Shown piece by piece: positions 1-64,000 of a stretch of DNA of 64,000 nt. How positions within the stretch are numbered: the first letter of the stretch is position 1; each line of letters begins with the position of its first letter. The position numbers were made by a program, and so were the translations under genes. The notes beneath the pieces are model-generated. The model did not search any database. It was not told where the DNA came from and saw only the letters and a list, made by a program, of their open reading frames with translations. Source of the DNA: Cyanobacteria bacterium MAG CAR3_bin_5 (lineage in GTDB: Bacteria; Cyanobacteriota; Cyanobacteriia; PCC-6307; Cyanobiaceae); assembly GCA_026709085.1 (NCBI GenBank), contig JAPOTR010000033.1:1-64000 (forward strand), in the 5' to 3' direction.

Positions 1-154
1 TTGCCTTCGTCCGCCTCACCGACCGCTGCGCTACAGGCAGCAGCCTCATGCCCCATTGCTACCCGCCATGACCACTATTGCCCATGTTTTTCTCTCTGCC
101 GTCCTCTGGCCACATTCATCTTCTGGTGACGAGTCCTGAGCTTAGGATGCCCCC

Positions 155-2299
155 TTGGCTCTCCCAATTGCTCCGCTGCCCTCCCCCTCTTCCGTGGCGC
201 ACCCCAGACTTTCCCAGCAGCATAAACTGGGCCGAACCACAACCGTAGGCTTGGCCCTGGGAGTTCTTGGGGCGGTGGGTCTGGGGGCAGCAATCGACAT
301 TGTAGATCCCCAGTTGCCAGATGTGCAAGAACTGGGCAGTTTTCATCGCCCCCAAACCATCACCTTGCTGGATCTGAATGAGAAGATCATTCAGCAGCAA
401 GGACCCATCACCCGGGACAAAATCCCCGCCGGGCAAGTGCCTGAACAACTCAAGCAGGCTTTTGTTGCCGCGGAGGATCGCCGATTTTACGAGCATGGGG
501 GCATTGACGGCTGGGGGGTGGCCCGGGCGTTGGTCAGCAACGTGCAACAACGGGGGATTCGGGAAGGGGCCAGCACCATCACCCAGCAGTTGGCCCGGAT
601 GGTGTTCCTGAGCCAGGAGCAAACCCTGGTTCGCAAGGTGAAAGAAGCGCTCCTGGCCCTCAAGCTGGAACGCCATCTCAGCAAGGAGAGAATTCTTGAG
701 CAATACGTCAATAACGTCTACCTGGGGTCCAATGCCTATGGGGCCGCGGATGCGGCCTGGGTGTATTTCTCCAAGCGCCCCGAACAACTAACCCTGCCGG
801 AGGTGGCCCTCATTGCCGGTCTTCCCCCGGCGCCCTCCGTCTATTCCCCTCTCGTCAATCCCGATCTGGCGCAGCGACAACGGCGTTCCGTCCTCCAGAA
901 CATGCGGGAAGCGGGATTTATCACCAGAGAGGAAGAGCGCCAGGCCAATGCCACGCCCCTCAACCTGGCGCCGGCAGAACCCAAGTACTTTGCCAGTGCA
1001 GCGCCCTACTTCACGGAATGGATCGAGCGGAAACTGCCCAGGATCCTCAGCCTGGATCAGATTGAGCGGGGTGGTCTTACCATTCGCACCACCCTCAATC
1101 TGGATTGGCAACGCCATGCCCAGCAGGTGATGAAAGACCATCGCCCAGGCGAGGAGATTCAAGGAGCCATGGTGGCCATGGATCCCACCACCAGCCAGGT
1201 GCGGGTCATGGTGGGTGGGCAAAGCTTTTATGGCAGTCAGTTCAACCGCGCCACCCAGGCGCTGCGCTCCCCTGGCTCCACCTTCAAGTTATTTGTGTAC
1301 ACCGCTGCTCTGCGGGAGGGACTGAACCCCAGCACGGTGTTCATTGATCAGCCCACATGCTTTGGCGAGTACTGCCCCAGAAACTTTGGCAACAAATATT
1401 TTGGTCCCATCACCATGAGGACCGCACTCAGCCGCTCGGTCAACACCGTCGCCGTACAGGCCATGGCCCGCATCGGCGCTGATCCGGTCATTGAAACCGC
1501 TCAGGCCCTGGGATTGCAAGGGGAGTTGGGACGCTACTGGCCCCTGGCGCTGGGCGCCTATGAGCAGACGCTCATGGACATGACCACAGCCTATGCCGCC
1601 GTGAACAATCGGGGCGTCTATCTTGCCCCCACCCCTTTTCTGACCATTGCCGGGCCGGATGGGGAGGAGCTATGGAACAGCGAGCGGGACGGACGATCCG
1701 GTCGACGGGTTCTGAACGCCCAGGTGGCCGACACCATGGTGTGGATGCTTCAGGGGGTGGTGAAATCCGGCACAGGCGTTGCTGCCCAGCTTCCGGACCA
1801 ACGTCCTGTGGCGGGCAAGACGGGCACATCCCAAAGGAACCGTGATCTTTGGTTCATTGGTTCGATTCCCCAGTTGACAACAGGCGTCTGGTATGGCTAC
1901 GACGATGAGCGGGATACCAAACAGGTGAGCGGAGAAGCCGCCTGGACCTGGAAACAGTTCATGCTGCCCATTGTGGCCACACTTCCCCAGCAGGACTTCC
2001 CGCCTCTGCCGGAGTCCATGGGGCAAACCATGAGGCGCCAGGAGGCGCAAAATCTGAAAATTCTGCCCCAGGGTCACCAGGAGTCAACACCCTTCACCTT
2101 CCCCGCTTCTGGGGCGCCCCAACCACAGACAACCCCGGCGAGTCCCTATGGGGACAACGGCGGCGAGACCGGCGCCCAACGGCAGCCCCCGGTGGCCCGG
2201 CCCCCATCCCCACCCTCTCCACAGCCGCCGCCGTTACGGCCCCTTGATCCGGAGACCAACGAATTCGACCTGGGGGACATCCCACCGTTTCAAGGCTGA
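155..2299 (+). CDS. Class A penicillin-binding protein (bifunctional transglycosylase/transpeptidase)
   Basis: It polymerises and cross-links peptidoglycan at the outer face of the inner membrane. A short cytoplasmic tail is followed by one membrane segment at about residues 30-48. The GT51 glycosyltransferase domain follows, with its catalytic Glu in AAEDRRFYEH near residue 107 and GASTITQQLAR near 138-148. The transpeptidase domain has PGSTFK (active Ser about 375), SRSVN (about 426-430) and KTGTS (about 555). All catalytic motifs are present. The last ~85 residues are a Pro/Gln-rich tail. The start at 155 is TTG; an in-frame GTG lies at 194. It converges on rsmB with only 16 bp between the stops. 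Confidence 0.93.
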   Translation: MALPIAPLPSPSSVAHPRLSQQHKLGRTTTVGLALGVLGAVGLGAAIDIVDPQLPDVQELGSFHRPQTITLLDLNEKIIQQQGPITRDKIPAGQVPEQLKQAFVAAEDRRFYEHGGIDGWGVARALVSNVQQRGIREGASTITQQLARMVFLSQEQTLVRKVKEALLALKLERHLSKERILEQYVNNVYLGSNAYGAADAAWVYFSKRPEQLTLPEVALIAGLPPAPSVYSPLVNPDLAQRQRRSVLQNMREAGFITREEERQANATPLNLAPAEPKYFASAAPYFTEWIERKLPRILSLDQIERGGLTIRTTLNLDWQRHAQQVMKDHRPGEEIQGAMVAMDPTTSQVRVMVGGQSFYGSQFNRATQALRSPGSTFKLFVYTAALREGLNPSTVFIDQPTCFGEYCPRNFGNKYFGPITMRTALSRSVNTVAVQAMARIGADPVIETAQALGLQGELGRYWPLALGAYEQTLMDMTTAYAAVNNRGVYLAPTPFLTIAGPDGEELWNSERDGRSGRRVLNAQVADTMVWMLQGVVKSGTGVAAQLPDQRPVAGKTGTSQRNRDLWFIGSIPQLTTGVWYGYDDERDTKQVSGEAAWTWKQFMLPIVATLPQQDFPPLPESMGQTMRRQEAQNLKILPQGHQESTPFTFPASGAPQPQTTPASPYGDNGGETGAQRQPPVARPPSPPSPQPPPLRPLDPETNEFDLGDIPPFQG

Positions 2300-2315
2300 A
2301 CGGCAAAGCCGAGCC

Positions 2316-3692
2316 TCACATCCGAATGGCGGTCACCGGCTCAAGGGCTACGGCAAAAAATCCGTCACAGCCATGGCGCTGGGGCCAGAGTTGGAGTTGG
2401 GTGCTGTGGCCACAAAGCCGCTGCAACGGCTCCGGCAACGGGCATTGGCGCCAATGGGGATGCCGGTTGAGCAAGGCGTCAATTTGGGCCTGGTTCTCCC
2501 CGGGGTGAACCGTGCAGGTGGCATAGACGAGCCGTCCGCCGGGGCGAACCAGTTGAACCGCCTCGTTGAGGAGTTGCCGCTGCAGCGCCTGCAACTCCTC
2601 AATGGCCGCCGGGTTCAGGCGCCAGCGGGCGCAGGCATGGCGGGCCAACGTGCCCAGACCTGAACAGGGGGCATCCAGGAGAACACGGTCGGCACAGCCA
2701 TGGAGACGGGGCAGGGTGCGGGCATCGGCACACCGGGTCCGGATGGATTGCAAGCCCAGGCGCCGGGCGTTGCCTTGCAGGCGCCGAAGCCGCGCTGCAG
2801 AGCGATCAACGGCAATGATCCGGCCCCGGTCCTTCATCAACTCGGCCACATGGGTTGTCTTGCCGCCGGGGGCTGCACACATGTCCACCACCGTATGGCC
2901 GGGTTGGGGCTGAAGCAGGGGCGCCACCAGTTGGGCGGCCCGATCCTGCACGGACCAATGCCCTGTACTGTAGCCAGGCTGTCGGGCCATGGCCCCCACC
3001 CCCCGGGGAAGCTGTAGACCTTGCGGCGCCATGGCAATGGGCAGCAGAGGCTGGTCCACCGCTCCCCAGGCAGCCTGCACCTGGGCCACCGTGGCCCGTA
3101 GCCGATTGACCCGCAGATCCAGGTGGGGCGGCCGGTTGATCAGGGTCGCAAACGCCCCGGCTTCCTTCTCCGGCAGCCATTGCAGCAACAGGGCCGCCAG
3201 CCAGTCCGGCAGGGAATGCCGGGCTGCAAAACTGGCGGTGGGCGGTTGAGGCAGGGGCGGCTCCTCCTGCCGCTGGCGGCAACGCACAACAGCCCGCAAG
3301 AGACCGTTGACCACGGTGGTCAGACGTCCCAGTCCGTGGGCCCTGGCCAGTTCAACACTGCTGCTGACGGCCACCGCCTCGGGGATGTTGTGGGCAAAGA
3401 GAAGTTGATACAACCCCAGATGGAGCAACCAGCGCAGCGTCGGCGGTTGCTGCTGAGCGGGCCTGGCGCCGCAATGGTCCAGCCAGCGATCCAGCAGGCG
3501 CCGCTGGCGAATGCTGCCATAGGTCAATTCCATGACCAGGGCCCGGTCAGCCGTGCCAAGCTGGTGGCCGTGCCGCCGGAACTCCCGCGCCAAGGCCACA
3601 TCGGCAAAGGCGCCGGCCGCCACACTCTGGAGGACCTTCCAGGCCACCCAACGGGGAAGGGACACCCCCGGGGAGGATCCGAGCCTAGTCAC
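2316..3692 (-). CDS. rsmB: 16S rRNA (cytosine-967-C5)-methyltransferase RsmB
   Basis: It methylates C967 of 16S rRNA using S-adenosylmethionine. An N-terminal NusB-like RNA-binding domain (about residues 10-140) precedes the Rossmann methyltransferase domain. The SAM loop CAAPGGKT is at 272-279, the general-acid Cys in DAPCSG at 343 and the nucleophile Cys in ATCT at 393, so both catalytic cysteines are present. Its length (458 aa) is normal for the family. The start overlaps the end of the upstream alkyltransferase-like gene by 8 bp, so the two are probably co-transcribed. Confidence 0.95.
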   Translation of the reverse strand: MTRLGSSPGVSLPRWVAWKVLQSVAAGAFADVALAREFRRHGHQLGTADRALVMELTYGSIRQRRLLDRWLDHCGARPAQQQPPTLRWLLHLGLYQLLFAHNIPEAVAVSSSVELARAHGLGRLTTVVNGLLRAVVRCRQRQEEPPLPQPPTASFAARHSLPDWLAALLLQWLPEKEAGAFATLINRPPHLDLRVNRLRATVAQVQAAWGAVDQPLLPIAMAPQGLQLPRGVGAMARQPGYSTGHWSVQDRAAQLVAPLLQPQPGHTVVDMCAAPGGKTTHVAELMKDRGRIIAVDRSAARLRRLQGNARRLGLQSIRTRCADARTLPRLHGCADRVLLDAPCSGLGTLARHACARWRLNPAAIEELQALQRQLLNEAVQLVRPGGRLVYATCTVHPGENQAQIDALLNRHPHWRQCPLPEPLQRLCGHSTQLQLWPQRHGCDGFFAVALEPVTAIRM

Positions 3693-4056
3693 CCGTCAGA
3701 TCCTGGAGGACTTGGAGAGGGTCAGGCGTCCACAGGTAGGCCCGCAGGGGCAAACGACCGGACCGGTCCACCGGAACGCCCTCCTCCAGCAGCAACTCCC
3801 GCTGGATCCAGTCGGAGCCGTTGCGACCGGTGCTCATGGAGATGGCGCCAGTGGCATTGACCACCCGGTGCCAGGGGATGGTTGTGTCGGCGGGATCCTG
3901 ACGGCGCAACACCCAACCCACCTGTCGGGCGGCGCCAAAGTAGCCCGCCAGTTCCGCCACACGGCCATAGGTGGTGACAGTCCCCCTGGGGATCATGGCC
4001 GTCACCTGCAGGATGAGCTGTTGGGCAGTGGGCGGCATGGTGGGCGGCCAATGCAT
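3685..4056 (-). CDS. Alkyltransferase-like (ATL) DNA-damage recognition protein, MGMT fold
   Basis: This 123-aa protein is the DNA-binding C-terminal domain of the Ogt/MGMT family, with the helix-turn-helix stretch PRGTVTTYGRVAELAG near residue 23. The active-site motif of true alkyltransferases, PCHRV, reads PWHRV here, so the alkyl-accepting cysteine is replaced by tryptophan. That is the diagnostic feature of ATL proteins, which bind O6-alkylguanine and hand it to nucleotide excision repair rather than repairing it themselves. It is the upstream gene of an 8-bp overlapping pair with rsmB and is divergent from queA. Confidence 0.9.
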   Translation of the reverse strand: MHWPPTMPPTAQQLILQVTAMIPRGTVTTYGRVAELAGYFGAARQVGWVLRRQDPADTTIPWHRVVNATGAISMSTGRNGSDWIQRELLLEEGVPVDRSGRLPLRAYLWTPDPLQVLQDLTGD

Positions 4057-4103
4057 CAGGCTAAGGCTTCCCGGCAGGATTGGACCACTGGGCCCGCAGG
4101 AGG

Positions 4104-5183
4104 ATGAACCAGGACAACTACCTGTCCAGCTACGACTACACCCTTCCGGAGGAGGCTATCGCCCAGACGCCGGCGGAGCCGCGCCACAGTGCGCGACTGC
4201 TCTGCGTGGAACCCGGCGCCGGCTGGCGGGATGCCGCCATGGCCCAGTGGCCTGCCCTGCTGCGGCCCGGCGACCTGCTGATCCTGAACGATACCCGTGT
4301 TCTGAAGGCCCGCCTGAAGGCCCGCCGGGCCAGTGGCGGCCTGGTAGAACTCCTGGTGCTGGAGCCCCACCACGGCAACACGTGGCTGGGCTTGGTGAAA
4401 CCCGGTCAGCGGGTTCGCCCCGGAGAGTGGCTGCAGATCCAGGCTCCCCCAGGACAGCCGTCCGCGGCGGTGGAGGTTCTGGATCGGCACGGTGGCGGTG
4501 GCCCCCGTCTCCTGCGCTTTGCCAACCCGGAACCGGAGGCCATGGAGGAATTCCTGAACATCTATGGAGAGCTTCCCTTGCCGCCCTACATTCAGGCCGG
4601 CTGCCAGGACGAGCAGCGCTACCAGACCACCTATGCTTGCCGCCCCGGCGCCGTGGCGGCCCCCACGGCGGGTCTGCATTTGAGCAGGGAGTTGCGGCGG
4701 CAGTTGGCGGCAGCCGGTGTGGACAGTGCCGCCATCACCCTCCATGTGGGCCTAGGCACCTTCCAGCCTCTGCGGACGGAAGACCTCAGCCGGGTGCAAC
4801 TCCACAGCGAACGAGTGGAGATCAGCCCCGCCACGGTGGGGGCTGTGCAGCGGACCCGGGCCCGGGGGGGGAGGGTTCTGGCGGTGGGCACCACCAGTTG
4901 CCGGGCGCTGGAGGGGGTTGCCGCTCTCCATGGAGGCCAACTCCAGCCCTATCGCGGCGCCGTGGACCTGTGCATCCGCCCCGGCTTCCGCTTCCGGGTG
5001 ATGGATGGTCTGTTGACCAACTTCCACCTGCCCCGCTCCAGCCTCTTGCTGCTGGTGAGCGCTCTCATTGGCCGCAAACGGCTGCTGACGCTGTACCAGG
5101 AGGCCCTGGCCCATGGGTATCGCTTCTATTCCTTCGGGGACGCCATGTGGATCCCCCCTGAGGCTGTGCTCGGCAGCCCATAG
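4104..5183 (+). CDS. queA: S-adenosylmethionine:tRNA ribosyltransferase-isomerase QueA
   Basis: It transfers the ribosyl part of SAM to 7-aminomethyl-7-deazaguanine in tRNA to make epoxyqueuosine. Family hallmarks are an N-terminal YDYTLPEEAIAQ, then ILNDTRVLKARL, GELPLPPYI, YACRPGAVAAPTAGLH and HVGLGTFQPLR. It is full length at about 359 aa. I placed the start at the ATG at 4104, which fits the family N-terminus. AGGAGG abuts this ATG, which is too close to be an ideal ribosome-binding site, and an in-frame TTG lies at 4080. It is divergent from the ATL gene. Confidence 0.95.
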   Translation: MNQDNYLSSYDYTLPEEAIAQTPAEPRHSARLLCVEPGAGWRDAAMAQWPALLRPGDLLILNDTRVLKARLKARRASGGLVELLVLEPHHGNTWLGLVKPGQRVRPGEWLQIQAPPGQPSAAVEVLDRHGGGGPRLLRFANPEPEAMEEFLNIYGELPLPPYIQAGCQDEQRYQTTYACRPGAVAAPTAGLHLSRELRRQLAAAGVDSAAITLHVGLGTFQPLRTEDLSRVQLHSERVEISPATVGAVQRTRARGGRVLAVGTTSCRALEGVAALHGGQLQPYRGAVDLCIRPGFRFRVMDGLLTNFHLPRSSLLLLVSALIGRKRLLTLYQEALAHGYRFYSFGDAMWIPPEAVLGSP

Positions 5184-5213
5184 TGCATCTTCCCGTCATT
5201 CCCGCCTCGGCGG

Positions 5214-5828
5214 TCAATCCGTGAAGTTCACTGTGTAATCTTTAGCATCTCCAACATTCACTTGGTTAAAGGGAAGGAGTTCGTATCCCAAGTCAGTACA
5301 AGCGTTCTCTAAATTTGTTTCAGCATCTACAGATGCAGTTTCAATGCCCCAGGGTTTGAGATCAAGAATCTGCACAAGTTTATTGTTATCGATTTTGTAT
5401 TCGATATGGAAATGGCCATATCTTCGCCCGCACACTTGATAATCTCCTGAATAGTTGTATAAATCGTCTTGAGAATAAGCATAGTAGTAATAATGTGTCT
5501 GGTCCAGGTCATAGTCGATTACTGCAAAGCATTCATGCTGTGGGATCTCCCAGTGACTTCTGATAGTCCATCTGGGCTGCACGATAATGGTCAAGTCAGG
5601 GGAACCATCCTTACTGGATCTTATGTATGATGTGCCAAAGTTATAATATGCGAGAGCCAAATTAAGGGTAGATGCGCCATTGGTGCGGTTGCAGAATTTC
5701 AGACCTGCAAAGACTGTCTCTGGGGCCATGAAGGCCAGGGCGGAGGCGAGAAGAACGGCACCCCACAGGAACCTGCTGATCGCCCCATGTCTTGACACGA
5801 TACCTGATTGTGTGTACAGCTTCTTCAT
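5214..5828 (-). CDS. Secreted DUF1036-family protein
   Basis: A 204-aa protein of unknown function with a basic start and a hydrophobic signal segment ending around AETVFA (about residue 41). The mature part opens LKFCNRTNG and continues through PQHECFAVI, THYYYYAYS and KPWGIET. The CN-T opening, the Cys in the middle and the YYYYAY stretch are what I associate with the DUF1036 family, predicted periplasmic or surface proteins. Its start overlaps the stop of the Slam-like barrel gene by 4 bp (ATGA), so it is translationally coupled to that export locus. A short spacer separates it from queA, which ends just beyond. Confidence 0.7.
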   Translation of the reverse strand: MKKLYTQSGIVSRHGAISRFLWGAVLLASALAFMAPETVFAGLKFCNRTNGASTLNLALAYYNFGTSYIRSSKDGSPDLTIIVQPRWTIRSHWEIPQHECFAVIDYDLDQTHYYYYAYSQDDLYNYSGDYQVCGRRYGHFHIEYKIDNNKLVQILDLKPWGIETASVDAETNLENACTDLGYELLPFNQVNVGDAKDYTVNFTD

Positions 5829-6571
5829 AACTGCCTGATGAACTGCAGCTCCATACGTGTCCGACGGTAATCGTGTAACTGGGCGTTGGATCCGCGAATC
5901 TCCCTGGTGAGCACCAGCTTGGGACTGAAGCCTTGCACGGTAAAGCCACGATTAAACACGGAGATACCGAGAATCCCGGTCTGGTCTCTGCGGGACTGTC
6001 CTGGAGACGTGAATGGATACCAGTCCCCCTCATACTCTGTCCAGAGGGATTCTCCATTGACGCCCATGGTGAAGCCCCGCGGCAGATCCGCAGACACATC
6101 CAGACCCAACGACTGGCCAGTATTCCGGTGGCGTTCCTGTTCCGTCCGTTCCTGGGTTATCCCCACGCTGGCTTCCAGGCGCACCGTGGGCGTTGCTTGC
6201 CAGAGAGTACGCAGCGAGACGTTGGTGCGTGGGCCGTCCAGGTGAACGTCCTCGTCATGACTCCGCTGATGGTAGGATACCTCTGTGCGCACCAGAAGGG
6301 AGCTTCTCAAGCGATGGCTCGCCTCAATACGGAGCCCCGACGCGCGCCATTGCCCATCGCCGCCCAGCCACTGGCGGCGGGCGCTGCTCAGCAGACTAAC
6401 CTCCGTTCCATTGCCGAGAAACCAGCGCGGCCCTGCATGGGCGGAAAGGAAAGTCTGGTCAAAATCCTGACCCTCGTATTCTCTCAGTGAGAGATGACCA
6501 CCTGCGCGAAGGCGGACATTTTCGCTCAGTGGATGCTCATATTCACCCCCCCCCACAAAGCAACTCCCCAC
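5825..6571 (-). CDS. Slam-like protein, C-terminal outer-membrane beta-barrel half (out of frame with N-terminal half)
   Basis: This is the C-terminal half of a surface lipoprotein assembly modifier (Slam, formerly DUF560), the outer-membrane translocon of type XI secretion. The sequence consists of alternating amphipathic strands: GGEYEHPLSENVRLRAGG, LSAHAGPRWFLGNGTEVS, LRIEASHRLRSSLLVRTEVSY and a closing strand ending LQFIRQL with the barrel-typical short C-terminus. No start codon of its own is convincing. Reading from the upstream half continues into this frame only if the nine-G run at 6546-6554 gains one base or loses two. The next gene overlaps its stop by 4 bp. It could be a contingency gene, a pseudogene or a sequencing error. 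Confidence 0.75.
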   Translation of the reverse strand: MGSCFVGGGEYEHPLSENVRLRAGGHLSLREYEGQDFDQTFLSAHAGPRWFLGNGTEVSLLSSARRQWLGGDGQWRASGLRIEASHRLRSSLLVRTEVSYHQRSHDEDVHLDGPRTNVSLRTLWQATPTVRLEASVGITQERTEQERHRNTGQSLGLDVSADLPRGFTMGVNGESLWTEYEGDWYPFTSPGQSRRDQTGILGISVFNRGFTVQGFSPKLVLTREIRGSNAQLHDYRRTRMELQFIRQL

Positions 6572-7158
6572 CCGGATTGTGACCCTGCGTCCACTTCAAA
6601 AGGCAGACCCCAGATATTAATTGTCCTGGTATCAGAGGACGCGTTGATATTGCTATCGGGAACCATAGCCGCGCCGAAATAGCCGTTCCAACGGCGCCGC
6701 TCTCTGATGACTGCAAGAAACCTCCTGATGTTGCCAGCCACCGCCGGATGGGGATTCCCCGCCAGCACCCGCTTGAAATGCTTCTGCGATAACCCGTCAT
6801 CCCCCTTGACGTAGAACGCCCGTGCAAGTTCAAGCCGCACCCGCACCAGTTCGGGCCGATCCACCAGGATCTTGTGGAACGAGGCAATTGCCTCACCCAG
6901 ATATCCCTTGCGTTGCAACTCTGGCGTCCCAGGGATCTGGGCTGCTCCCAGTGCCGCCAGACCCACCAGAAACAGAGCATCCACTTGATCCGGATGATCC
7001 GAAGAAGCGAGTGGACGCAGGATAGACAGGGCCTCGGTAAAACGACCTTCCTGGATTAAAGTTCCCCCATAGTTGACATGAGGATCAACGGACAGATGCG
7101 ACTGGACCTCCTGGGCATCCACTGGGGCAGCGAGGAGCAGGACAAGACAGGCAAGCAT
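6526..7158 (-). CDS. Slam-like protein, N-terminal TPR half, ending at a poly-G frameshift
   Basis: This is the periplasmic N-terminal half of the Slam-like translocon. A signal-like segment (MLACLVLLLAAPVDAQ) is followed by helical TPR repeats around GGTLIQEGRFTEALSILRPLA and ARAFYVKGDDGLSQKHFKRVLA, then the start of the barrel at WNGYFGAAMVPDSNINAS, a region well conserved in Slam proteins. The frame runs into a stop right after the G tract. I place the start at the ATG at 7158 because the frame further upstream is shared with a transposase scrap; a TTG at 7182 would give a better signal-peptide n-region. It lies downstream of the lipoprotein gene it would be expected to serve. Confidence 0.75.
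   Translation of the reverse strand: MLACLVLLLAAPVDAQEVQSHLSVDPHVNYGGTLIQEGRFTEALSILRPLASSDHPDQVDALFLVGLAALGAAQIPGTPELQRKGYLGEAIASFHKILVDRPELVRVRLELARAFYVKGDDGLSQKHFKRVLAGNPHPAVAGNIRRFLAVIRERRRWNGYFGAAMVPDSNINASSDTRTINIWGLPFEVDAGSQSGWGVALWGGVNMSIH
6546..6554 (-). repeat. Poly-G tract (9 nt, coding strand) at the Slam-like frameshift
   Basis: The coding strand reads nine consecutive G between TTTGT and TGAATATG. With nine, translation ends WGGVNMSIH-stop. With ten (or seven) it reads WGGGEYEHPLSEN (or one Gly fewer) and joins the barrel half. A homopolymer exactly at the frame break is the pattern of slipped-strand phase variation, and also a common place for sequencing errors. Confidence 0.85.
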
Positions 7159-7216
7159 ACAAGCGACCTTGAATTGCGCCAAGCTCAGGACGCGAACCAG
7201 AAGATGAAGGTGGCTG

Positions 7217-7467
7217 CCGGAAGACAAGAGAGTGGAAGATAAGTGGACAGCAGCGATCATAGCGTGTTGCAATGGGGCGCCAGTCCCTGAGCTTGGCGAA
7301 CAGATTCTCAACCGTATGGCGCATTTGTAGAGATTCCTGCTGTACTGAACGGGCCGATTACGACTCCGCCTGGGCAGCATCCAGAGTTGTGCTTGATCCG
7401 CCAGCATGGCACGGACTTTCCGCTCGGTAGTCAGGCCGAGCGGCAGGCTCCGTTTCGTCGTTGACGG
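7217..7467 (-). mobile_element. IS5-family transposase remnant (C-terminal part, frameshifted)
   Basis: Two frames together give the C-terminal end of an IS5-type DDE transposase. The first reads MLPRRSRNRPVQYSRNLYK and then shifts near 7324 to MRHTVENLFAKLRDWR followed by PIATRYDRC. The family normally has a basic PRR stretch, then Y-K, then RH-x-I/VEN with the catalytic Glu, then DWRR-ATRYDRC. No 5' part, terminal inverted repeats or target duplications are visible, so this is a decayed scrap lying between the lipoprotein and Slam-like genes. It may have displaced the native start region of the Slam-like gene. Confidence 0.8.
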
Positions 7468-7470
7468 TTC

Positions 7471-8928
7471 TTACTGGTGATCGGGATGGACGAGGTTCTG
7501 CCTTGCGCCAAAGGCGCCGATAGCTGCGCCATCGTCGAACGTGCCGGTGAAGGTGCCGGTGACTCCGTACGGGTAGTTGTTGTCATCTGTTTCGCCGTAG
7601 AAAGCCCCATCGTAGCTGCCGATATTGTTCGCGCTGCCGGTATAGACGGATCCCGGCCCCCGAGGAGCCGGTCCGGCATAGGTCGTACCGCGGGTCGTGC
7701 CGGAAAACGCCGACGCATTGATCTGTGCCCTATGCATCTGAAGACTCCAGCCGAGATCCTTGCCACCATCCTGGAAATGGCTCATATGGCCGCTGATGGT
7801 CTGCTTGCTTCCGAAATCGGCATGCAGTATTACCCTCGCCGTGAATTCTCCGGTGGACGAATTGCCGCCGTCCACGTCCTTCACGTATAGGCCAGTGGCA
7901 GGACCCCTATAGGTTGCTCGACCGGTGAGGGACCGGGTATCCCCGGTATAGGGTTCCGAGCCACCGGCGAAGGTGTAGATATCGTATCCACCGCCATTGA
8001 CAGGGTCCGGGCCGTGCAGCCAGTAACCGAAATAGCGATAGTCGGTGTCCTGCACCAGAACCTGCGGCTGGACCAACCCGCCTCCCCTGCCGTTCTCGAT
8101 CTTGGGCACAAAAGCCCAGCCAGTCATTTCCGTCAAGGTCGTGTCCTCATGTATATTGATCGTACAGGATGAAGAGACACAAGTCAGGACGCCATAGGCA
8201 CCGTCGAATCGTGAGCCGATTTCATGACCTTCGTTGAACATCTTGTCCTGGCCGAGAACGCCCCGGTCCACGGCGCCGACAGAGTCATCGTCCTCGCGAT
8301 TGTCGTCGGGATCGCGAGAAAAGTTGGTCATGCGATCCACGTTATCGGCATTAATGTATAGTGCATCATTGGTCCCGTCCCCGTTGATATCTGTATCCAG
8401 CGAGTAGACTTCAGTGAAGGACTTGCCGGTTGGTCTGTCAATATCCGTCCAGATATTTATCCTTTGATTTTTACTATTATCATCAATCAGCTTCAAGCCG
8501 TAATAGTATGCTCCGCTCCCACTTGGAATCGGGACCGATTGCCTCGTATTCCGCCAACGAGCGTTGCTATTTTGCGACTCAAACCGGATTACCGTCACCT
8601 CCTGCGGCAGGTTAGGGGTCCTTCTCGATGTATTTCTCGATATGGTAAATCCCGTCGGTGAACCCGGTCCGGGTGTGGGGCCCTTGTTAATGGCGGCCCG
8701 CATGGCCTCGATATGGGCGGGGTCCTGTATGGCGGATTGCCGGCTCTGCTGGGTGATCTGTGCTGTGGGTGAGTTGCCGACCGTATGGGTTGTGACGGAG
8801 TTGCTGGTGTCTGGGGTGGAATCCGTACCAACAGTACCGCCACTGCCACCGCCACCACAGGCAGCCAGCAGGATGAGGGGAAAAGCGAGGGTTAAAGCAA
8901 GAGGAGCACTGCCAGGCCAATGCTTCAT
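7471..8928 (-). CDS. TbpB/fHbp-like surface lipoprotein (putative Slam client)
   Basis: A 485-aa lipoprotein. The signal peptide ends with lipobox LILLAAC near residue 24, followed by a flexible Gly/Ser/Thr-rich linker, the usual anchor of surface-exposed lipoproteins. The C-terminal ~200 residues carry strand motifs of the transferrin-binding-protein-like barrel: DYRYFGYWL, SLTGRATYRGPATGLYVK, TARVILHADFG, then SYDGAFYGE and the terminal GTFTGTFDDGAAIGAFGARQ. Members of this fold are Slam clients, and a Slam-like gene lies just downstream on the same strand. The ligand (metal carrier, haem, host factor) cannot be told from sequence. The gene ends normally, directly before the transposase remnant. 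Confidence 0.78.
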   Translation of the reverse strand: MKHWPGSAPLALTLAFPLILLAACGGGGSGGTVGTDSTPDTSNSVTTHTVGNSPTAQITQQSRQSAIQDPAHIEAMRAAINKGPTPGPGSPTGFTISRNTSRRTPNLPQEVTVIRFESQNSNARWRNTRQSVPIPSGSGAYYYGLKLIDDNSKNQRINIWTDIDRPTGKSFTEVYSLDTDINGDGTNDALYINADNVDRMTNFSRDPDDNREDDDSVGAVDRGVLGQDKMFNEGHEIGSRFDGAYGVLTCVSSSCTINIHEDTTLTEMTGWAFVPKIENGRGGGLVQPQVLVQDTDYRYFGYWLHGPDPVNGGGYDIYTFAGGSEPYTGDTRSLTGRATYRGPATGLYVKDVDGGNSSTGEFTARVILHADFGSKQTISGHMSHFQDGGKDLGWSLQMHRAQINASAFSGTTRGTTYAGPAPRGPGSVYTGSANNIGSYDGAFYGETDDNNYPYGVTGTFTGTFDDGAAIGAFGARQNLVHPDHQ

Positions 8929-9073
8929 TGCGGTTCACCATGACGAACATTGCTTCCCGAACATTACTTTGAGAAACCCAGTTCTGTCAGACACCAGGAC
9001 AAGATAAAGTTGCCTTTCCCCCACCTGACCACCCTCTCCCATGTCATCATCTGTGGGTGTGCTTCATGCAACC

Positions 9074-9232
9074 ATGCCCATGAGGAGATGGAAGATTCGC
9101 TACCGCATCGGCAGGTCCCAGTACTACGACCGGATTGTCGAGGCCCCCTCCCAAGCGGATGCCAACCGGATCTTTGATGCCGAGATGCCCGGCGCCCGGC
9201 GCTGCGGTTCCGCCCAAACCGTCGCCAATTAA
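9074..9232 (+). CDS. Small basic conserved protein beside groL
   Basis: A ~52-aa protein reading RRWKIRYRIGRSQYYDRI, then VEAPSQADANRIFDAEMPGARR. The order of beta strand, polar helix (ADANRIFDAEMPGA) and final GA-R-CG looks like a real small domain. I recall similar short proteins in marine picocyanobacteria but cannot name a function. I chose the ATG at 9074; the frame stays open to an ATG at 9041. Its stop codon lies against the groL terminator on the other strand. Confidence 0.55.
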   Translation: MPMRRWKIRYRIGRSQYYDRIVEAPSQADANRIFDAEMPGARRCGSAQTVAN

Positions 9233-9255
9233 AAAGCGCCCCCCGCAGGAGGCGC
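9231..9255 (-). terminator. Rho-independent terminator of groSL
   Basis: Read on the minus strand, GCGCCTCC and GGGGGCGC pair around a 4-nt loop (positions 9236-9255, one G-T wobble) and are followed directly by five T. It lies about 50 bp past the groL stop, at the end of the minus-strand groSL transcript. Confidence 0.8.
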
Positions 9256-9305
9256 CACATGTGAGAGAGTCCAGGCTGTCACCTGGAACTGAACCACTGG
9301 GGGAA

Positions 9306-10946
9306 TCAGTAATCGAAGTCCCCACCCATGCCACCACCACCGGGAGCGGCAGGGGCGGCTTCCTTCTTCTCGGGCAGGTCCGCCACGATGCACTCGGTGG
9401 TGAGCACCATCCCGGCGATGGAAGCGGCGTTCTGCAGGGCGGAGCGGGTCACCTTCGCCGGGTCCACGATGCCGGCGGCCAGCAGATCCTCGTAGGAATC
9501 CTTGGCGGCGTTGTAGCCCTCGTTGAAGGGACGACCCTTCACGTTCTCCGCCACCACGGCGCCGTTGATACCGGCATTATCGGCAATGCGGCACAGGGGA
9601 GCGGTCAAGGCGGAAGCCATGATCATGGCGCCGGTTTTCTCTTCACCAGAAAGATTGTCCGCAGCCCAGGCCTGGAGTTGGGGCATCAGATGCACCAGGG
9701 TGGTGCCGCCACCGGGAACGATGCCCTCTTCCACCGCCGCCTTGGTGGCGTTGATGGCGTCCTCAAGGCGCAGCTTCTTGTCCTTCATCTCGGTCTCCGT
9801 GGCGGCGCCCACCTTTACCACGGCCACACCGCCAGCTAGCTTGGCCAGCCGCTCTTGCAGCTTCTCCTTGTCGTAGGAGGAATCCGTCTCGTCGATCTGG
9901 CGGCGGATCTGCTCGCAGCGCTCCTTCACCTGGGCCTCATGGCCGTCGGCCACGATGGTGGTGGTGTCCTTGGTGATGGTCACTCGCCGGGCGGTGCCCA
10001 TCATGTCCACCTTGGCGTTGTCCAGCTTGAGGCCGGCGTCCTCGGTGATCATCTGACCACCGGTGAGCACCGCCATGTCCTCCAGCATGGCCTTGCGCCG
10101 GTCGCCAAAGCCGGGCGCCTTGACGGCCGCCACGTTCAGCACGCCACGAAGACGGTTCACCACCAGAGTGGCCAGGGCCTCTTTCTCGATATCCTCGGCA
10201 ATGATCAGCAGGGGCTTGCCGGTGCGGGCGATTTGCTCCAGCACGGGCACCAGATCCTGCACCAGGGTGATCTTCTTGTCCGTAAGCAGGATGTAGGGCT
10301 CCTCCAGCACCGCCTCCATGCGCTCGTTATCGGTGGCGAAGTAGGGGGAGATGTAGCCCTTGTCGAAGCGCATGCCCTCGGTCACCTCCAGTTCGGTGCT
10401 CATGGACTTGCCTTCCTCCAGGGAGATGACGCCCTCCTTGCCCACCTTGTCCATGGCGTCGGCAATTTTCTGACCCACGTCGGCATCGTTGCCGGCGGCA
10501 ATGGCGCCCACCTGGGCAATGGCGTTGTTGTCCGTCACCGGGACAGCGTGCTTCTCGATCTCGCTCACCAGGAAATCGGCGGCCTTGTCGATGCCCCGCT
10601 TCAGGGAAATGGCGTTGGCGCCAGCGGCCACGTTGCGCAGACCGGCCTTCACCATGGCGTGGGCCAGCACGGTGGCGGTGGTGGTGCCGTCGCCGGCGGC
10701 GTCGTTGGTTTTGGAGGCTGCCTGGCGGATCAGGGCCACACCGGTGTTTTCAATGTGATCTTCCAGTTCGATCTCCTTGGCAATGGTGATGCCGTCGTTG
10801 ATGATCTGGGGAGCGCCGAATTTCTTCTCCAGCACCACGTTGCGACCCTTGGGACCCAGGGTCACGGCAACGGCTTCATTGAGGGTGTCGATACCTTTTT
10901 CCAGAGCGCGGCGGGCGCTTTCGCTGTAGATGATGCGCTTGGCCAT
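9306..10946 (-). CDS. groL: Chaperonin GroEL (60 kDa)
   Basis: Cytosolic ATP-dependent chaperonin that forms the double-ring folding chamber with GroES. It begins [20 protein letters not shown] and has the ATP loop [10 protein letters not shown] and the [10 protein letters not shown] motif. It ends with the Gly-Met tail [11 protein letters not shown], so it is full length (546 aa). It follows groS by ~57 bp on the same strand. Pairing with groS and a CIRCE operator upstream marks it as the operon copy rather than the solitary GroEL2 that many cyanobacteria also carry. Confidence 0.98.
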
Positions 10947-11002
10947 GGGACGTGTTGTTTCAGGGAAATTGGAAGGAAGTTGAAGTTAAGGAGATGGGGA
11001 GA

Positions 11003-11314
11003 TCAGTTCACAATGGCGAGAATGTCTTTCTCGCTGAGCAGAACGTACTCATCGGTCCCCAGCTTGATGTCCGTGCCGGCGTACTTGCTGTAGAGCACAC
11101 GGTCGCCAACGCTTATTTCCGGGGTCTGCCGGGTGCCATCATCGTTGCGCTTGCCGGGGCCCACCTGGGCCACCTCGCCCACTTGGGGCTTCTCCTTGGC
11201 GGTATCGGGAAGGAGGATGCCGCCGGAGGTTTTCTCTTCGGACTCGGAGACCTTGACGAAGACGCGGTCACCGAGGGGCTTGACGGTGGAAACGCTGAGA
11301 TTCACTGCTGCCAT
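11003..11314 (-). CDS. groS: Co-chaperonin GroES (10 kDa)
   Basis: The lid of the GroEL chamber. The ATG at 11314 gives a 103-aa protein reading [17 protein letters not shown], then the mobile loop [27 protein letters not shown] and the C-terminal [11 protein letters not shown], all standard for the family. The frame stays open further upstream but that part has no GroES character and covers the operator region. It is the first gene of the groSL operon, controlled by the CIRCE element about 105 bp upstream. Confidence 0.97.
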
Positions 11315-11419
11315 GGGACAAAGGGGGGGTTCAGCATCTGAAAACCAAGGTGGTTCCTGGATTGGGTTGGCCTTGGATGGGCCAGCCCTCGTCGGGCAGG
11401 CCACGGGTTGGCGCCAGAG

Positions 11420-11446
11420 TTGGCACTCTCGACGCTTGAGCGCTAA
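11420..11446. promoter_or_regulatory. CIRCE operator (HrcA site) of groSL
   Basis: The sequence TTGGCACTC, nine bases, GAGCGCTAA matches the CIRCE consensus TTAGCACTC-N9-GAGTGCTAA with one change in each arm. It lies upstream of groS in the position where HrcA represses groESL in cyanobacteria, with release on heat shock. Confidence 0.88.
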
Positions 11447-11493
11447 ACTAGGGGTGCAGGGCTGGCCCAACAACGGTTCGCCGGTGCGGTTGA

Positions 11494-13044
<1,551 letters not shown>

Positions 13045-13062
13045 ACCCCGCCCAACCTCATT

Positions 13063-13094
13063 GGGGGCCAGCCTGGGTCCACAGGCTGGCCCCC
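13063..13094. other. Perfect 13-bp inverted repeat between atpD and atpC
   Basis: GGGGGCCAGCCTG and CAGGCTGGCCCCC pair perfectly around a 6-base loop, 18 bp after the atpD stop and 30 bp before atpC. There is no U tract directly after it (TCCCCTGTTTT follows), so it may be an attenuator or mRNA-processing hairpin that lowers epsilon synthesis relative to beta, rather than a full terminator. Confidence 0.7.
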
Positions 13095-13124
13095 TCCCCT
13101 GTTTTCCTGCTGCCGTGTATTGCC

Positions 13125-13538
13125 ATGAGCCTCACCGTTCGGGTGCTTGCCCCAGACGCCAGAATTTTTGACGGGACGGCCGATGAGGTCATCCTGCCCA
13201 GCACCACCGGCCAGATGGGGGTGCTCAAGGGCCATGTTTCCCTGCTCACCGCCCTGGACGTGGGCGTACTGCGGCTACGGGAGGGGTACGCCTGGAGTTC
13301 CATTGCCCTGATGGGAGGCTTTGCCGAGGTGATTGATGATGAAGTCACCGTGCTGGTGAACGGGGCTGAATTGGGGGCCGACATTGATCGCGCCAAGGCC
13401 GAGCAGGCCTTTGCCGCTGCCCGGGAGGAGTTGGCCCGTGTTGCCGAGGAAATCAACACCCCGGAAAAACTTCAGGCCCAGCGAAACGCCAGCCTTGCCC
13501 GGGCCCGGGTTCAGGCCGCTGGCGGCAAGGTGGACTGA
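13125..13538 (+). CDS. atpC: ATP synthase F1 epsilon subunit
   Basis: Central-stalk subunit that couples rotation and inhibits ATP hydrolysis. The 137-aa protein starts MSLTVRVLAPDARIFDGTAD and contains LPSTTGQMGVLKGHVSLLTALD of the N-terminal beta sandwich, then the two C-terminal helices (DRAKAEQAFAAAREEL and EKLQAQRNASLARARVQA). It is downstream of atpD, with a stable hairpin in the 80-bp gap. Confidence 0.97.
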   Translation: MSLTVRVLAPDARIFDGTADEVILPSTTGQMGVLKGHVSLLTALDVGVLRLREGYAWSSIALMGGFAEVIDDEVTVLVNGAELGADIDRAKAEQAFAAAREELARVAEEINTPEKLQAQRNASLARARVQAAGGKVD

Positions 13539-13940
13539 CTCAAGCCCGTATCCCCGTGCCATCGGGTCGCCCGGGGCATGGTCTCCATGGAGAATTGTTC
13601 CTGATTTGACCAGCGGCTCGGCATCAAAGATGCTCTCCTCTGGCAAGCTGAGGGGCAGCACAATTTTCCTCATGGGTCTCGCTCACTGTCCCCTTTGTGT
13701 CGGTCTGGCCGTGGTGGCGGTGCTGCGCTTCTGCGCCCATGGCTGGTTGCTGGTGGCCAGCGGGCTGCTGGAGGCGCCACCCCTCCCCCTCCGGCGCCAT
13801 CCCGTCCTGCTGGGTGCGGATGGCAGATAGAGGATGAGGCCGGATGTGCCGTTTGTTCACGTCCAGCCCGACTTCGCTTGACCCTGTCCAGGCTGTTCGC
13901 CTAGAATCGTCCAGTCATTTTCCGGCTTTCAGAGGCATCC
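13539..13940. other. Gene-poor stretch after atpC
   Basis: About 400 bases without a convincing gene. A plus-strand frame from an ATG at 13674 to 13830 would encode ~52 aa with one hydrophobic segment (HCPLCVGLAVVAVLRFC) but has no clear ribosome-binding site, and I could not recognise it. Confidence 0.4.
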
Positions 13941-14141
13941 ATGGACACGGAGAGCAACGCCAGCCAAGCTACCCTGGTCAAGGAGCAGGAAGCTTTGTGC
14001 AAAGAAGACCTGCGACGCGCCTTTGACTCCACCCTCTGTTTCGGCAGAATGGAAAAGCCGATTCTATCCACCATTCGCCTGCAGCGAATGAGGGTCATGG
14101 TCGGTCTCTGGGAAACTGCCCGGCAAATCAACGAAGCCTAG
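13941..14141 (+). CDS. Hypothetical 66-aa helical protein
   Basis: Short charged protein (MDTESNASQATLVKEQEALC, then EDLRRAFDSTLCFGRMEKPI) predicted mostly helical, with no signal or membrane segment. I do not recognise the family. Codon usage is not obviously different from the neighbours. It lies alone between atpC and a convergent hypothetical gene. It may be real, but length and lack of known relatives keep confidence low. Confidence 0.4.
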   Translation: MDTESNASQATLVKEQEALCKEDLRRAFDSTLCFGRMEKPILSTIRLQRMRVMVGLWETARQINEA

Positions 14142-14238
14142 TTGAAGAACATCCGGCGCAGAATGGACCCACCTTGGGGCCTGATCGCCTTGGAGACGTG
14201 CTGGCGGCAGGCCGCGACTCCCTTCAACTCTCTCCGGT

Positions 14239-14817
14239 TCAGTTGAGTGCGGCCTGTGCTGCTTCTTCAGCAGACAGGTCTTCCCGCTCCTCGTGGTGGA
14301 CCTCCACAAGAGCCAGAGTGCTGTTTTGCCATGAGTAGATGGACCGAGCCCGGTAGCGGGCGTCATCCACTAGGCGGATGTGTTCCAGGATGTCCCATTC
14401 CATGTAGTGGGACTCGAACACCACCTCCTGCTCATCCACTTGGCGGATGCGGGAACGGATGGGGGAGCCGCAGAAATAGCCACGGCTACGGTAAAGCTGA
14501 TGACCAATGAGATAGGCTTCTATGGCTCCCGTGGTGGGATAAGAGGAATTGCGGCCAAACGGCGTATCCACCTGGGCAGGCCACCAGCGGAAGCGGTAGC
14601 AGGCATCCCCCTTCAAGGGATCCTCGAAGGACTCGATCCGCAGCATGGTGTCCATGGCCACAGTGCTGCCATCGCAGAAATCAAACCGCCGGTGGCTGCG
14701 CCAGAGGCCGACGTTGCGATTGAACCAGCGGCGGACAACCTGGTCAACCCCATTGCCAAAAGGCCCTTGGCCCTTGGTGAGCGGTACGCGGGTAATCAAC
14801 TCATTGGGATAAGACAC
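14239..14817 (-). CDS. Hypothetical 192-aa protein, possible lipocalin-like fold
   Basis: A soluble protein with no signal peptide. An early RRWFNRNVGLWRSHRRFDF is followed by short strands separated by polar turns (VAMDTMLRIESF, ACYRFRWWPAQ, AYLIGHQLYRSRGYF, EEVVFESHYMEWDILEHIRL-type segments). The G-W-S-x-R start plus many alternating strands faintly resembles the CpeS/CpcS group of bilin lyases, but I see no decisive motif and do not assign that function. It is divergent from sasA, with ~150 bp between. Confidence 0.6.
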   Translation of the reverse strand: MSYPNELITRVPLTKGQGPFGNGVDQVVRRWFNRNVGLWRSHRRFDFCDGSTVAMDTMLRIESFEDPLKGDACYRFRWWPAQVDTPFGRNSSYPTTGAIEAYLIGHQLYRSRGYFCGSPIRSRIRQVDEQEVVFESHYMEWDILEHIRLVDDARYRARSIYSWQNSTLALVEVHHEEREDLSAEEAAQAALN

Positions 14818-14968
14818 AGGAACAACTCAACAGCGGATCAGGCCGGCACAGCCAACCTCTTGGTCCTGTTTAGCGGGAACCGCGCCCCTGAGCCAAGGGG
14901 AAAAGCTTGCGCTGATCAGAAGTTTCCCCACCCCACTGCCCAGTGTCATCGGATCGCAACAGTCAGGG

Positions 14969-16162
14969 ATGGCTTCTTCGTATTTTCTTCAAGAATCAAT
15001 TACATTGATTTCACCTCTGCAGCATCAACCGGTGGGTGGTCCCACTGCAACCAACCAGCAGGCCAGCGTCCGTGTATCCCTCCTGCTCGTGGCCAGTCCC
15101 CGTCACCTGGCCACCCGGGATCTGCGTCAGTTGACCACTTTCCTGCGGGGCGGCCACCGGGATCTGGACATCCGCCTCCAACTCGTTGATCCCGGACAAA
15201 ACCCGGAATTGCTGGAGTTGCACAAGCTGGTGGCCACGCCGGCGCTGGTTAAGCTTTTCCCCACGCCGCGGCAGGTGTTCACAGGTAGCACCATGCTGAG
15301 CCAGGTGCGGTCCTGGTTGCCCCGCTGGGGCCAGATTGAACGGCTCAACAGCTTGGCCATGCCGGTCATTCCGTCGTCCGGGGAGAATGATCGCGATAGC
15401 CCCAGGGTTCTGGAACTGGAGGATCAGCTTCTGGTGCTGCGCCAGGAGAATGAAGCCCTGATTGCCCGCTTGCAGTTTCAAGAGCGTCAACTGCGCATGG
15501 TGGCCCACGACCTGCGCACCCCCATGACCACCACCAGCCTGGCCCTGCAAAGCTTCAAACGAGGTCAGATCGACAACGGGGAGTTTCTGGATATTATCGG
15601 GCGCCGTATTCACGACATGGAGCAGCTATCCGGCGAACTGCTGGAGGTGGGGAGCACCCGCTGGGAGGCCCTCTTCAATCCCCAACGCCTCAGTCTCTCC
15701 CAGATCTGTGCCGACGTGCTGCTGGAACTGGAAAAAATGTGGGCCGGCCGCAATCTGGCTGTGCAGACAGACATTCCCACAGACCTCCCCGACGTGTTTG
15801 CCGACTCGCGCCGCATGCGCCAGGTGCTGCTCAATCTGCTGGAAAACGCCTTCAAGTTCGCCCCGGACGGGGGCCATGTGAAGCTGAGGCTGATGCATCG
15901 CACCAGTCAATGGGTGCAAGTCAGCATCTGTGACAACGGCCCCGGCATCCCGGTGGATGAGCAGGAACGCATCTTCCAGGATCAGGTGCGCCTGTCACAG
16001 ACCTCGTGGAAAACAGCGGGATTTGGCGTGGGTCTTTCTGTCTGTCGCCGGGTCGTGGACGTCCATGGCGGCAAGATCTGGGTGGTGTCGGAGCCTAGCG
16101 AGGGATCCTGCTTCCATTTCACGGTTCCGGTCTGGCGCAACCAGAAACTACCCGGCCGCTAG
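14969..16162 (+). CDS. sasA: Circadian-clock histidine kinase SasA
   Basis: The sensor kinase that reads KaiC state and phosphorylates RpaA to drive circadian transcription. Residues 35-120 form the thioredoxin-like KaiB-homologous domain (VSLLLVASPRHLATRDLRQL, LVATPALVKLFP) that binds KaiC. A short linker leads to the dimerisation/phosphorylation helix with the phospho-acceptor His at 180 in MVAHDLRTP. The ATPase domain has an N box RMRQVLLNLLENAFKFAPDG, G1 DNGPGIPVDEQERIF and G2 AGFGVGLSV. There is no membrane segment, as expected for cytosolic SasA. It is a single gene, not in an operon. Confidence 0.97.
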   Translation: MASSYFLQESITLISPLQHQPVGGPTATNQQASVRVSLLLVASPRHLATRDLRQLTTFLRGGHRDLDIRLQLVDPGQNPELLELHKLVATPALVKLFPTPRQVFTGSTMLSQVRSWLPRWGQIERLNSLAMPVIPSSGENDRDSPRVLELEDQLLVLRQENEALIARLQFQERQLRMVAHDLRTPMTTTSLALQSFKRGQIDNGEFLDIIGRRIHDMEQLSGELLEVGSTRWEALFNPQRLSLSQICADVLLELEKMWAGRNLAVQTDIPTDLPDVFADSRRMRQVLLNLLENAFKFAPDGGHVKLRLMHRTSQWVQVSICDNGPGIPVDEQERIFQDQVRLSQTSWKTAGFGVGLSVCRRVVDVHGGKIWVVSEPSEGSCFHFTVPVWRNQKLPGR

Positions 16163-16236
16163 CCCACCCCGGAAGCAGGGGAAAAGGTTGACCCTTTCCC
16201 CTCTCAAGTCTATGATAGGCCTTGCCAAAAGCTCTA

Positions 16237-16309
16237 GCCCCCATCGTCTAGAGGCCTAGGACACCTCCCTTTCACGGAGGCGGCAGGGGTTCGAATCCCC
16301 TTGGGGGTA
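16237..16309 (+). tRNA. trnE: tRNA-Glu (UUC)
   Basis: A 73-nt cloverleaf. Acceptor GCCCCCA pairs with TGGGGGT with discriminator A. The anticodon stem CCTCC/GGAGG holds loop CTTTCAC with anticodon TTC. The T arm is AGGGG-TTCGAAT-CCCCT. CCA is not encoded. tRNA-Glu(UUC) also supplies glutamate for tetrapyrrole synthesis in cyanobacteria. Confidence 0.98.
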
Positions 16310-16456
16310 CTTGGTTGGGTACGACGGAATATCCTGATATCCTGCAAGGTCGCAAGGGCGGATCATGGCCTTGATTATGGCAATGGCGCAGAACCGCAAT
16401 GAGTTGTCAGGCAATACCCCCTAGCCTCTGGGGAACCCAGACTTCCAGCAGTTCCC

Positions 16457-17017
16457 ATGAATGCCTTGCTCGCGGCTGGCCCTGAGTCCACAACCCTGTT
16501 CACCATCACTGTTCAGGAGTCTGGGCGCCCCCCTGGGCGGTGTGTCGGCCAGCGTCGCTTCATGGTTCCCCTGAATCGTCTCCAGACGACCCATCGGCGA
16601 CTGCTCCGGGCCGGGCATACCATCCTCTCCGTCAGCCGATGTGCGCCCATCGCCGAGCCCCTGCCGGTTGTCCCGACTGATCTCGTCCCGGAGCCGGCCG
16701 ACCTGTCGATTGCCGAGGCTCCCAGCGCCACCGAGTCCCCCTCTCCTCCCCCTGCGCCCCAACCGGAACCGGAGGAACCGGCCCTGCCACCGCCGGCAGA
16801 CCACACCCCAACGCCAGTCCCTGAGGATCGGACGGCGACCGTGTCCATCAGCGAGGACGTGGTGGTGCTCCTGCTCTCCGTGATGGGCGCCCTGATTCTC
16901 CTCACTCTCCAGGTGGTTCATCACTTGGCCCAACAGTGGCGAACCAATCCCCGGACTCGGCAACGCTCCGATCCGCCAGCCGTAGATGTCCAGAAGCGGG
17001 AACTGGCCAACTGTTGA
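16457..17017 (+). CDS. Membrane-anchored CpcD-domain (phycobilisome-linker-like) protein
   Basis: A 186-aa protein in three parts. Residues 13-62 (TTLFTITVQESG, FMVPLNRLQTTHRRLLRAGH, TILSVSR) match the CpcD linker domain, normally found in rod-capping linkers, in FNR and at the end of rod linkers. Residues 63-125 are a Pro/Glu/Ala-rich spacer. Residues 132-156 (EDVVVLLLSVMGALILLTLQ) form one transmembrane helix, followed by a basic tail. The layout suggests a linker domain tethered to the thylakoid membrane, perhaps docking a pigment complex or FNR-like partner. That role is inference. The gene lies between trnE and the guanidine riboswitch. Confidence 0.65.
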   Translation: MNALLAAGPESTTLFTITVQESGRPPGRCVGQRRFMVPLNRLQTTHRRLLRAGHTILSVSRCAPIAEPLPVVPTDLVPEPADLSIAEAPSATESPSPPPAPQPEPEEPALPPPADHTPTPVPEDRTATVSISEDVVVLLLSVMGALILLTLQVVHHLAQQWRTNPRTRQRSDPPAVDVQKRELANC

Positions 17018-17094
17018 GCCCGGGAGCGTCTTGATCGTTTCGTAGCTGATCGCACAGCCCCATGGGTCAAGGAGTGGAAACACTTGGGGCACGG

Positions 17095-17203
17095 AAGCGA
17101 TTTCTAGGGTTCCGACCTCCGGTTTTCCCAGGGGGTGTCTGGTCCAAGAGAAATCCACTGGGGTAACCCAGGAACACGGAGGGACAAAAGCCCGGGAGAC
17201 CGC
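17095..17203 (+). promoter_or_regulatory. Guanidine-I riboswitch (ykkC RNA)
   Basis: The conserved blocks of the guanidine-I aptamer occur in order: TCTAGGGTTCCG, then CTGGTCCAAGAGAAA, then ACACGGAGGGACAAAAGC continuing CCGGGAGA. This RNA binds free guanidinium and turns on genes for its disposal. It sits 20-130 bases before the guanidine hydrolase start, so the aptamer should control the whole hydrolase/chaperone/transporter operon. I do not see an obvious terminator with a U run, so the expression platform is unresolved. Confidence 0.93.
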
Positions 17204-17225
17204 CTGCACCGTCATCCCCATCGGC

Positions 17226-18413
17226 ATGGCTTCAGCCTCTGACGACCACTGTTCCCCGCACACGCGGGGATGGACCGGCCTTGAGGCCCTGGCCAAAGAG
17301 CAACGGCTTCCCCAGGCGGGCTGGCAGCGGGAAGTGGAGCGGGGCCACGCCTTCGGCCTGGATGCCGCCCACAGCATCAGGGATCGCACCATTTCCACCT
17401 TCTCCCGGGGGGAGCTGCCCCATTTCGCAGGGATCAACACCTTCTTGAAGGCCCCCTACCTGGAGGACGTGCATCAGGTGGGACGCCATGACGTTGCCGT
17501 GCTGGGGGTTCCCCATGACAGCGGCGCCACCTATCGCCCGGGAACGCGCTTCGGCCCCCAGGGCATCCGCCAGATGTCCGCCCTCTACACGCCTTACAAC
17601 TACGAGATGGGCGTAGACCTGCGGGAGCAGATCACCCTTTGCGACGTGGGGGATATTTTCACCATCCCCGGCAGCAATGAAAAGTCCTTCGATCAAATCT
17701 CGAAGGGGATGGCCCATGTGTTTGCTTCCGGGGCTTTCCCCATTGTTCTCGGGGGAGACCATTCCATCGGGTTTCCCACGCTGCGGGGGATCTGCCGCCA
17801 TCTGGGGCGCCACAAAGTGGGCATCATCCACTTTGACCGCCATGTGGACACCCAGGAAACCGACCTGGATGAGCGGATGCACACCTGCCCCTGGTTCCAT
17901 GCCACCAACATGGTCCATGCTCCAGCCCGCAACCTGGTGCAACTGGGCATTGGCGGCTGGCAGGTGCCGCGACCGGGTGTGAAGGTCTGCCGTGAGCGCA
18001 GCACCAACGTGCTGACGGTGACGGACATCACCGAGATGGGCCTGGAGGCCGCAGCACGATTCGCTGTGGAACGGGCCAGTGACGGGACGGATTGTGTCTA
18101 CGTTTCCTTTGATATTGACTGCATTGATGCGGGCTTTGTGCCGGGCACCGGCTGGCCCGAACCGGGGGGCCTGCTGCCGAGGGAAGCCCTGAAGCTGCTG
18201 GAACTCATTGTGCGCAACGTGACCGTCTGTGGTCTGGAGGTGGTGGAGGTGTCGCCCCCCTACGACGTCAGCGGCATTACCGCACTGATGGCCACCCGGG
18301 TGGTGTGCGACACCATGGCCCACCTAGTGCTCTCCGGCCAACTGCCACGGCAGGGCCGACCGCCCTGGATCCAGGAGACCTGCGCCATGGACGTGGGGCA
18401 GGCCTGGAGGTGA
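17226..18413 (+). CDS. gdmH: Ni-dependent guanidine hydrolase (arginase/agmatinase family)
   Basis: It hydrolyses guanidine to urea and ammonia. It is a ureohydrolase with the metal ligands in GGDHS (His 179), FDRHVD (Asp 204, His 206, Asp 208) and SFDIDCID (Asp 296, Asp 298). The DAGFVPGTGWPEPGG stretch after the last motif is what distinguishes the Synechocystis Sll1077-type guanidine hydrolase from agmatinase, which it is often called. Riboswitch, HypA/HypB-like partners and ABC transporter in the same order as sll1077-sll1082 support this. The ATG at 17226 puts a CRISPR-like palindrome into codons 8-18, and the conserved protein seems to begin near residue 19 (LEALAKEQRLP). No alternative ATG is available before residue 117. 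Confidence 0.92.
   Translation: MASASDDHCSPHTRGWTGLEALAKEQRLPQAGWQREVERGHAFGLDAAHSIRDRTISTFSRGELPHFAGINTFLKAPYLEDVHQVGRHDVAVLGVPHDSGATYRPGTRFGPQGIRQMSALYTPYNYEMGVDLREQITLCDVGDIFTIPGSNEKSFDQISKGMAHVFASGAFPIVLGGDHSIGFPTLRGICRHLGRHKVGIIHFDRHVDTQETDLDERMHTCPWFHATNMVHAPARNLVQLGIGGWQVPRPGVKVCRERSTNVLTVTDITEMGLEAAARFAVERASDGTDCVYVSFDIDCIDAGFVPGTGWPEPGGLLPREALKLLELIVRNVTVCGLEVVEVSPPYDVSGITALMATRVVCDTMAHLVLSGQLPRQGRPPWIQETCAMDVGQAWR
17249..17277. repeat. Solitary type I-E CRISPR-like repeat
   Basis: A 29-base segment with the sequence pattern of type I-E repeats: TTCCCCGC-ACAC-GCGGGGAT followed by GGACCG. The perfect CCCCGC/GCGGGG palindrome and flanking bases fit the E. coli-type repeat layout, and its translation contains CSPHTRG, the well-known product of such repeats. 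There is only one copy in the window, with no second repeat at spacer distance, and no cas genes. It lies inside the 5' end of the guanidine hydrolase frame. Confidence 0.65.
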
Positions 18414-18416
18414 GCC

Positions 18417-18866
18417 ATGCATGAAGTCGATATGACCCGTTGCCTGCTGCAAGCCCTGGAGGACTGGCGGGACCAGCACTCCATTCAGCCTTGTGTGGAG
18501 CAGGTCCACCTGCTGGTGGGGGAGTTCACCTGTGTGGAGCCCAGTCAGTTGCGGCTCAGCTTTGCGGCAGCCGTCCAGGACACCTGGCTGGCTGGCGCCC
18601 GGCTCAGCATTGTATCGGTTCCCCTCGTGGGGGAGTGTCTGGCGTGCGGCAACAGCTATCGACCGGATCCGGCCTGCGGCTATGCCTCCCCCTGTTGTGG
18701 TCACCCCCTGGAGACCATCCTCTCCGGCCGTGAGTTGAAGATCCAGCGCATCGACTACAGCCGATCCCGAATCTGTGGTCCACCAGCCCCGGCAAATCCC
18801 TGTGGCCCGCCAACTCCGTCCTCTCCCGCTCCATCGCCATGCATATGTCCGTCAGCGACACCATGA
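18417..18866 (+). CDS. hypA: HypA-type nickel metallochaperone for guanidine hydrolase (GhaA-like)
   Basis: It delivers nickel, here most likely to the guanidine hydrolase encoded 4 bp upstream rather than to a hydrogenase, since no hydrogenase gene is in view. The N-terminal MHE nickel-binding motif is intact, and a zinc site is formed by CLAC (Cys 74, 77) and Cys 87/93/94. The family fold ends near residue 115 (LKIQRIDY). A further ~35 Cys/Pro-rich residues run 28 bp into the next gene and look non-native, possibly after loss of an earlier stop. The Synechocystis counterpart is Sll1078. Confidence 0.9.
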   Translation: MHEVDMTRCLLQALEDWRDQHSIQPCVEQVHLLVGEFTCVEPSQLRLSFAAAVQDTWLAGARLSIVSVPLVGECLACGNSYRPDPACGYASPCCGHPLETILSGRELKIQRIDYSRSRICGPPAPANPCGPPTPSSPAPSPCICPSATP

Positions 18867-19576
18867 ACATCAACCTGCTGGCGGTCAACGATCAGCAGGC
18901 CCGGCACAACCGCTCGCACTTTGACGCCTGGGGTCTGTTCTGCATCAACGTGATGAGCAGCCCCGGCGCCGGCAAGACGATCCTGCTGGAGCACACCCTC
19001 CGCGCCCTCCATGGCGCCCATGCCATGGCGGTGCTGGAAGGGGACATGACCACCCAACTGGATGCCCAGCGGCTGGCGGGTCTGGGGGTGCCCGTGGTGC
19101 CCATCACCACGGGTCGGGCCTGCCATCTGGACGCCGCCATGGTCTCCACGGGCCTGCAGCTTCTCCGGCAGCAATGCGATCCGGCCTCTCTGGACCTGCT
19201 CTGGGTGGAAAACGTGGGCAATCTGGTGTGCCCGGCGGAGTTTGCCGTTGGCGAACACTGCAAGCTGGCCCTGCTAAGCGTCACGGAAGGAGACGACAAA
19301 CCGCTCAAGTATCCGGTGATGTTCCGTGAGGCGGACTGTGTTCTGATCACCAAGGTTGATCTACTCCCCCATGTGCCCGCCGATCTGGGGCGCATTGGCC
19401 GTCACGTTCGCCAGATCAATCCCCACTGCGGCGTATTCCCGGTATCGGCCCTCACCGGCGCCGGACTGGGGGACTGGTTGGCCTGGCTGGCGCAACGACT
19501 TCGGGCCAACGGCCGCCAGCGACATCCGCCACGGCGCGCCAGTGGCCTGAAGCCACCGTCACCGACGGCCACCTGA
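18839..19576 (+). CDS. hypB: HypB-type GTPase for nickel insertion (GhaB-like)
   Basis: A GTPase that works with the HypA-like protein to load nickel, corresponding to Sll1079 of Synechocystis. The P-loop SPGAGKT is at residues 41-47, with EGDMTTQLDAQRL, LLWVENVGNLVCP (switch II/Walker B region) and TKVDLLPHV (NKxD-like guanine specificity) following. Unlike many hydrogenase HypB proteins it has no His-rich N-terminus. It overlaps hypA by 28 bp. Another ATG lies seven codons in (MNINLL). Confidence 0.92.
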   Translation: MHMSVSDTMNINLLAVNDQQARHNRSHFDAWGLFCINVMSSPGAGKTILLEHTLRALHGAHAMAVLEGDMTTQLDAQRLAGLGVPVVPITTGRACHLDAAMVSTGLQLLRQQCDPASLDLLWVENVGNLVCPAEFAVGEHCKLALLSVTEGDDKPLKYPVMFREADCVLITKVDLLPHVPADLGRIGRHVRQINPHCGVFPVSALTGAGLGDWLAWLAQRLRANGRQRHPPRRASGLKPPSPTAT

Positions 19577-19612
19577 TACGTCCTCGCCCGCTTCACCGAC
19601 CTCCGACTTGCC

Positions 19613-20665
19613 ATGACCTTCACCCATCTCCAGTCTGCCGGCACCGTATTTCCCAGGCTACTTCCCAGGTTGGTGGCCCTTGTCGTGGTCCCGCTGCTGG
19701 CGGCGGCCTGTGGCGCCAGACCACCAGCCGCCACAACCTCAGCGGCTTCAGGCCGGAGCGACCCCATCGTCATTGGCTACAGCAGTTGGGCCGGTTGGTG
19801 GCCCTGGGCCATTGCCGCAGAGAAGGAGATGTTTGCCAAGAACGGTGTGGCCGTGCAGATGAAGTGGTTTGACGGCTACGTGGAATCCATGGAAACCATG
19901 GCCGCCGGTCGGATCGACTGCAATACCCAGACACTCAACGACACCATCTCCTTTCTCCCTGGCGCCAACGGCGGCCAAGTGGTGGTGCTGGTCAACGACA
20001 ATTCCACCGGCAACGATCAGATTATTGTTGATGCCTCCATCCGGTCAATCCAGGACCTCAAGGGCAAAACCGTTGTCATTGAAGAAGGGGTTGTGGATGA
20101 CTTTCTCCTCAGTCTGGCCCTCCAGGACAACGGAATGACCCGGGACGACCTGGTGATCAAGGGTCTCCCCACGGACCAGGCGGCGGCCGCGTTTGTCGCG
20201 GGCAAGGCGGATGCCGTGGGCGCCTTTCCCCCCTTCACCGGCACGGCCAGGAAACGGGACGGCGCCCATGTGCTGGTGGATTCCTCCAGCTTTCCTGGCG
20301 CCATTCCTGATCTGTTGGTCTGCAATGCCGACTTGATTGCTCAACACCCCGAGACGGTTCAGGCCATTGTTGACACCTGGTGGGATATACGGGACTTCAT
20401 GGACAGCAATCCCGAAGAGGCGGAAGCCATAATGGCCAATCGTGCCGGTATTCCTCCAGAGGAGTATCAACAATACAAGGACGGCACCACACTCTTCAGC
20501 ATTGAGGACAATCTTGAGGCCTTCAGTGAAGGCGACACGATGAAATCCATGCCCTATGCGGCTGAAATCATGGCGGACTTCATGGTGGAAACCGGCTTTA
20601 TTCCGGAAAAGCCGGACATGAGCAATCTGTTTGATGATCGCTTCATCAAGGCATCTGTCCAATGA
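19613..20665 (+). CDS. ABC transporter substrate-binding lipoprotein, probable guanidine uptake
   Basis: The periplasmic binding protein of a NitT/TauT/SsuA-type importer. The signal peptide ends with lipobox LLAAAC near residue 34. The mature part begins IVIGYSSWAGWWPWAIAAEK and shows the usual lobes (GRIDCNTQTLNDT, LKGKTVVIEEGVVDDFLL, GKADAVGAFPPF). By family alone the ligand would be nitrate, sulfonate or taurine. Its place directly after gdmH/hypA/hypB under a guanidine riboswitch, as in Synechocystis sll1080, makes guanidine the best guess. Its stop overlaps the permease start by 4 bp. Confidence 0.85.
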   Translation: MTFTHLQSAGTVFPRLLPRLVALVVVPLLAAACGARPPAATTSAASGRSDPIVIGYSSWAGWWPWAIAAEKEMFAKNGVAVQMKWFDGYVESMETMAAGRIDCNTQTLNDTISFLPGANGGQVVVLVNDNSTGNDQIIVDASIRSIQDLKGKTVVIEEGVVDDFLLSLALQDNGMTRDDLVIKGLPTDQAAAAFVAGKADAVGAFPPFTGTARKRDGAHVLVDSSSFPGAIPDLLVCNADLIAQHPETVQAIVDTWWDIRDFMDSNPEEAEAIMANRAGIPPEEYQQYKDGTTLFSIEDNLEAFSEGDTMKSMPYAAEIMADFMVETGFIPEKPDMSNLFDDRFIKASVQ

Positions 20666-21459
20666 TCGCCCATCCAATTCAGCGCTGGTTCCTTTCCGAG
20701 GCTCTCCGTTCCTCCGTCTGGCGGTTGGGGCTCCATGCCGTATCGCTGTTGTTGCCGCTGTTGATCTGGCAGGTGGTGAGCCATGCCCAGGTGGTGGATC
20801 CGGCTTTCCTGCCTTCCCCTGGACAGGTCATCGACTCCCTCTGGTCCATGGCCCGCAGCGGCATCCTGATGGCGGATGCCTCCGCCAGTATTCGGCGCGT
20901 GATGCTGGGTTTTCTGCTGGCGGCCGTGGTGGGGACGCCTTTGGGAATCCTGATGGGTTCCTTTGCCACCATTCGAGCACTTCTGGAACCTCTCTCCGGT
21001 TTCTTGCGCTATATGCCAGCCGCGGCTTTTACGCCTCTTCTAATCATTTATCTAGGCATTGACGAGGCGCCAAAAATTGCATTGATCGCAATTGGAACAG
21101 TGTTTTTCAATATGCTGATGGTGATGGATTCAGTAAAGTTTGTTCCTCGGGAACTCATTGAAACCACGCTCACCTTGGGAGGATCCCGGCGCCAAGTGGT
21201 GGCCCAGGTGATTACCCGTTACACCCTGCCCAGTATTATCGACACCCTGCGCATCAATATGGCCACCTCCTGGAACCTGTTGGTGGTGGCGGAGTTGCTG
21301 GCGGCAGAGGTGGGCCTGGGCAAACGGATTCAGCTTGCCCAGCGTTTTTTCCGCACGGATCAGATCTTTGCAGACCTGCTGGTGCTGGGTCTGATGGGCT
21401 TTGCCATTGACCTGGCTTTCCAGGGGTTGTTGCGACTCACCTGCCGCTGGGCCGTTTAA
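20662..21459 (+). CDS. ABC transporter permease, probable guanidine uptake
   Basis: A 265-aa inner-membrane permease with six predicted helices of the NitT/TauT class. Strong segments include LHAVSLLLPLLIWQVV, VMLGFLLAAVVGTPLGILMG, PAAAFTPLLIIYLGIDEAPK and the C-terminal LGLMGFAIDLAFQGLLRLT. The EAA coupling loop is in the ELIETTLTLGGSRRQVVAQV region. It starts inside the stop of the binding-protein gene (ATGA) and ends 17 bp before the ATPase gene, so the three are one transcription unit. Confidence 0.9.
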   Translation: MIAHPIQRWFLSEALRSSVWRLGLHAVSLLLPLLIWQVVSHAQVVDPAFLPSPGQVIDSLWSMARSGILMADASASIRRVMLGFLLAAVVGTPLGILMGSFATIRALLEPLSGFLRYMPAAAFTPLLIIYLGIDEAPKIALIAIGTVFFNMLMVMDSVKFVPRELIETTLTLGGSRRQVVAQVITRYTLPSIIDTLRINMATSWNLLVVAELLAAEVGLGKRIQLAQRFFRTDQIFADLLVLGLMGFAIDLAFQGLLRLTCRWAV

Positions 21460-21476
21460 ACAGGAGGAGAATTCCC

Positions 21477-22265
21477 ATGGACTTTAACGTTCAATCCTTA
21501 TCCAAAACCTTCGGTGAAGGGCGGCACGCTCGGCTTGTCCTTCACGACATCAATCTCAGAGTTCATTCAGGGGAGTTCACTGCCATTGTTGGACGCTCCG
21601 GGTCCGGGAAGTCCACCCTGCTTCGCTGTCTTGCCGGGCTGGAGCGCCCCAGCCGTGGGGTTATCTCCATGGATGGACGGGCCGTGACCGGTCCGGGTCC
21701 TGATCGTGGTCTGGTGTTTCAAAACTACAGTCTCTATCCCTGGCTGAACCTGGCGCAGAACGTGGCTTTCGGGATGGAGTTGCAAGGCCGCTTCTCACGG
21801 CGGGAGATGCGAGAGCGCACGGCCTATTTCCTTGACGTGGTGGGCTTGGCGGATCGGCGTAAGCTGCTGCCGAGGGAATGCTCCGGTGGAATGCAGCAAC
21901 GGGTGGCCATTGCCCGCGCCCTGGCGGCGGGTCCCAAGGTGCTGCTGTTGGATGAACCCTTTGGCGCTCTGGATCTTCACATCCGCGCCGCGATGCAGAA
22001 CTTTCTTTATCGCCTTTGGGAGCGCACGCGCCTCACCGCCATCTTGATTACCCATGACCTGGAGGAAGCGCTGCTGTTGGCTCAACAGGTCCATGTTCTG
22101 GCCCCCAACCCCGGCCGCATCAGCCACACCCTGGCGACAAACTTTAATCGTCAGGATCTGGACAATCTACGGTTCAATGCCTCTTTTCTCCAGCAACGCC
22201 AAGGTCTGGCCCAGGCCATGGAATCCGTTGAGTCCTGTTCAGGCGTTCCTCAAAGGGTTCCGTAG
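21477..22265 (+). CDS. ABC transporter ATP-binding protein, probable guanidine uptake
   Basis: The ATPase of the importer (262 aa). It has Walker A GRSGSGKST near residue 38, Q loop VFQNYSLYPW, signature ECSGGMQQRVAIARAL, Walker B VLLLDEPFGALD and the switch His in LITHDLEEAL. It is preceded by a clear ribosome-binding site (AGGAGGA at 21462-21468). It is the last gene of the riboswitch-controlled operon and converges on the defence island, whose DUF499 gene stops 7 bp away. Confidence 0.93.
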   Translation: MDFNVQSLSKTFGEGRHARLVLHDINLRVHSGEFTAIVGRSGSGKSTLLRCLAGLERPSRGVISMDGRAVTGPGPDRGLVFQNYSLYPWLNLAQNVAFGMELQGRFSRREMRERTAYFLDVVGLADRRKLLPRECSGGMQQRVAIARALAAGPKVLLLDEPFGALDLHIRAAMQNFLYRLWERTRLTAILITHDLEEALLLAQQVHVLAPNPGRISHTLATNFNRQDLDNLRFNASFLQQRQGLAQAMESVESCSGVPQRVP

Positions 22266-22272
22266 CTGCGAT

Positions 22273-25200
22273 CTACTCGATCAGCTTATCAATAAAACCA
22301 AGCGTTGCGGCATTTTCCATGAGTGTGCGCACCTTGGCCTGGTCCAGACCTGCGGCCACCTCTGCATCGATCTCAAGCTTCAACGAAACGTCCGCGCCCG
22401 GAAGCATTGTCAACTGCTGGACGACGGCTTCCACGATCCGGCTCATATCCCTGGCCGGCCGGTCTGACGAGAGCATCACGGTTCCCTGAAACCGGGTCAG
22501 CCGCGGCTCTGGCGCTGCCTTGGATCCTCCTCCCGGTTCGCCGCGGGTTGCAGGTGACGCCAAGACGCCCTGCCGTGGCCGGCCACCACCGGCAGCGGCC
22601 GTCTCCTTTGCCCCCGGGTCTGCCGTCGTTGGCGGTTCCAGCCCGGCGGCGGGGGTGCTCGGTTGGCTGCGAGCAACTTCCGGGCGCACAATCAGGGATT
22701 CACTGTCCAGAACGACAGGGGCATGGGGAGCGTTTTCCATCACGAGACCGGCATAGGATCCGGTGTCAGCATTCCACCGTTCGGCGTAGGCAAACGGACC
22801 GGCCTTGCCGCTGACAGCCGCCTTGACGGCTTTGACAAGGGTTTCCCGATTCTTCAAGCGGGGGAGATAGGTGTATCGGTTCAGGTATTCCCAGAGATCC
22901 TTCAGGGACAGGTGCAGCCTGTCGCCCCAGATGGTTTTCTCCAGCTCACGATTCAGAGTCACCGGACCGATTTCAGGGAGCAGGGTTTCGTCCCCCACAA
23001 GTTTCTTGCTGGCGCGGCTGAGGACACCGTCTTGAGAGGGAATGCGGGAGGACACAAACTGCACATCAGACTGGGGAGACTCCTGATAGGGAGTGATCAA
23101 GTGACACCAGGTTTCCTTGAGGCGGGTTTTAACGGTCTCCCGGGCTTTGTCTGTTTTGGCTGTAGCGAGGGCAATGTCACTTGTTCTCAGGTCCAGGCGC
23201 TCAGCATCATGGACGATGCCGCTCCAGGCAAGATACATGCCCATGGCGTCTTGCAAGGTATCCATCTGTCTGGAATCAGCCGCAAGAAAAACGAGGGTAT
23301 TACGATAGACACGGGGTGCGTTGCCCCGCTGGAGAAGAATATCCCTGCTTTCCATCATGGCCTTGGAAGAATCATTGCGGTTGGTGTGGGCGTGGGCAAC
23401 GCCGAGGACAACCGCCCTCACGCCACCCGCCTCGTCCAGGACATCCGCCGAACTGCCGGGCGCCACTTGAACAGCGGTGAACTGACCGCGATCCGTTCCC
23501 CTGATGACTTCAGAGAGCATCTTGTCAATCTTCAAGATAAGGGATCCTTCCAACTGACCGGCCCGATCAATGGCCATACGGTTGAGATTTGACGCCCTGG
23601 AATACCACCAACGCCCCAAATCGCTGTGCATGAACTTGGCCCGGTCAGCCAGGCGTCGCAGGGCATCGCCAAAGACGGGGATTTTTTCTCCAGGCTGAAC
23701 CACCCCCAGATAGATTCTTTTGTCGTCAATGCCCAGGTTCTCCTGGCCTTCCGTGGCTGCTGTGGCCACAAAAACGGCCCGGGCCACCCGCCGCGCCGCC
23801 GAGCAGCGATTCAGGTTGGGGGCGGATTGGTCAACGGCGTAGGGGGTGGAGTTTTGCCCATCCACGTCTGCGGCAATGATGTTCCGCCAGGCCTTGGGCA
23901 GATAATTGAGCAATTCCGGCTCCACGCGACGCGAACAGACGGGAACGCTCCCCGGCATCACCATCAGGGAACGATCATCGGACATCCAGAGGGCATGGAC
24001 CACCTGGGCCATCAGACGCAGCACGCCCCGGGTGCGCTGGAACTGCTCCAGGGAACCCCAAGCCGTGTAGAGATGGTCAAACAGATCCGGGTGGATGGGA
24101 TAGGCCTTGTCCAGCTTGCGCCGATAGTCTTCCTCTGCACAGCCCGGCGGGAAACTGTTCCGGCTTTCCTGATACAGCTTGGCAAACTGCTTCAGGGTGT
24201 TGTTGCGGTGCTTGTACTGATCACCGGGGATCTCCTTGAACAACCGCCGCCGCACGATTTCGTAGCTCTCTTCCTGGGAAGCGGGGCGCCATGCGCTCTC
24301 CACCCGGCTGAAGGTCTGTTTGAGGCGGGCCAGCGCCTCCTGCCCCCCTTCGCCGCCCACCTCAATCCGGGACGCCGGCAAGGAGGCCACCAGCAGGGTT
24401 TGGGGCGAAGCCTTCACCGCCTCGGTGAGGGCCTGCACAAACGATAGATTGGCGTCAAAGGAGCCGGAGGGGAGGCCGTCCATCTTGTAGATCTGCCGCA
24501 GGTAGGCCACCCACTCGTCAATCAGGATCAAACAGGGGGCATGGGCCTTGAAGAGGGCCTCCAGCAGGTTAGAGCCTGGGGCAATGCCCCTGGCGTCATG
24601 GTCAGCCACCAGGTCGTAGGCCTTCTGTTTCCCCAGATCCCAGGCGAGGGCGCCCCAGGTGGTGCGGATCTCCTGACCACCCGCCAGCTTCTTCACGTCC
24701 ATCGGTCCCCGGGCCGTGCCCACCAGAACGGCCCGATTCACCTTTTCGGGAACGTCCAGCCCCTGGGCAACCAGCAGTTGATCCAGCCCCGGCAAATCCT
24801 TCACGGCCACATCCCCCGCCATGTGATAGAGGGCCAGCATGGAATGGGTCTTGCCGCCCCCGAAATTGGTCTGCAATTCCACCACGGGATCGCCCCCACG
24901 GCCGGACAAACGCTGGGCAGCGCCAATCAGCAGGGCGCTCAAGCCGTCCGTCAGATAGGTGCGGCTGAAAAATTCCCGGGGATCGCCGTACTCGGTCGGG
25001 GCGCTGCCCTTGTGAACCTTGGACAGGTCGGCGGCAAATTCGGCCTGCCGGAAGTCGCCGCTGGCCACGTCCCGGTGGGGCTCCACCACCTGACGCCAGG
25101 GCAACAGTCCCTTGGCCGTCTCCGTGGCGACGCTCACCTGTGGCGATTTGCGGCGCTCCTCGTTGCGCTCCAGTTCCCGGTACTTGACCCTCAGGATGGT

Positions 25201-25611
25201 ATCCCGCATCCTGGTCAGTTCGTCTGCCACCGGGCCGGCGCCGATGGCGTCCATGAGGCGGCGCATGGAGTCCAGCGCCCGCTCGGCATCGTCGTAGCTG
25301 AAGACCTCCTCATGGGCCAGCTTGTTGCGCACTTGCAGCAGTTCGGAGACCAGCGCCCGTTCCGTTTGCCCCAACACCACCGCAAAGCCCGCTTCCCAGA
25401 AGTCTATCATCACCTTCAACAAACCGGCCTGATCCCACGTCAGCTTGCCGGTGGCATCGGGGTACAAACCCCTCCACCCCTCCACCGCCTGCCGCTGCCA
25501 GATCCCTGGCAAGGCGCCGGCGCTGTCAAGCCGCTTCTCCACAAAGGGGGCCAAAGCTGCGGGAAGCAACTCCTGGCCTTCAAACACGGTCTGGCGGGCG
25601 CTCTTGGCCAT
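22273..25611 (-). CDS. DUF499 AAA+ ATPase with N-terminal Swt1-type HEPN domain
   Basis: A large (1112-aa) defence-type ATPase. Residues ~10-125 form a HEPN-like helical domain with the RNase motif RNKLAH (95-100). Then comes the DUF499 core with Walker A NFGGGKTHS (251-256) and Walker B-like CLILIDEWVAYLRQ. The C-terminal part contains a Pro/Gly-rich linker and a short domain (QGTVMLSSDRPARDMSRIVE). It pairs with the DUF1156 methylase 20 bp upstream, a COG1483/COG1743 association that recurs in defence islands. It may couple ATP hydrolysis to recognition of unmodified DNA, with the HEPN part as an RNA-cutting effector. This mechanism is inference. Confidence 0.88.
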   Translation of the reverse strand: MAKSARQTVFEGQELLPAALAPFVEKRLDSAGALPGIWQRQAVEGWRGLYPDATGKLTWDQAGLLKVMIDFWEAGFAVVLGQTERALVSELLQVRNKLAHEEVFSYDDAERALDSMRRLMDAIGAGPVADELTRMRDTILRVKYRELERNEERRKSPQVSVATETAKGLLPWRQVVEPHRDVASGDFRQAEFAADLSKVHKGSAPTEYGDPREFFSRTYLTDGLSALLIGAAQRLSGRGGDPVVELQTNFGGGKTHSMLALYHMAGDVAVKDLPGLDQLLVAQGLDVPEKVNRAVLVGTARGPMDVKKLAGGQEIRTTWGALAWDLGKQKAYDLVADHDARGIAPGSNLLEALFKAHAPCLILIDEWVAYLRQIYKMDGLPSGSFDANLSFVQALTEAVKASPQTLLVASLPASRIEVGGEGGQEALARLKQTFSRVESAWRPASQEESYEIVRRRLFKEIPGDQYKHRNNTLKQFAKLYQESRNSFPPGCAEEDYRRKLDKAYPIHPDLFDHLYTAWGSLEQFQRTRGVLRLMAQVVHALWMSDDRSLMVMPGSVPVCSRRVEPELLNYLPKAWRNIIAADVDGQNSTPYAVDQSAPNLNRCSAARRVARAVFVATAATEGQENLGIDDKRIYLGVVQPGEKIPVFGDALRRLADRAKFMHSDLGRWWYSRASNLNRMAIDRAGQLEGSLILKIDKMLSEVIRGTDRGQFTAVQVAPGSSADVLDEAGGVRAVVLGVAHAHTNRNDSSKAMMESRDILLQRGNAPRVYRNTLVFLAADSRQMDTLQDAMGMYLAWSGIVHDAERLDLRTSDIALATAKTDKARETVKTRLKETWCHLITPYQESPQSDVQFVSSRIPSQDGVLSRASKKLVGDETLLPEIGPVTLNRELEKTIWGDRLHLSLKDLWEYLNRYTYLPRLKNRETLVKAVKAAVSGKAGPFAYAERWNADTGSYAGLVMENAPHAPVVLDSESLIVRPEVARSQPSTPAAGLEPPTTADPGAKETAAAGGGRPRQGVLASPATRGEPGGGSKAAPEPRLTRFQGTVMLSSDRPARDMSRIVEAVVQQLTMLPGADVSLKLEIDAEVAAGLDQAKVRTLMENAATLGFIDKLIE

Positions 25612-25630
25612 GGGGGCAACGCTCTTGTTC

Positions 25631-28450
25631 TCAAAGACCCATGGTATCCATGGCCATCTGCCGGGTACCGTCGGGATCGCGGCTGGCGGCAGCCTGACGG
25701 GTCAATTCGGCCCACACGGCAATCAGGCTGTTGTAGGCCATGGCCTCCCTGGCGTCCTGGCGCTTGTTTGTGCAGACATCATAGCAGCAGTAGGCAAGAT
25801 CCTTGACCATCTCTGCCTTGTCGCTGCCCATGGCCCTGAGCAGCCGCGCCGCCGCCGCTTCGCCGTCGTTGCTCAGAACGTGGATAAGCTGCTGGCAGCA
25901 TTCCCAGACGGTCAGTTGATGATCCGTAGCCAGGTCCCACTCCGGTTCCAGTTCGCTGCGCTGCAGAATGCGCACACGGCCGGCGGCGCTGGCCACAATG
26001 CCGGCCGACCGGACGCTCTCCACCGAGATGCCCCGGGCCCGGGCCAGGTTATCGGCGGCGCCGTACTCCCCTGAGTTGTTGCCGTGCTGTTCAAACCAGG
26101 TGACGGCAAAGCGGGTTTCCGGATCGAACTCCCCTTGCAGCTCGTTGAGAAACTCGTCAAGCTGGGCATTGATGAGTTGCAGCGCCGTCTTGACGGTCAT
26201 GGGGTTATCGTTGGCCTCCAGCACCGCCTTGTAGCGGGAAAACACCGCTATGCCGGGGCCGATGGCGGATTGGGGCAGATCCGTGGGGGCGATGTTGGCG
26301 GCCTGAAGATTTTTGATGGCGGACGGCAACTCCCGTTGCAAAGCGCGGATGAATTCGGCGCGGGTGATGGTGGCTGCGGTATCTTGCCGCTTGCGGCAAA
26401 CGAGAACAACGGAGTTGGCAAGGGCGTTGGAGCCGATTCCTCTCATTCTACTGGCACATTCGGTACGCATCGGCCAGGTGCCAACGATGGCATAGCCTGC
26501 TTCAATGATAGCTGATAGGAATGTTGACCATCCCGTCGAACTGATGCCCTCAGTTTCTATTTCACGTTGCTTAAAAGCATAATAGATTGTAGTTGGAAAA
26601 TCGGCCAAAGAGTGCTGGACCATGGTCGAGATCGCATCGCCCATGCCGCGCATGAAAAACGCTTCGGCCTCATCCTTGCCGCCATGTCGATATGGAGTCG
26701 CTACCAATTCCTCTGCTTTGGGAACTGCCAATGTGGAAAAGAGTGAAGGATAGACGGGGAAAAGTGATCGTTTCATCCAGGCATAGAAGAAATCTGAAAG
26801 ATCAGCATATCCAATGTTATCATAATATGGAGGATCAGATGAAATTACTACTCCATCTTCAGGGGCAGAAAAATTTGCAGCGTCATTCTGAATAACCAAT
26901 GCAGGTGCATTTGGATAATCAAAGGTATTCTTATCAAATGCCTTGAAGACACCTTCCAAAACAATCGAGAAGCTTCCAGATGATGTTGACAGGACATTAC
27001 CTTCAGCCAAGTCCCAAACCATGGGAATAGCCTGGCGGTTGAACAGATTTCTTGGACATTGAGCGGCAGGCTCCCAACGACAGAGGGAATTGGCAAGATC
27101 CGCCAACTTATCAATACAAAACCCCAAATACACGCTCACCGCCTCGGCATAGGCTTTGGCGCCAGCGCCGCCGTCCCGTAGCGGTGTGGGGTCAGGTGAA
27201 CAGCCGGCAGCCAGCCCATCGGCCTCAATCTGCTCCCGCGCTTCATGCACCAGATCACTGAAGGTATTCAACGCCACCAATTGCCGGTCGGTGAAGAGAT
27301 CACCGAAGGTGGTCATGCCGTAGTTGGGAGTTGTGAAAGAGCGGCCATCATCAGGCAGGGCAGTTTCTGGCTTCCACTCCGGCTTTGCCGAGAGGGCACG
27401 TTGCTCGTGTTCTTCTGTCGGGGCAACATAGATCCGTTTCCGCTCACCCTCAGCAACAATTGCCATTAACACCTGGGATAACTCACCAGTGGCGCCAGCT
27501 TTCCTTACATGTTCCGGGATGATTGCAGCGCCGGAGAACAGGCAACGGAAGTTGGCCCCACGGCCTGCCTTGGTCCCTTCTTTGGCCTTTGCAATCTCCT
27601 CCTTTGTCCCCCCATAGCGAATGCGATAGGAGATTGTCTTGGCTTGTCGATCCACAATCGGCTCAATCCAGGCCTCTTTGTCTTTCTTTGAGCAGAGCAG
27701 GAAGGTGGAGGCAATCGGCGTCTGCACATCGGAAAACGCCGGATCCGGGCTGGGTACCGTTCGCGCCCAGATCCAGGCGATCACGGTGGCCTTGCCGCCG
27801 CCATGCTGCTTGGGCAGGTCCACCTGGGGATAGAGGTGGCCAATGCGCTTGAAGGCCTTCTCCCGCATCCACTGGCCGTAGTATTTCACGTCCTCCGCCA
27901 GCCCTTGGGCATTCTGGTAATCCATGCGCTCCTGCACACCCGGATGCACCGGCTTCCGGTCCTTGAACTTGGGCGGGATTTCAATCATGGCCTTGCCGAT
28001 CATCACCGCCACCGGATTCAAGTCCGATCCGTAGGCCGGCAGCCCCAGCCGCTGGGCTTCCAAGGGGATGGATCCACCCCCTGAAAACGGGTCGTACACC
28101 GGCGGCAGTTTCCCCCCACAGCTTTTACGAATCTCGGCCCGCGCCCGCTTCAGCACGGCTTCGTTGGTGGAGTTCTCCCACTTCACCAACTCTTCAATGA
28201 TCCCGAAAAGCCGCTTGCGTTCCGCTTCTATTGCCTCATCGTTCGGGAACTTGTCCGGGTGGCTGGAGGGATCATCCACCAACTGCCCAAACAACACCGC
28301 CCGGCACGTGGCCAGCGGCCGCCGCGCCCACCACAGGTGCAAGGTGGAAGGATGCCCATGGCGGATGGATTTTTCCCGCACGGAGGCTTTGTTGATGGCC
28401 TCAAGGGGAAGGGCCACCTCGATGAGTTTTTTCTTGGGGGTGGGGGTCAT
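25631..28450 (-). CDS. DUF1156 adenine-specific DNA methyltransferase
   Basis: A 939-aa DNA methylase of the COG1743 type. It opens with LIEVALPLEAINKASVREKS and WWARRPLATCRA (40-50), hallmarks of DUF1156. The SAM-binding motif is VYDPFSGGGS (118-127) and the catalytic motif is SSDPPYYDN in the second half. The putative zinc-ribbon insert reads FRCLFSGAAI. It probably modifies host DNA so that the linked ATPase and helicase spare it. It overlaps the upstream DUF4917 gene by 4 bp and is followed by the DUF499 gene. The segment at about 26.5-27.1 kb is more AT-rich than the rest, hinting at a mosaic origin. Confidence 0.92.
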   Translation of the reverse strand: MTPTPKKKLIEVALPLEAINKASVREKSIRHGHPSTLHLWWARRPLATCRAVLFGQLVDDPSSHPDKFPNDEAIEAERKRLFGIIEELVKWENSTNEAVLKRARAEIRKSCGGKLPPVYDPFSGGGSIPLEAQRLGLPAYGSDLNPVAVMIGKAMIEIPPKFKDRKPVHPGVQERMDYQNAQGLAEDVKYYGQWMREKAFKRIGHLYPQVDLPKQHGGGKATVIAWIWARTVPSPDPAFSDVQTPIASTFLLCSKKDKEAWIEPIVDRQAKTISYRIRYGGTKEEIAKAKEGTKAGRGANFRCLFSGAAIIPEHVRKAGATGELSQVLMAIVAEGERKRIYVAPTEEHEQRALSAKPEWKPETALPDDGRSFTTPNYGMTTFGDLFTDRQLVALNTFSDLVHEAREQIEADGLAAGCSPDPTPLRDGGAGAKAYAEAVSVYLGFCIDKLADLANSLCRWEPAAQCPRNLFNRQAIPMVWDLAEGNVLSTSSGSFSIVLEGVFKAFDKNTFDYPNAPALVIQNDAANFSAPEDGVVISSDPPYYDNIGYADLSDFFYAWMKRSLFPVYPSLFSTLAVPKAEELVATPYRHGGKDEAEAFFMRGMGDAISTMVQHSLADFPTTIYYAFKQREIETEGISSTGWSTFLSAIIEAGYAIVGTWPMRTECASRMRGIGSNALANSVVLVCRKRQDTAATITRAEFIRALQRELPSAIKNLQAANIAPTDLPQSAIGPGIAVFSRYKAVLEANDNPMTVKTALQLINAQLDEFLNELQGEFDPETRFAVTWFEQHGNNSGEYGAADNLARARGISVESVRSAGIVASAAGRVRILQRSELEPEWDLATDHQLTVWECCQQLIHVLSNDGEAAAARLLRAMGSDKAEMVKDLAYCCYDVCTNKRQDAREAMAYNSLIAVWAELTRQAAASRDPDGTRQMAMDTMGL

Positions 28451-29496
28451 TGGGGAGCCTCCTCAATACGCAGGCTTTCATGCAAAAGGGGATGTGTAGC
28501 GGCATCGAAGAAGTATAAGTTCTCAACATTTGGTAAGGCGTGGCGGATTGCAGCTTTCTTTTTGGGAATGTTCCCATTCTTACGAACTGATATTGCAACA
28601 TCCCTATGCTCGTGACCATTGATGGCATTAGCAATGTGCTTATCACTACCTCCAAGACTATGTCCTAGAATAACCAGAGGATTAGAGTCCTTCTCAAAAC
28701 AAGAAAAAACAAACGATAAATAGTCAGATTGGTAAATCGATTGAAGCTTATATCTATGTGTACCTTCCGAGATGAAAAGAGGAACCGCACCTGTATCGTG
28801 GTTGTCTCCAAATGATTCTAAAAGACCTGTACCCATGCTCACCTGTTTGTATGTTCGACCAAGTATATTCCTGTATAAGTGCAAGCTGCCATGAAGAAAG
28901 TACACTCCGGATCTGTTTTCCTTATTGATGATTCCGACATTGTTGCTGTTAAAAGGATTGTCCCAGAAAAAGTCAAAGAAATGATTTTCATGACATTCTT
29001 TGATATGCATTATCATACACCAATAGATCAAAAGATCATAATTTGTATAATAAATTGACATATATTTTGCTAGTTCGTTGGCGATTCCTGTGCGATTTTC
29101 TTCTGGAAATTTAGACGCAGGAAAAATATGCACACTGTGTACAGCTTGTATTAGTGCTTTTCGAATTCTATTTTCATGATCCTGTAGTAATTCACAGTTA
29201 TCGTCTTGATTTAAAGCCACAGAAACAGCTTTGCTTGCCGCAAGGACATTCAATATCATCTCGAAATTTTCAGTTCCAAAAATTGTAAAGAGCGCTTGAT
29301 CTGTATCAGTTAATAATTTGAAAGGACTGTTCTGTGAAGCCTTGCTGAAAAGTGAGTCATATTTGAATCCAGGCCAAATATTTTGGCTGAATCCGTTCCC
29401 AAGCAACAAGCTTGGCCTTGGATCGTGACCTTGTTGTTCATCCCAGCCAAGATCAGGCCAGTCGTAAAGGCTTTCATTCAAACTATCTCTGCTCAC
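28447..29496 (-). CDS. DUF4917 (SIR2-like) protein, putative defence effector
   Basis: A 349-aa protein with LLLGNGFSQNI near residue 31, YFLHGSLHLY in the middle and VILGHSLGGSDKHI near residue 275. These blocks recall the DUF4917/SIR2-like group (GNGFS opening, HG-LH, GxS-xxDxH), in which relatives act as NAD-consuming abortive-infection effectors. NADase activity here is not proven. The gene is strikingly AT-rich (28.5-29.4 kb) compared with its GC-rich neighbours, indicating recent acquisition. Overlaps at both ends (4 bp with the methylase; 4 bp with a helicase scrap) place it inside the defence operon. Confidence 0.75.
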   Translation of the reverse strand: MSRDSLNESLYDWPDLGWDEQQGHDPRPSLLLGNGFSQNIWPGFKYDSLFSKASQNSPFKLLTDTDQALFTIFGTENFEMILNVLAASKAVSVALNQDDNCELLQDHENRIRKALIQAVHSVHIFPASKFPEENRTGIANELAKYMSIYYTNYDLLIYWCMIMHIKECHENHFFDFFWDNPFNSNNVGIINKENRSGVYFLHGSLHLYRNILGRTYKQVSMGTGLLESFGDNHDTGAVPLFISEGTHRYKLQSIYQSDYLSFVFSCFEKDSNPLVILGHSLGGSDKHIANAINGHEHRDVAISVRKNGNIPKKKAAIRHALPNVENLYFFDAATHPLLHESLRIEEAPQ

Positions 29497-29744
29497 CCCA
29501 ACACCTCCACCCGCCCCAGCAGGCTCTTGTTGCCGAACTGAACAGCACTCTGGCCCAGGAACACCTCCCGGCCATCCAGCACACCGCCAATGGAGCGGGG
29601 TGGCATATGCCTATTGCCCAACTGGACTTCGTCCAGGCTGAGCGTCTCCGGCTCATGAAGCAAGTTGGCGCTCTCTTGGTGGGCGACCGTTGCCGTGTTG
29701 GCGCATCTGCTTCGGCTTTTCACCTTGGTGAGGGGCATGGGCAT
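29493..29744 (-). pseudogene. Remnant copy of the SNF2/DUF3883 helicase 3' end
   Basis: The minus-strand frame aligns with the last ~80 residues of the intact helicase that ends at 30823. VKSRSRCANTATVAHQE matches [27 protein letters not shown] matches [30 protein letters not shown], followed by QFGNKSLLGR, matches [20 protein letters not shown] followed by [10 protein letters not shown]. It lacks any helicase or nuclease core and is diverged, so it is a decayed partial duplicate. It touches the start of the DUF4917 gene, suggesting that the helicase once ended there and that the coiled-coil genes were inserted later. Confidence 0.72.
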
Positions 29745-29895
29745 TCATCCGGCGTCACCGGGGGCAGGTTGCCGGATCACCACCAGCAGGTGACGACCAT
29801 GGGCCATGGGCCTCAACAGAGTACCCCATCGGTGAGCCGCCTTCCCTGCACAGCACTTCCAATCTCCCTATGATGGGAGAGAACGCCATTCATTG

Positions 29896-30249
29896 ATGCC
29901 CTCCCTCCCCCCGGAACTCCTGACCCGGTGGTTGCAGCCCGGCGCCCTGGTGGCTGGCGCTGTTGGCGGCCTGGGGCTGCTCATCAGCGCTTTCCGCAAT
30001 CTCAGAACTGAACTGAAGGAAGAGATGAGGGAACTCAAGCAGGAGATGAGGGAAATGAAGGTGGAGATGAGGGCTGGTGAGGAACGGGTCAACAAGCGCA
30101 TTGACGAGGTCAGGACCGAGATGAAGGAAGAGGTGAGGGCCAGTGAGGAACGGGTCAACAGGCGCATTGACGAGGTGAAGGAGGAGGTGAGGGAACTCAA
30201 GGCCTTGCTGATCCAGGCGCTCCAGCTTTCACCGGCGGCCAAGCCTTGA
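29896..30249 (+). CDS. Membrane-anchored coiled-coil protein, copy 1
   Basis: A 117-aa protein. An N-terminal hydrophobic stretch (GALVAGAVGGLGLLISAF, residues ~17-34) could be one membrane helix. The rest is a long charged coiled coil built from repeats such as EEMRELKQEMRE and ERVNKRIDEVR/ERVNRRIDEVK. The start is the ATG in TTGATGCCC. I do not know a function. Because it lies between the helicase and DUF4917 genes but on the opposite strand, it looks like an inserted element in the defence operon rather than a part of it. Confidence 0.7.
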   Translation: MPSLPPELLTRWLQPGALVAGAVGGLGLLISAFRNLRTELKEEMRELKQEMREMKVEMRAGEERVNKRIDEVRTEMKEEVRASEERVNRRIDEVKEEVRELKALLIQALQLSPAAKP

Positions 30250-30328
30250 AGCCCTGGCCTCTTCGTTGGCGGGCCGCCCCGCACAGCGCCTCCGGGCTCC
30301 CTATGATGAGAGAGAACGCCGTTTATTG

Positions 30329-30628
30329 ATGCCCTCCCTCCCCCCGGAACTCCTGACCCAGTGGTTGCAGCCCGGCGCCCTGGTGGCTGGCGCTGTTGGC
30401 GGCCTGGGGCTGCTCATCAGCGCTTTCCGCAATCTCAGAACTGAACTGAAGGAAGAGATGAGGGCTGGTGAGGACAGGCTTAACAAGCGCATTGACGAGG
30501 TCAGGGAGGAGATGAGGGCCAGTGAGGAACGGGTCAACAGGCGCATTGACGAGGTGAAGGAAGAGGTGAGGGAACTCAAGGCCTTGCTGATCCAGGCGCT
30601 CCAGCTTTCACCGGCGGCCAAGCCTTGA
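30329..30628 (+). CDS. Membrane-anchored coiled-coil protein, copy 2
   Basis: A 99-aa paralogue, almost identical to the gene just upstream apart from an 18-residue in-frame deletion in the coiled coil (RELKQEMREMK region missing). It has the same hydrophobic N-terminal segment and the same C-terminus LLIQALQLSPAAKP. The ATG at 30329 matches the start of copy 1; the frame is open further upstream but that part belongs to the repeat leader. Confidence 0.7.
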   Translation: MPSLPPELLTQWLQPGALVAGAVGGLGLLISAFRNLRTELKEEMRAGEDRLNKRIDEVREEMRASEERVNRRIDEVKEEVRELKALLIQALQLSPAAKP

Positions 30629-30822
30629 AGCCCTGGCCTCTTTCCAAATCGCACCCAACTCATATCCCCTCACCCAGCAGTAGCCTTGAGCGGATCAAGA
30701 GGACGAGCCTTCTTGGCAGTGCAGGCCATGGGACTGGGTTGCTGGAGGTGTGGGTTTTATTGGACCTGGAATTCACCACATTGATTTAATCCCGGCTTCA
30801 GTTGTTCCGTAGCGCCCTTGAA

Positions 30823-33800
30823 TCAATGGGGTTCCTCCGCTCGTTCCAGCAGGCGTTTGAGGCTGAATTGAATGGCGCTCTGCTCAAACGGCGGCTCTCG
30901 TGTGTCAAGCGCGCCATAGACGTAGCGCGGACTGTGGGGGACGCCGCTTCTCACCTGGACAATGGCCAGGATGAATTTCTGGGGTTCATGGAGCGAGGTG
31001 ATAACCTCCTGGCGGGTGATCATCACTGTATCGGCCCCTTCGACTCGGCCTTTCACTTCAATGAAGCGCGCGTGATTGGCATCGGGATCATCGGAGTAAA
31101 TGTCGTAGCCGACTTTCTGGGCGGATATATCCTTCGGCTGGTTACCCAATGCCCGCTCGGCGGCCATGACGGCTTCCATTGCTTTGCCTTCGATCACGCG
31201 GCGGGCTGTTGGATCCCCGGACAGATTGGCCCCCAAGCCTTGCACCTTCTCTGCAGGAATACACTCCCGCAGGAGACCGCCGGGCACAACAACCATGCCG
31301 CCGCGAATCCGTGGCGGCTGGGGCGAGATGATGCGTTCCTGGGCGATCAGATGGAGGCGCCGCCTGAGACGTTCGGCCAGGTCCTCCGCCCGCCGTTCTG
31401 CATTGCGCCAGTTGAGCCCCGTCTTCTTGCCGGCCTTCTCCTGCTCCTTGAGGGCAAAGGCGCGGGAATCCCAATGATTGATTTCGCTGCTGAGGCGGGC
31501 CTTCACCTCCTGCTCCACCTTGTCGATTTCCGGCCCGCGCCGGTTCCGCACCTCTGCCACGTGGGACTGTGCCAACCTGACCGTGGCGAACTGCATCACT
31601 GTTTTCTCCAGATCGGAACAGAGCCAATCCTCGTTGAGGCGGTCTTCCACAGCCTCGATTTCATGGGGCGCCGCAGGTCGCAGATTGAGGTGCGGCGCAA
31701 TCCCCGCGTTGGTCACCCGGCCTGACGGGTCAACGGCGCTGAACTGGAGCCTTTGAGAGATAACGTTGGGCTTGCCGGAGTTGGTGGGACGGCCGTCCTG
31801 AACGCTGTGCTCCAGCAGGAAGAGGGCGGAGACGGTGTTGCCGTCATCCGTGTCGTCAATCAGCACCGCACCTTGCTGCATCAGGTGATCGTTTTGCTCC
31901 CGCACCATGCTGATGACCGCATCTAGCAGGGGATGGCCCGGGTGGATAAAGGCGGCGACGGGCTGCCGGTTGATCTTGCTCTTCTCAAAGCAGATGCGCT
32001 CATATTTCTTTTGCAGCGGCGCCCCGGAACCCATCTGTCGATCCTGCTGGCGCAGGCGCAGGGGCACGTGGGTGATTTCCCAGCGGCCTTCTTCCCGGCC
32101 CTTGATCCGGCCGCCAAGGCTCTGGAACGCCTCCACAAAAAAGCTCTGGACGTGATGGGGTTGCAGGCGCTGAGCCTCTGCTCGCTCCATGTCCAGACGG
32201 AGAGCCTGGACATGGGCTGGGGGCATCGTGTCACGGGTGAGTTGCCGTTTTTCGAGCAGGTTGAGAAGGTGGTGTTGATCCACGGCCCCGTCCACGGCCT
32301 GGAAGAGGCGGGCCTTGACGTCCTCCTGTTCTCCGTACTGGATGGCCTCAAACAAAAGATCCTTCAATGCACGCTCTTCAAACAGTTCGCCGAGCACGTC
32401 GTAGACACGTCCCCCCAAGTCTTTCCGGGCAGCCTCAAGTTTTTCCAGCAGACGAGCATAGACCTGGCCTTCCCGGGTGTCTTTTGCCACCAGATTCCAA
32501 AGATGACAGACTTCAACTTGACCAATCCGGTGAATACGTCCGAAGCGCTGCTCAATTTTATTGGGATTCCAGGGTAAATCGTAGTTGACCATCAGGTGGC
32601 CGCGTTGGAGGTTCACCCCTTCGCCAGCAGCGTCGTTGGCAACGAGAACCAGCAGATCACGATCCTGCATGAACCGCTCCACAACCTTGCGCCGGGCCTC
32701 GCGAGACACACCGCCATGGATGACTGCAACGGCATCAGGTCGTCCCAGCCGAGCTTCCACTTTCCCTTGTAGATACTCCAGCGTGTCCCTGGCTTCCGTG
32801 AAGATGATCAGCTTGCGGCAATAGCCGTCTGCTGGATCAGTCATGGTGCGGTCGTCAAGAATGCGGTTGAGTTGTTGCCACTTGGCATCTGTTCCGGACC
32901 GCAAGACATCAAGAGCCTTCTTCTCAAGGCCGCGCAACGTCTCCACTTCAATGTCGAGTTGCTCCAGGGTTTCCGCTGCAGTTACGCCAGTGGAAATTCT
33001 CTCCTCAAGATCACCAACTTCGTCTTGACTGTATTCCTCAATGTTGCCCAGGTCCTCTGGGCTGACCAATGCACGGTTGAGCGCAAGAGAGTCGTCACGT
33101 ACACAAAGCTGTGATTGGGAGAGCTCGCTCTCCAGCCGTTCGCGGCGCCGTTTGAGGGAATGGTAAATTGCAGCGGGACTTGAAGCAAGGCGTCGCTGCA
33201 GGATTTGCAGAGCAAAGCTTACGTTATTACGCTTATCTCCTCTGGCAAAGCGCTGTACGCGATTCATCTCGTTGCGCACATATTCCGTGACCACCCGATA
33301 AAGTTCTGTTTCTTGAGGAGAGAGTTCATACTTCACCGTATAGGCGCGTCGCTCAGGAAAGAGCGGACGGCCATCAAATTGCCGAAGCTCTTCCTTGGTC
33401 AATCTCCGCATCATGTCTCCCACATCAGCAACACGGACACCCTCCCGAAAGGATCCCTCAAAGCGGTCTCCATCCAGCAGCGCCATGAAAAGCTGAAAGT
33501 CCTTTTCCTTGCCGTTGTGTGGCGTTGCCGTCATTAGCAGAAAATGCCGACAAACCCGACTCGCCATCTGGCCAAGTTGATAGCGTTTTGTGGTCTTGAC
33601 TTCTCCTCCAGAGTAAGTAGCAGACATGCGATGGGCCTCGTCAACGATCATCAAATCCCATTCAATTGATGATTTCAGCTTTTCTTGAAGATTGCTGTTG
33701 CGTGCAAGAACATCCAGGCGGGCGATCAGGTAATTTTTATCGTTGAAGGGATTACCGGAACGGGAACCCTCAACCATGTCACCTGTCAGGATGTCAAATT

Positions 33801-34332
33801 CCAGCTTGAACTTCTCCCCAAGCTCGTCCTGCCACTGCTCCACCAGGCTGCCGGGCGCCACCACCAGGCAACGCTCCAGGTCGCTGCGGGCCATCAATTC
33901 CTTGATCAACAGCCCGGCCATGATCGTTTTCCCGGCGCCGGGGTCGTCCGCCAAGAGAAACCGCAACGGCTGACGCGGTAGCATTTCGTCGTAAACCGCG
34001 GAGATTTGATGGGGCAGGGGCTCCACAAGACTGGTATGAATTGCCAGATAGGGATCAAAGAAGTAGGCCAGCTTGATGCGGTTGGCCTCCGTCACCAGAC
34101 GCAGCAACGCCCCGTCTCCATCGAACGACCACCGGCGTCCACGACTCTCGACGGCAATGCGGTGCTCATCGTCACGGTAGAGGGTGGTCTCGGCAACGGG
34201 ACCGACGGAAGGCCGATACACCACGTTGACCGCCTGGCTGCCGATCCATTCCACCGCCACCACGTCAACGGATCCACCAGCAGCAAGCCCGAGAACCCTT
34301 GTGCCCGGCCTGACCTCTTCCAGTACACTCAT
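30823..34332 (-). CDS. SNF2-type DEAD/DEAH helicase with C-terminal DUF3883 domain
   Basis: About 1169 aa. A helicase core carries motif [14 protein letters not shown], motif II DEAH in VDEAHRMSA, motif [12 protein letters not shown], and VI in [25 protein letters not shown] of the Swi2/Snf2 group. Long helical segments follow. The last ~110 residues ([20 protein letters not shown]) are DUF3883, a PD-(D/E)xK-nuclease-like domain found at the end of defence helicases. The ATG at 34332 ([13 protein letters not shown]) fits better than the upstream start at 34374. It is the first gene of the minus-strand defence operon, now separated from it by inserted plus-strand genes. Confidence 0.88.
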
Positions 34333-34471
34333 CCTGAAGCAGGCTGGGGGGAGAAGAGTACACCACCGGGCCACCAGGGTCTGGACCTGGCAATGGCAGA
34401 GCCGGACCCAAGATTACCGGCGCGCCACTTGGCGACAGCTTGCCTATACTCTTTCCATCTCACCACCTCCC

Positions 34472-34588
34472 ATGGTTGAACCCCTGCTCTGCGGCATTGT
34501 TCTGGGCCTAGTGCCCATCACCATCCTCGGCCTCTTCGTGAGCGCCTACAACCAGTACCGCCGCCAGGGGGGGACCTTCGGGGGCTAG
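34472..34588 (+). CDS. petG: Cytochrome b6f complex subunit PetG
   Basis: A 38-aa single-helix subunit needed for assembly and stability of the thylakoid cytochrome b6f complex. It reads [17 protein letters not shown], then [11 protein letters not shown] and ends GGTFGG, matching cyanobacterial PetG along its length. It was found inside a longer open frame by its ATG at 34472. Its 3' end overlaps the convergent rsmD stop by 4 bp. Confidence 0.96.
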
Positions 34589-35169
34589 GCGTTGCCCAGG
34601 GCTTGTCGGAGCACCAGCACTGTGGCGCCTCCATAACGGTGTCGGCTGCCCAGTCGCCAGCCGGGCAGGGTTGCAGGAGGGTGGCGACTTGTGCATTCCA
34701 ACAGCAACAGGCCTGTTGGCGACAGCACGCCCGCAGCGGCCATGGCGGTGGCCATGGGTTCATGGAGACCCCCGTCATAGGGGGGATCGGCGTAGATCAA
34801 GGTGAAGGGCTGTTGTGGCTCGACCGAATGCTTCCAGGCGTGGAGCCAGGCCAGCACCTCCCGGCGGTGAAGAGTGAACGTCTGGGGTGGATGGCAGACC
34901 AGCTCCAGATTGTGGCGGGTCACAGCGGCGGCCCGGCCATGGCGCTCTACGGCCGTGACGTGGGCAGCGCCATGGAGAAGGGCTTCACAGGCCATGACGC
35001 CACTGCCGCTGAACAGGTCCAGCCAGCGGGTCCCGGCCACCTGCCCCTGCAGGAGATTAAATACCGCCTGCCGCACCCGCGCCGCTGTGGGGCGGGTGAC
35101 GGCGCCTGGTGGACTCCGTAGACGCCGCCCGTCACTGAGACGCAGATCTCCATGGCCAGCCCGGGGCAT
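34585..35169 (-). CDS. rsmD: 16S rRNA (guanine-966-N2)-methyltransferase RsmD
   Basis: It methylates G966 of 16S rRNA. The ATG at 35169 gives 194 aa. Markers are [15 protein letters not shown], the SAM-binding [17 protein letters not shown] and the catalytic YADPPYDGG. The frame continues upstream into hisH but the family N-terminus (R-x-T-x-x-VR-A-FN) fits the internal start. It is downstream of hisH, 8 bp away, on the same strand. Confidence 0.93.
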
Positions 35170-35177
35170 GGCCACTC

Positions 35178-35828
35178 TCAACCAGGTAAATGTTTCAGCC
35201 AGCGGGCCAGGATCCGCTGACCACAGGGGCCGGACTTCTCCGGGTGAAACTGGGTGGCCACCAGCGCGCCATGGGCAATGGCCGCAGTGACCGGCTGCCG
35301 GGCCACCATCACGTGGGCCGCCACCAGGTTGGCATCCTCGGGCACGGCGCCGTAGGAATGCACGAAATACACCCATTGCTCCTCCTGTGAAGGGAACAAG
35401 GGGGAGATGTCGGCAGAGACGAGCGGTTGCCAGCCCATGTGGGGAACAGGTTCATCAGCCGTGGGCTTGAGGGGCTCCACTCTGCCCGGCACCAAGTTCA
35501 GCCCCGCTAAGCGGCCCTCGGCGCTGCCGCTGAACAACAACTGCAACCCCAGGCAGATGCCCAGCAGGGGACGGTCCCGGTGGACCCACTGGCCAATGGG
35601 CTGAATCAGGTCCCGCTCCGCCAGTTGGGCCATGGCGGGATCAAAGGCGCCTACACCGGGCAACACCAGCGCACTGCCGCCGGAGTCCTGCCAGCGGCGC
35701 ACATCGGCTCCGCTGCAGAGGCGCCGGCAGCGCCCCCCCAGCCGTTGCAGGGATTTGGTGACGGAGTGAAGGTTCCCCATGCCGTAGTCGATGATGCCCA
35801 GCAGGGGGGGAGGCGTGATGGTGGTCAT
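35178..35828 (-). CDS. hisH: Imidazole glycerol phosphate synthase, glutamine amidotransferase subunit HisH
   Basis: It provides ammonia from glutamine to HisF in histidine biosynthesis. Features are IIDYGMGNLHSV at the start, LPGVGAF, the nucleophile Cys in GICLGLQLLF (about residue 92), PHMGWQP, and the catalytic His/Glu pair in TQFHPEKS near the C-terminus. Full length at 216 aa. It overlaps the LOG-family gene stop by 4 bp and leads into rsmD. Confidence 0.96.
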   Translation of the reverse strand: MTTITPPPLLGIIDYGMGNLHSVTKSLQRLGGRCRRLCSGADVRRWQDSGGSALVLPGVGAFDPAMAQLAERDLIQPIGQWVHRDRPLLGICLGLQLLFSGSAEGRLAGLNLVPGRVEPLKPTADEPVPHMGWQPLVSADISPLFPSQEEQWVYFVHSYGAVPEDANLVAAHVMVARQPVTAAIAHGALVATQFHPEKSGPCGQRILARWLKHLPG

Positions 35829-36850
35829 TGGCGCTGTTCGGGATGCTCCAGGCGCGGGTCCCCCGACAGGGGCAGGTGGTTGATGTGGCGAATCAGTTCA
35901 TAGAGGCGGCCCATGCAGCGGTGATCAAATTGAAATTCCAGTCCCGGGACCACCCCTTGCTCGCCCCTGTGGGTGAAGGGTTCAATGGTTCCCCCCTGGA
36001 GCAGATCGGAGAACCTGTGGTTCATGACCTTCACATGCCTGGCGGTGGGCGCCCCATGGAGAAGCAACTGCAAGCGCTCCCCATCCAGGAAGCGGCAGCA
36101 ACGGAAGACCCGGTAGAAGCGGCGAATGACCCCCACGGCCTCCTGCACGGAATCCACCCGGTCGTAGATCTGCGCATCGGCGGGGGACACCATGCCCCGC
36201 TCCTCCACGGACTTGACCATATAGCGCTTCCAGCGTTGCCAGTAGTCATCACCGGCAGGGGCCAGCAACACCACGGGAATGGGAACGGTCTTGGCGGTCT
36301 GAATCAGGGTGAGGACCTCGAACAGCTCGTCCAGCGTGCCCACGCCTCCCGGCATGGCCACCAGGGCATCGCTTTCCCGCACCAGGAAGTGCTTGCGGGT
36401 GAAGAAGTAACGAAAGAACACAAGCTTGTTCCCCGGATCGATGTAGGGATTGGGCGCAAACTCGAAGGGCAGGTGAATGTTGAGGCCGTAGCTGTTGTCT
36501 CGTCCAGCGCCCCGGTTGGCTGCTTCCATCACCCCGTCCCCGGCCCCGGTAATCACCTCGAAGCCCGATGCCGCCAACTGCCGGGACAGGTCCACAGCCT
36601 GCTGATACACGGCACTGTCTTCCGGCGCCCTGGCGGATCCCACCACCCCCACCTTGCGGCGATAACGGTGGGGGCAGAAGACCCTTAACCCATCCCTTAC
36701 GTCCGCCAGGGCGCCGTGGAGAAGCGCCCAGTCACTCTGCTCCTGGGTGATGCGGCTGATGGCCACCAAGTGACCCAACACCCCCTCCACCGACTCTACG
36801 GGGCCGTGGTCCGCCAACTGGTCCGCCAACGCCAGGATCCGCTGACGCAA
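35825..36850 (-). CDS. LOG-family (TIGR00730) Rossmann-fold protein
   Basis: It is related to cytokinin-activating phosphoribohydrolases of the LOG family. It has the nucleotide-binding GSARAPEDSAVYQQA, GAGDGVMEAANRGAG, and the catalytic PGGVGTLDELFEVLTL motif. The long N-terminal helical region and ~90-residue C-terminal extension match the longer cyanobacterial type, whose substrate is not established. No ATG fits. TTG at 36850 or TTG at 36904 (overlapping trxA by 20 bp) are possible starts. It lies between trxA and hisH on the same strand. Confidence 0.85.
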   Translation of the reverse strand: MRQRILALADQLADHGPVESVEGVLGHLVAISRITQEQSDWALLHGALADVRDGLRVFCPHRYRRKVGVVGSARAPEDSAVYQQAVDLSRQLAASGFEVITGAGDGVMEAANRGAGRDNSYGLNIHLPFEFAPNPYIDPGNKLVFFRYFFTRKHFLVRESDALVAMPGGVGTLDELFEVLTLIQTAKTVPIPVVLLAPAGDDYWQRWKRYMVKSVEERGMVSPADAQIYDRVDSVQEAVGVIRRFYRVFRCCRFLDGERLQLLLHGAPTARHVKVMNHRFSDLLQGGTIEPFTHRGEQGVVPGLEFQFDHRCMGRLYELIRHINHLPLSGDPRLEHPEQRQ

Positions 36851-36884
36851 TGGGGACGGACCGTCCGTCAGGGCGCCGCGGGAA

Positions 36885-37211
36885 TCAGTTGAGGTGCTTG
36901 TCAATGGTGTTGGCCAGCGTGGTCTTGGGGACAGCCCCCACCACCGTATCCACCCGCTGCCCATCCTTGAACACCATCAGGGTGGGGATGCTGCGAATCC
37001 CGAACTGACTGGCCACGTTGGGATTCTCGTCCGTATTGAGCTTGACCACCTTGATCTTGCCGTCCAGCTCAACGGCGATCTCGTCGATGATGGGGGCCAC
37101 CATGCGGCATGGCCCACACCAGGGGGCCCAGAAATCCACCAGCACGGGAACATCGCTTTTGAGCACGTCCGCCTCAAAGGAGGCATCGGTCACCGGGGCG
37201 GCGTTCGACAT
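36885..37211 (-). CDS. trxA: Thioredoxin
   Basis: A 108-aa cytosolic disulfide reductant (m-type). It has the redox motif [13 protein letters not shown] (Cys at about 32 and 35), the cis-Pro loop SIPTLMVF and KLNTDENPN. The ATG at 37211 gives the standard thioredoxin length. The frame extends upstream but is not thioredoxin there. It lies 47 bp after guaB3 on the same strand. Confidence 0.97.
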
Positions 37212-37258
37212 GTCACTGGGTTTTCTGGGACGCCAAGTGTAGCAGAAAACCGGCCCCT

Positions 37259-38422
37259 TCAGCGGCCCATGCCAAGCTGTTGGGCTTTCTGGTACACCTT
37301 CCCCTCGCTCAGCAGGGACGGGGCCACCACAATTTCCACCTGGTGCATCTCCTTGATGGTGCGTGCCCCCAGGGTGCCCATGGAGGTGTGCAGGGCCCCC
37401 ATCAGGTTGTGGGTGCCGTCGTCCAACCGGGCAGGACCATGGAGAATCTGTTCCAGGCTGCCCGTGGCGCCCACCCGGATGCGGGTGCCCCGGGGCAGCA
37501 CCGGTGACGGGGTGGCCATGCCCCAATGGAACCCGCCCCCCGGCGCTTCCGCCGCACGGGCAATGGGGGAGCCGATCATCACCCCGTCGGCTCCACAGGC
37601 AATGCATTTGCAGATGTCCCCACCGGTGACGATGCCCCCATCGGCAATGACGGGCACGTAGGGGCCGCCATTGCATTCCACGTCGTCCCGGGCAGCGGCG
37701 CAGTCGGCAATGGCTGTGGCCTGGGGAACCCCCACCCCCAGCACGCCCCGGGAGGTGCAGGCCGCGCCAGGACCAATGCCCACCATCACCCCCGCGGCGC
37801 CGGCCTGGATCAGCTCCATGCATACCCCGTAGGTGACGCAGTTGCCCAGCACCACCGGCACGGGCATCTCCCGACAAAACGCCTTGAGGTCCAGCTTGTT
37901 CTGGCCAGGGGGGCTCTGGTGACGGGTGGAGACCACCGTTGCCTGCACAAAGAACAAATCCGCTCCCGCCATGGCCACGGCATGACCAAAGGCCATGGCC
38001 CCCGCCGGGGTGGCGCTCACCGCGGCGATGCCCCCTGCCGCCTTGATCTGCCGCACCCGCTCCACAACGAGTTCTTCCCGGATCGGTTTGCTATACAGTT
38101 CCTGCATCAAGGCCACAAATCCATCGCCCTCCACCGCGGCGATCTGCTCAAGAGCGCTGCCGGGATCCTCGTACCGGGCTTGCAGACCCTCCAGATTCAA
38201 GACACCCAAAGCGCCCAACCGGGAGAGTTGCACCGCCATGGACACATCGACAACACTATCCATGGCGCTGGCAATGAGGGGCATGGGACGCTCAATGCCC
38301 CCCAGGGTCCAACGGCTCTGCACCAGAGAAGGATCCACGGTGCTGCCGCCAGGGGCAAGAGCGATTTCATCAATGCCGTAGGCCCGTCGCACAGGACGGG
38401 TCCGGCTCAACTGAATGTCCAC
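37259..38422 (-). CDS. guaB3: GuaB3-family IMP dehydrogenase
   Basis: A 387-aa single-domain relative of IMP dehydrogenase without the CBS pair found in GuaB. It has [14 protein letters not shown], then the phosphate/NAD region [21 protein letters not shown] with the catalytic Cys in ACTSR, then [29 protein letters not shown]. This type, common in cyanobacteria and actinobacteria, has been reported to oxidise IMP to XMP in guanine nucleotide synthesis. It is upstream of trxA. The divergent recombinase gene starts 21 bp away. Confidence 0.93.
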
Positions 38423-38442
38423 GCGGTGTGCAGAGGTAGTTC

Positions 38443-39678
38443 ATGGAGCGTATCAAGGCAAACGAATCTGTTGCGGGGTCCGGCCTCAGGACCCATAACC
38501 GGGAGATGGCGTCCCCCTTTGACCTGCGTCTGCGAATCCTCAACGAGGGCTTCCGCACAGGCGGGTTGCCCTTGCGCATTGAACGACGCGGGCAGCGGCT
38601 GGGATTGCGGGGCCGGTTGCCAAGGCGGGACGGGGCAGGTTTTCAGGTACAGCGCCTCAGCCTGGGCCTCAAGGCTGACGGGACGGGTCTGGAGACCGCT
38701 GTGCAGCGGTTGCACCAGGTTTGCGGGGATCTTGCCGGTGGCCGCTTCTGCTGGAGCCGGTGGTTTTCCAGTCACCCTCGTCGGCCCCACGGTCAGGAAG
38801 CGGGGGGCAGCGCTGACGGGTGTACCCACGCCTTGCAGCGCTTCCGGGAGGCTTTCGAGGCCGACCCTGTGCGCAGCCGGAATCCGGCGGGGCAGCGCAG
38901 CACCTGGACCACCGCCTACTGGCCCTATCTGCGGCGGCTGGCGATGGTGCAGGAGCAGCGCCAGCAGCCCCTGGGTCGGGCGTTGCTGGCGCAGACCCTG
39001 GAGAGCTACCAACTGGCCAGCCGCAGCCGCCAGCAGTGCGGCACGGTGTTGGCGGCCCTGGCCCGTCAAGAGGGCATCCCCCTACCTGAGGATTGGTCGG
39101 CGCGGGCAGGGGGATACGGCTTGCACCGGGCCGGCCATCGCCAACTCCCCACCGACCGGCAGATCATGGCGGCATGGCACAGGATCCCCAATCCGGCCTG
39201 GCGCTGGGTGTTGGGTGTGATGGCCACCTATGGTCTGCGCAACCACGAGGTGTTTTTCTGTGACTGCTCAGCCCTCCATGGGGATGGCGCCCCCGTGGTG
39301 CGAGTTCTGGCCGCCAGCAAAACCGGCGAGCGCCAGGTCTGGCCCTTCCTGCCGGAATGGGTCAGGCACTTTGCCCTGGCGGACGTGCGGCGGCCACCCG
39401 TCACCACGAATCTGGCGCAGGTCACCCTGCAACGGGTGGGGCGGCGGGTGATGGAGCAGTTCCGCCGCTACAAGGTGGGTTTCAGTCCCTATGACCTGCG
39501 CCACGCCTGGGCCGTGCGCACCATTCATCTGGGCCTCCCCGACACCGTGGCCGCCCGCATGATGGGCCATTCCGTGGCTATCCATACCCGCACCTATCAC
39601 CATTGGATGACCCACCGTGATCAACAACAGGCCGTGAACACCGCCCTGGCGCAGCGCCACGTTGCCGGCAGCCCATGA
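38443..39678 (+). CDS. Tyrosine recombinase/phage-integrase family protein
   Basis: A 411-aa site-specific recombinase. The C-terminal catalytic domain keeps the conserved residues: Arg in YGLRNHEV, His-x-x-Arg-like YDLRHAWAVRT, His in MMGHSVAIHTRTY and the nucleophilic Tyr in TRTYHHW. The N-terminal half is basic and poorly conserved. No att sites, tRNA target or prophage genes are nearby, and its stop overlaps a methyltransferase gene by 4 bp. I recall a similar gene beside guaB3 in marine picocyanobacteria, so it may be a resident gene rather than part of a mobile element. Confidence 0.85.
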   Translation: MERIKANESVAGSGLRTHNREMASPFDLRLRILNEGFRTGGLPLRIERRGQRLGLRGRLPRRDGAGFQVQRLSLGLKADGTGLETAVQRLHQVCGDLAGGRFCWSRWFSSHPRRPHGQEAGGSADGCTHALQRFREAFEADPVRSRNPAGQRSTWTTAYWPYLRRLAMVQEQRQQPLGRALLAQTLESYQLASRSRQQCGTVLAALARQEGIPLPEDWSARAGGYGLHRAGHRQLPTDRQIMAAWHRIPNPAWRWVLGVMATYGLRNHEVFFCDCSALHGDGAPVVRVLAASKTGERQVWPFLPEWVRHFALADVRRPPVTTNLAQVTLQRVGRRVMEQFRRYKVGFSPYDLRHAWAVRTIHLGLPDTVAARMMGHSVAIHTRTYHHWMTHRDQQQAVNTALAQRHVAGSP

Positions 39679-40325
39679 GCCGTCGCCCCCTCCGCACCTT
39701 CGCCTATGGCCATCCCTGGTTCTACCACCTGGTGACCGCCATCAGCGCCCTGCCGGTGGGTGGTCCTCAGCGGTTGCGCCAACTCTGCGCCCAACGGTTG
39801 GCGCCACGGCTGCCGGCCCAGGCGGCGGTGCTGGATCTCTGCTGTGGCGGCGGGGCCGCCAGTGGGCCTCTACTGGCCCGTGGTTTCCGGGTCACGGGGT
39901 TGGACTGTTCCCGTGAGGCCCTGGACCGGGCGGCGCGCGCATGTCCGGGATTGATAACGGTGCAGGGGTTGGCGGAGCAGCCGCCGTTGGCGCCGGGGCA
40001 GTTTGCAGGGGTGCAGATCAGCCTGGCGCTCCATGAGTTCCATCGCCCTGCACGGCTGGCGCTGCTGAAGGCGGCATTGGGGCTGCTTCAGCCCGGCGGC
40101 TGGTTTGTGGCCCTGGATCTGCATCCCACCCATGGCCTGCTGGGCTGGCCCCAGCAATGGTTTGTCCGCTTGTTCGAGACGGACGCCGCCGTGGATTTTC
40201 TCACCTCCAACCTGGCGGCGGACTTGACCATGGTGGGCTATGGCTCCGTTGCCGTTGAGACCCTGGCCATGGGCTCCCTCCAGTTGGTGGGCGCCCGGAA
40301 ACCCTCCCCCTCCCCTGTGCCATGA
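39675..40325 (+). CDS. Class I SAM-dependent methyltransferase
   Basis: A 216-aa methyltransferase with motif I VLDLCCGGGAASGPLL, followed by GLDCSREALDRAARA and motif IV VQISLALHEFHRP, then LLQPGGWFVALDLHPT. The type resembles methyltransf_11/UbiE-like enzymes acting on small molecules; the substrate is unknown. Both ends overlap neighbours by 4 bp (recombinase upstream, cobO downstream), so the three genes appear translationally coupled. Confidence 0.85.
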   Translation: MSRRPLRTFAYGHPWFYHLVTAISALPVGGPQRLRQLCAQRLAPRLPAQAAVLDLCCGGGAASGPLLARGFRVTGLDCSREALDRAARACPGLITVQGLAEQPPLAPGQFAGVQISLALHEFHRPARLALLKAALGLLQPGGWFVALDLHPTHGLLGWPQQWFVRLFETDAAVDFLTSNLAADLTMVGYGSVAVETLAMGSLQLVGARKPSPSPVP

Positions 40326-41014
40326 CCCCATCCCCTCAAAACCCGCAAGAGCAGGAGCGCCCCTTGGATGCCGCGGCGGCGGATCTGGGCGCCGGTGGCG
40401 CCACGGCCCCGGAGCGAGATGCCGCCGCCTACCGCCGTCGCATGGAACGACGCCAGCAGGTGCAGCAACAACGGGTGCAGGCCCGGCAGCTTGAGAAGGG
40501 ATTGCGGCTGGTGTTCACAGGGCGGGGCAAGGGCAAAACCACGGCGGGGCTGGGCTTGGTGCTGCGCACCCTGGGCCATGGGGAGCGGGTGGCGGTGGTG
40601 CAGTTCATCAAGGGAGCCTGGATACCGGGAGAAGCCAGGGCCCTGGCGGTGTTCGGGGAGCAGTTGCGGTGGCACGCCCTGGGGGAAGGGTTCACCTGGA
40701 ACACCCAGGATCGGGAACGGGACCGGGAGATGGTGAACCGCGCCTGGCAACAGGCCTGTGTCTACTTGTCCGATGCCGCCGTCAAGCTGGTGCTCCTGGA
40801 CGAGATCAACGTGGCCTTGAAACTGGGCTACATCTCCCTGGAGACCGTCCTGGCTGGTCTGGAGCAGCGCCCGCCCCTCACCCACGTGGCCCTCACGGGC
40901 CGGGACGCCCCCCCCGAACTGATCGCCGCCGCCGACCTGGTGACGGAGATGACCATGGTGCGCCATCCCTTCCGGGAGCAAGGGGTGAAGGCCCAGGCGG
41001 GAATTGAGTATTGA
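40322..41014 (+). CDS. cobO: Cob(I)yrinic acid a,c-diamide adenosyltransferase CobO
   Basis: It adenosylates corrinoids in cobalamin biosynthesis and salvage. After a ~55-residue charged N-terminal extension it shows the P-loop FTGRGKGKTTAGLG, VVQFIKGAW, GEGFTWNTQDRERD, VLLDEINVALKLGYI and VALTGRDAPPELI, and ends VKAQAGIEY, so it is full length (230 aa). It overlaps the preceding methyltransferase gene. Fragments of a second copy are found at 53757-53917, on the far side of the second defence island. Confidence 0.95.
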   Translation: MTPSPQNPQEQERPLDAAAADLGAGGATAPERDAAAYRRRMERRQQVQQQRVQARQLEKGLRLVFTGRGKGKTTAGLGLVLRTLGHGERVAVVQFIKGAWIPGEARALAVFGEQLRWHALGEGFTWNTQDRERDREMVNRAWQQACVYLSDAAVKLVLLDEINVALKLGYISLETVLAGLEQRPPLTHVALTGRDAPPELIAAADLVTEMTMVRHPFREQGVKAQAGIEY

Positions 41015-41016
41015 GG

Positions 41017-42147
41017 GGGGTGGGCAGTGGGGGCTGTTTCCGCTTTTCTCTATATCTTCCTCTGCTGTAAACAGGAAATCATGCTCCGTGAGTTGCGATA
41101 CCTTTGATCCCCGCAACGCATTGGCCTGAGTATTGACAATTTTTGAGCTGAGCCCTTCGTGAACGGGATTGACGGGTCGGTTTAACCCCTGCGTCAGCGA
41201 CTGCATGAGCCCGTCACGCAGGGCATCCTTATTCTGCTGTCGGCTGCCAATCCGTATGATAAGCTGCACCTGTTGTGACAACAGGGGAGCAATGCCGGCC
41301 CAGGCAGATTGCAAAAAGGTCCAGTACATATCTTCACTGTGATACCGATCATCTCCGCCGTTGCAGGAGGCCAAAGGATGATCGTCACCAAGAAACCAAA
41401 GATGTAACCATTGATCTTCGCGATAGTTCGTGGTGTTCAGGTAGGGAGGAGAAGTAATGACATCACTCACCCGGCCTTTGAGTTTCCGGAAAACCTGGCC
41501 AGCCTTGCATACATCCACCTTCTTGACCTGACCAACTCGCTCCGGGGGTGGTGTCTGGAAGCGGTAGGGGGTTATCCGTTCCAGAATCCGGAAGACATCG
41601 CGCTGTGGTGGCTTGTATCCATTGCGTTGCCACTATCCGACGGAATAACTCTTGGTGTTGATGGTACGGGGCATACGGTTACTGAAGTAACTGGGTGAGT
41701 GATGAGATTCTCCATGCAGTGCGCCAAGGCACAACGCAGCAATAAAGCGATCAATTTTGCTGCGCCGCCAGTTCAGAACCGACCTCAGATAGAGAACTTG
41801 TAGCAGTGTTTTGTGATGGAAACAGAGTTGAAAGAATTCAGCATATTCTCCTTCCCACTGCTTTTCTTCATCGTTGCTAAAGCTATCTCGCAACTCCATG
41901 AGTCGTGTTCCAACTTGCTTCTGATTCGGTGGATCGCCTTTGCACCTGAAATGTAAGCTGCGACTGGGTTCACATCACAGCCGATGGCCTCCCGTCCGTC
42001 CAGGAGTGCCTGGAACACAGTCGTTCTCCGTCCGCAGAAGGGATTAAACACAACTCCCCGATGGGGACTGACAGACAGGTACCCCTTAACGAACGCCTCT
42101 GGGAACATGGCGAAGTATGGGCAAATGGCGTGGAATCGGTGTCTCAT
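41017..42147 (-). pseudogene. Decayed DNA methyltransferase (frameshift plus nonsense codon)
   Basis: Three pieces together make one DNA methylase. The first reads MRHRFHAICPYFAMFPEAF, then VVFNPFCGRRTT and GREAIGCDVNPVAAYISGAKA. A one-base shift near 41935 moves the frame to NQKQVGTRLMELRDSF. A TAG at 41633-41635 interrupts it before WQRNGYKPPQRDVFRILERI and the catalytic VITSPPYLNTTNYRE. The SAM motif, usually DPFCGRGTT, has Asp to Asn and Gly to Arg changes, so the protein would be inactive even if read through. The C-terminus runs into cobO without its own stop. The start overlaps the upstream gene by 4 bp. Confidence 0.82.
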
Positions 42148-43166
42148 GTCGGCGTCCTCCCGCGGTCCTGGTAGTCTGTGATCCACGCGGCGGCCTCTGC
42201 CAGTTGATCGTAGCCCTCAATCTCAATCGTCTTACCAGCTTGCATGAGGGCAACCGCTTCCGCAACCCGCCGCGGCACGCGCAGGCGGTGGAGCACGTTT
42301 CCCATGCCGCGAACAGTGTCAAGAAATTGATTGTCGGTCTTGGCAAACGGCACGATCATGTACGGCAGAAACGCTGTCACCGGTTGCGGCGAGAACCACC
42401 GGCTCTTAAATGCACCAAGATGCCCTTTCAGTGACTTCTGATCCGCGTCTTTGCCGGTCGCGACCTGAGCTGCCGCCAACAGGAAACCTGGCAGACCGTC
42501 CGGATGCAGGCGCGCTGCAAAGACGTCAATCTGATCATCCTTTGGCTTGGGTGGCGCCCCGGCCTGCGGGGATACCTGTCCATCTCCCAGCCTTTCCCAA
42601 ATCTGCGTCAGCTTTTTGATAAATCCTGACTTATCCGGTCGTGGGAACCCAAACGACCATGCAGGGCCATGAATTTCGGCTGCCAGGGCGGCTGTTGCGA
42701 AGTACTGGAAGAACTCTCGAAGCTGCCTGACTTCCTCTGGCTCACGGGGATGCAAGCAGGATTTGCTGAGGATCGACGACGGTATCGCCTTGAGGTTTGA
42801 CAGCACGAGACTCAGAATGTACGCTGCGTGACCGAAAGAGTCTCGATCAAACTCGCAGGTCAGGATTTCGCCTCGCTCATCAAGGCTGAATGGATACGCG
42901 GATGCACTTAACGTCTTGTAACGGTTCTCGATGCGCATAACAGCTCCTGAAACAAGATCCTCCTCACCGTCACCGCTTTGCATCTCCTCGTCCAGATCAG
43001 CACGATCATCTGCGGCACTAATCCCCACTTGATTGGCTAGGGCTGACACAAGCGACGTGGGGGTTTCAGAAAAAAATGCAGTGAGTTCCAGAAAATCAGC
43101 CGCACAATCAAAGTTTTTAGATTTTCCTATCAACTCGTCAATAGGAAAATGTAGAGAATTTGTCAT
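42144..43166 (-). CDS. Hypothetical 340-aa protein of the ParB/methylase defence module
   Basis: I do not recognise a domain. The protein is soluble, with an acidic N-terminus, a middle segment FDRDSFGHAAYILSLVLSNL, a putative structural core AALAAEIHGPAWSFGFPRPD and a C-terminal helical part ending RVAEAVALMQAGKTIEIEG. It is tightly coupled by 4-bp overlaps to a ParB-like gene upstream and to a decayed DNA methylase downstream, so it is most likely a component of the same DNA-modification or defence system. It appears intact. The sequence has no obvious nuclease motif. Confidence 0.7.
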   Translation of the reverse strand: MTNSLHFPIDELIGKSKNFDCAADFLELTAFFSETPTSLVSALANQVGISAADDRADLDEEMQSGDGEEDLVSGAVMRIENRYKTLSASAYPFSLDERGEILTCEFDRDSFGHAAYILSLVLSNLKAIPSSILSKSCLHPREPEEVRQLREFFQYFATAALAAEIHGPAWSFGFPRPDKSGFIKKLTQIWERLGDGQVSPQAGAPPKPKDDQIDVFAARLHPDGLPGFLLAAAQVATGKDADQKSLKGHLGAFKSRWFSPQPVTAFLPYMIVPFAKTDNQFLDTVRGMGNVLHRLRVPRRVAEAVALMQAGKTIEIEGYDQLAEAAAWITDYQDRGRTPT

Positions 43167-44302
43167 TTTTCACCATTCTCCCTGACAGAGCGCCACTTCT
43201 TACGCATACGGTCATGTACAGTCTCCCCTACTTCCTTTATGTCCTCTGCAATGTCAAGCAACGACTGATCCTGCCCATCATAAGCCCTGAGTAAACCAGC
43301 GGCATCGCAAATGTTGTCCCGGGCTTTGATGAGCGCCTCAATAAACCGTGTATCCACAGACTCGGTGCTGGCATAGGCAGCATCAAGATCGTGTTTCGTC
43401 TCAAGCACATGCCGGCTCTCTGCATGGGCAAGCACTTCGCCAAGGCGTCTAATGTCAGGATTCTGTGATTGAATCACTGGCTTTCTGTCATCCTCTCTCG
43501 ATCCATAAATCCACATAAGCATATTCTTCAATTCTCCCAATTTTCCTTTTGGAACTTGATCTTCATGAGGATCGTGCCGCGCCCATCCATCTTCAAGACC
43601 CAGGTAATCCATGTACTGGGATCGAGCGAGTGCTGTATAGAGATGGGAAAAGCTAAATCTTCTTGAATATCGGTCTTCAATATCAAACAACTTCTCCTTG
43701 CTTGCCTGCTCTAAAACATAAACTGCAGATACCATTCGCTTGATCGTGTTGTGCTTATCACCAATAGCATTAGCAATAAATTCAAGATTAACACCTTGGT
43801 CACGTCCTGACTTGTACCATTCTGCGGCAAATTGTGCCTTGGCATAGGCATCCCATTTTGCTGGACCGTTGATATGCTTAAAGCCAATGAAAGACCGGGC
43901 CGCTTCACGACTATCGACATGGCAGACTGACACCGTATCAAGAGTGGTTCGCTGCTGCTCACCGATAGTCGGGACCGGAATGGAAAGACCTTCAGATTTT
44001 TTAATTTTACTGACCAGGTCCGGCTCCCGCAGCAGGCGCAACGCCGCCAGCCGCCGATTGCCTTCGAGGACAATCAGCTTGTCATCACGTGACTGTGGGT
44101 CAGGCATGACAATCAACGGCTCAATATCCATATAACCGTTAGCGGAGATCGACTGAAGTAATTCGCCCAGATCGGCAGAGAGATACAGACGGGCAATCAT
44201 CTCCTCCTCAGAGATATTTTCCCCCTCGCCAACGAGCCGCGGATTCCAGCGGTCCAGCCGAAGCCTTTCCACTTCAACTTTCTCAGGCTTTGCAAATTCC
44301 AT
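43163..44302 (-). CDS. ParB/sulfiredoxin-fold protein
   Basis: A 379-aa protein with an N-terminal ParB-like domain (VEVERLRLDRWNPRL, then LLQSISANGYMDIEPLIV and VLEGNRRLAALRLL near residue 86), the nucleotide-binding/nuclease core of the ParB/Srx fold. A helix-turn-helix-like middle (EFIANAIGDKHNTIKRMVSAVY) and a helical tail follow. I chose the ATG at 44302 because AGGAGG lies 8 bases before it; the frame also opens at a GTG at 44332 overlapping the mod stop. Context with methylases points to defence or DNA modification rather than chromosome segregation. Confidence 0.82.
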   Translation of the reverse strand: MEFAKPEKVEVERLRLDRWNPRLVGEGENISEEEMIARLYLSADLGELLQSISANGYMDIEPLIVMPDPQSRDDKLIVLEGNRRLAALRLLREPDLVSKIKKSEGLSIPVPTIGEQQRTTLDTVSVCHVDSREAARSFIGFKHINGPAKWDAYAKAQFAAEWYKSGRDQGVNLEFIANAIGDKHNTIKRMVSAVYVLEQASKEKLFDIEDRYSRRFSFSHLYTALARSQYMDYLGLEDGWARHDPHEDQVPKGKLGELKNMLMWIYGSREDDRKPVIQSQNPDIRRLGEVLAHAESRHVLETKHDLDAAYASTESVDTRFIEALIKARDNICDAAGLLRAYDGQDQSLLDIAEDIKEVGETVHDRMRKKWRSVRENGEK

Positions 44303-44328
44303 GGGAATTCCTCCTCTGTGCTCCTTGC

Positions 44329-47091
44329 TCACACCCGAAACACCTTCATCACCTCGTCCCCCAGGTGATTGATGACCTTGACGGCGATGCGGCCCGAGGC
44401 GGGGCGCTGAAAGGGGCGGGAGGTGTCGCTGTTGAGGGTGGCCCAGGCCTCCTGGTGGATTTCCGCTTTGAGGGTGGTCTTGAGGGCCTTGTAGGGGTCT
44501 CCTGCACCGAGGAAGTAGGCATGGCGGACAAAGAAACTCTCCTCGTTGTAGTCTGTGTCAACGAACCAGCAGGCGATGCCGTCGGCGTCATGGCTGCGGA
44601 TCTCGCCGGTGTTGGGGTGGAATACGTCCACGCCATTGATCCTGACCTGGAACTGTTGGGCTGCGCCGTTGGCCCCGGCCACCGGCAGGATGTCAATATC
44701 CGGCTCGCCGAAGATGACGAAGAGATTGCCCTTGCCGGTGTTTTTGAGATTGCCTGCCATGTGCAGATCGGCGTTCATGCGGGCCTTGAGAATGGGGATG
44801 CGGCCCAGCTTGTTGAAATCCGCGGCGTGGGCTTCATAGTTGAAGGCGCAGGCAATCAACACGTCAAAATCGGCCTCGGCGGCTTCCCGGGCCGCGGCCG
44901 CCAGATCCGCCCGGGGAACCGTGCCAAATTCGGAACCGATGAAGACGGCTGCCCGCTTTTCGGTGCCAGCCTCGTCACCACCTTCCCCATAATATCCTTG
45001 GGCACAGATCAACTCACCCGGCCAGGGGGTGAGGGAAGAAAACACAATGCGATCTTCCTTGTGGACCTGCTGTACGCCGGCAGTTTTGAGATGCTCCAGG
45101 ATGATGCCGGCAAAATCCTGCGCTTCCCCCCGGGCCTTTGCCACGGTGTCAATCAGGTCGTCGTTTTCATCAACGCCCAGAATGCGATGAGGGGAAATAC
45201 TCTCCACGGTGAACGGACCTGCTACCCTGACCTTCTTGTTGTCTTGATAGGGCTTATCGTAAAGATATTCATGGTCGGCTTTGGCGGCGATGGAGGCATC
45301 GATTTCTTTTTGGCGGGCGATGCGGTGTTTCCACCAGTCCGCGTGAATTCTGCTAACCTCCTCGGGCCAAGCCTCTTTCCCATCCCGGGGGATTTCCCAC
45401 TCCTCCCAGGATGTGCCAAGGGCGGCATTCAACCTTGAGCGCAGCGGCTCCAGCGTTTGCTGGAACTTCTCCCAGATGACGTCAATTTCCCTGTTATTGG
45501 CGATGGATTTAAGCGTGATATGGGGTACCCGCTCATAGACAAAGCCAAGCCGGACGTTGCCGTGGGTGGGGGCATTTGACGGAGTCGTGCCGGCAATCCC
45601 AGCTTCCCGCTGTTGACCTTCAGGGCTATCGGCCAACAAATAGTAGGGATAGCGGGCGCCCATGATGCGGGCGCGGGCCAGAGCAAGGGCAACCCGGGAC
45701 GTATCGATGGTGATCCAGCGGCGGCCCCACTGCTCGGCAACATAGGCAGTGGTGCCCGATCCGCAGGTGGGATCAAGGACAAGGTCGCCGGGGTCAGTGG
45801 TCATCAGGATGCAGCGCTCAACAACCTTATTGGTTGTCTGCACAACGTATACCTTCGGATCGCTTCTACTTTGTATTCCTCCCACATCTGTCCAAACATT
45901 ATTCGTTGAAATGACAGGAAAATCATCTAAGTATCTCTTGAATCGGAGAGTATTTCCTTCAATAATTATCCTTCCAGCAGCAACGACCCGTTCCATTCCC
46001 TGCTGGGTGGTTTTCCAAAAAAGCCGACCAGGTGTAAATAATCGTCCAAGATATCGGAACGCAAAACTAATACTTTCACTGCCACTTTGAGATCTTAAAT
46101 CTGTTGTAGCATATAACCTATTATCGTTATTAGTACTATGAGTATATCTGCTGGCACCCGCAGTGCCAGCCACCTTCTCCAAGAAAGGTGATCGGTATTT
46201 CACAACTTCAAATTCCTTGGCATACCAAATGACATAATCATTGATACCATTGAGTAATGCTTGCCCCAGACCTGTTGTCTTGGTAAAAATTATTTCTCGT
46301 ACAAAATTCCTTTCCCCAAACACCTCATCCATCACTGCCCGCACCCGATGCACGTTCTCATCTCCAATCTGCACGAAGATCGATCCGCTCTCCGTCAACA
46401 AATCCCGCGCCACCGTCAGCCGATCCCGCAGATAGGTCAAATAGGAATGAATTCCGTCCCGCCATGTATCCCGAAAGGCTTTCACTTGCTCCGGTTCCCG
46501 GGTAATGTGTTCGGCTTTGCCGTCTTTCACGTCCCGGCTGGTGGTGGACCACTGAAAATTGGAGTTGAACTTGATGCCGTAGGGCGGGTCAAGATAGATG
46601 CACTGCACCCGGCCCCGCAGCCCTTCCCGTTCCGCCAGGGACGCCATCACTTGCAGGCTGTCCCCCAGGATCATGCGGTTGCTCCAGTTGGCCTCGTGCC
46701 GGTAGAACTCGGTGCGGTCGGCCCCATCCGGCAGCCCGTTGAAGTCCGCGAACAAATCAGTCTGGTTGCCCGATTGGCGCGCCATCCGCTCCGTTTCCGT
46801 CATCTTGCTGTGGCGCAGCAGATCGTTGATCAGCACCTTGGGATGAATCTTCTCCTGGATGAACAGGGGCGGCGCCTGCACCACCAGGTCCGACCAGTTC
46901 TGCTGGTCTTTGCCCCGCCACACAAGCTGGGGATCCAGGTCCCGGTTGCGGCGTGCGTAGGCCACCTCAATGGGTGTGCGGTCATCCGCCGCCATCACCG
47001 GCTCGTGCTCAGCGGTGGGGATGTTGGGGCGGGATGCACCGTCATGGCGCAGGGTTTCGATGGTTCGAGACGTTCTCCGTTTGGCTGTCAT
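44329..47091 (-). CDS. mod: Type III restriction-modification methyltransferase (Mod)
   Basis: The N6-adenine methyltransferase and specificity subunit of a type III system. It is a beta-class arrangement: the catalytic motif DPPYGIKF at 168-175 comes first and the SAM motif LDPTCGSGTTAYVAEQWG later (about 430-445). The recognition domain probably lies between them. The C-terminal third (DFDVLIACAFNYEAHAADF) is typical of the large Mod variant. It starts directly after the hepT stop. Its restriction partner is the broken gene at 50653-53750, 3.6 kb away. A scrap copy of its middle is found at 53918-54140. Confidence 0.92.
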   Translation of the reverse strand: MTAKRRTSRTIETLRHDGASRPNIPTAEHEPVMAADDRTPIEVAYARRNRDLDPQLVWRGKDQQNWSDLVVQAPPLFIQEKIHPKVLINDLLRHSKMTETERMARQSGNQTDLFADFNGLPDGADRTEFYRHEANWSNRMILGDSLQVMASLAEREGLRGRVQCIYLDPPYGIKFNSNFQWSTTSRDVKDGKAEHITREPEQVKAFRDTWRDGIHSYLTYLRDRLTVARDLLTESGSIFVQIGDENVHRVRAVMDEVFGERNFVREIIFTKTTGLGQALLNGINDYVIWYAKEFEVVKYRSPFLEKVAGTAGASRYTHSTNNDNRLYATTDLRSQSGSESISFAFRYLGRLFTPGRLFWKTTQQGMERVVAAGRIIIEGNTLRFKRYLDDFPVISTNNVWTDVGGIQSRSDPKVYVVQTTNKVVERCILMTTDPGDLVLDPTCGSGTTAYVAEQWGRRWITIDTSRVALALARARIMGARYPYYLLADSPEGQQREAGIAGTTPSNAPTHGNVRLGFVYERVPHITLKSIANNREIDVIWEKFQQTLEPLRSRLNAALGTSWEEWEIPRDGKEAWPEEVSRIHADWWKHRIARQKEIDASIAAKADHEYLYDKPYQDNKKVRVAGPFTVESISPHRILGVDENDDLIDTVAKARGEAQDFAGIILEHLKTAGVQQVHKEDRIVFSSLTPWPGELICAQGYYGEGGDEAGTEKRAAVFIGSEFGTVPRADLAAAAREAAEADFDVLIACAFNYEAHAADFNKLGRIPILKARMNADLHMAGNLKNTGKGNLFVIFGEPDIDILPVAGANGAAQQFQVRINGVDVFHPNTGEIRSHDADGIACWFVDTDYNEESFFVRHAYFLGAGDPYKALKTTLKAEIHQEAWATLNSDTSRPFQRPASGRIAVKVINHLGDEVMKVFRV

Positions 47092-47463
47092 CTATCCCAC
47101 CTGATCCGGCGTTGTGCTCAGCAGATCTCGCAGCGACAGCAGCAGATCGGGAACAGCGTTCTGAATGATGGACCAGATCACCTCGTCGTTGATGTGGATG
47201 TAGCTGTGTGCCAAGCGGTTGCGTGTCCCCACAATTGCATGCCACGGAATCAACGGATGCGCATCCTGTACTTCACTGGGGATATTGGTTGCCGCTTGGC
47301 CAATTAACTGAAGTTTGCGCAAGGTTGCATCATAAGTGAGTCCGTCCGCGATAAAAGCACTGTAATCCAACCCATCCGTGTAAGACAGCACATCCTCGCT
47401 GAATTGAATCATGTCCTTGATGTAAAGACGCCATTCCCGTGCGCCCTGAGCGGCGTCAGACAT
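47092..47463 (-). CDS. hepT: HepT-type HEPN toxin
   Basis: The RNase component of a HepT/MntA toxin-antitoxin pair. The ATG at 47463 gives 123 aa with the HEPN active site RNRLAHSY (R-x4-H-x-Y) near residue 90. The frame stays open upstream through mntA but that is not HepT-like. It overlaps the mntA gene by 8 bp and abuts mod, so toxin, antitoxin and methylase share one transcript. It may serve as an additional abortive-infection layer. Confidence 0.92.
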   Translation of the reverse strand: MSDAAQGAREWRLYIKDMIQFSEDVLSYTDGLDYSAFIADGLTYDATLRKLQLIGQAATNIPSEVQDAHPLIPWHAIVGTRNRLAHSYIHINDEVIWSIIQNAVPDLLLSLRDLLSTTPDQVG

Positions 47464-47746
47464 GGACAATATCCCTCTCCACGTAAGGACGGATCTCTTC
47501 CCGGATCTCGGTTCTGGTCGCCATATCCACTGGTCGATCCAGCAGATGCTCCAGGTATGCCTGGGCGCCAAAGTGGCGTCTCCAGTCTGCCGGGCCGTCA
47601 AACTGCACCAGGATGTCCACGTCGCTGGCGTCCGTGGCCTGGTCCCGGGCAAAGGAGCCGAACAGGGCCAGATCAACAACGCCAAAGCGCTGGGCCAGGG
47701 CGGCCTTGTGCGCCTGGAGTCGATTCAAGACTGTCGCTCTGTTCAT
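47456..47746 (-). CDS. mntA: MntA-type nucleotidyltransferase antitoxin
   Basis: A 96-aa minimal nucleotidyltransferase. The signature GSFARDQATDASDVDILV (GS-x10-D-x-D) is intact at about residues 30-47. In characterised pairs this enzyme AMPylates the HepT tyrosine in the R-x4-H-x-Y motif to neutralise it, and that tyrosine is present in the adjacent HepT. It is the upstream gene of the pair, as is typical. Confidence 0.92.
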   Translation of the reverse strand: MNRATVLNRLQAHKAALAQRFGVVDLALFGSFARDQATDASDVDILVQFDGPADWRRHFGAQAYLEHLLDRPVDMATRTEIREEIRPYVERDIVHV

Positions 47747-47896
47747 GAGGGTTTTGCAGGGGAGGGTGCTGGGCAGGCTGGGGCAGTGGGTGGGGTAGAA
47801 CCATACTCTATCACCCTATCACCACGGCGGCAACCACGTCTCCTCTGTCTGAGGGGAAGGGCGCCAGTCAGGTCCATACGCCGCCGGAAGGCAGGG

Positions 47897-48166
47897 TTAC
47901 TTCCTTCCAACCGGACCTTGCTTTGGCGGGTCTCCAGGTGGCTTGGACGAAGAACCATCCTTCCGGGACCGGGGCCGATACCCCTCGGTCAGGGGCTTGG
48001 GCTGATACCCTGCGTCGACGACCAGCAACCACGGCTCCAGCAGCCCCTCGTTCAGAGGCTTGGGCTGATACCCCTGCAGCTCTATCCTCTCCCCTATTGG
48101 CAGGGTTGTTGGGCTCTGCAGGGGTGTTGGACGTGGTGAGTCAGCCGACTGGTCACGCTCGCTCAT
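47897..48166 (-). CDS. Small Pro/Gly-rich protein, paralogue A
   Basis: An 89-aa protein of low complexity. It starts MSERDQSADSPRP, has two copies of a GYQPKPLxEG motif, then RPRSRKDGSSSKPPGDPPKQ and ends PVGRK. It is closely related to the 64-aa protein encoded ~200 bp upstream on the same strand. No signal or membrane segment. I do not recognise the family. Confidence 0.5.
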   Translation of the reverse strand: MSERDQSADSPRPTPLQSPTTLPIGERIELQGYQPKPLNEGLLEPWLLVVDAGYQPKPLTEGYRPRSRKDGSSSKPPGDPPKQGPVGRK

Positions 48167-48361
48167 TGCAGTCTTCTCCCTTGAGAATGAGCTTGGATTC
48201 TATCCTGCTGACCTGGCAGGCGGAAACGAGAACACCTGCTCCTTTGCGCAATTGCCACGCGCATCATTATTTCTGGGCTCGTCCAGCCCTCCTATGGCCG
48301 CCGCTCTGTGCCAGGCTTGCAGTTGCATGGGCCAGAGAGAGGTCCCTCAAGTATCCGCGAC

Positions 48362-48556
48362 TCAGCGCGGTCGCTTCCTTCCAACCGGACCTTGCTTTGG
48401 CGGGTCTCCAGGTGGCTCGGACGAAGAACCATCTTTCCGGGGCCGGGGTCGATACCCCTTGGTCAGGGGGTAGGTCCGGTATCCCAGCTTCTCCTGCAAC
48501 CACCCTGTTTGCCGAGTGGTTGGGCGTGGCGAGGCAGTCGGCTGGTCGTGCTCACT
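48362..48556 (-). CDS. Small Pro/Gly-rich protein, paralogue B
   Basis: A 64-aa paralogue of the protein at 47897-48166. It opens MSEHDQPTASPRP, then YPLTKGYRPRPRKDGSSSEP and ends QGPVGRKRPR. The last ~100 coding bases are nearly identical between the two (positions 47905-47990 and 48374-48460). The ATG at 48556 overlaps the end of the DUF6338 gene by 5 bp, implying translational coupling and supporting a real gene. Confidence 0.5.
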   Translation of the reverse strand, partial: SEHDQPTASPRPTTRQTGWLQEKLGYRTYPLTKGYRPRPRKDGSSSEPPGDPPKQGPVGRKRPR

Positions 48557-49178
48557 CATTGCGGTCTTCTCCCTTGGTAGTGGGTTGGGCAACCAATTCT
48601 ATCCTGCTGACTTGCCCACTGGCAACAATTACACTTGTTTGATTTCGCAAGTGCCACGTGTTGTTGCCAATGTCATAAATCCTTTCAATATAAATATCTC
48701 GCTCACTGGGTTCAGAGGATATGAAAGATTTCTCACCACAAAATCCTCCAAAATAGGTGCCATCCTTGAGTGTAACAATGATGTACTGTCCAACCATGTT
48801 GGTTCCAAGTGTGTAATCCCATGCAGTTTCAACAGGATGGACGATATTGAGACCGCACCTGCGCAACACGTTGTAGAACCAGTTTTTCTGAGCACTTAGC
48901 CCGAATAGAAGACCAAGTAACGCAGGAACGAAAATAGACAGTGCGAGCCAGATCAGCATCTTAACGAAGTCGAATTCAGATTGCAATTGAATATAATCAA
49001 TGAAAGGAAAGACAAAGCTATTGTAGAGAAGTGAAATGGTCACATAAATAAGAAATGTTCTTGAATCTGATCGGCTCCGCCCCGTCAGAAACTGTGACCG
49101 AATCGACATCATAATGAAGCCGGGAACAACACAAATCAGAATCAGGGGCAGGTTGTCAAGAGATGCCAGGTTCAACAC
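48552..49178 (-). CDS. DUF6338-like membrane protein
   Basis: A 208-aa protein with an N-terminal membrane segment (LPLILICVVPGFIMMSI), a second around TFLIYVTISLLYNSFVFP and a third LIWLALSIFVPALLGLLFG. A soluble domain follows with WDYTLGTNMVGQYIIVTLKD and GTYFGGFCGEKSFISSEPSE. The layout of membrane helices followed by a small beta domain with VTLKDGT-x-GG is that of DUF6338 proteins, which are often in defence islands. Function unknown. The gene is AT-rich relative to the surroundings. Confidence 0.7.
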   Translation of the reverse strand: MLNLASLDNLPLILICVVPGFIMMSIRSQFLTGRSRSDSRTFLIYVTISLLYNSFVFPFIDYIQLQSEFDFVKMLIWLALSIFVPALLGLLFGLSAQKNWFYNVLRRCGLNIVHPVETAWDYTLGTNMVGQYIIVTLKDGTYFGGFCGEKSFISSEPSERDIYIERIYDIGNNTWHLRNQTSVIVASGQVSRIELVAQPTTKGEDRNE

Positions 49179-49287
49179 AGTTCAGAATCTCCTCCAGGTC
49201 CGCTGGCCAGCGCCCGAATCATAAAGCATCGGCAGGGTTTTGGCTGTGGCCATCTGCATTCGTCGGCACCCCACCTGCAGGCCATTG

Positions 49288-50070
49288 CTACACCCGCTCC
49301 AGAATCTTGTGCCTCAAATCGTCCTGGGAGGCCAGCGACGAAACCATCTCACCACCCACGTCAGAGAGCCTTGCCAGGTCTGTTCTGGGCAACTCGGACT
49401 GGTTTGCGAAGACAAGGATAGACCCGAAACGCAACTCGTGCCGATGGAAATGGGACAACATGATGGTGGTCAAGCGCGCCTTGTCCCGATTGGGTACGCC
49501 ATAGAGGAAGAGGGGGGTGTCACTCTTACCCTTGATACGGTAATCCACCGGGTAACGTTCGCCGTTGGGCACATCCGGCTGGTGGTTGCGCTCAATTTTC
49601 TCCTCGTCGACCATGGTGAGCAGCAGGTTGTCCAGGTCTTCATCAAACGTGGATCTGACGTTGCTTCGGGACAGCAGGGTCAGGTCGTACACCCTGGTGA
49701 GTGCCTGGCCAAAGGTGAACAGGGCCTCCGGCAGTCGCTCTGGCGCTGTGTCCAGGCAGAGCGCTCCGCCGTCCCCGTCCCAGCACAGACCTGCTTCGTT
49801 GATGATGCGCTCAAGGGCCATGCCCCGCGTTCCTTCCAGGAAGCCATCCAGGTCGTGTTCGTAGCTGATGTGCATGAGCGTGTGACCACGGTCGGACAGC
49901 CGAAGCCCACCTGCAGGAGATTGGCAGAGATGGATCGGGTAGCGGTCCCCGTCGGGAAATTGGAAATTGGTGCGCAGCATCAAGGCGCCGTCAGGACGCT
50001 CCTGGACGCGCACCTCCTCACAGAGGCGTTGGCACAAGAGCTGTCGTAGTGCTTCTGTGTCAAGGGCCAT
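49288..50070 (-). CDS. DUF1828-family protein
   Basis: A 260-aa soluble protein. The N-terminal part (LDTEALRQLLCQRLCEEVRV, LRLSDRGHTLMHI) is the DUF1828 domain, often found in genomic islands. The second half (KARLTTIMLSHFHRHELRFG) resembles the DUF1829-type companion. No function is established. Its start codon overlaps the stop of the broken upstream gene (TGATG), so the two formed a coupled pair. Confidence 0.8.
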   Translation of the reverse strand: MALDTEALRQLLCQRLCEEVRVQERPDGALMLRTNFQFPDGDRYPIHLCQSPAGGLRLSDRGHTLMHISYEHDLDGFLEGTRGMALERIINEAGLCWDGDGGALCLDTAPERLPEALFTFGQALTRVYDLTLLSRSNVRSTFDEDLDNLLLTMVDEEKIERNHQPDVPNGERYPVDYRIKGKSDTPLFLYGVPNRDKARLTTIMLSHFHRHELRFGSILVFANQSELPRTDLARLSDVGGEMVSSLASQDDLRHKILERV

Positions 50071-50559
50071 CAGACCTGCAGCCTCAATTGGGGTTGGCTG
50101 TCTTTGGAGTTCAATCCACAGACGTTAAAGTCTTCCACCAGACAGGCAAGCGCGCCTTCCAAAAATTGAAACCGATCCGTTGGCGCCGCGTCGGACTCGG
50201 GCTTCTTGCCTGCCAGAATGGCCCTCTCCGAGGCGCAGTGAATGTGCGGGCGGTAGGAAATGTCGCCTGTTCATGGCTGGGGCCATTGTAGCGCACAAGC
50301 GTTAAGGGTTCCCCATGGTGGGGCAGATAGTAGATAGAGGATGCCACATGAGAAATTCTTGCTCATCGCTCAGGTTCTGCCGTTGGTAAATCTGGAATTT
50401 TAATGTCTTGTCACCTTCCCCAGTCACCTTGAAGTTTCTCTGCCTATGGACGGGCCTGACCTGGGGTTTGGCCAACCAACGCGCTCCAGGGTTGAGGATC
50501 CGTTTTGGCGCCAGCCTGAACTGATCCAGGTCACCCGTTGTGTAAAGCTTGATGCTCAT
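50070..50559 (-). pseudogene. Multiply frameshifted partner gene of the DUF1828 gene
   Basis: Three frames in succession give one coherent protein. MSIKLYTTGDLDQFRLAPKR through FQIYQRQNLSDEQEF is followed, after a shift near 50345, by YYLPHHGEPLTLVRYNG. After a further shift near 50270 come RPHIHCASERAILAGKKPES, TDRFQFLEGALACLVEDFN and a stop overlapping the DUF1828 start. At least two indels (probably three, as CGIL between the first two pieces needs a third frame) inactivate it. The intact family seems to occur beside DUF1828 genes (recollection, not checked). Confidence 0.7.
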
Positions 50560-50652
50560 TCAGGTTGCATGAACCTTCCGCATCAGCCTATGCCCCATGT
50601 GGCAAGGGAACTCAGCAATCCAGCCCGTCCAGCAGCGGAAACCGCAGAGCGA

Positions 50653-53600
50653 CTATCCCCCCATGAGCTTGTCAAACTCCCCCTCCATCTCGTATGCATC
50701 GCGGAACTCGGCAAAGTCCCAGCGCCCGTAGTCCGCAAGCTGGTTGACGGCTGGTAGCCAGTAAGTGGTCATGGTGTTTTTCTTCTCCTTGGCGTCTTCC
50801 TGGCGGTAGCCCTTGACCTCCGCCACCAAATGCAGGAGATCCTCTTCCCCATGTCCGTCCTCCACCAGCAGGATGAAGTCCGGCCAGTACATGCGGCGCT
50901 CCCCCCGAAAGCGATAGGGGATTTCAAAGCCAAGGCCGTGGTTTTTCACGTAGGCCCGCACCCGGGGGTGGGCCTCGGCCACACGGCAGAACTCCGATTC
51001 CCATTCGCTGTCATAGACCACCCGGTTGACGTGGCACCGTCGGGGATCCGTGCGCCAGCAGGTTCTCTTCGCCGTGGTGAAACGAACATGCATGGTGGAG
51101 CCCGTGGGGTTGTAGGGGTCAAGCAACGCCTGGACGGGTTTGTCCTGGCAAGCGGGGGCCGCCATGATTGCCCCTGTGATGCGCCCGCAGGCGGTGTCCG
51201 CCAGGCTTTCCATCAACACCTGGGCCGGATGAGCGCCCCCCTTGCACACCAGATGGTTCTTGAGCCATTGGCCCGTGATTCGCTTGAGTTGTCCGAACAG
51301 ATGCCATTTGGGGGTCCCGTTGGGATCACGCCACCTGGTTTCCAGCAGCCGCTTGGTGAGCTTGTAGGCAATGGTGGCGTGGCGCATGTTGTCGGGATCT
51401 TCAGGTCTCAGATCCGTTCCTTCGCCAAAGATGCCCTCGTTGCGGGTGACCGTGGGACCCACCAGATCAGGGGTGATCTCCATGGTGGAGTCAGGGTTGA
51501 ACGTGGCTGATAGCTGTTCCCTGGGCAACTCCACCCGATACCCCTGCACCCGGGGGAAGCGGATCTCGCACCCATCCCGCTCCGGCGTCACGGCCCGGAC
51601 CTGGAGCACCTCCCGCGGCGGCTGGGGCGGGGCCACCACGGGGCGGGCCGTGAAGTCGAAGGGGATACCCAGGACATCGGCGTACTCCACGTCAAAGAGG
51701 CCTTGATCGTTCAAGTCGTAGGACTGCCGGCGCAGCGCCCTGCCCACCACCTGCTCACAGAGAAGTTGGGCGCCGAAGGCACGTACCCCAAGCACGTGGG
51801 TGACGGTGTTGGCGTCCCAGCCCTCCGTCAGCATGGAGACCGACACCACGCAGCGGGTCCCGCCACCCAGGCGCCCGTCCTTGCCCACGGTGTTCATCAC
51901 CTCCCGCAACAGGTCCGCATCGGACAGAGCCTCAGCCTGGCGGCGGTTCCCGGTTCGTCTGATGATGTCTTTCCGAAACCGTTCAACCTCGTCGGCAGCC
52001 GCAGTGCGGAAGCCCGGATCAAGCGCCTGACCGGACTCCAACTGTTCGCTGTCAATGAGCAGGGTGCGGGGACGGGCCAGCGGCCGGCCATGCTCGTCAA
52101 AGTTCCGGAACAGTGGCAGCGCCCCCGGCTGCGTTGTGGCGGGGTCCCCTTGGGTTTGGCGCTGGAAGCCTGAGATGTAGTCGTAGATCAGCTTGGAGGT
52201 GGAGGTGTTGTTGCACACCACGATGAAGCAGGGTGGGACCGAAATACCCGCAGCCTGCCATTGGTGGAAGGTGCGGCTGTAATGGTCGTAGAGGGCGGTC
52301 AGGGCGGTTTGCAATTCCGCCGGGATGCTCAGAGGATCCAGTGCAGCGCCCTTCCCCGGCCTTTTTTCGGCATCTTTTTGCCAATGTGGTCCCAAAGATT
52401 GCGGAATCTGGGCATCTCCCCACTGGGGATGTTGTCCGCCACTGGAACACGGGGCAGTTTTACGATGCCGCATTCGATGGCGTCCATCAGGGAGAAATCG
52501 CTCACCGTCCAGGGGAAGAGGGTCCCTTCCGCATAACCGGATCCCCTCAGGAAAAACGGGGTGGCGGAAAGATCGATCACGCGCCCAACGCCCAGGTTCT
52601 CCTGAACGGTTTCCAAGCCCGAGACCCAGACCCGGGCAGCTTCCTGGTTCTTGTCCGCCTCTTTCTTCTCTTCGCCTTTCAATGGGTCCTCCTCGTTTTC
52701 CTCGGCAGGTTTTTCCCGGTAGCAGTGGTGTGCTTCGTCATTGAGCACCAGGATGTTTTTCATACTCATCAACTCCGGCATCACCCGCTGCAGCATCTGT
52801 CCGTCGCTTTCATGGGTCGTTACCTGTGGTCCTCTCCCCTGGAGGAGCGCACGGCCTCCTTTGGAGACGGTCAACGTCTCCCGGGGCAGGAAGGCGTGGT
52901 AGTTGGTGATAACGATTTTGGCCCGGTCCAGGTCACGGACCATATCCGGCGGCGCCAGATCGCGGCTTTGGTAATAGCTGTCGGGATCGTTGGGCTGGAG
53001 CACCCGTAGGCGGTCCCGGATGGTGATGCCGGGCGTCACCACCAGGAATCCGCGGCTGAATCGCTGACTGCCGGGGTGACGCACCGCATTGACGGTCTGC
53101 CAGGCAATGATCATGGCCATGACCGTGGTCTTGCCGGCGCCGGTGGCCAGTTTCAACGCCAAACGGGAAAGACCGGAATTTGCCTGCTGGTTGGCGGCAG
53201 CCAAGTGGTCAAGAAAAGAACGGCCTGTCTTGCCCATCTTTGGCGCCACTTCGGTGAGCCAGATGACTGTCTCCACCGCTTCCACTTGGCAGAAGAAGGG
53301 GTGAAACCCGCTGTGTGAGGGCATCTGTCGGCGCCAGTGCCGGAGTAGACGAGCAGTCTCTCCGGTGACGCGCCACTGGGCGGGATCCGTAATGGCCCGC
53401 CATGAGTTGACCCGGGCACGGAGACTGCCGATCAGTCGCTCCAGGTTGTAGTTCTGATCCTCCGTCTCCAGCGCTGGCGCCTTCTCGTGAAAGATGAACT
53501 CCCGCTGTGACGCTTCCCGCTTCTTCGGCTTCGGGATCGGCGTGATGAACGTAAAGTGACGCCGGCTCTGGCAGATCCTTCCTGTAGGCTGGCCCTCCTT

Positions 53601-53750
53601 ATCCAACTCCCAATGCTGGCGGGGAATCTCGTAAGGCGAATTCAGAATCGGCTGCGTATGAAAGGAGGTTGAGGGCGTCACTTCTGAAGGCTGGCCGGCC
53701 TGGCAGGGATCACCAGCTTGCATCGTCTCCATGCCCAAGCGGTCAAGCAT
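50653..53750 (-). pseudogene. res: Type III restriction enzyme (Res), one frameshift
   Basis: The helicase-nuclease subunit of the type III system, read in two frames. The first part (53750 to ~52350) has LKLATGAGKTTVMAM (Walker A, ~200), VLNDEAHHC and IDLSATPFFLRG. The second (~52350 to 50653) has VSVSMLTEGWDANTVTHVLG and EQVVGRALRRQSYD, then an endonuclease region WPDFILLVEDG followed by HLVAEVKGY near the C-terminus (PD-(D/E)xK type). The frame breaks near 52352, where a run of four G would need a fifth to read GRGKGAALDPL. If genuine, the system methylates but cannot cut. Confidence 0.88.
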
Positions 53751-53756
53751 TCTATT

Positions 53757-53917
53757 TTCAAGGGTTGAGGCTGGTGGTCACAGGCCGGGGAAAGGGCAAA
53801 AACACGGCGGGGCAGGGCTTGGTGGTGCTGCCCATCCTGGGGGAAGGCTTCATCTGGAACACCCAGGATCGGCAGCGGGTGCTGAACTGATTGATGGCTG
53901 CGGCCGACCTGGTGGCA
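53757..53917 (+). pseudogene. cobO remnant (internally deleted copy)
   Basis: Nucleotides around 53760-53840 match the P-loop region of cobO (LRLVVTGRGKGKNTAGQGL against LRLVFTGRGKGKTTAGLGL). They then jump to LGEGFIWNTQDRQR and, after a second gap, to GCCGACCTGGTG of the cobO 3' part. It ends in a stop at 53890. It is a scrap of an earlier duplicate, in the same orientation as the intact gene at 40322. Confidence 0.85.
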
Positions 53918-54140
53918 GCATTCAACTTTGAGCGCTGGGGCTCCGGGGTTTTCTGGAACTTCTCCCAGATGACGCCAATCTCCCTGTTATTGGCGATGGA
54001 TTTAAGCATGATATGGGGCTCCTGCCCATGGACGAAGCCAGGCCGCACGGTGCCGTAAGTGGTGGCGCTGGGCGGAGCCGTGCCGGGAACCTCGGCTTCC
54101 TGCTGCTTCCCCTGGAGGCTCCCGGCTGACAAACGCTTCA
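53918..54140 (-). pseudogene. mod remnant (middle segment)
   Basis: The minus-strand frame matches Mod residues around 490-560. GTVRPGFVHGQEPHIMLKSI aligns with GNVRLGFVYERVPHITLKSI, and ANNREIGVIWEKFQKTPEP with ANNREIDVIWEKFQQTLEP. It corresponds to about 45425-45640 of the intact gene and is fused directly to the cobO remnant. It keeps the order and orientation the two genes have at 40-47 kb, so the pair looks like a deletion product of a larger duplicated block. Confidence 0.85.
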
Positions 54141-54199
54141 TGTGGCGCAACGGTTCAACTCGCCGAATCGCCCCATGCTCCTGGAACAGGCCCTCCTCG

Positions 54200-54715
54200 G
54201 TGCAAGATGGGGTCCATCGTCCGGTCGGCCTGGTGCTGCCTGCCCCCCCTGTTCTCCGCTACCGTGGCGCCCCGGCTCACCCCGTGGCCTCGTTGCACAC
54301 CATCTCCCTCTCTGCCGAAGCCCGCAGCAGGGTGCGGGGACGACGCACCACGGATCAGGGGCTGGAGGTGGTGTTGCACCTGCCCCGTACGGGTCCCCTG
54401 CAGCCGGGGGAACGGCTGAGTTGTGAACAGGGCCGGGTGGTGGTGGAGGTGGCGGCGGCGCCGGAACACCTGCTGGCGGTGGAGGCGTCCACACCCCTGG
54501 CGTTGTTGCAGGCGGCCTATCACCTGGGCAACCGCCACCTGCCCATGGAGATCCAGCCCCGACGGTTGCTCATTCCAGCGGATGGGGTTCTGGAGAGGAT
54601 GCTCAGGGATCGGGGCTTGACGGTGGCTCCCCTCCGGCAAGAGTTTCACCCGGAGCCGGGGGCCTATGGCGCCGCCTCCCGTCACCGCCATGGGGCCGGG
54701 GCATCGGGGCCATGA
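54200..54715 (+). CDS. ureE: Urease accessory protein UreE (nickel chaperone)
   Basis: It delivers nickel to the urease maturation complex. The body is typical: ISLSAEARSRVRGRR, EVVLHLPRTGPLQPGERL, VEVAAAPEHLLAVEA, TPLALLQAAYHLGNRHLP and FHPEPGAYG, with only one His (RHRHGAG) pair in the short tail. The N-terminus is uncertain: GTG at 54200 or 54233 are candidates, and there is no suitable ATG before the mod remnant. The tail overlaps ureF by 4 bp. Confidence 0.85.
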   Translation: MQDGVHRPVGLVLPAPPVLRYRGAPAHPVASLHTISLSAEARSRVRGRRTTDQGLEVVLHLPRTGPLQPGERLSCEQGRVVVEVAAAPEHLLAVEASTPLALLQAAYHLGNRHLPMEIQPRRLLIPADGVLERMLRDRGLTVAPLRQEFHPEPGAYGAASRHRHGAGASGP

Positions 54716-55422
54716 GCAGCCCTGGCTGGCCACCGTCTCCCCCCTGCCGTTGCCCGTCTCCACGGCAGTTGTTGTGGCAGTTGGCCAGCCCCACCCTGCC
54801 GGTGGGGGGCTACACCTACTCGGAAGGCCTGGAGACCGTGGTGCAGCAGGGGCGGTTGCAGGACGTGGCCGATCTGGAATGCTGGCTGACGGCCGAGTTG
54901 GGCAGTGGGGCCGTCAGGGTGGACGCGGCCGTCATCCACCGCTGTCTGCTGGCGTTGCGGCAAGGGGATTGGGCGGCGGCCCAACGGCATGACGACTGGC
55001 TGCTGGCCCAGCGCAGTTGTGGGGCCATGCGCCAACAGCAGCGGCAGATGGGGCGCTCCATGCTGGCATTGCTGCGTCAACTGACGGCGGACCACGGCTG
55101 CCCCCTGGCGGACTGGCCCCATGGGGCGGGGCTGGCCTTAGCCTGGAGCCTGGCGGGAGAGCGGTTTCAATTGCCGGTGACGCCGCTGCTGGAGGCCTTC
55201 CTCTTCAGTTGGTCCGCCAATCTCATCAGTGCGGCGGTGCGGCTGGCGCCCCTGGCGGCTCCCCAGGGCCAGCAGTTGCAACTGCGGTTACAGGAACCCA
55301 TTGCCGCACTGGCGGCAGCGGCCCCCGATCTGGACCCCCGGGCGTTGTGGCCGGAAACCCTGGGTCCCACCATGGCCCAGTTGGGGCATGATGGGTTGTA
55401 TAGCCGTTTATTTCGCAGTTGA
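54712..55422 (+). CDS. ureF: Urease accessory protein UreF
   Basis: A member of the UreD-UreF-UreG complex that loads nickel into apo-urease and gates the UreG GTPase. The 236-aa helical protein has [19 protein letters not shown] near the N-terminus, [38 protein letters not shown] and [17 protein letters not shown], and the conserved C-terminal [11 protein letters not shown]. It overlaps ureE and ureG by 4 bp on each side, forming a coupled ureEFG unit. Confidence 0.95.
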
Positions 55423-56039
55423 GCCCTTTGCGTGTTGGCGTGGCCGGGCCGGTGGGTTCCGGCAAGACCGCCCTGGTGGACCTGCTCTGCAAGCGGCTCC
55501 GGCAGCGGTTGCAGATGGCCGTGGTCACCAACGACATCTACACCCGGGAGGACGCGGAATTCCTGCTGCGTTCCGGCGCCTTGCCCCCTGAGCGCATCCG
55601 GGGGGTGGAAACCGGCGGCTGCCCCCATACCGCCATCCGGGAAGATTGCTCCATCAACCTGGTGGCCGTGGAGGAGTTGGAACGCTCCGAGCCCGGCCTG
55701 GATCTGGTGCTGGTGGAGAGCGGTGGGGACAACCTGGCGGCCAGCTTCAGCCCGGAGTTGGCGGATCTGTGCATTTACGTGATTGACGTGGCGGCCGGGG
55801 ACAAGATTCCCCGCAAGGGCGGCCCCGGCATCACCCGCTCCCACCTCCTGGTGATCAACAAAATCGACCTGGCTCCCCACGTGGGCGCCAGCCTGGCGGT
55901 GATGGAGGCGGACACCCGGCGCATGAGGGGTGAGCGGCCGTGGTGTTTCACCAACCTGCGCACCGCCCAAGGGGTGGAAGAGGTGGAGGACTTTCTGCTG
56001 CGCCAGTTGCCCCCTCAAGTGACCCGCTCCCATGTCTGA
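55419..56039 (+). CDS. ureG: Urease accessory GTPase UreG
   Basis: A GTPase that drives nickel insertion into urease. The P-loop [10 protein letters not shown] is at residues 10-19, followed by [28 protein letters not shown] with the nickel-binding [14 protein letters not shown] and [10 protein letters not shown] (guanine specificity). The start is TTG at 55419, overlapping the ureF stop (TTGA). At 206 aa it is full length. The structural ureABC and ureD genes are not in this window. Confidence 0.97.
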
Positions 56040-56172
56040 GCGCTCCTGCCCATGGGTGGGAACTGTTCGGGTGGGCACAATTTTGGCGTCCCGTTGCTTT
56101 GGCTACCAAACCTGACCGGGGAAGGGTTGAAAATCGGAGGGTTGCAACAGCGGCTTGTCCGTGCCCTATCCC

Positions 56173-57477
56173 ATGGGTCTCACCTCTTTTTCTCGCCGAA
56201 GCTTTGGTGCTTCCGCCCTGGCTGCTTCCCTGTTCCTGGCATCCTGTGGCGGACCCCGGTCAGCGCCAACGGATTCCGCCGGCATGGAGTTTGACGACAC
56301 CGTCGCTGTGGGCATTCTCCATTCCTTGAGTGGAACCATGGCCATTTCCGAGTCCACCCTGTCCGAGGTGGAGAAGATGGCCATTGAGGAAATCAATGCC
56401 GCCGGTGGCGTGACCGTGGACGGCAAGAGCCACGAAATCACCTGGATCGAAGAGGACGGCGCTTCCGACTGGCCCACCTTTGCGGAGAAGGCCAAGAAGC
56501 TCATTGACCAGGACCAGGTGCCGGTGGTGTTTGGGGGCTGGACTTCAGCCAGCCGCAAGGCCATGCTGCCCGTCTTTGAATCCAAGGACGCCTTCCTCTA
56601 TTACCCCATCCAGTACGAGGGTCAGGAGTGCTCCAGGAACATCTTCTACACCGGCGCCACCCCCAACCAGCAGGCGGAGCCGGCGGTGGAGTTCATGTTC
56701 AAGGAGTCTCCGGTGGCGGGCAAGCCCTTCTTCCTGGTGGGCTCGGATTACGTCTTCCCCCGCACCTCCAACACCATCACCAAAGCCCAGTTGGAAAGCC
56801 TCGGCGGCGAGGTGGTGGGCGAGGATTATCTACCCCTGGGCAACACGGAGGTAGCCCCCATTATTGCCAAGATCAAGAACGCTCTACCTGACGGCGGCGC
56901 CATTATCAACACCTTGAACGGGGATCAGAACGTGGCGTTCTTCAAGCAGATGCAGTCGGCAGGGCTCACACCCGAGAACGACTATTACGTGATGAGTTTC
57001 TCCATTGCCGAAGTAGAGATTGATACCATTGGCCCCGAATACCTGGCGGATCACTTTGCCGCCTGGAACTTCTTCCAGGCCATCGATACCCCCGCCTCCC
57101 AGAAGTTCACGGAAGCCTTCAAGGCCAAGTACGGGGAAGACCGGGTGACCAACGATCCCATGGAGTCGGCCTACAACATGGTCTATCTGTGGAAGGCCGG
57201 TGTCGAGAAAGCCAACAGTTTTGACGACAATCTGGTGCGTGAGGCCCTCATTGGCGTCACCTTCGACGCACCCCAAGGCCCCATCGAAGTGATGCCCAAC
57301 CATCACATTTCCCAGACCGTACGCATCGGCCAGGTAACCCCTGACGGGCAGTTTGAAATTCTCACCACCAGCGACGGCCCCATTGCGCCCCAGGCCTGGA
57401 ACCAGTTCGAGCCCAGCTCCAAGGGCTATGCATGTGACTGGAGTGATCCCGACAAAGGTGAGAAGTATCTTCTCTGA
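56173..57477 (+). CDS. urtA: Urea ABC transporter substrate-binding protein UrtA
   Basis: The periplasmic urea receptor of the high-affinity UrtABCDE importer. It starts MGLTSFSRRSFGASALAASL with an RR pair before the hydrophobic core and a lipobox LFLASC, so it may be Tat-exported and lipid-anchored. The mature protein has the Leu/Ile/Val-binding-protein fold: VAVGILHSLSGTMAISE, VPVVFGGWTSASRKAML, EDYLPLGNTEVAPI and FGWxS-like loops. The ATG at 56173 is preferred; a TTG lies at 56155. Expected to be under nitrogen control (NtcA), though I do not see a clear site. Confidence 0.95.
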   Translation: MGLTSFSRRSFGASALAASLFLASCGGPRSAPTDSAGMEFDDTVAVGILHSLSGTMAISESTLSEVEKMAIEEINAAGGVTVDGKSHEITWIEEDGASDWPTFAEKAKKLIDQDQVPVVFGGWTSASRKAMLPVFESKDAFLYYPIQYEGQECSRNIFYTGATPNQQAEPAVEFMFKESPVAGKPFFLVGSDYVFPRTSNTITKAQLESLGGEVVGEDYLPLGNTEVAPIIAKIKNALPDGGAIINTLNGDQNVAFFKQMQSAGLTPENDYYVMSFSIAEVEIDTIGPEYLADHFAAWNFFQAIDTPASQKFTEAFKAKYGEDRVTNDPMESAYNMVYLWKAGVEKANSFDDNLVREALIGVTFDAPQGPIEVMPNHHISQTVRIGQVTPDGQFEILTTSDGPIAPQAWNQFEPSSKGYACDWSDPDKGEKYLL

Positions 57478-57547
57478 CGGGCAGGCGCAAGCCCCCCGCC
57501 AACACAATCCGGAACAACCACCTGGGAAGAACAATCAGCCTTGATCT

Positions 57548-58702
57548 GTGACCTTATTGCTTGAAAGTCTCTTCAACGGGGCCGCCATTGGCTCCGTGTT
57601 GCTGATTGCCGCCCTGGGGTTGGCAATTGTGTTTGGCCTCATGGGCGTAATTAATCTCGCCCATGGGGAATTGATGATGTTGGGGGCCTACACCACCTAC
57701 GTGGTTCAGAGTTTTTTCAAGCTGCCCCTGCTGGAGCCCCTGTTCGGAGGTTATATCTTTGTTGCTGTGGTGGTGGCGTTTCTGGTGAGCGGCCTGGTGG
57801 GGCTGCTGCTGGAGAGGAGCGTGATTCGCCGTCTCTATGGCAGACCCCTGGAAACCCTGCTGGCCACGTGGGGGGTGAGTCTGATCCTGCAGCAGTTTGT
57901 GCGCACCGTCCCCCTGGCCTGGTCAACAGGTCTCTGGCTGGCGGCCATGGTGGCTCTGGCGGGACCGCTGGTGGGGAACCGGCTATGGGGTCTTCGACAA
58001 CGGCCATGGCTGCTGCGGCTGGGCAGTTGGGTTGTGGCGGCGGCAGTGGGGGTGGCCGCTGCCGGCTGGATTCGCGGCGCCATGCCCAAGCTGGCCCGGG
58101 CCAGCGCCCGCAACGTGGACGTGACGGCGCCCCGCTGGTTACGGGGCGGCCTGGATCTGGGGGATTGGACCCTTCCCATCCCCCGGCTGGTGATTATCGG
58201 TCTCACCATCCTGGCGGTGGTGGCGGTCTACTGGTTCCTCAACCGCAGTCTCTGGGGTCTCCGGATCCGCGCCGTGACCCAGAACCGGACCATGAGCGAC
58301 TGCCTGGGCATTCCCACCCAGACCGTGGACGCCCTCACCTTCGGTGTTGGTTCCGGCCTGGCCGGGGTGGCCGGGGTGGCGGTGTCCCTGCTGGGATCGG
58401 TGGGCCCCAACGTGGGGGGGGACTACATCGTCGGCTGTTTCATGGTGGTGGTGCTGGGAGGTGTGGGCAACCTTTGGGGCGCCGTGGTGGCCTCGGCCGG
58501 CATTGGCGTGCTCACCGACGTGATCGGCGCCGGCCGTCTCCTGGAGGTGTGGCCCCAAATGCCGGCCCGGCTCCAGCAGGGTGTGGAGTTTTTCGCCACC
58601 ACCAGCATGGCCCGGGTGCTCGTCTTTGCCCTGATTGTGCTGGTGTTGCAGGTGCGTCCGGCGGGCTTGTTCCCCCAGCGGGGTCGCATGGCGGAGGTGT
58701 GA
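57548..58702 (+). CDS. urtB: Urea ABC transporter permease UrtB
   Basis: An inner-membrane permease of the LivH type (384 aa, GTG start at 57548). Hydrophobic segments begin at LIAALGLAIVFGLMGVINLA, followed by FVAVVVAFLVSGLVGLLLE, IGLTILAVVAVYWFLN and the C-terminal VLVFALIVLVLQVRPAGLFP. The conserved NLAHGELMMLGAY and RAVTQNRTMSDCLGI (EAA-like) motifs are present. It comes 70 bp after urtA. Confidence 0.94.
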   Translation: MTLLLESLFNGAAIGSVLLIAALGLAIVFGLMGVINLAHGELMMLGAYTTYVVQSFFKLPLLEPLFGGYIFVAVVVAFLVSGLVGLLLERSVIRRLYGRPLETLLATWGVSLILQQFVRTVPLAWSTGLWLAAMVALAGPLVGNRLWGLRQRPWLLRLGSWVVAAAVGVAAAGWIRGAMPKLARASARNVDVTAPRWLRGGLDLGDWTLPIPRLVIIGLTILAVVAVYWFLNRSLWGLRIRAVTQNRTMSDCLGIPTQTVDALTFGVGSGLAGVAGVAVSLLGSVGPNVGGDYIVGCFMVVVLGGVGNLWGAVVASAGIGVLTDVIGAGRLLEVWPQMPARLQQGVEFFATTSMARVLVFALIVLVLQVRPAGLFPQRGRMAEV

Positions 58703-58705
58703 GCC

Positions 58706-59848
58706 ATGGCCGATACCCGCTCCCGTTGGCCGCCCCGTTGGTCACAAGTTCTGCTGTGGGGCATGGGCCTGGCGCTGGTGCTGGCCCTGCCCAGCCTGGT
58801 CTCCCCCTTCCGGCTCAACCTGCTGGGTCGCTATCTCTCTCTGGCCATCGTGGCCCTGGGCATTGACCTGATCTGGGGCTACACGGGGCTGCTGAGCCTG
58901 GGCCAGGGCATCTTCTTTGCCCTGGGGGGCTACGGCGCCGCCATGCATCTGCAGCTCAACTGCCACAGTTGCAGCCGGGCCGCCGGTGGGCTGCCGGAGT
59001 TTTTCGGGCTGTACGGGGTGCAACAGTTGCCCTGGTTCTGGGAACCCTTCCACTCCCCATGGTTCACCCTGGTGGCCATTTGGCTGGCGCCGGCGTTGGT
59101 GGCGGGCCTTCTGGGCTTCCTGGTGTTCCGCAACCGCATCAAGGGGGTGTATTTCTCCATCCTCACCCAGGCCGCCCTGCTGGTGTTTTTCAACTTCTTC
59201 AATGGCCAGCAGAAGCTCATCAACGGCACCAACGGCCTCAAGACGGACCTGACCCGGTTGCTGGGGATGATGGTGGGCTCCGACGCCATGCAGCGCAACC
59301 TGTTCTGGCTGACGGCCCTGCTGGCGCTCCTCACCTGGCTGCTGTGCCGTCGGCTGGTGGTGGGGGGGCGCTTCGGCCATGCCCTGCTGGCCATCCGGGA
59401 CGATGAAGCGCGGCTGCGCTGTCTTGGCTACAACCCCACTCCGTTCAAGACCATGGTGTTTGCCCTGGCCGGTGGTCTGGCGGGCATATCCGGCGCCCTC
59501 TATACCGTCCAGTCCGGGATTGTCTCCCCCCAGTTCATGGCGGCCCCCTTCTCCATCGAGATGGTCATCTGGGTGGCGGTGGGGGGGCGCGGCACCCTCT
59601 GGGGGGCCATGGCGGGGGCCCTGGTCATCAATATGGCCAAGAGCCTGGTGAGTGAGGCCTGGCCCCAGACCTGGCTGTTCATCCAGGGTGGGCTGTTCCT
59701 TCTGGTGGTGACCACCTTGCAGGGTGGGGTGGTGGGGTGGTTCCAGGAGGGTGGTCCCCGCCGCCTGCTGGCCCGCCTGGGCTGGAGGACCCGGCTCAGC
59801 ACCTACCCCGCCCTGGAACTGGAGACCGGACCGGAGGGGGAGGACTGA
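58706..59848 (+). CDS. urtC: Urea ABC transporter permease UrtC
   Basis: The second permease subunit (LivM type, 380 aa) that pairs with UrtB. It contains GIDLIWGYTGLLSLGQGIFF with FALGGYGAAMHLQL, later LAIRDDEARLRCLGYNPTPF (coupling loop) and GGRGTLWGAMAGALVINMAKS. It starts 4 bp after urtB and ends 4 bp before urtD, showing a compact operon. Confidence 0.95.
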   Translation: MADTRSRWPPRWSQVLLWGMGLALVLALPSLVSPFRLNLLGRYLSLAIVALGIDLIWGYTGLLSLGQGIFFALGGYGAAMHLQLNCHSCSRAAGGLPEFFGLYGVQQLPWFWEPFHSPWFTLVAIWLAPALVAGLLGFLVFRNRIKGVYFSILTQAALLVFFNFFNGQQKLINGTNGLKTDLTRLLGMMVGSDAMQRNLFWLTALLALLTWLLCRRLVVGGRFGHALLAIRDDEARLRCLGYNPTPFKTMVFALAGGLAGISGALYTVQSGIVSPQFMAAPFSIEMVIWVAVGGRGTLWGAMAGALVINMAKSLVSEAWPQTWLFIQGGLFLLVVTTLQGGVVGWFQEGGPRRLLARLGWRTRLSTYPALELETGPEGED

Positions 59849-59851
59849 CCC

Positions 59852-60622
59852 ATGCCCACCCCCGGCCCCGGATCACCGCTCCTGGAACTGGCTGGCGTCA
59901 GCGTCAGCTTTGACGGCTTCCTGGCCTTGAAAAACCTGAACCTGCAGCTTGCCGCCGGGGAGTTGCGGGCGGTGATTGGTCCCAACGGCGCCGGGAAGAC
60001 CACCTTCCTGGACGTGATCACCGGCAAGGTGCGTCCCCAGGCGGGGGACGTGTACTTCCGGGGGCGCTCCCTGCTGGGGCGCAACGAACACCAGATTGCC
60101 CGCCTGGGGGTGGGTCGCAAGTTTCAAAGCCCCAGGGTGTTTGAACAACTGAGCGTGCAGGAGAATCTGGCCCTGGCCGTCAGTACGCCCAAAACCCCCA
60201 TGGGACTCCTGCGGCGCCATCTCACCGGCGCCCAACGGCAGCGCATCCACCATCTCCTGGAGGTCATCAACCTGGCTCCCCGCGCCCACCATCGGGCCGG
60301 CTCCCTCTCCCACGGGCAGAAACAATGGTTGGAAATCGGCATGCTGGTGGTGCAGGCGCCCCGGTTGCTGCTGGTGGACGAGCCCGTTGCCGGCCTCAGC
60401 GATGCGGAAACCGAACGCACGGCCGATCTGCTCAGGTCCCTGGCGGGGGACCATACGGTGCTGGTGATCGAGCACGACATGGAGTTCATCCGCCGCCTGC
60501 AAACCCGGGTGACCGTGCTCCACCAGGGCCAGGTGCTCTGTGAAGGGTCCATGGATCAGGTGCAGACGGATCCCCGGGTGGTGGAGGTCTACCTCGGCGC
60601 CGGCCAGGAGGAGCAGCCATGA
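59852..60622 (+). CDS. urtD: Urea ABC transporter ATP-binding protein UrtD
   Basis: An ATPase of the LivG type (256 aa). It has Walker A GPNGAGKTTFLDVI, the signature region SLSHGQKQWLEIGMLV, Walker B LLLVDEPVAGLSD and switch His in VIEHDMEFI. It overlaps urtE by 4 bp. Its 3' end, from 60352, is repeated at the right edge of the window. Confidence 0.95.
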   Translation: MPTPGPGSPLLELAGVSVSFDGFLALKNLNLQLAAGELRAVIGPNGAGKTTFLDVITGKVRPQAGDVYFRGRSLLGRNEHQIARLGVGRKFQSPRVFEQLSVQENLALAVSTPKTPMGLLRRHLTGAQRQRIHHLLEVINLAPRAHHRAGSLSHGQKQWLEIGMLVVQAPRLLLVDEPVAGLSDAETERTADLLRSLAGDHTVLVIEHDMEFIRRLQTRVTVLHQGQVLCEGSMDQVQTDPRVVEVYLGAGQEEQP

Positions 60623-60664
60623 CGGAGCCCCTGCTGCAGATTCAGCACCTCACCACCTGCTATG
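60352..60664 (+). repeat. Copy 1 of a >=313-bp direct repeat (urtD 3' end/urtE 5' end)
   Basis: This segment, covering the last ~270 bp of urtD and the first ~45 bp of urtE, is identical as far as I can read to 63688-64000 at the window edge (offset 3336). The left boundary is at GCAGGCGCCCC; just before it the two copies are only partly alike. Confidence 0.93.
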
Positions 60665-61332
60665 GGGAAAGCCGCATCCTGCGGGACGTGGATCTGCAGA
60701 TGCAGGGGGGGCAGATGGTGTGCCTCATTGGCCGCAACGGTGTGGGCAAAACCACCCTGCTCAAAACCGTCATGGGGTTGATCCGTCCCCGGCGGGGCCG
60801 GATCCGGCTTGCGGGGCGGGACCTGCTGGCCCTGCCTCCCCACCGGCGGGCCAGGGCGGGGATTGGCTACGTGCCCCAGGGACGGGAGATCATTCCCCGG
60901 CTGACGGTGCGCGACAACCTGCGACTGGGGCTGGAGGCCCGCCCCGGTGGCCTGGCCCGCCATGATCGTCCGGATCCCCAGGTGTTCGACCTGTTCCCGG
61001 TGTTGGCCACCATGCTGGAGCGGCGGGGTGGGGACCTGAGTGGCGGCCAGCAACAGCAGTTGGCTATGGCCCGCGCCCTCCAGGGCAGGCCACGACTGCT
61101 GCTCCTCGACGAACCCACCGAAGGCATTCAACCCAACGTGGTGGCCGATATTGAAAAGGCGGTGCGCCGCATCATGGACCGGACCGGCGTCAGTGTGCTG
61201 CTGGTGGAGCAGCACCTCCACTTTGTCCGCCAGGCCCACACCTACTACGCCATGCAGAAGGGTGGAATCGTGGCCAGCGGTCCCACGGCGGACCTGTCCC
61301 AGGCGGTGATCAACCGATTTTTAAGCGTGTGA
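60619..61332 (+). CDS. urtE: Urea ABC transporter ATP-binding protein UrtE
   Basis: The second ATPase (LivF type, 237 aa). It has Walker A GRNGVGKTTLLKTV, RAGIGYVPQGREIIPRLTV, the signature LSGGQQQQLAMARAL, Walker B LLLLDEPTEGIQPN and switch His in LLVEQHLHFV. It completes urtABCDE in the usual order and is intact here in spite of the repeat that begins within it. Confidence 0.96.
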   Translation: MTEPLLQIQHLTTCYGESRILRDVDLQMQGGQMVCLIGRNGVGKTTLLKTVMGLIRPRRGRIRLAGRDLLALPPHRRARAGIGYVPQGREIIPRLTVRDNLRLGLEARPGGLARHDRPDPQVFDLFPVLATMLERRGGDLSGGQQQQLAMARALQGRPRLLLLDEPTEGIQPNVVADIEKAVRRIMDRTGVSVLLVEQHLHFVRQAHTYYAMQKGGIVASGPTADLSQAVINRFLSV

Positions 61333-61839
61333 GAGAAAAACGGCCAGGGGCTTGCCAAAACCGTGTGACGTTTCGTATGGTGTGTAGAAATACTTACCGC
61401 TTCCCCATGGCCCTGATTCTGTTCGCCGTCTGGATCCTGTTCTTTCTCTCCCGGATCGAGGTGCTGGCCTGAGACCTGTTGCGGGCGCCCATGTGGGTCA
61501 AGCCCGTAGCGGTAACGTGGGTAGCAATCAGGAGCAGCCCTCACGCCCTCACCCCCACCGATGGACTCCACCGAACCCCCAGCACGAAGCCACAGCTACC
61601 TGGAACGGGCAACTGGTCGTAGGCGCAGGGCAGCCTTCGTCAATTGATCCAAAGTGATAGTCCCGAAGCCCATCGCTTTGGAGAGACCTGTTTCTCTACC
61701 TTAGCAGTGTGGTATCTCCCAGTCGACTTCTAGACACAATGAACTTCTTCTCTCCATACTCATGCTTGGGAATCATTGTTGAGTTTTATCCTTGGAGAGA
61801 TTTCTGAAAAGACTAATCCTGAGATCTTCTAGTCCTTCC
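61333..61839. other. Intergenic region after urtE
   Basis: About 500 bases with no convincing gene. A 21-codon frame from ATG 61407 to TGA 61472 encodes one hydrophobic helix (MALILFAVWILFFLSRIEV), which could be a tiny membrane protein but matches none I know. From about 61680 the DNA becomes AT-rich, which marks the start of the inserted restriction-modification block. Confidence 0.4.
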
Positions 61840-62427
61840 CTAGAAGGATAAAGCAAGGCATTGAGTACCTCTCCCAATCAGCTTACTGTGCAAATGCTTA
61901 AGGTTCACTACCGCACCGAAAGGTAGAAACATTTCCTCGAAGCGATCATATCTCTGCCCCCAATACACCATAGCACAGGACATTGGGGCACCTTTGCCCG
62001 TATCCTTTCCGTTTTCTAAAAAGCGGAGGCGCGTATCGTAAAGGAAGGCAACGCCGTCTGCTGCGCCAAACACGAAATTCTTCCAATGCCGTGTATTCGT
62101 CGCTACCGGTACAAGGGCGAGAACCTCGGAATTGTGTTGGAAGTGCGCTTCTCTGCACCTTCTCAGCCAGTCTCTAATGCCTGTTCCCCGCTCCCTGTCT
62201 CGCCCGTAAGGCGGGTTCACGAAAATCGTAGATGCATTCCATGGATCCACCAAACCGTCAGAATGCGGCAAGCGGTATTCAACTGTAGCGTTGACGATGG
62301 AATACTGGTTTGAACATGGGTCGAGGCCGATTGTCCCCCCGAAAAAATCCCGAATGAGGTTCACGTACTTTGGAGGTGTGCCCCAATGCTGGCTGACTAC
62401 CTCCACGTTGCTTCGACCCGCTGTCAT
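61840..62427 (-). CDS. Dam-like DNA N6-adenine methyltransferase
   Basis: A 195-aa methylase of the phage-type N6-adenine group. It has SQHWGTPPKYVNLIRDFF at the start, IGLDPCSNQYSIVNA (cosubstrate region) and the catalytic motif FVNPPYGRD, then VLALVPVATNTRHWKNFVF. The ATG at 62427 overlaps the stop of the upstream restriction-like gene by 4 bp. It most likely protects the host from that enzyme. AT-rich compared with the urt genes. Confidence 0.85.
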   Translation of the reverse strand: MTAGRSNVEVVSQHWGTPPKYVNLIRDFFGGTIGLDPCSNQYSIVNATVEYRLPHSDGLVDPWNASTIFVNPPYGRDRERGTGIRDWLRRCREAHFQHNSEVLALVPVATNTRHWKNFVFGAADGVAFLYDTRLRFLENGKDTGKGAPMSCAMVYWGQRYDRFEEMFLPFGAVVNLKHLHSKLIGRGTQCLALSF

Positions 62428-63548
62428 TTTGCAAGACTTCCTAGATCGGCTCTCAGAGAGGTAAGCGTACCACCGTCCGGCGCTATGACATTGAACCACG
62501 TTTCAATTCTGGATTCATACTTCGTGAAATAGGCGCGTAGCACTCGGTCGGCTTTGGTATCAATGCGGATTTTAGTAAATCTGTTATTTCCTCTCTGACC
62601 TGGATAACTCTGGTGAAAAGCAGCACTTGCCGACTTCAGTTCATCCGCAGGTTGCAGAAGGAGGTCAACTATAAACTTAGTAAGGCCATTGTCAGTGAGA
62701 AAAAGCAGCCAATCATAAGACTGTGCCAGAACGCGAAGCTCTTTGTTCTGATTGTCTGATGTGAACCAATTTCCATGGTTGCTCACGATGCCTATGGTGA
62801 GCATGAACTCCGTAAAGTTATCTCTCGATGCGGCATTAATTATCTCCCTTTGCAGTTCATGATACGGACCAGAGCGAAATTGACCGTCATTTTGTTCGAG
62901 GATACCTTGAAACTGGCCACTTCTCAGCCGCACTTTCTGCAAGGATGACACTGAACGGGCGACATATGAACCTTGCTTTGCCTTCTCGATTGTCTGCGGC
63001 CCTTTCCGCATCCCTTCTTCCACACCCACTCGTTTGCACTCTACTATTGCGAAGGGTGACGCGGTCAGTTCACAGATGAAGATTGTACAGGCACTTTTGT
63101 CCAGGACTTCAATGTTTGCAACGACAGGGCCACTGTCTATCTCCGCCAGTACAGTGGCGTTTCTCTTCACCAAGTCCTTGTCAAGGATCGAACTAGACTT
63201 GAGTAAACAGTCCTTAGGACAGGGCCAACTGTGGCGCAGCTTCCTCGGTGTAATTGGAAGCGACAAAGGTGTAATTTCTGCGCGATGCTTTGCAAGCACT
63301 GGGTGAAGAGAGAATTCTACGTTGTGGACAATCTTTGAGTTTCCAAACTCCGGCACTTTACGCTCAATGACAATGTGGTCTGATAAGCCCCATGTACGAA
63401 GGGTATAGTAGGTAATAATCTCAACGAGTGTGCCCAAAGCCCTACCTGCAGCCTTCTTGGGGTTTGCTGCATAGTGGAAGACCTGACCTGCAAGAGTTTT
63501 CTGTAGCGCGTCAATTGACTTGTAGCTACTGCTGCGTGATTCAGTCAT
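62424..63548 (-). CDS. Putative type II restriction endonuclease
   Basis: A 374-aa protein with an N-terminal helical region (DALQKTLAGQVFHYAANPKK). A likely PD-(D/E)xK nuclease core reads ICELTASPFAIVECKRVGVE (E-C-K) and continues GPQTIEKAKQGSYVARSVSS. The acidic Glu/Asp upstream could supply the first catalytic residue, but I cannot fix it. A C-terminal domain (FTEFMLTIGIVSNHGNWFTS) follows. Coupling by a 4-bp overlap to a DNA methylase supports a restriction enzyme. No known specificity. AT-rich, so probably acquired. Confidence 0.72.
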   Translation of the reverse strand: MTESRSSSYKSIDALQKTLAGQVFHYAANPKKAAGRALGTLVEIITYYTLRTWGLSDHIVIERKVPEFGNSKIVHNVEFSLHPVLAKHRAEITPLSLPITPRKLRHSWPCPKDCLLKSSSILDKDLVKRNATVLAEIDSGPVVANIEVLDKSACTIFICELTASPFAIVECKRVGVEEGMRKGPQTIEKAKQGSYVARSVSSLQKVRLRSGQFQGILEQNDGQFRSGPYHELQREIINAASRDNFTEFMLTIGIVSNHGNWFTSDNQNKELRVLAQSYDWLLFLTDNGLTKFIVDLLLQPADELKSASAAFHQSYPGQRGNNRFTKIRIDTKADRVLRAYFTKYESRIETWFNVIAPDGGTLTSLRADLGSLAK

Positions 63549-63687
63549 TACTGCTGTTTAGTCTGATAAGCCCTAGAGGGTTGGGTGCAATGCCAGTAAA
63601 GCTCATCAGCGTTGACTTGTCAAGCACGGTTCCCCCGGCGTTCTGGCACATTCGCCCTTAGGTGCATACGGGTTGGGATGTGGTGGC

Positions 63688-64000
63688 GCAGGCGCCCCGG
63701 TTGCTGCTGGTGGACGAGCCCGTTGCCGGCCTCAGCGATGCGGAAACCGAACGCACGGCCGATCTGCTCAGGTCCCTGGCGGGGGACCATACGGTGCTGG
63801 TGATCGAGCACGACATGGAGTTCATCCGCCGCCTGCAAACCCGGGTGACCGTGCTCCACCAGGGCCAGGTGCTCTGTGAAGGGTCCATGGATCAGGTGCA
63901 GACGGATCCCCGGGTGGTGGAGGTCTACCTCGGCGCCGGCCAGGAGGAGCAGCCATGACGGAGCCCCTGCTGCAGATTCAGCACCTCACCACCTGCTATG
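63688..64000 (+). repeat. Copy 2 of the urtD/urtE direct repeat (continues beyond window)
   Basis: The same sequence as 60352-60664, giving a promoterless 3' fragment of urtD (Walker B onwards) and the start of a second urtE frame at 63955. It follows the restriction-modification pair, so that pair lies between two copies of the urtD/urtE junction. It may be a long target duplication from insertion, a tandem duplication, or an assembly join. Confidence 0.93.

Follow-up and report, generated by a model that had tools for sequence, protein, structure and literature searches.

The Slam/DUF560 family has been described from Proteobacteria, where type XI secretion serves both animal and plant association (PMC5449769, PMC8406197, PMC12282271), and cyanobacteria are absent from the family descriptions in these three papers. 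Slam1 and TbpB have been reconstituted, and in Neisseria the translocation requires the chaperone Skp (PMC9090332). We analyzed a 64,000-nucleotide stretch of a cyanobacterial contig (JAPOTR010000033.1, assembly GCA_026709085.1), hereafter the window, in which three minus-strand genes are transcribed in the order lipoprotein, Slam (in two frames) and DUF1036. Like described Slam/T11SS loci (PF04575), this one has TPRs followed by a SlipAM barrel and an adjoining lipoprotein with a TbpB-type C-terminal domain; unlike them, it is cyanobacterial, coupled to DUF1036 and, as assembled, broken in frame at a run of nine G. The marine cluster 3 T11SS also has a recurrent DUF neighbor and a TbpB-type cargo that is only sometimes adjacent, but there the partner is DUF1194 (PMC12282271). 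The locus likely represents a type XI (Slam) module for the export of surface lipoproteins in a sponge-symbiont cyanobacterium, derived from one proteobacterial acquisition.

The 5' half of the Slam gene (6526-7407, minus strand) encodes a signal peptide and the TPR domain, as judged from profile matches and from the alignment with intact orthologues, and its true start is probably the TTG at 7182-7180. With hmmscan, TPR_19 (PF14559) was above its cut-off in this half, while TPR_Slam (PF24575; 3e-4, 21.6 bits) was under its cut-off of 35.2. The 3' half (5825-6571, minus strand), in a shifted frame, matches the DUF560/SlipAM outer-membrane barrel (PF04575) with 4.9e-16 and 59.5 bits, against a cut-off of 22. 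Both halves align across their length with the intact orthologues of about 460 aa, all six of which contain SlipAM (best 5.9e-26). The structure model of an orthologue is weak (pLDDT 55) and shows TPR helices and then about 12 long strands, against the fourteen of a Slam barrel; the best matches of a fold search with this model include outer-membrane barrels, with low TM-scores, and in a PDB sequence search the Slam profile returned one chance-level match only. Across the genus, omega is mostly 0.2-0.5, indicating purifying selection. Since its frame is broken, we assign the window Slam to the Slam/T11SS family by homology and not as a proven working gene. The initial annotation, made from the sequence alone, had recognized a Slam-like TPR-plus-barrel protein, which the SlipAM and TPR_19 matches corroborate; the homology stands, while its wording hides the two frames, although the expression "joined Slam frame" shows that the break had been noticed.

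The first gene (7471-8928, minus strand) encodes a predicted surface lipoprotein of 485 aa, the putative Slam cargo, recognized by its LAAC lipobox, PF01298 and a profile of Slam-neighbor proteins. Its signal peptide up to the lipidated Cys (8857-8928, minus strand; lipobox LAA/C, residue 24) was read from the sequence as MKHWPGSAPLALTLAFPLILLAAC. A C-terminal TbpB-type barrel-like domain, with a GAFGA motif at its end, occupies residues 292-479 (7492-8055, minus strand), of which residues 292-477 are covered by the non-cyanobacterial profile in hmmsearch; the PF01298 stretch lies at 7498-7926. TbpB_B_D (PF01298) itself is borderline by hmmscan (3.5e-5; 24.8 bits, cut-off 26) and above the cut-off in the profile search of the genome (27.3 bits). 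The Slam-neighbor profile, built from six proteins, all non-cyanobacterial, from proteobacteria and with a GAFGA-type ending, gives the lipoprotein 104.5 bits, with zero false matches in 968 six-frame frames and 450 shuffles (the lipoprotein's own frame excepted). The structure model of the lipoprotein is unusable (pLDDT 31), and its 8-stranded C-terminal barrel is putative; the cargo barrel profile found zero matches in a PDB sequence search.

Like the neisserial TbpB, HpuA and fHbp, this protein combines a lipobox with a C-terminal barrel-type domain. It differs from the two-lobed TbpB, since a single PF01298 stretch was found where two lobes were looked for, and neither a TbpA-like gene nor a TonB-dependent receptor lies beside it, the TonB-dependent receptor match of this genome being on contig C38. 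With one barrel-type domain and no adjacent receptor, TbpB identity and transferrin uptake were rejected as unsupported. Thus, of the TbpB-like lipoprotein initially proposed, the C-terminal barrel-type domain is retained and the whole TbpB is not, while transferrin or haem uptake is unsupported here, given the single domain and the receptor match on another contig. A TbpB-type lipoprotein is found near Slam in 3 of the 7 loci, and two of the remaining loci (L010 and L012) lie on contigs that break off a short way upstream of Slam. Other candidate lipoproteins occur at unlinked sites in G008, G149, G133 and SH4, with a lipobox in some of the frames only. Such a dispersion is expected if Slam also serves unlinked clients, and these single-barrel lipoproteins are probably further clients of it.

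The third gene (5214-5828, minus strand) encodes a secreted DUF1036 protein (PF06282, 3.7e-11). Its start overlaps the Slam stop as ATGA in the window and in every other locus (7 of 7 genomes), in agreement with the coupling that had been noticed before; the extent first given to the locus, 5825-8928, holds for the lipoprotein/Slam pair and leaves this gene out. The window genus has multiple copies of DUF1036, which also occurs in a few further genera of this family and in Synechococcus elongatus. It therefore seems to be native, and its junction with Slam probably postdates the acquisition of Slam. A PDB sequence search with DUF1036 gave zero matches. A Pertussis_S1 match (E 0.13) was judged to be due to chance.

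A scan of species genomes recovered orthologous Slams in Candidatus Synechococcus spongiarum LMB bulk15M, SH4 and SP3, in two Synechococcus MAGs and in one Prochlorococcaceae MAG, all from the same genus as the window genome. PMC5408123 and PMC5331489 describe Ca. S. spongiarum as a symbiont of sponges. The host therefore belongs to the Ca. S. spongiarum group of sponge symbionts, and the named genomes among the carriers of the locus agree with the cyanobacterial, host-associated lifestyle that the initial annotation had put forward. The window contig also carries groEL, queA and the ATP synthase beta gene, which supports a cyanobacterial chromosome; considering also that six further assemblies of this genus have the locus, we think that contamination is unlikely. 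In the nearest relative, queA is near Slam, and groEL was not found on the compared stretch. Among 400 genomes of the family, distributed in 59 genera, SlipAM was confined to this genus, where 7 of 10 genomes have it; the other 58 genera gave no match. PF01298 was restricted to the same genus at E <= 0.001, and at E <= 0.1 it was present in five of its genomes, every one with Slam. The pair is thus absent from the other sampled genera of the family. In a phylum sample of 386 genomes, a single further SlipAM match was detected, and it is weak (G719:C1:228846-229205, locus L022, 21.8 bits).

For the tree and the pairwise identities, the two half-frames of the window were abutted as one protein, for comparison only. 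The maximum-likelihood tree unites the cyanobacterial Slams in a single clade (100/99), which groups with the Slams from the order of the deltaproteobacterial MAG RHO3_bin_65 (100/99), and the other alphaproteobacterial Slams are distant. This sister group contains eight genomes from the order of RHO3_bin_65 (G729, G731-G736 and G738) and one from the class of Defluviicoccus bin129 (G838); we take RHO3 and bin129 to be sponge bins. The closest non-cyanobacterial Slams are those of the RHO3_bin_65 order, found in 8 of its 35 genomes with 448-505 bits, and G838 reaches 444 bits, with the next Slams of its class at about 200. Identity of the cyanobacterial proteins is 43-50% with the sister group and does not exceed about 34% with other near-full-length Slams. 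Several sister-group loci resemble the window in having a barrel-type protein with a GAFGA-type ending beside Slam; the G729 locus differs in that no DUF1036 gene was seen there. A single old horizontal acquisition of Slam by this cyanobacterial genus is the simplest reading and fits these data. The source was probably proteobacterial, a direction that we infer from the known spread of the Slam family in Proteobacteria. In the order of RHO3_bin_65, one contig (G735:C95, L082/L088) carries two tandem Slam genes preceded upstream by a TbpB_B_D protein (60 bits). In Defluviicoccus sp. bin129 (L076/L029), the match to Slam is limited to positions 34-195 of the 462 in the profile, and recombinase-like frames lie nearby; the gene may be broken.

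The TPR-plus-barrel protein could instead be a polysaccharide exporter of the PgaA/BcsC/EpsL type, unrelated to the lipoprotein. There are weak BBP2_2 and EpsL matches, and the poor fold matches include BcsC, a subunit of cellulose synthase, and PelBC, which transports exopolysaccharide. However, the SlipAM match is far stronger and runs full-length in an intact orthologue, and TbpB-type lipoproteins lie beside the sister Slams in proteobacteria, which makes this alternative highly improbable. Within the reading as a Slam export module, the frame break admits several explanations. The two halves are one gene with a one-base frameshift at a pure G9 tract, located by comparison with the relatives (6546-6554, minus strand; C9 on the plus strand), and one extra G would produce a single open frame. 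In SB0668, which is closest to the window genome, the tract is G10 and the frame is open; in the other five relatives the G run is interrupted, and the Slam frame is intact in all six. Homopolymer runs are prone to sequencing and assembly errors. An error of this kind, with the real tract in frame and Slam intact, could well explain the break, although we hold this only tentatively; it agrees with the coding conservation that continues past the break.

A recent loss, which would make the Slam of this strain a young pseudogene and leave the lipoprotein in the periplasm, seems rather unlikely to us. The frame is indeed broken as assembled, and omega in the barrel half is raised (0.76, window against SB0668), but the rate is similarly raised in the relative with the intact frame. 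Polarised nonsynonymous to synonymous changes are 35:21 on the window branch and 37:13 on the SB0668 branch, and such similar values indicate that the window Slam has no sign of long decay; across its 239 barrel codons there are zero further stops. This open downstream frame and a decay not faster than in SB0668 would also be compatible with phase variation, with G9/G10 as a slipped-strand switch that would turn Slam, and the display of all client lipoproteins, on and off. The pure run sits precisely at the frame break, with G9 in the window and G10 in the in-frame nearest relative, and long poly-G runs, up to 17, occur elsewhere in the window genome. On the other hand, the comparison relies on one sequence per species, five of the six relatives have an interrupted tract, and certain other genera are likewise rich in G runs of at least 12, so we regard a switch as unlikely. 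If it were true, a single slip would change how an entire set of host-facing lipoproteins is displayed. More doubtful still is the broader proposal of a photosynthetic symbiont of animals whose horizontally acquired lipoprotein exporter is toggled by a poly-G tract and has in DUF1036 a partner of a new type. A poly-G survey across the family gave high counts in some genomes of the genus, zero in another, and high counts in a few other genera, without clearly singling out the window genus. In the window genome, G17 and G12 runs (L045 1501-1517 and 1575-1586; G000:C2:9197 and 9271) are upstream of an SLH-domain porin-like gene, possibly as a spacer for variable expression, and a G15 run (L066 1501-1515; G000:C4:134838) is within a 574-aa membrane-protein frame, glycosyltransferase-like.

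Returning to the export module, we suggest, by analogy with the Slam1-TbpB reconstitution (PMC9090332), that Slam would export an unfolded lipoprotein. The latter would exit the cytoplasm via Sec, be lipidated and arrive unfolded at the outer membrane, where the periplasmic TPR domain of Slam would receive it and the Slam barrel carry it to the outer face. The C-terminal barrel-type domain would then fold outside, with the variable N-terminal part directed towards the sponge or the water. DUF1036 could be translated together with Slam and exported as its partner, whether as another cargo or as a helper in the periplasm. The membrane topology, the export, the surface exposure and the function of the lipoprotein, including any role towards the host, are predictions. 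A single lineage-specific acquisition would make surface lipoproteins a means for this phototroph to deal with its animal host, and the locus yields a small set of candidates for proteins that face the host. A further question is which route an unfolded lipoprotein would take to the outer membrane in a cyanobacterium.

Elsewhere in the window, an Hma-type anti-phage system was found at 22273-34374 (minus strand), with HmaC (933 bits), HmaB (1242), a PDC-S21 protein and HmaA (1515 bits). Two overlapping helicase-like frames (50653-52473 and 52329-53750), without a PADLOC match, may be a split restriction subunit, and a type III methyltransferase (1358 bits) is encoded at 44329-47091 on the minus strand.
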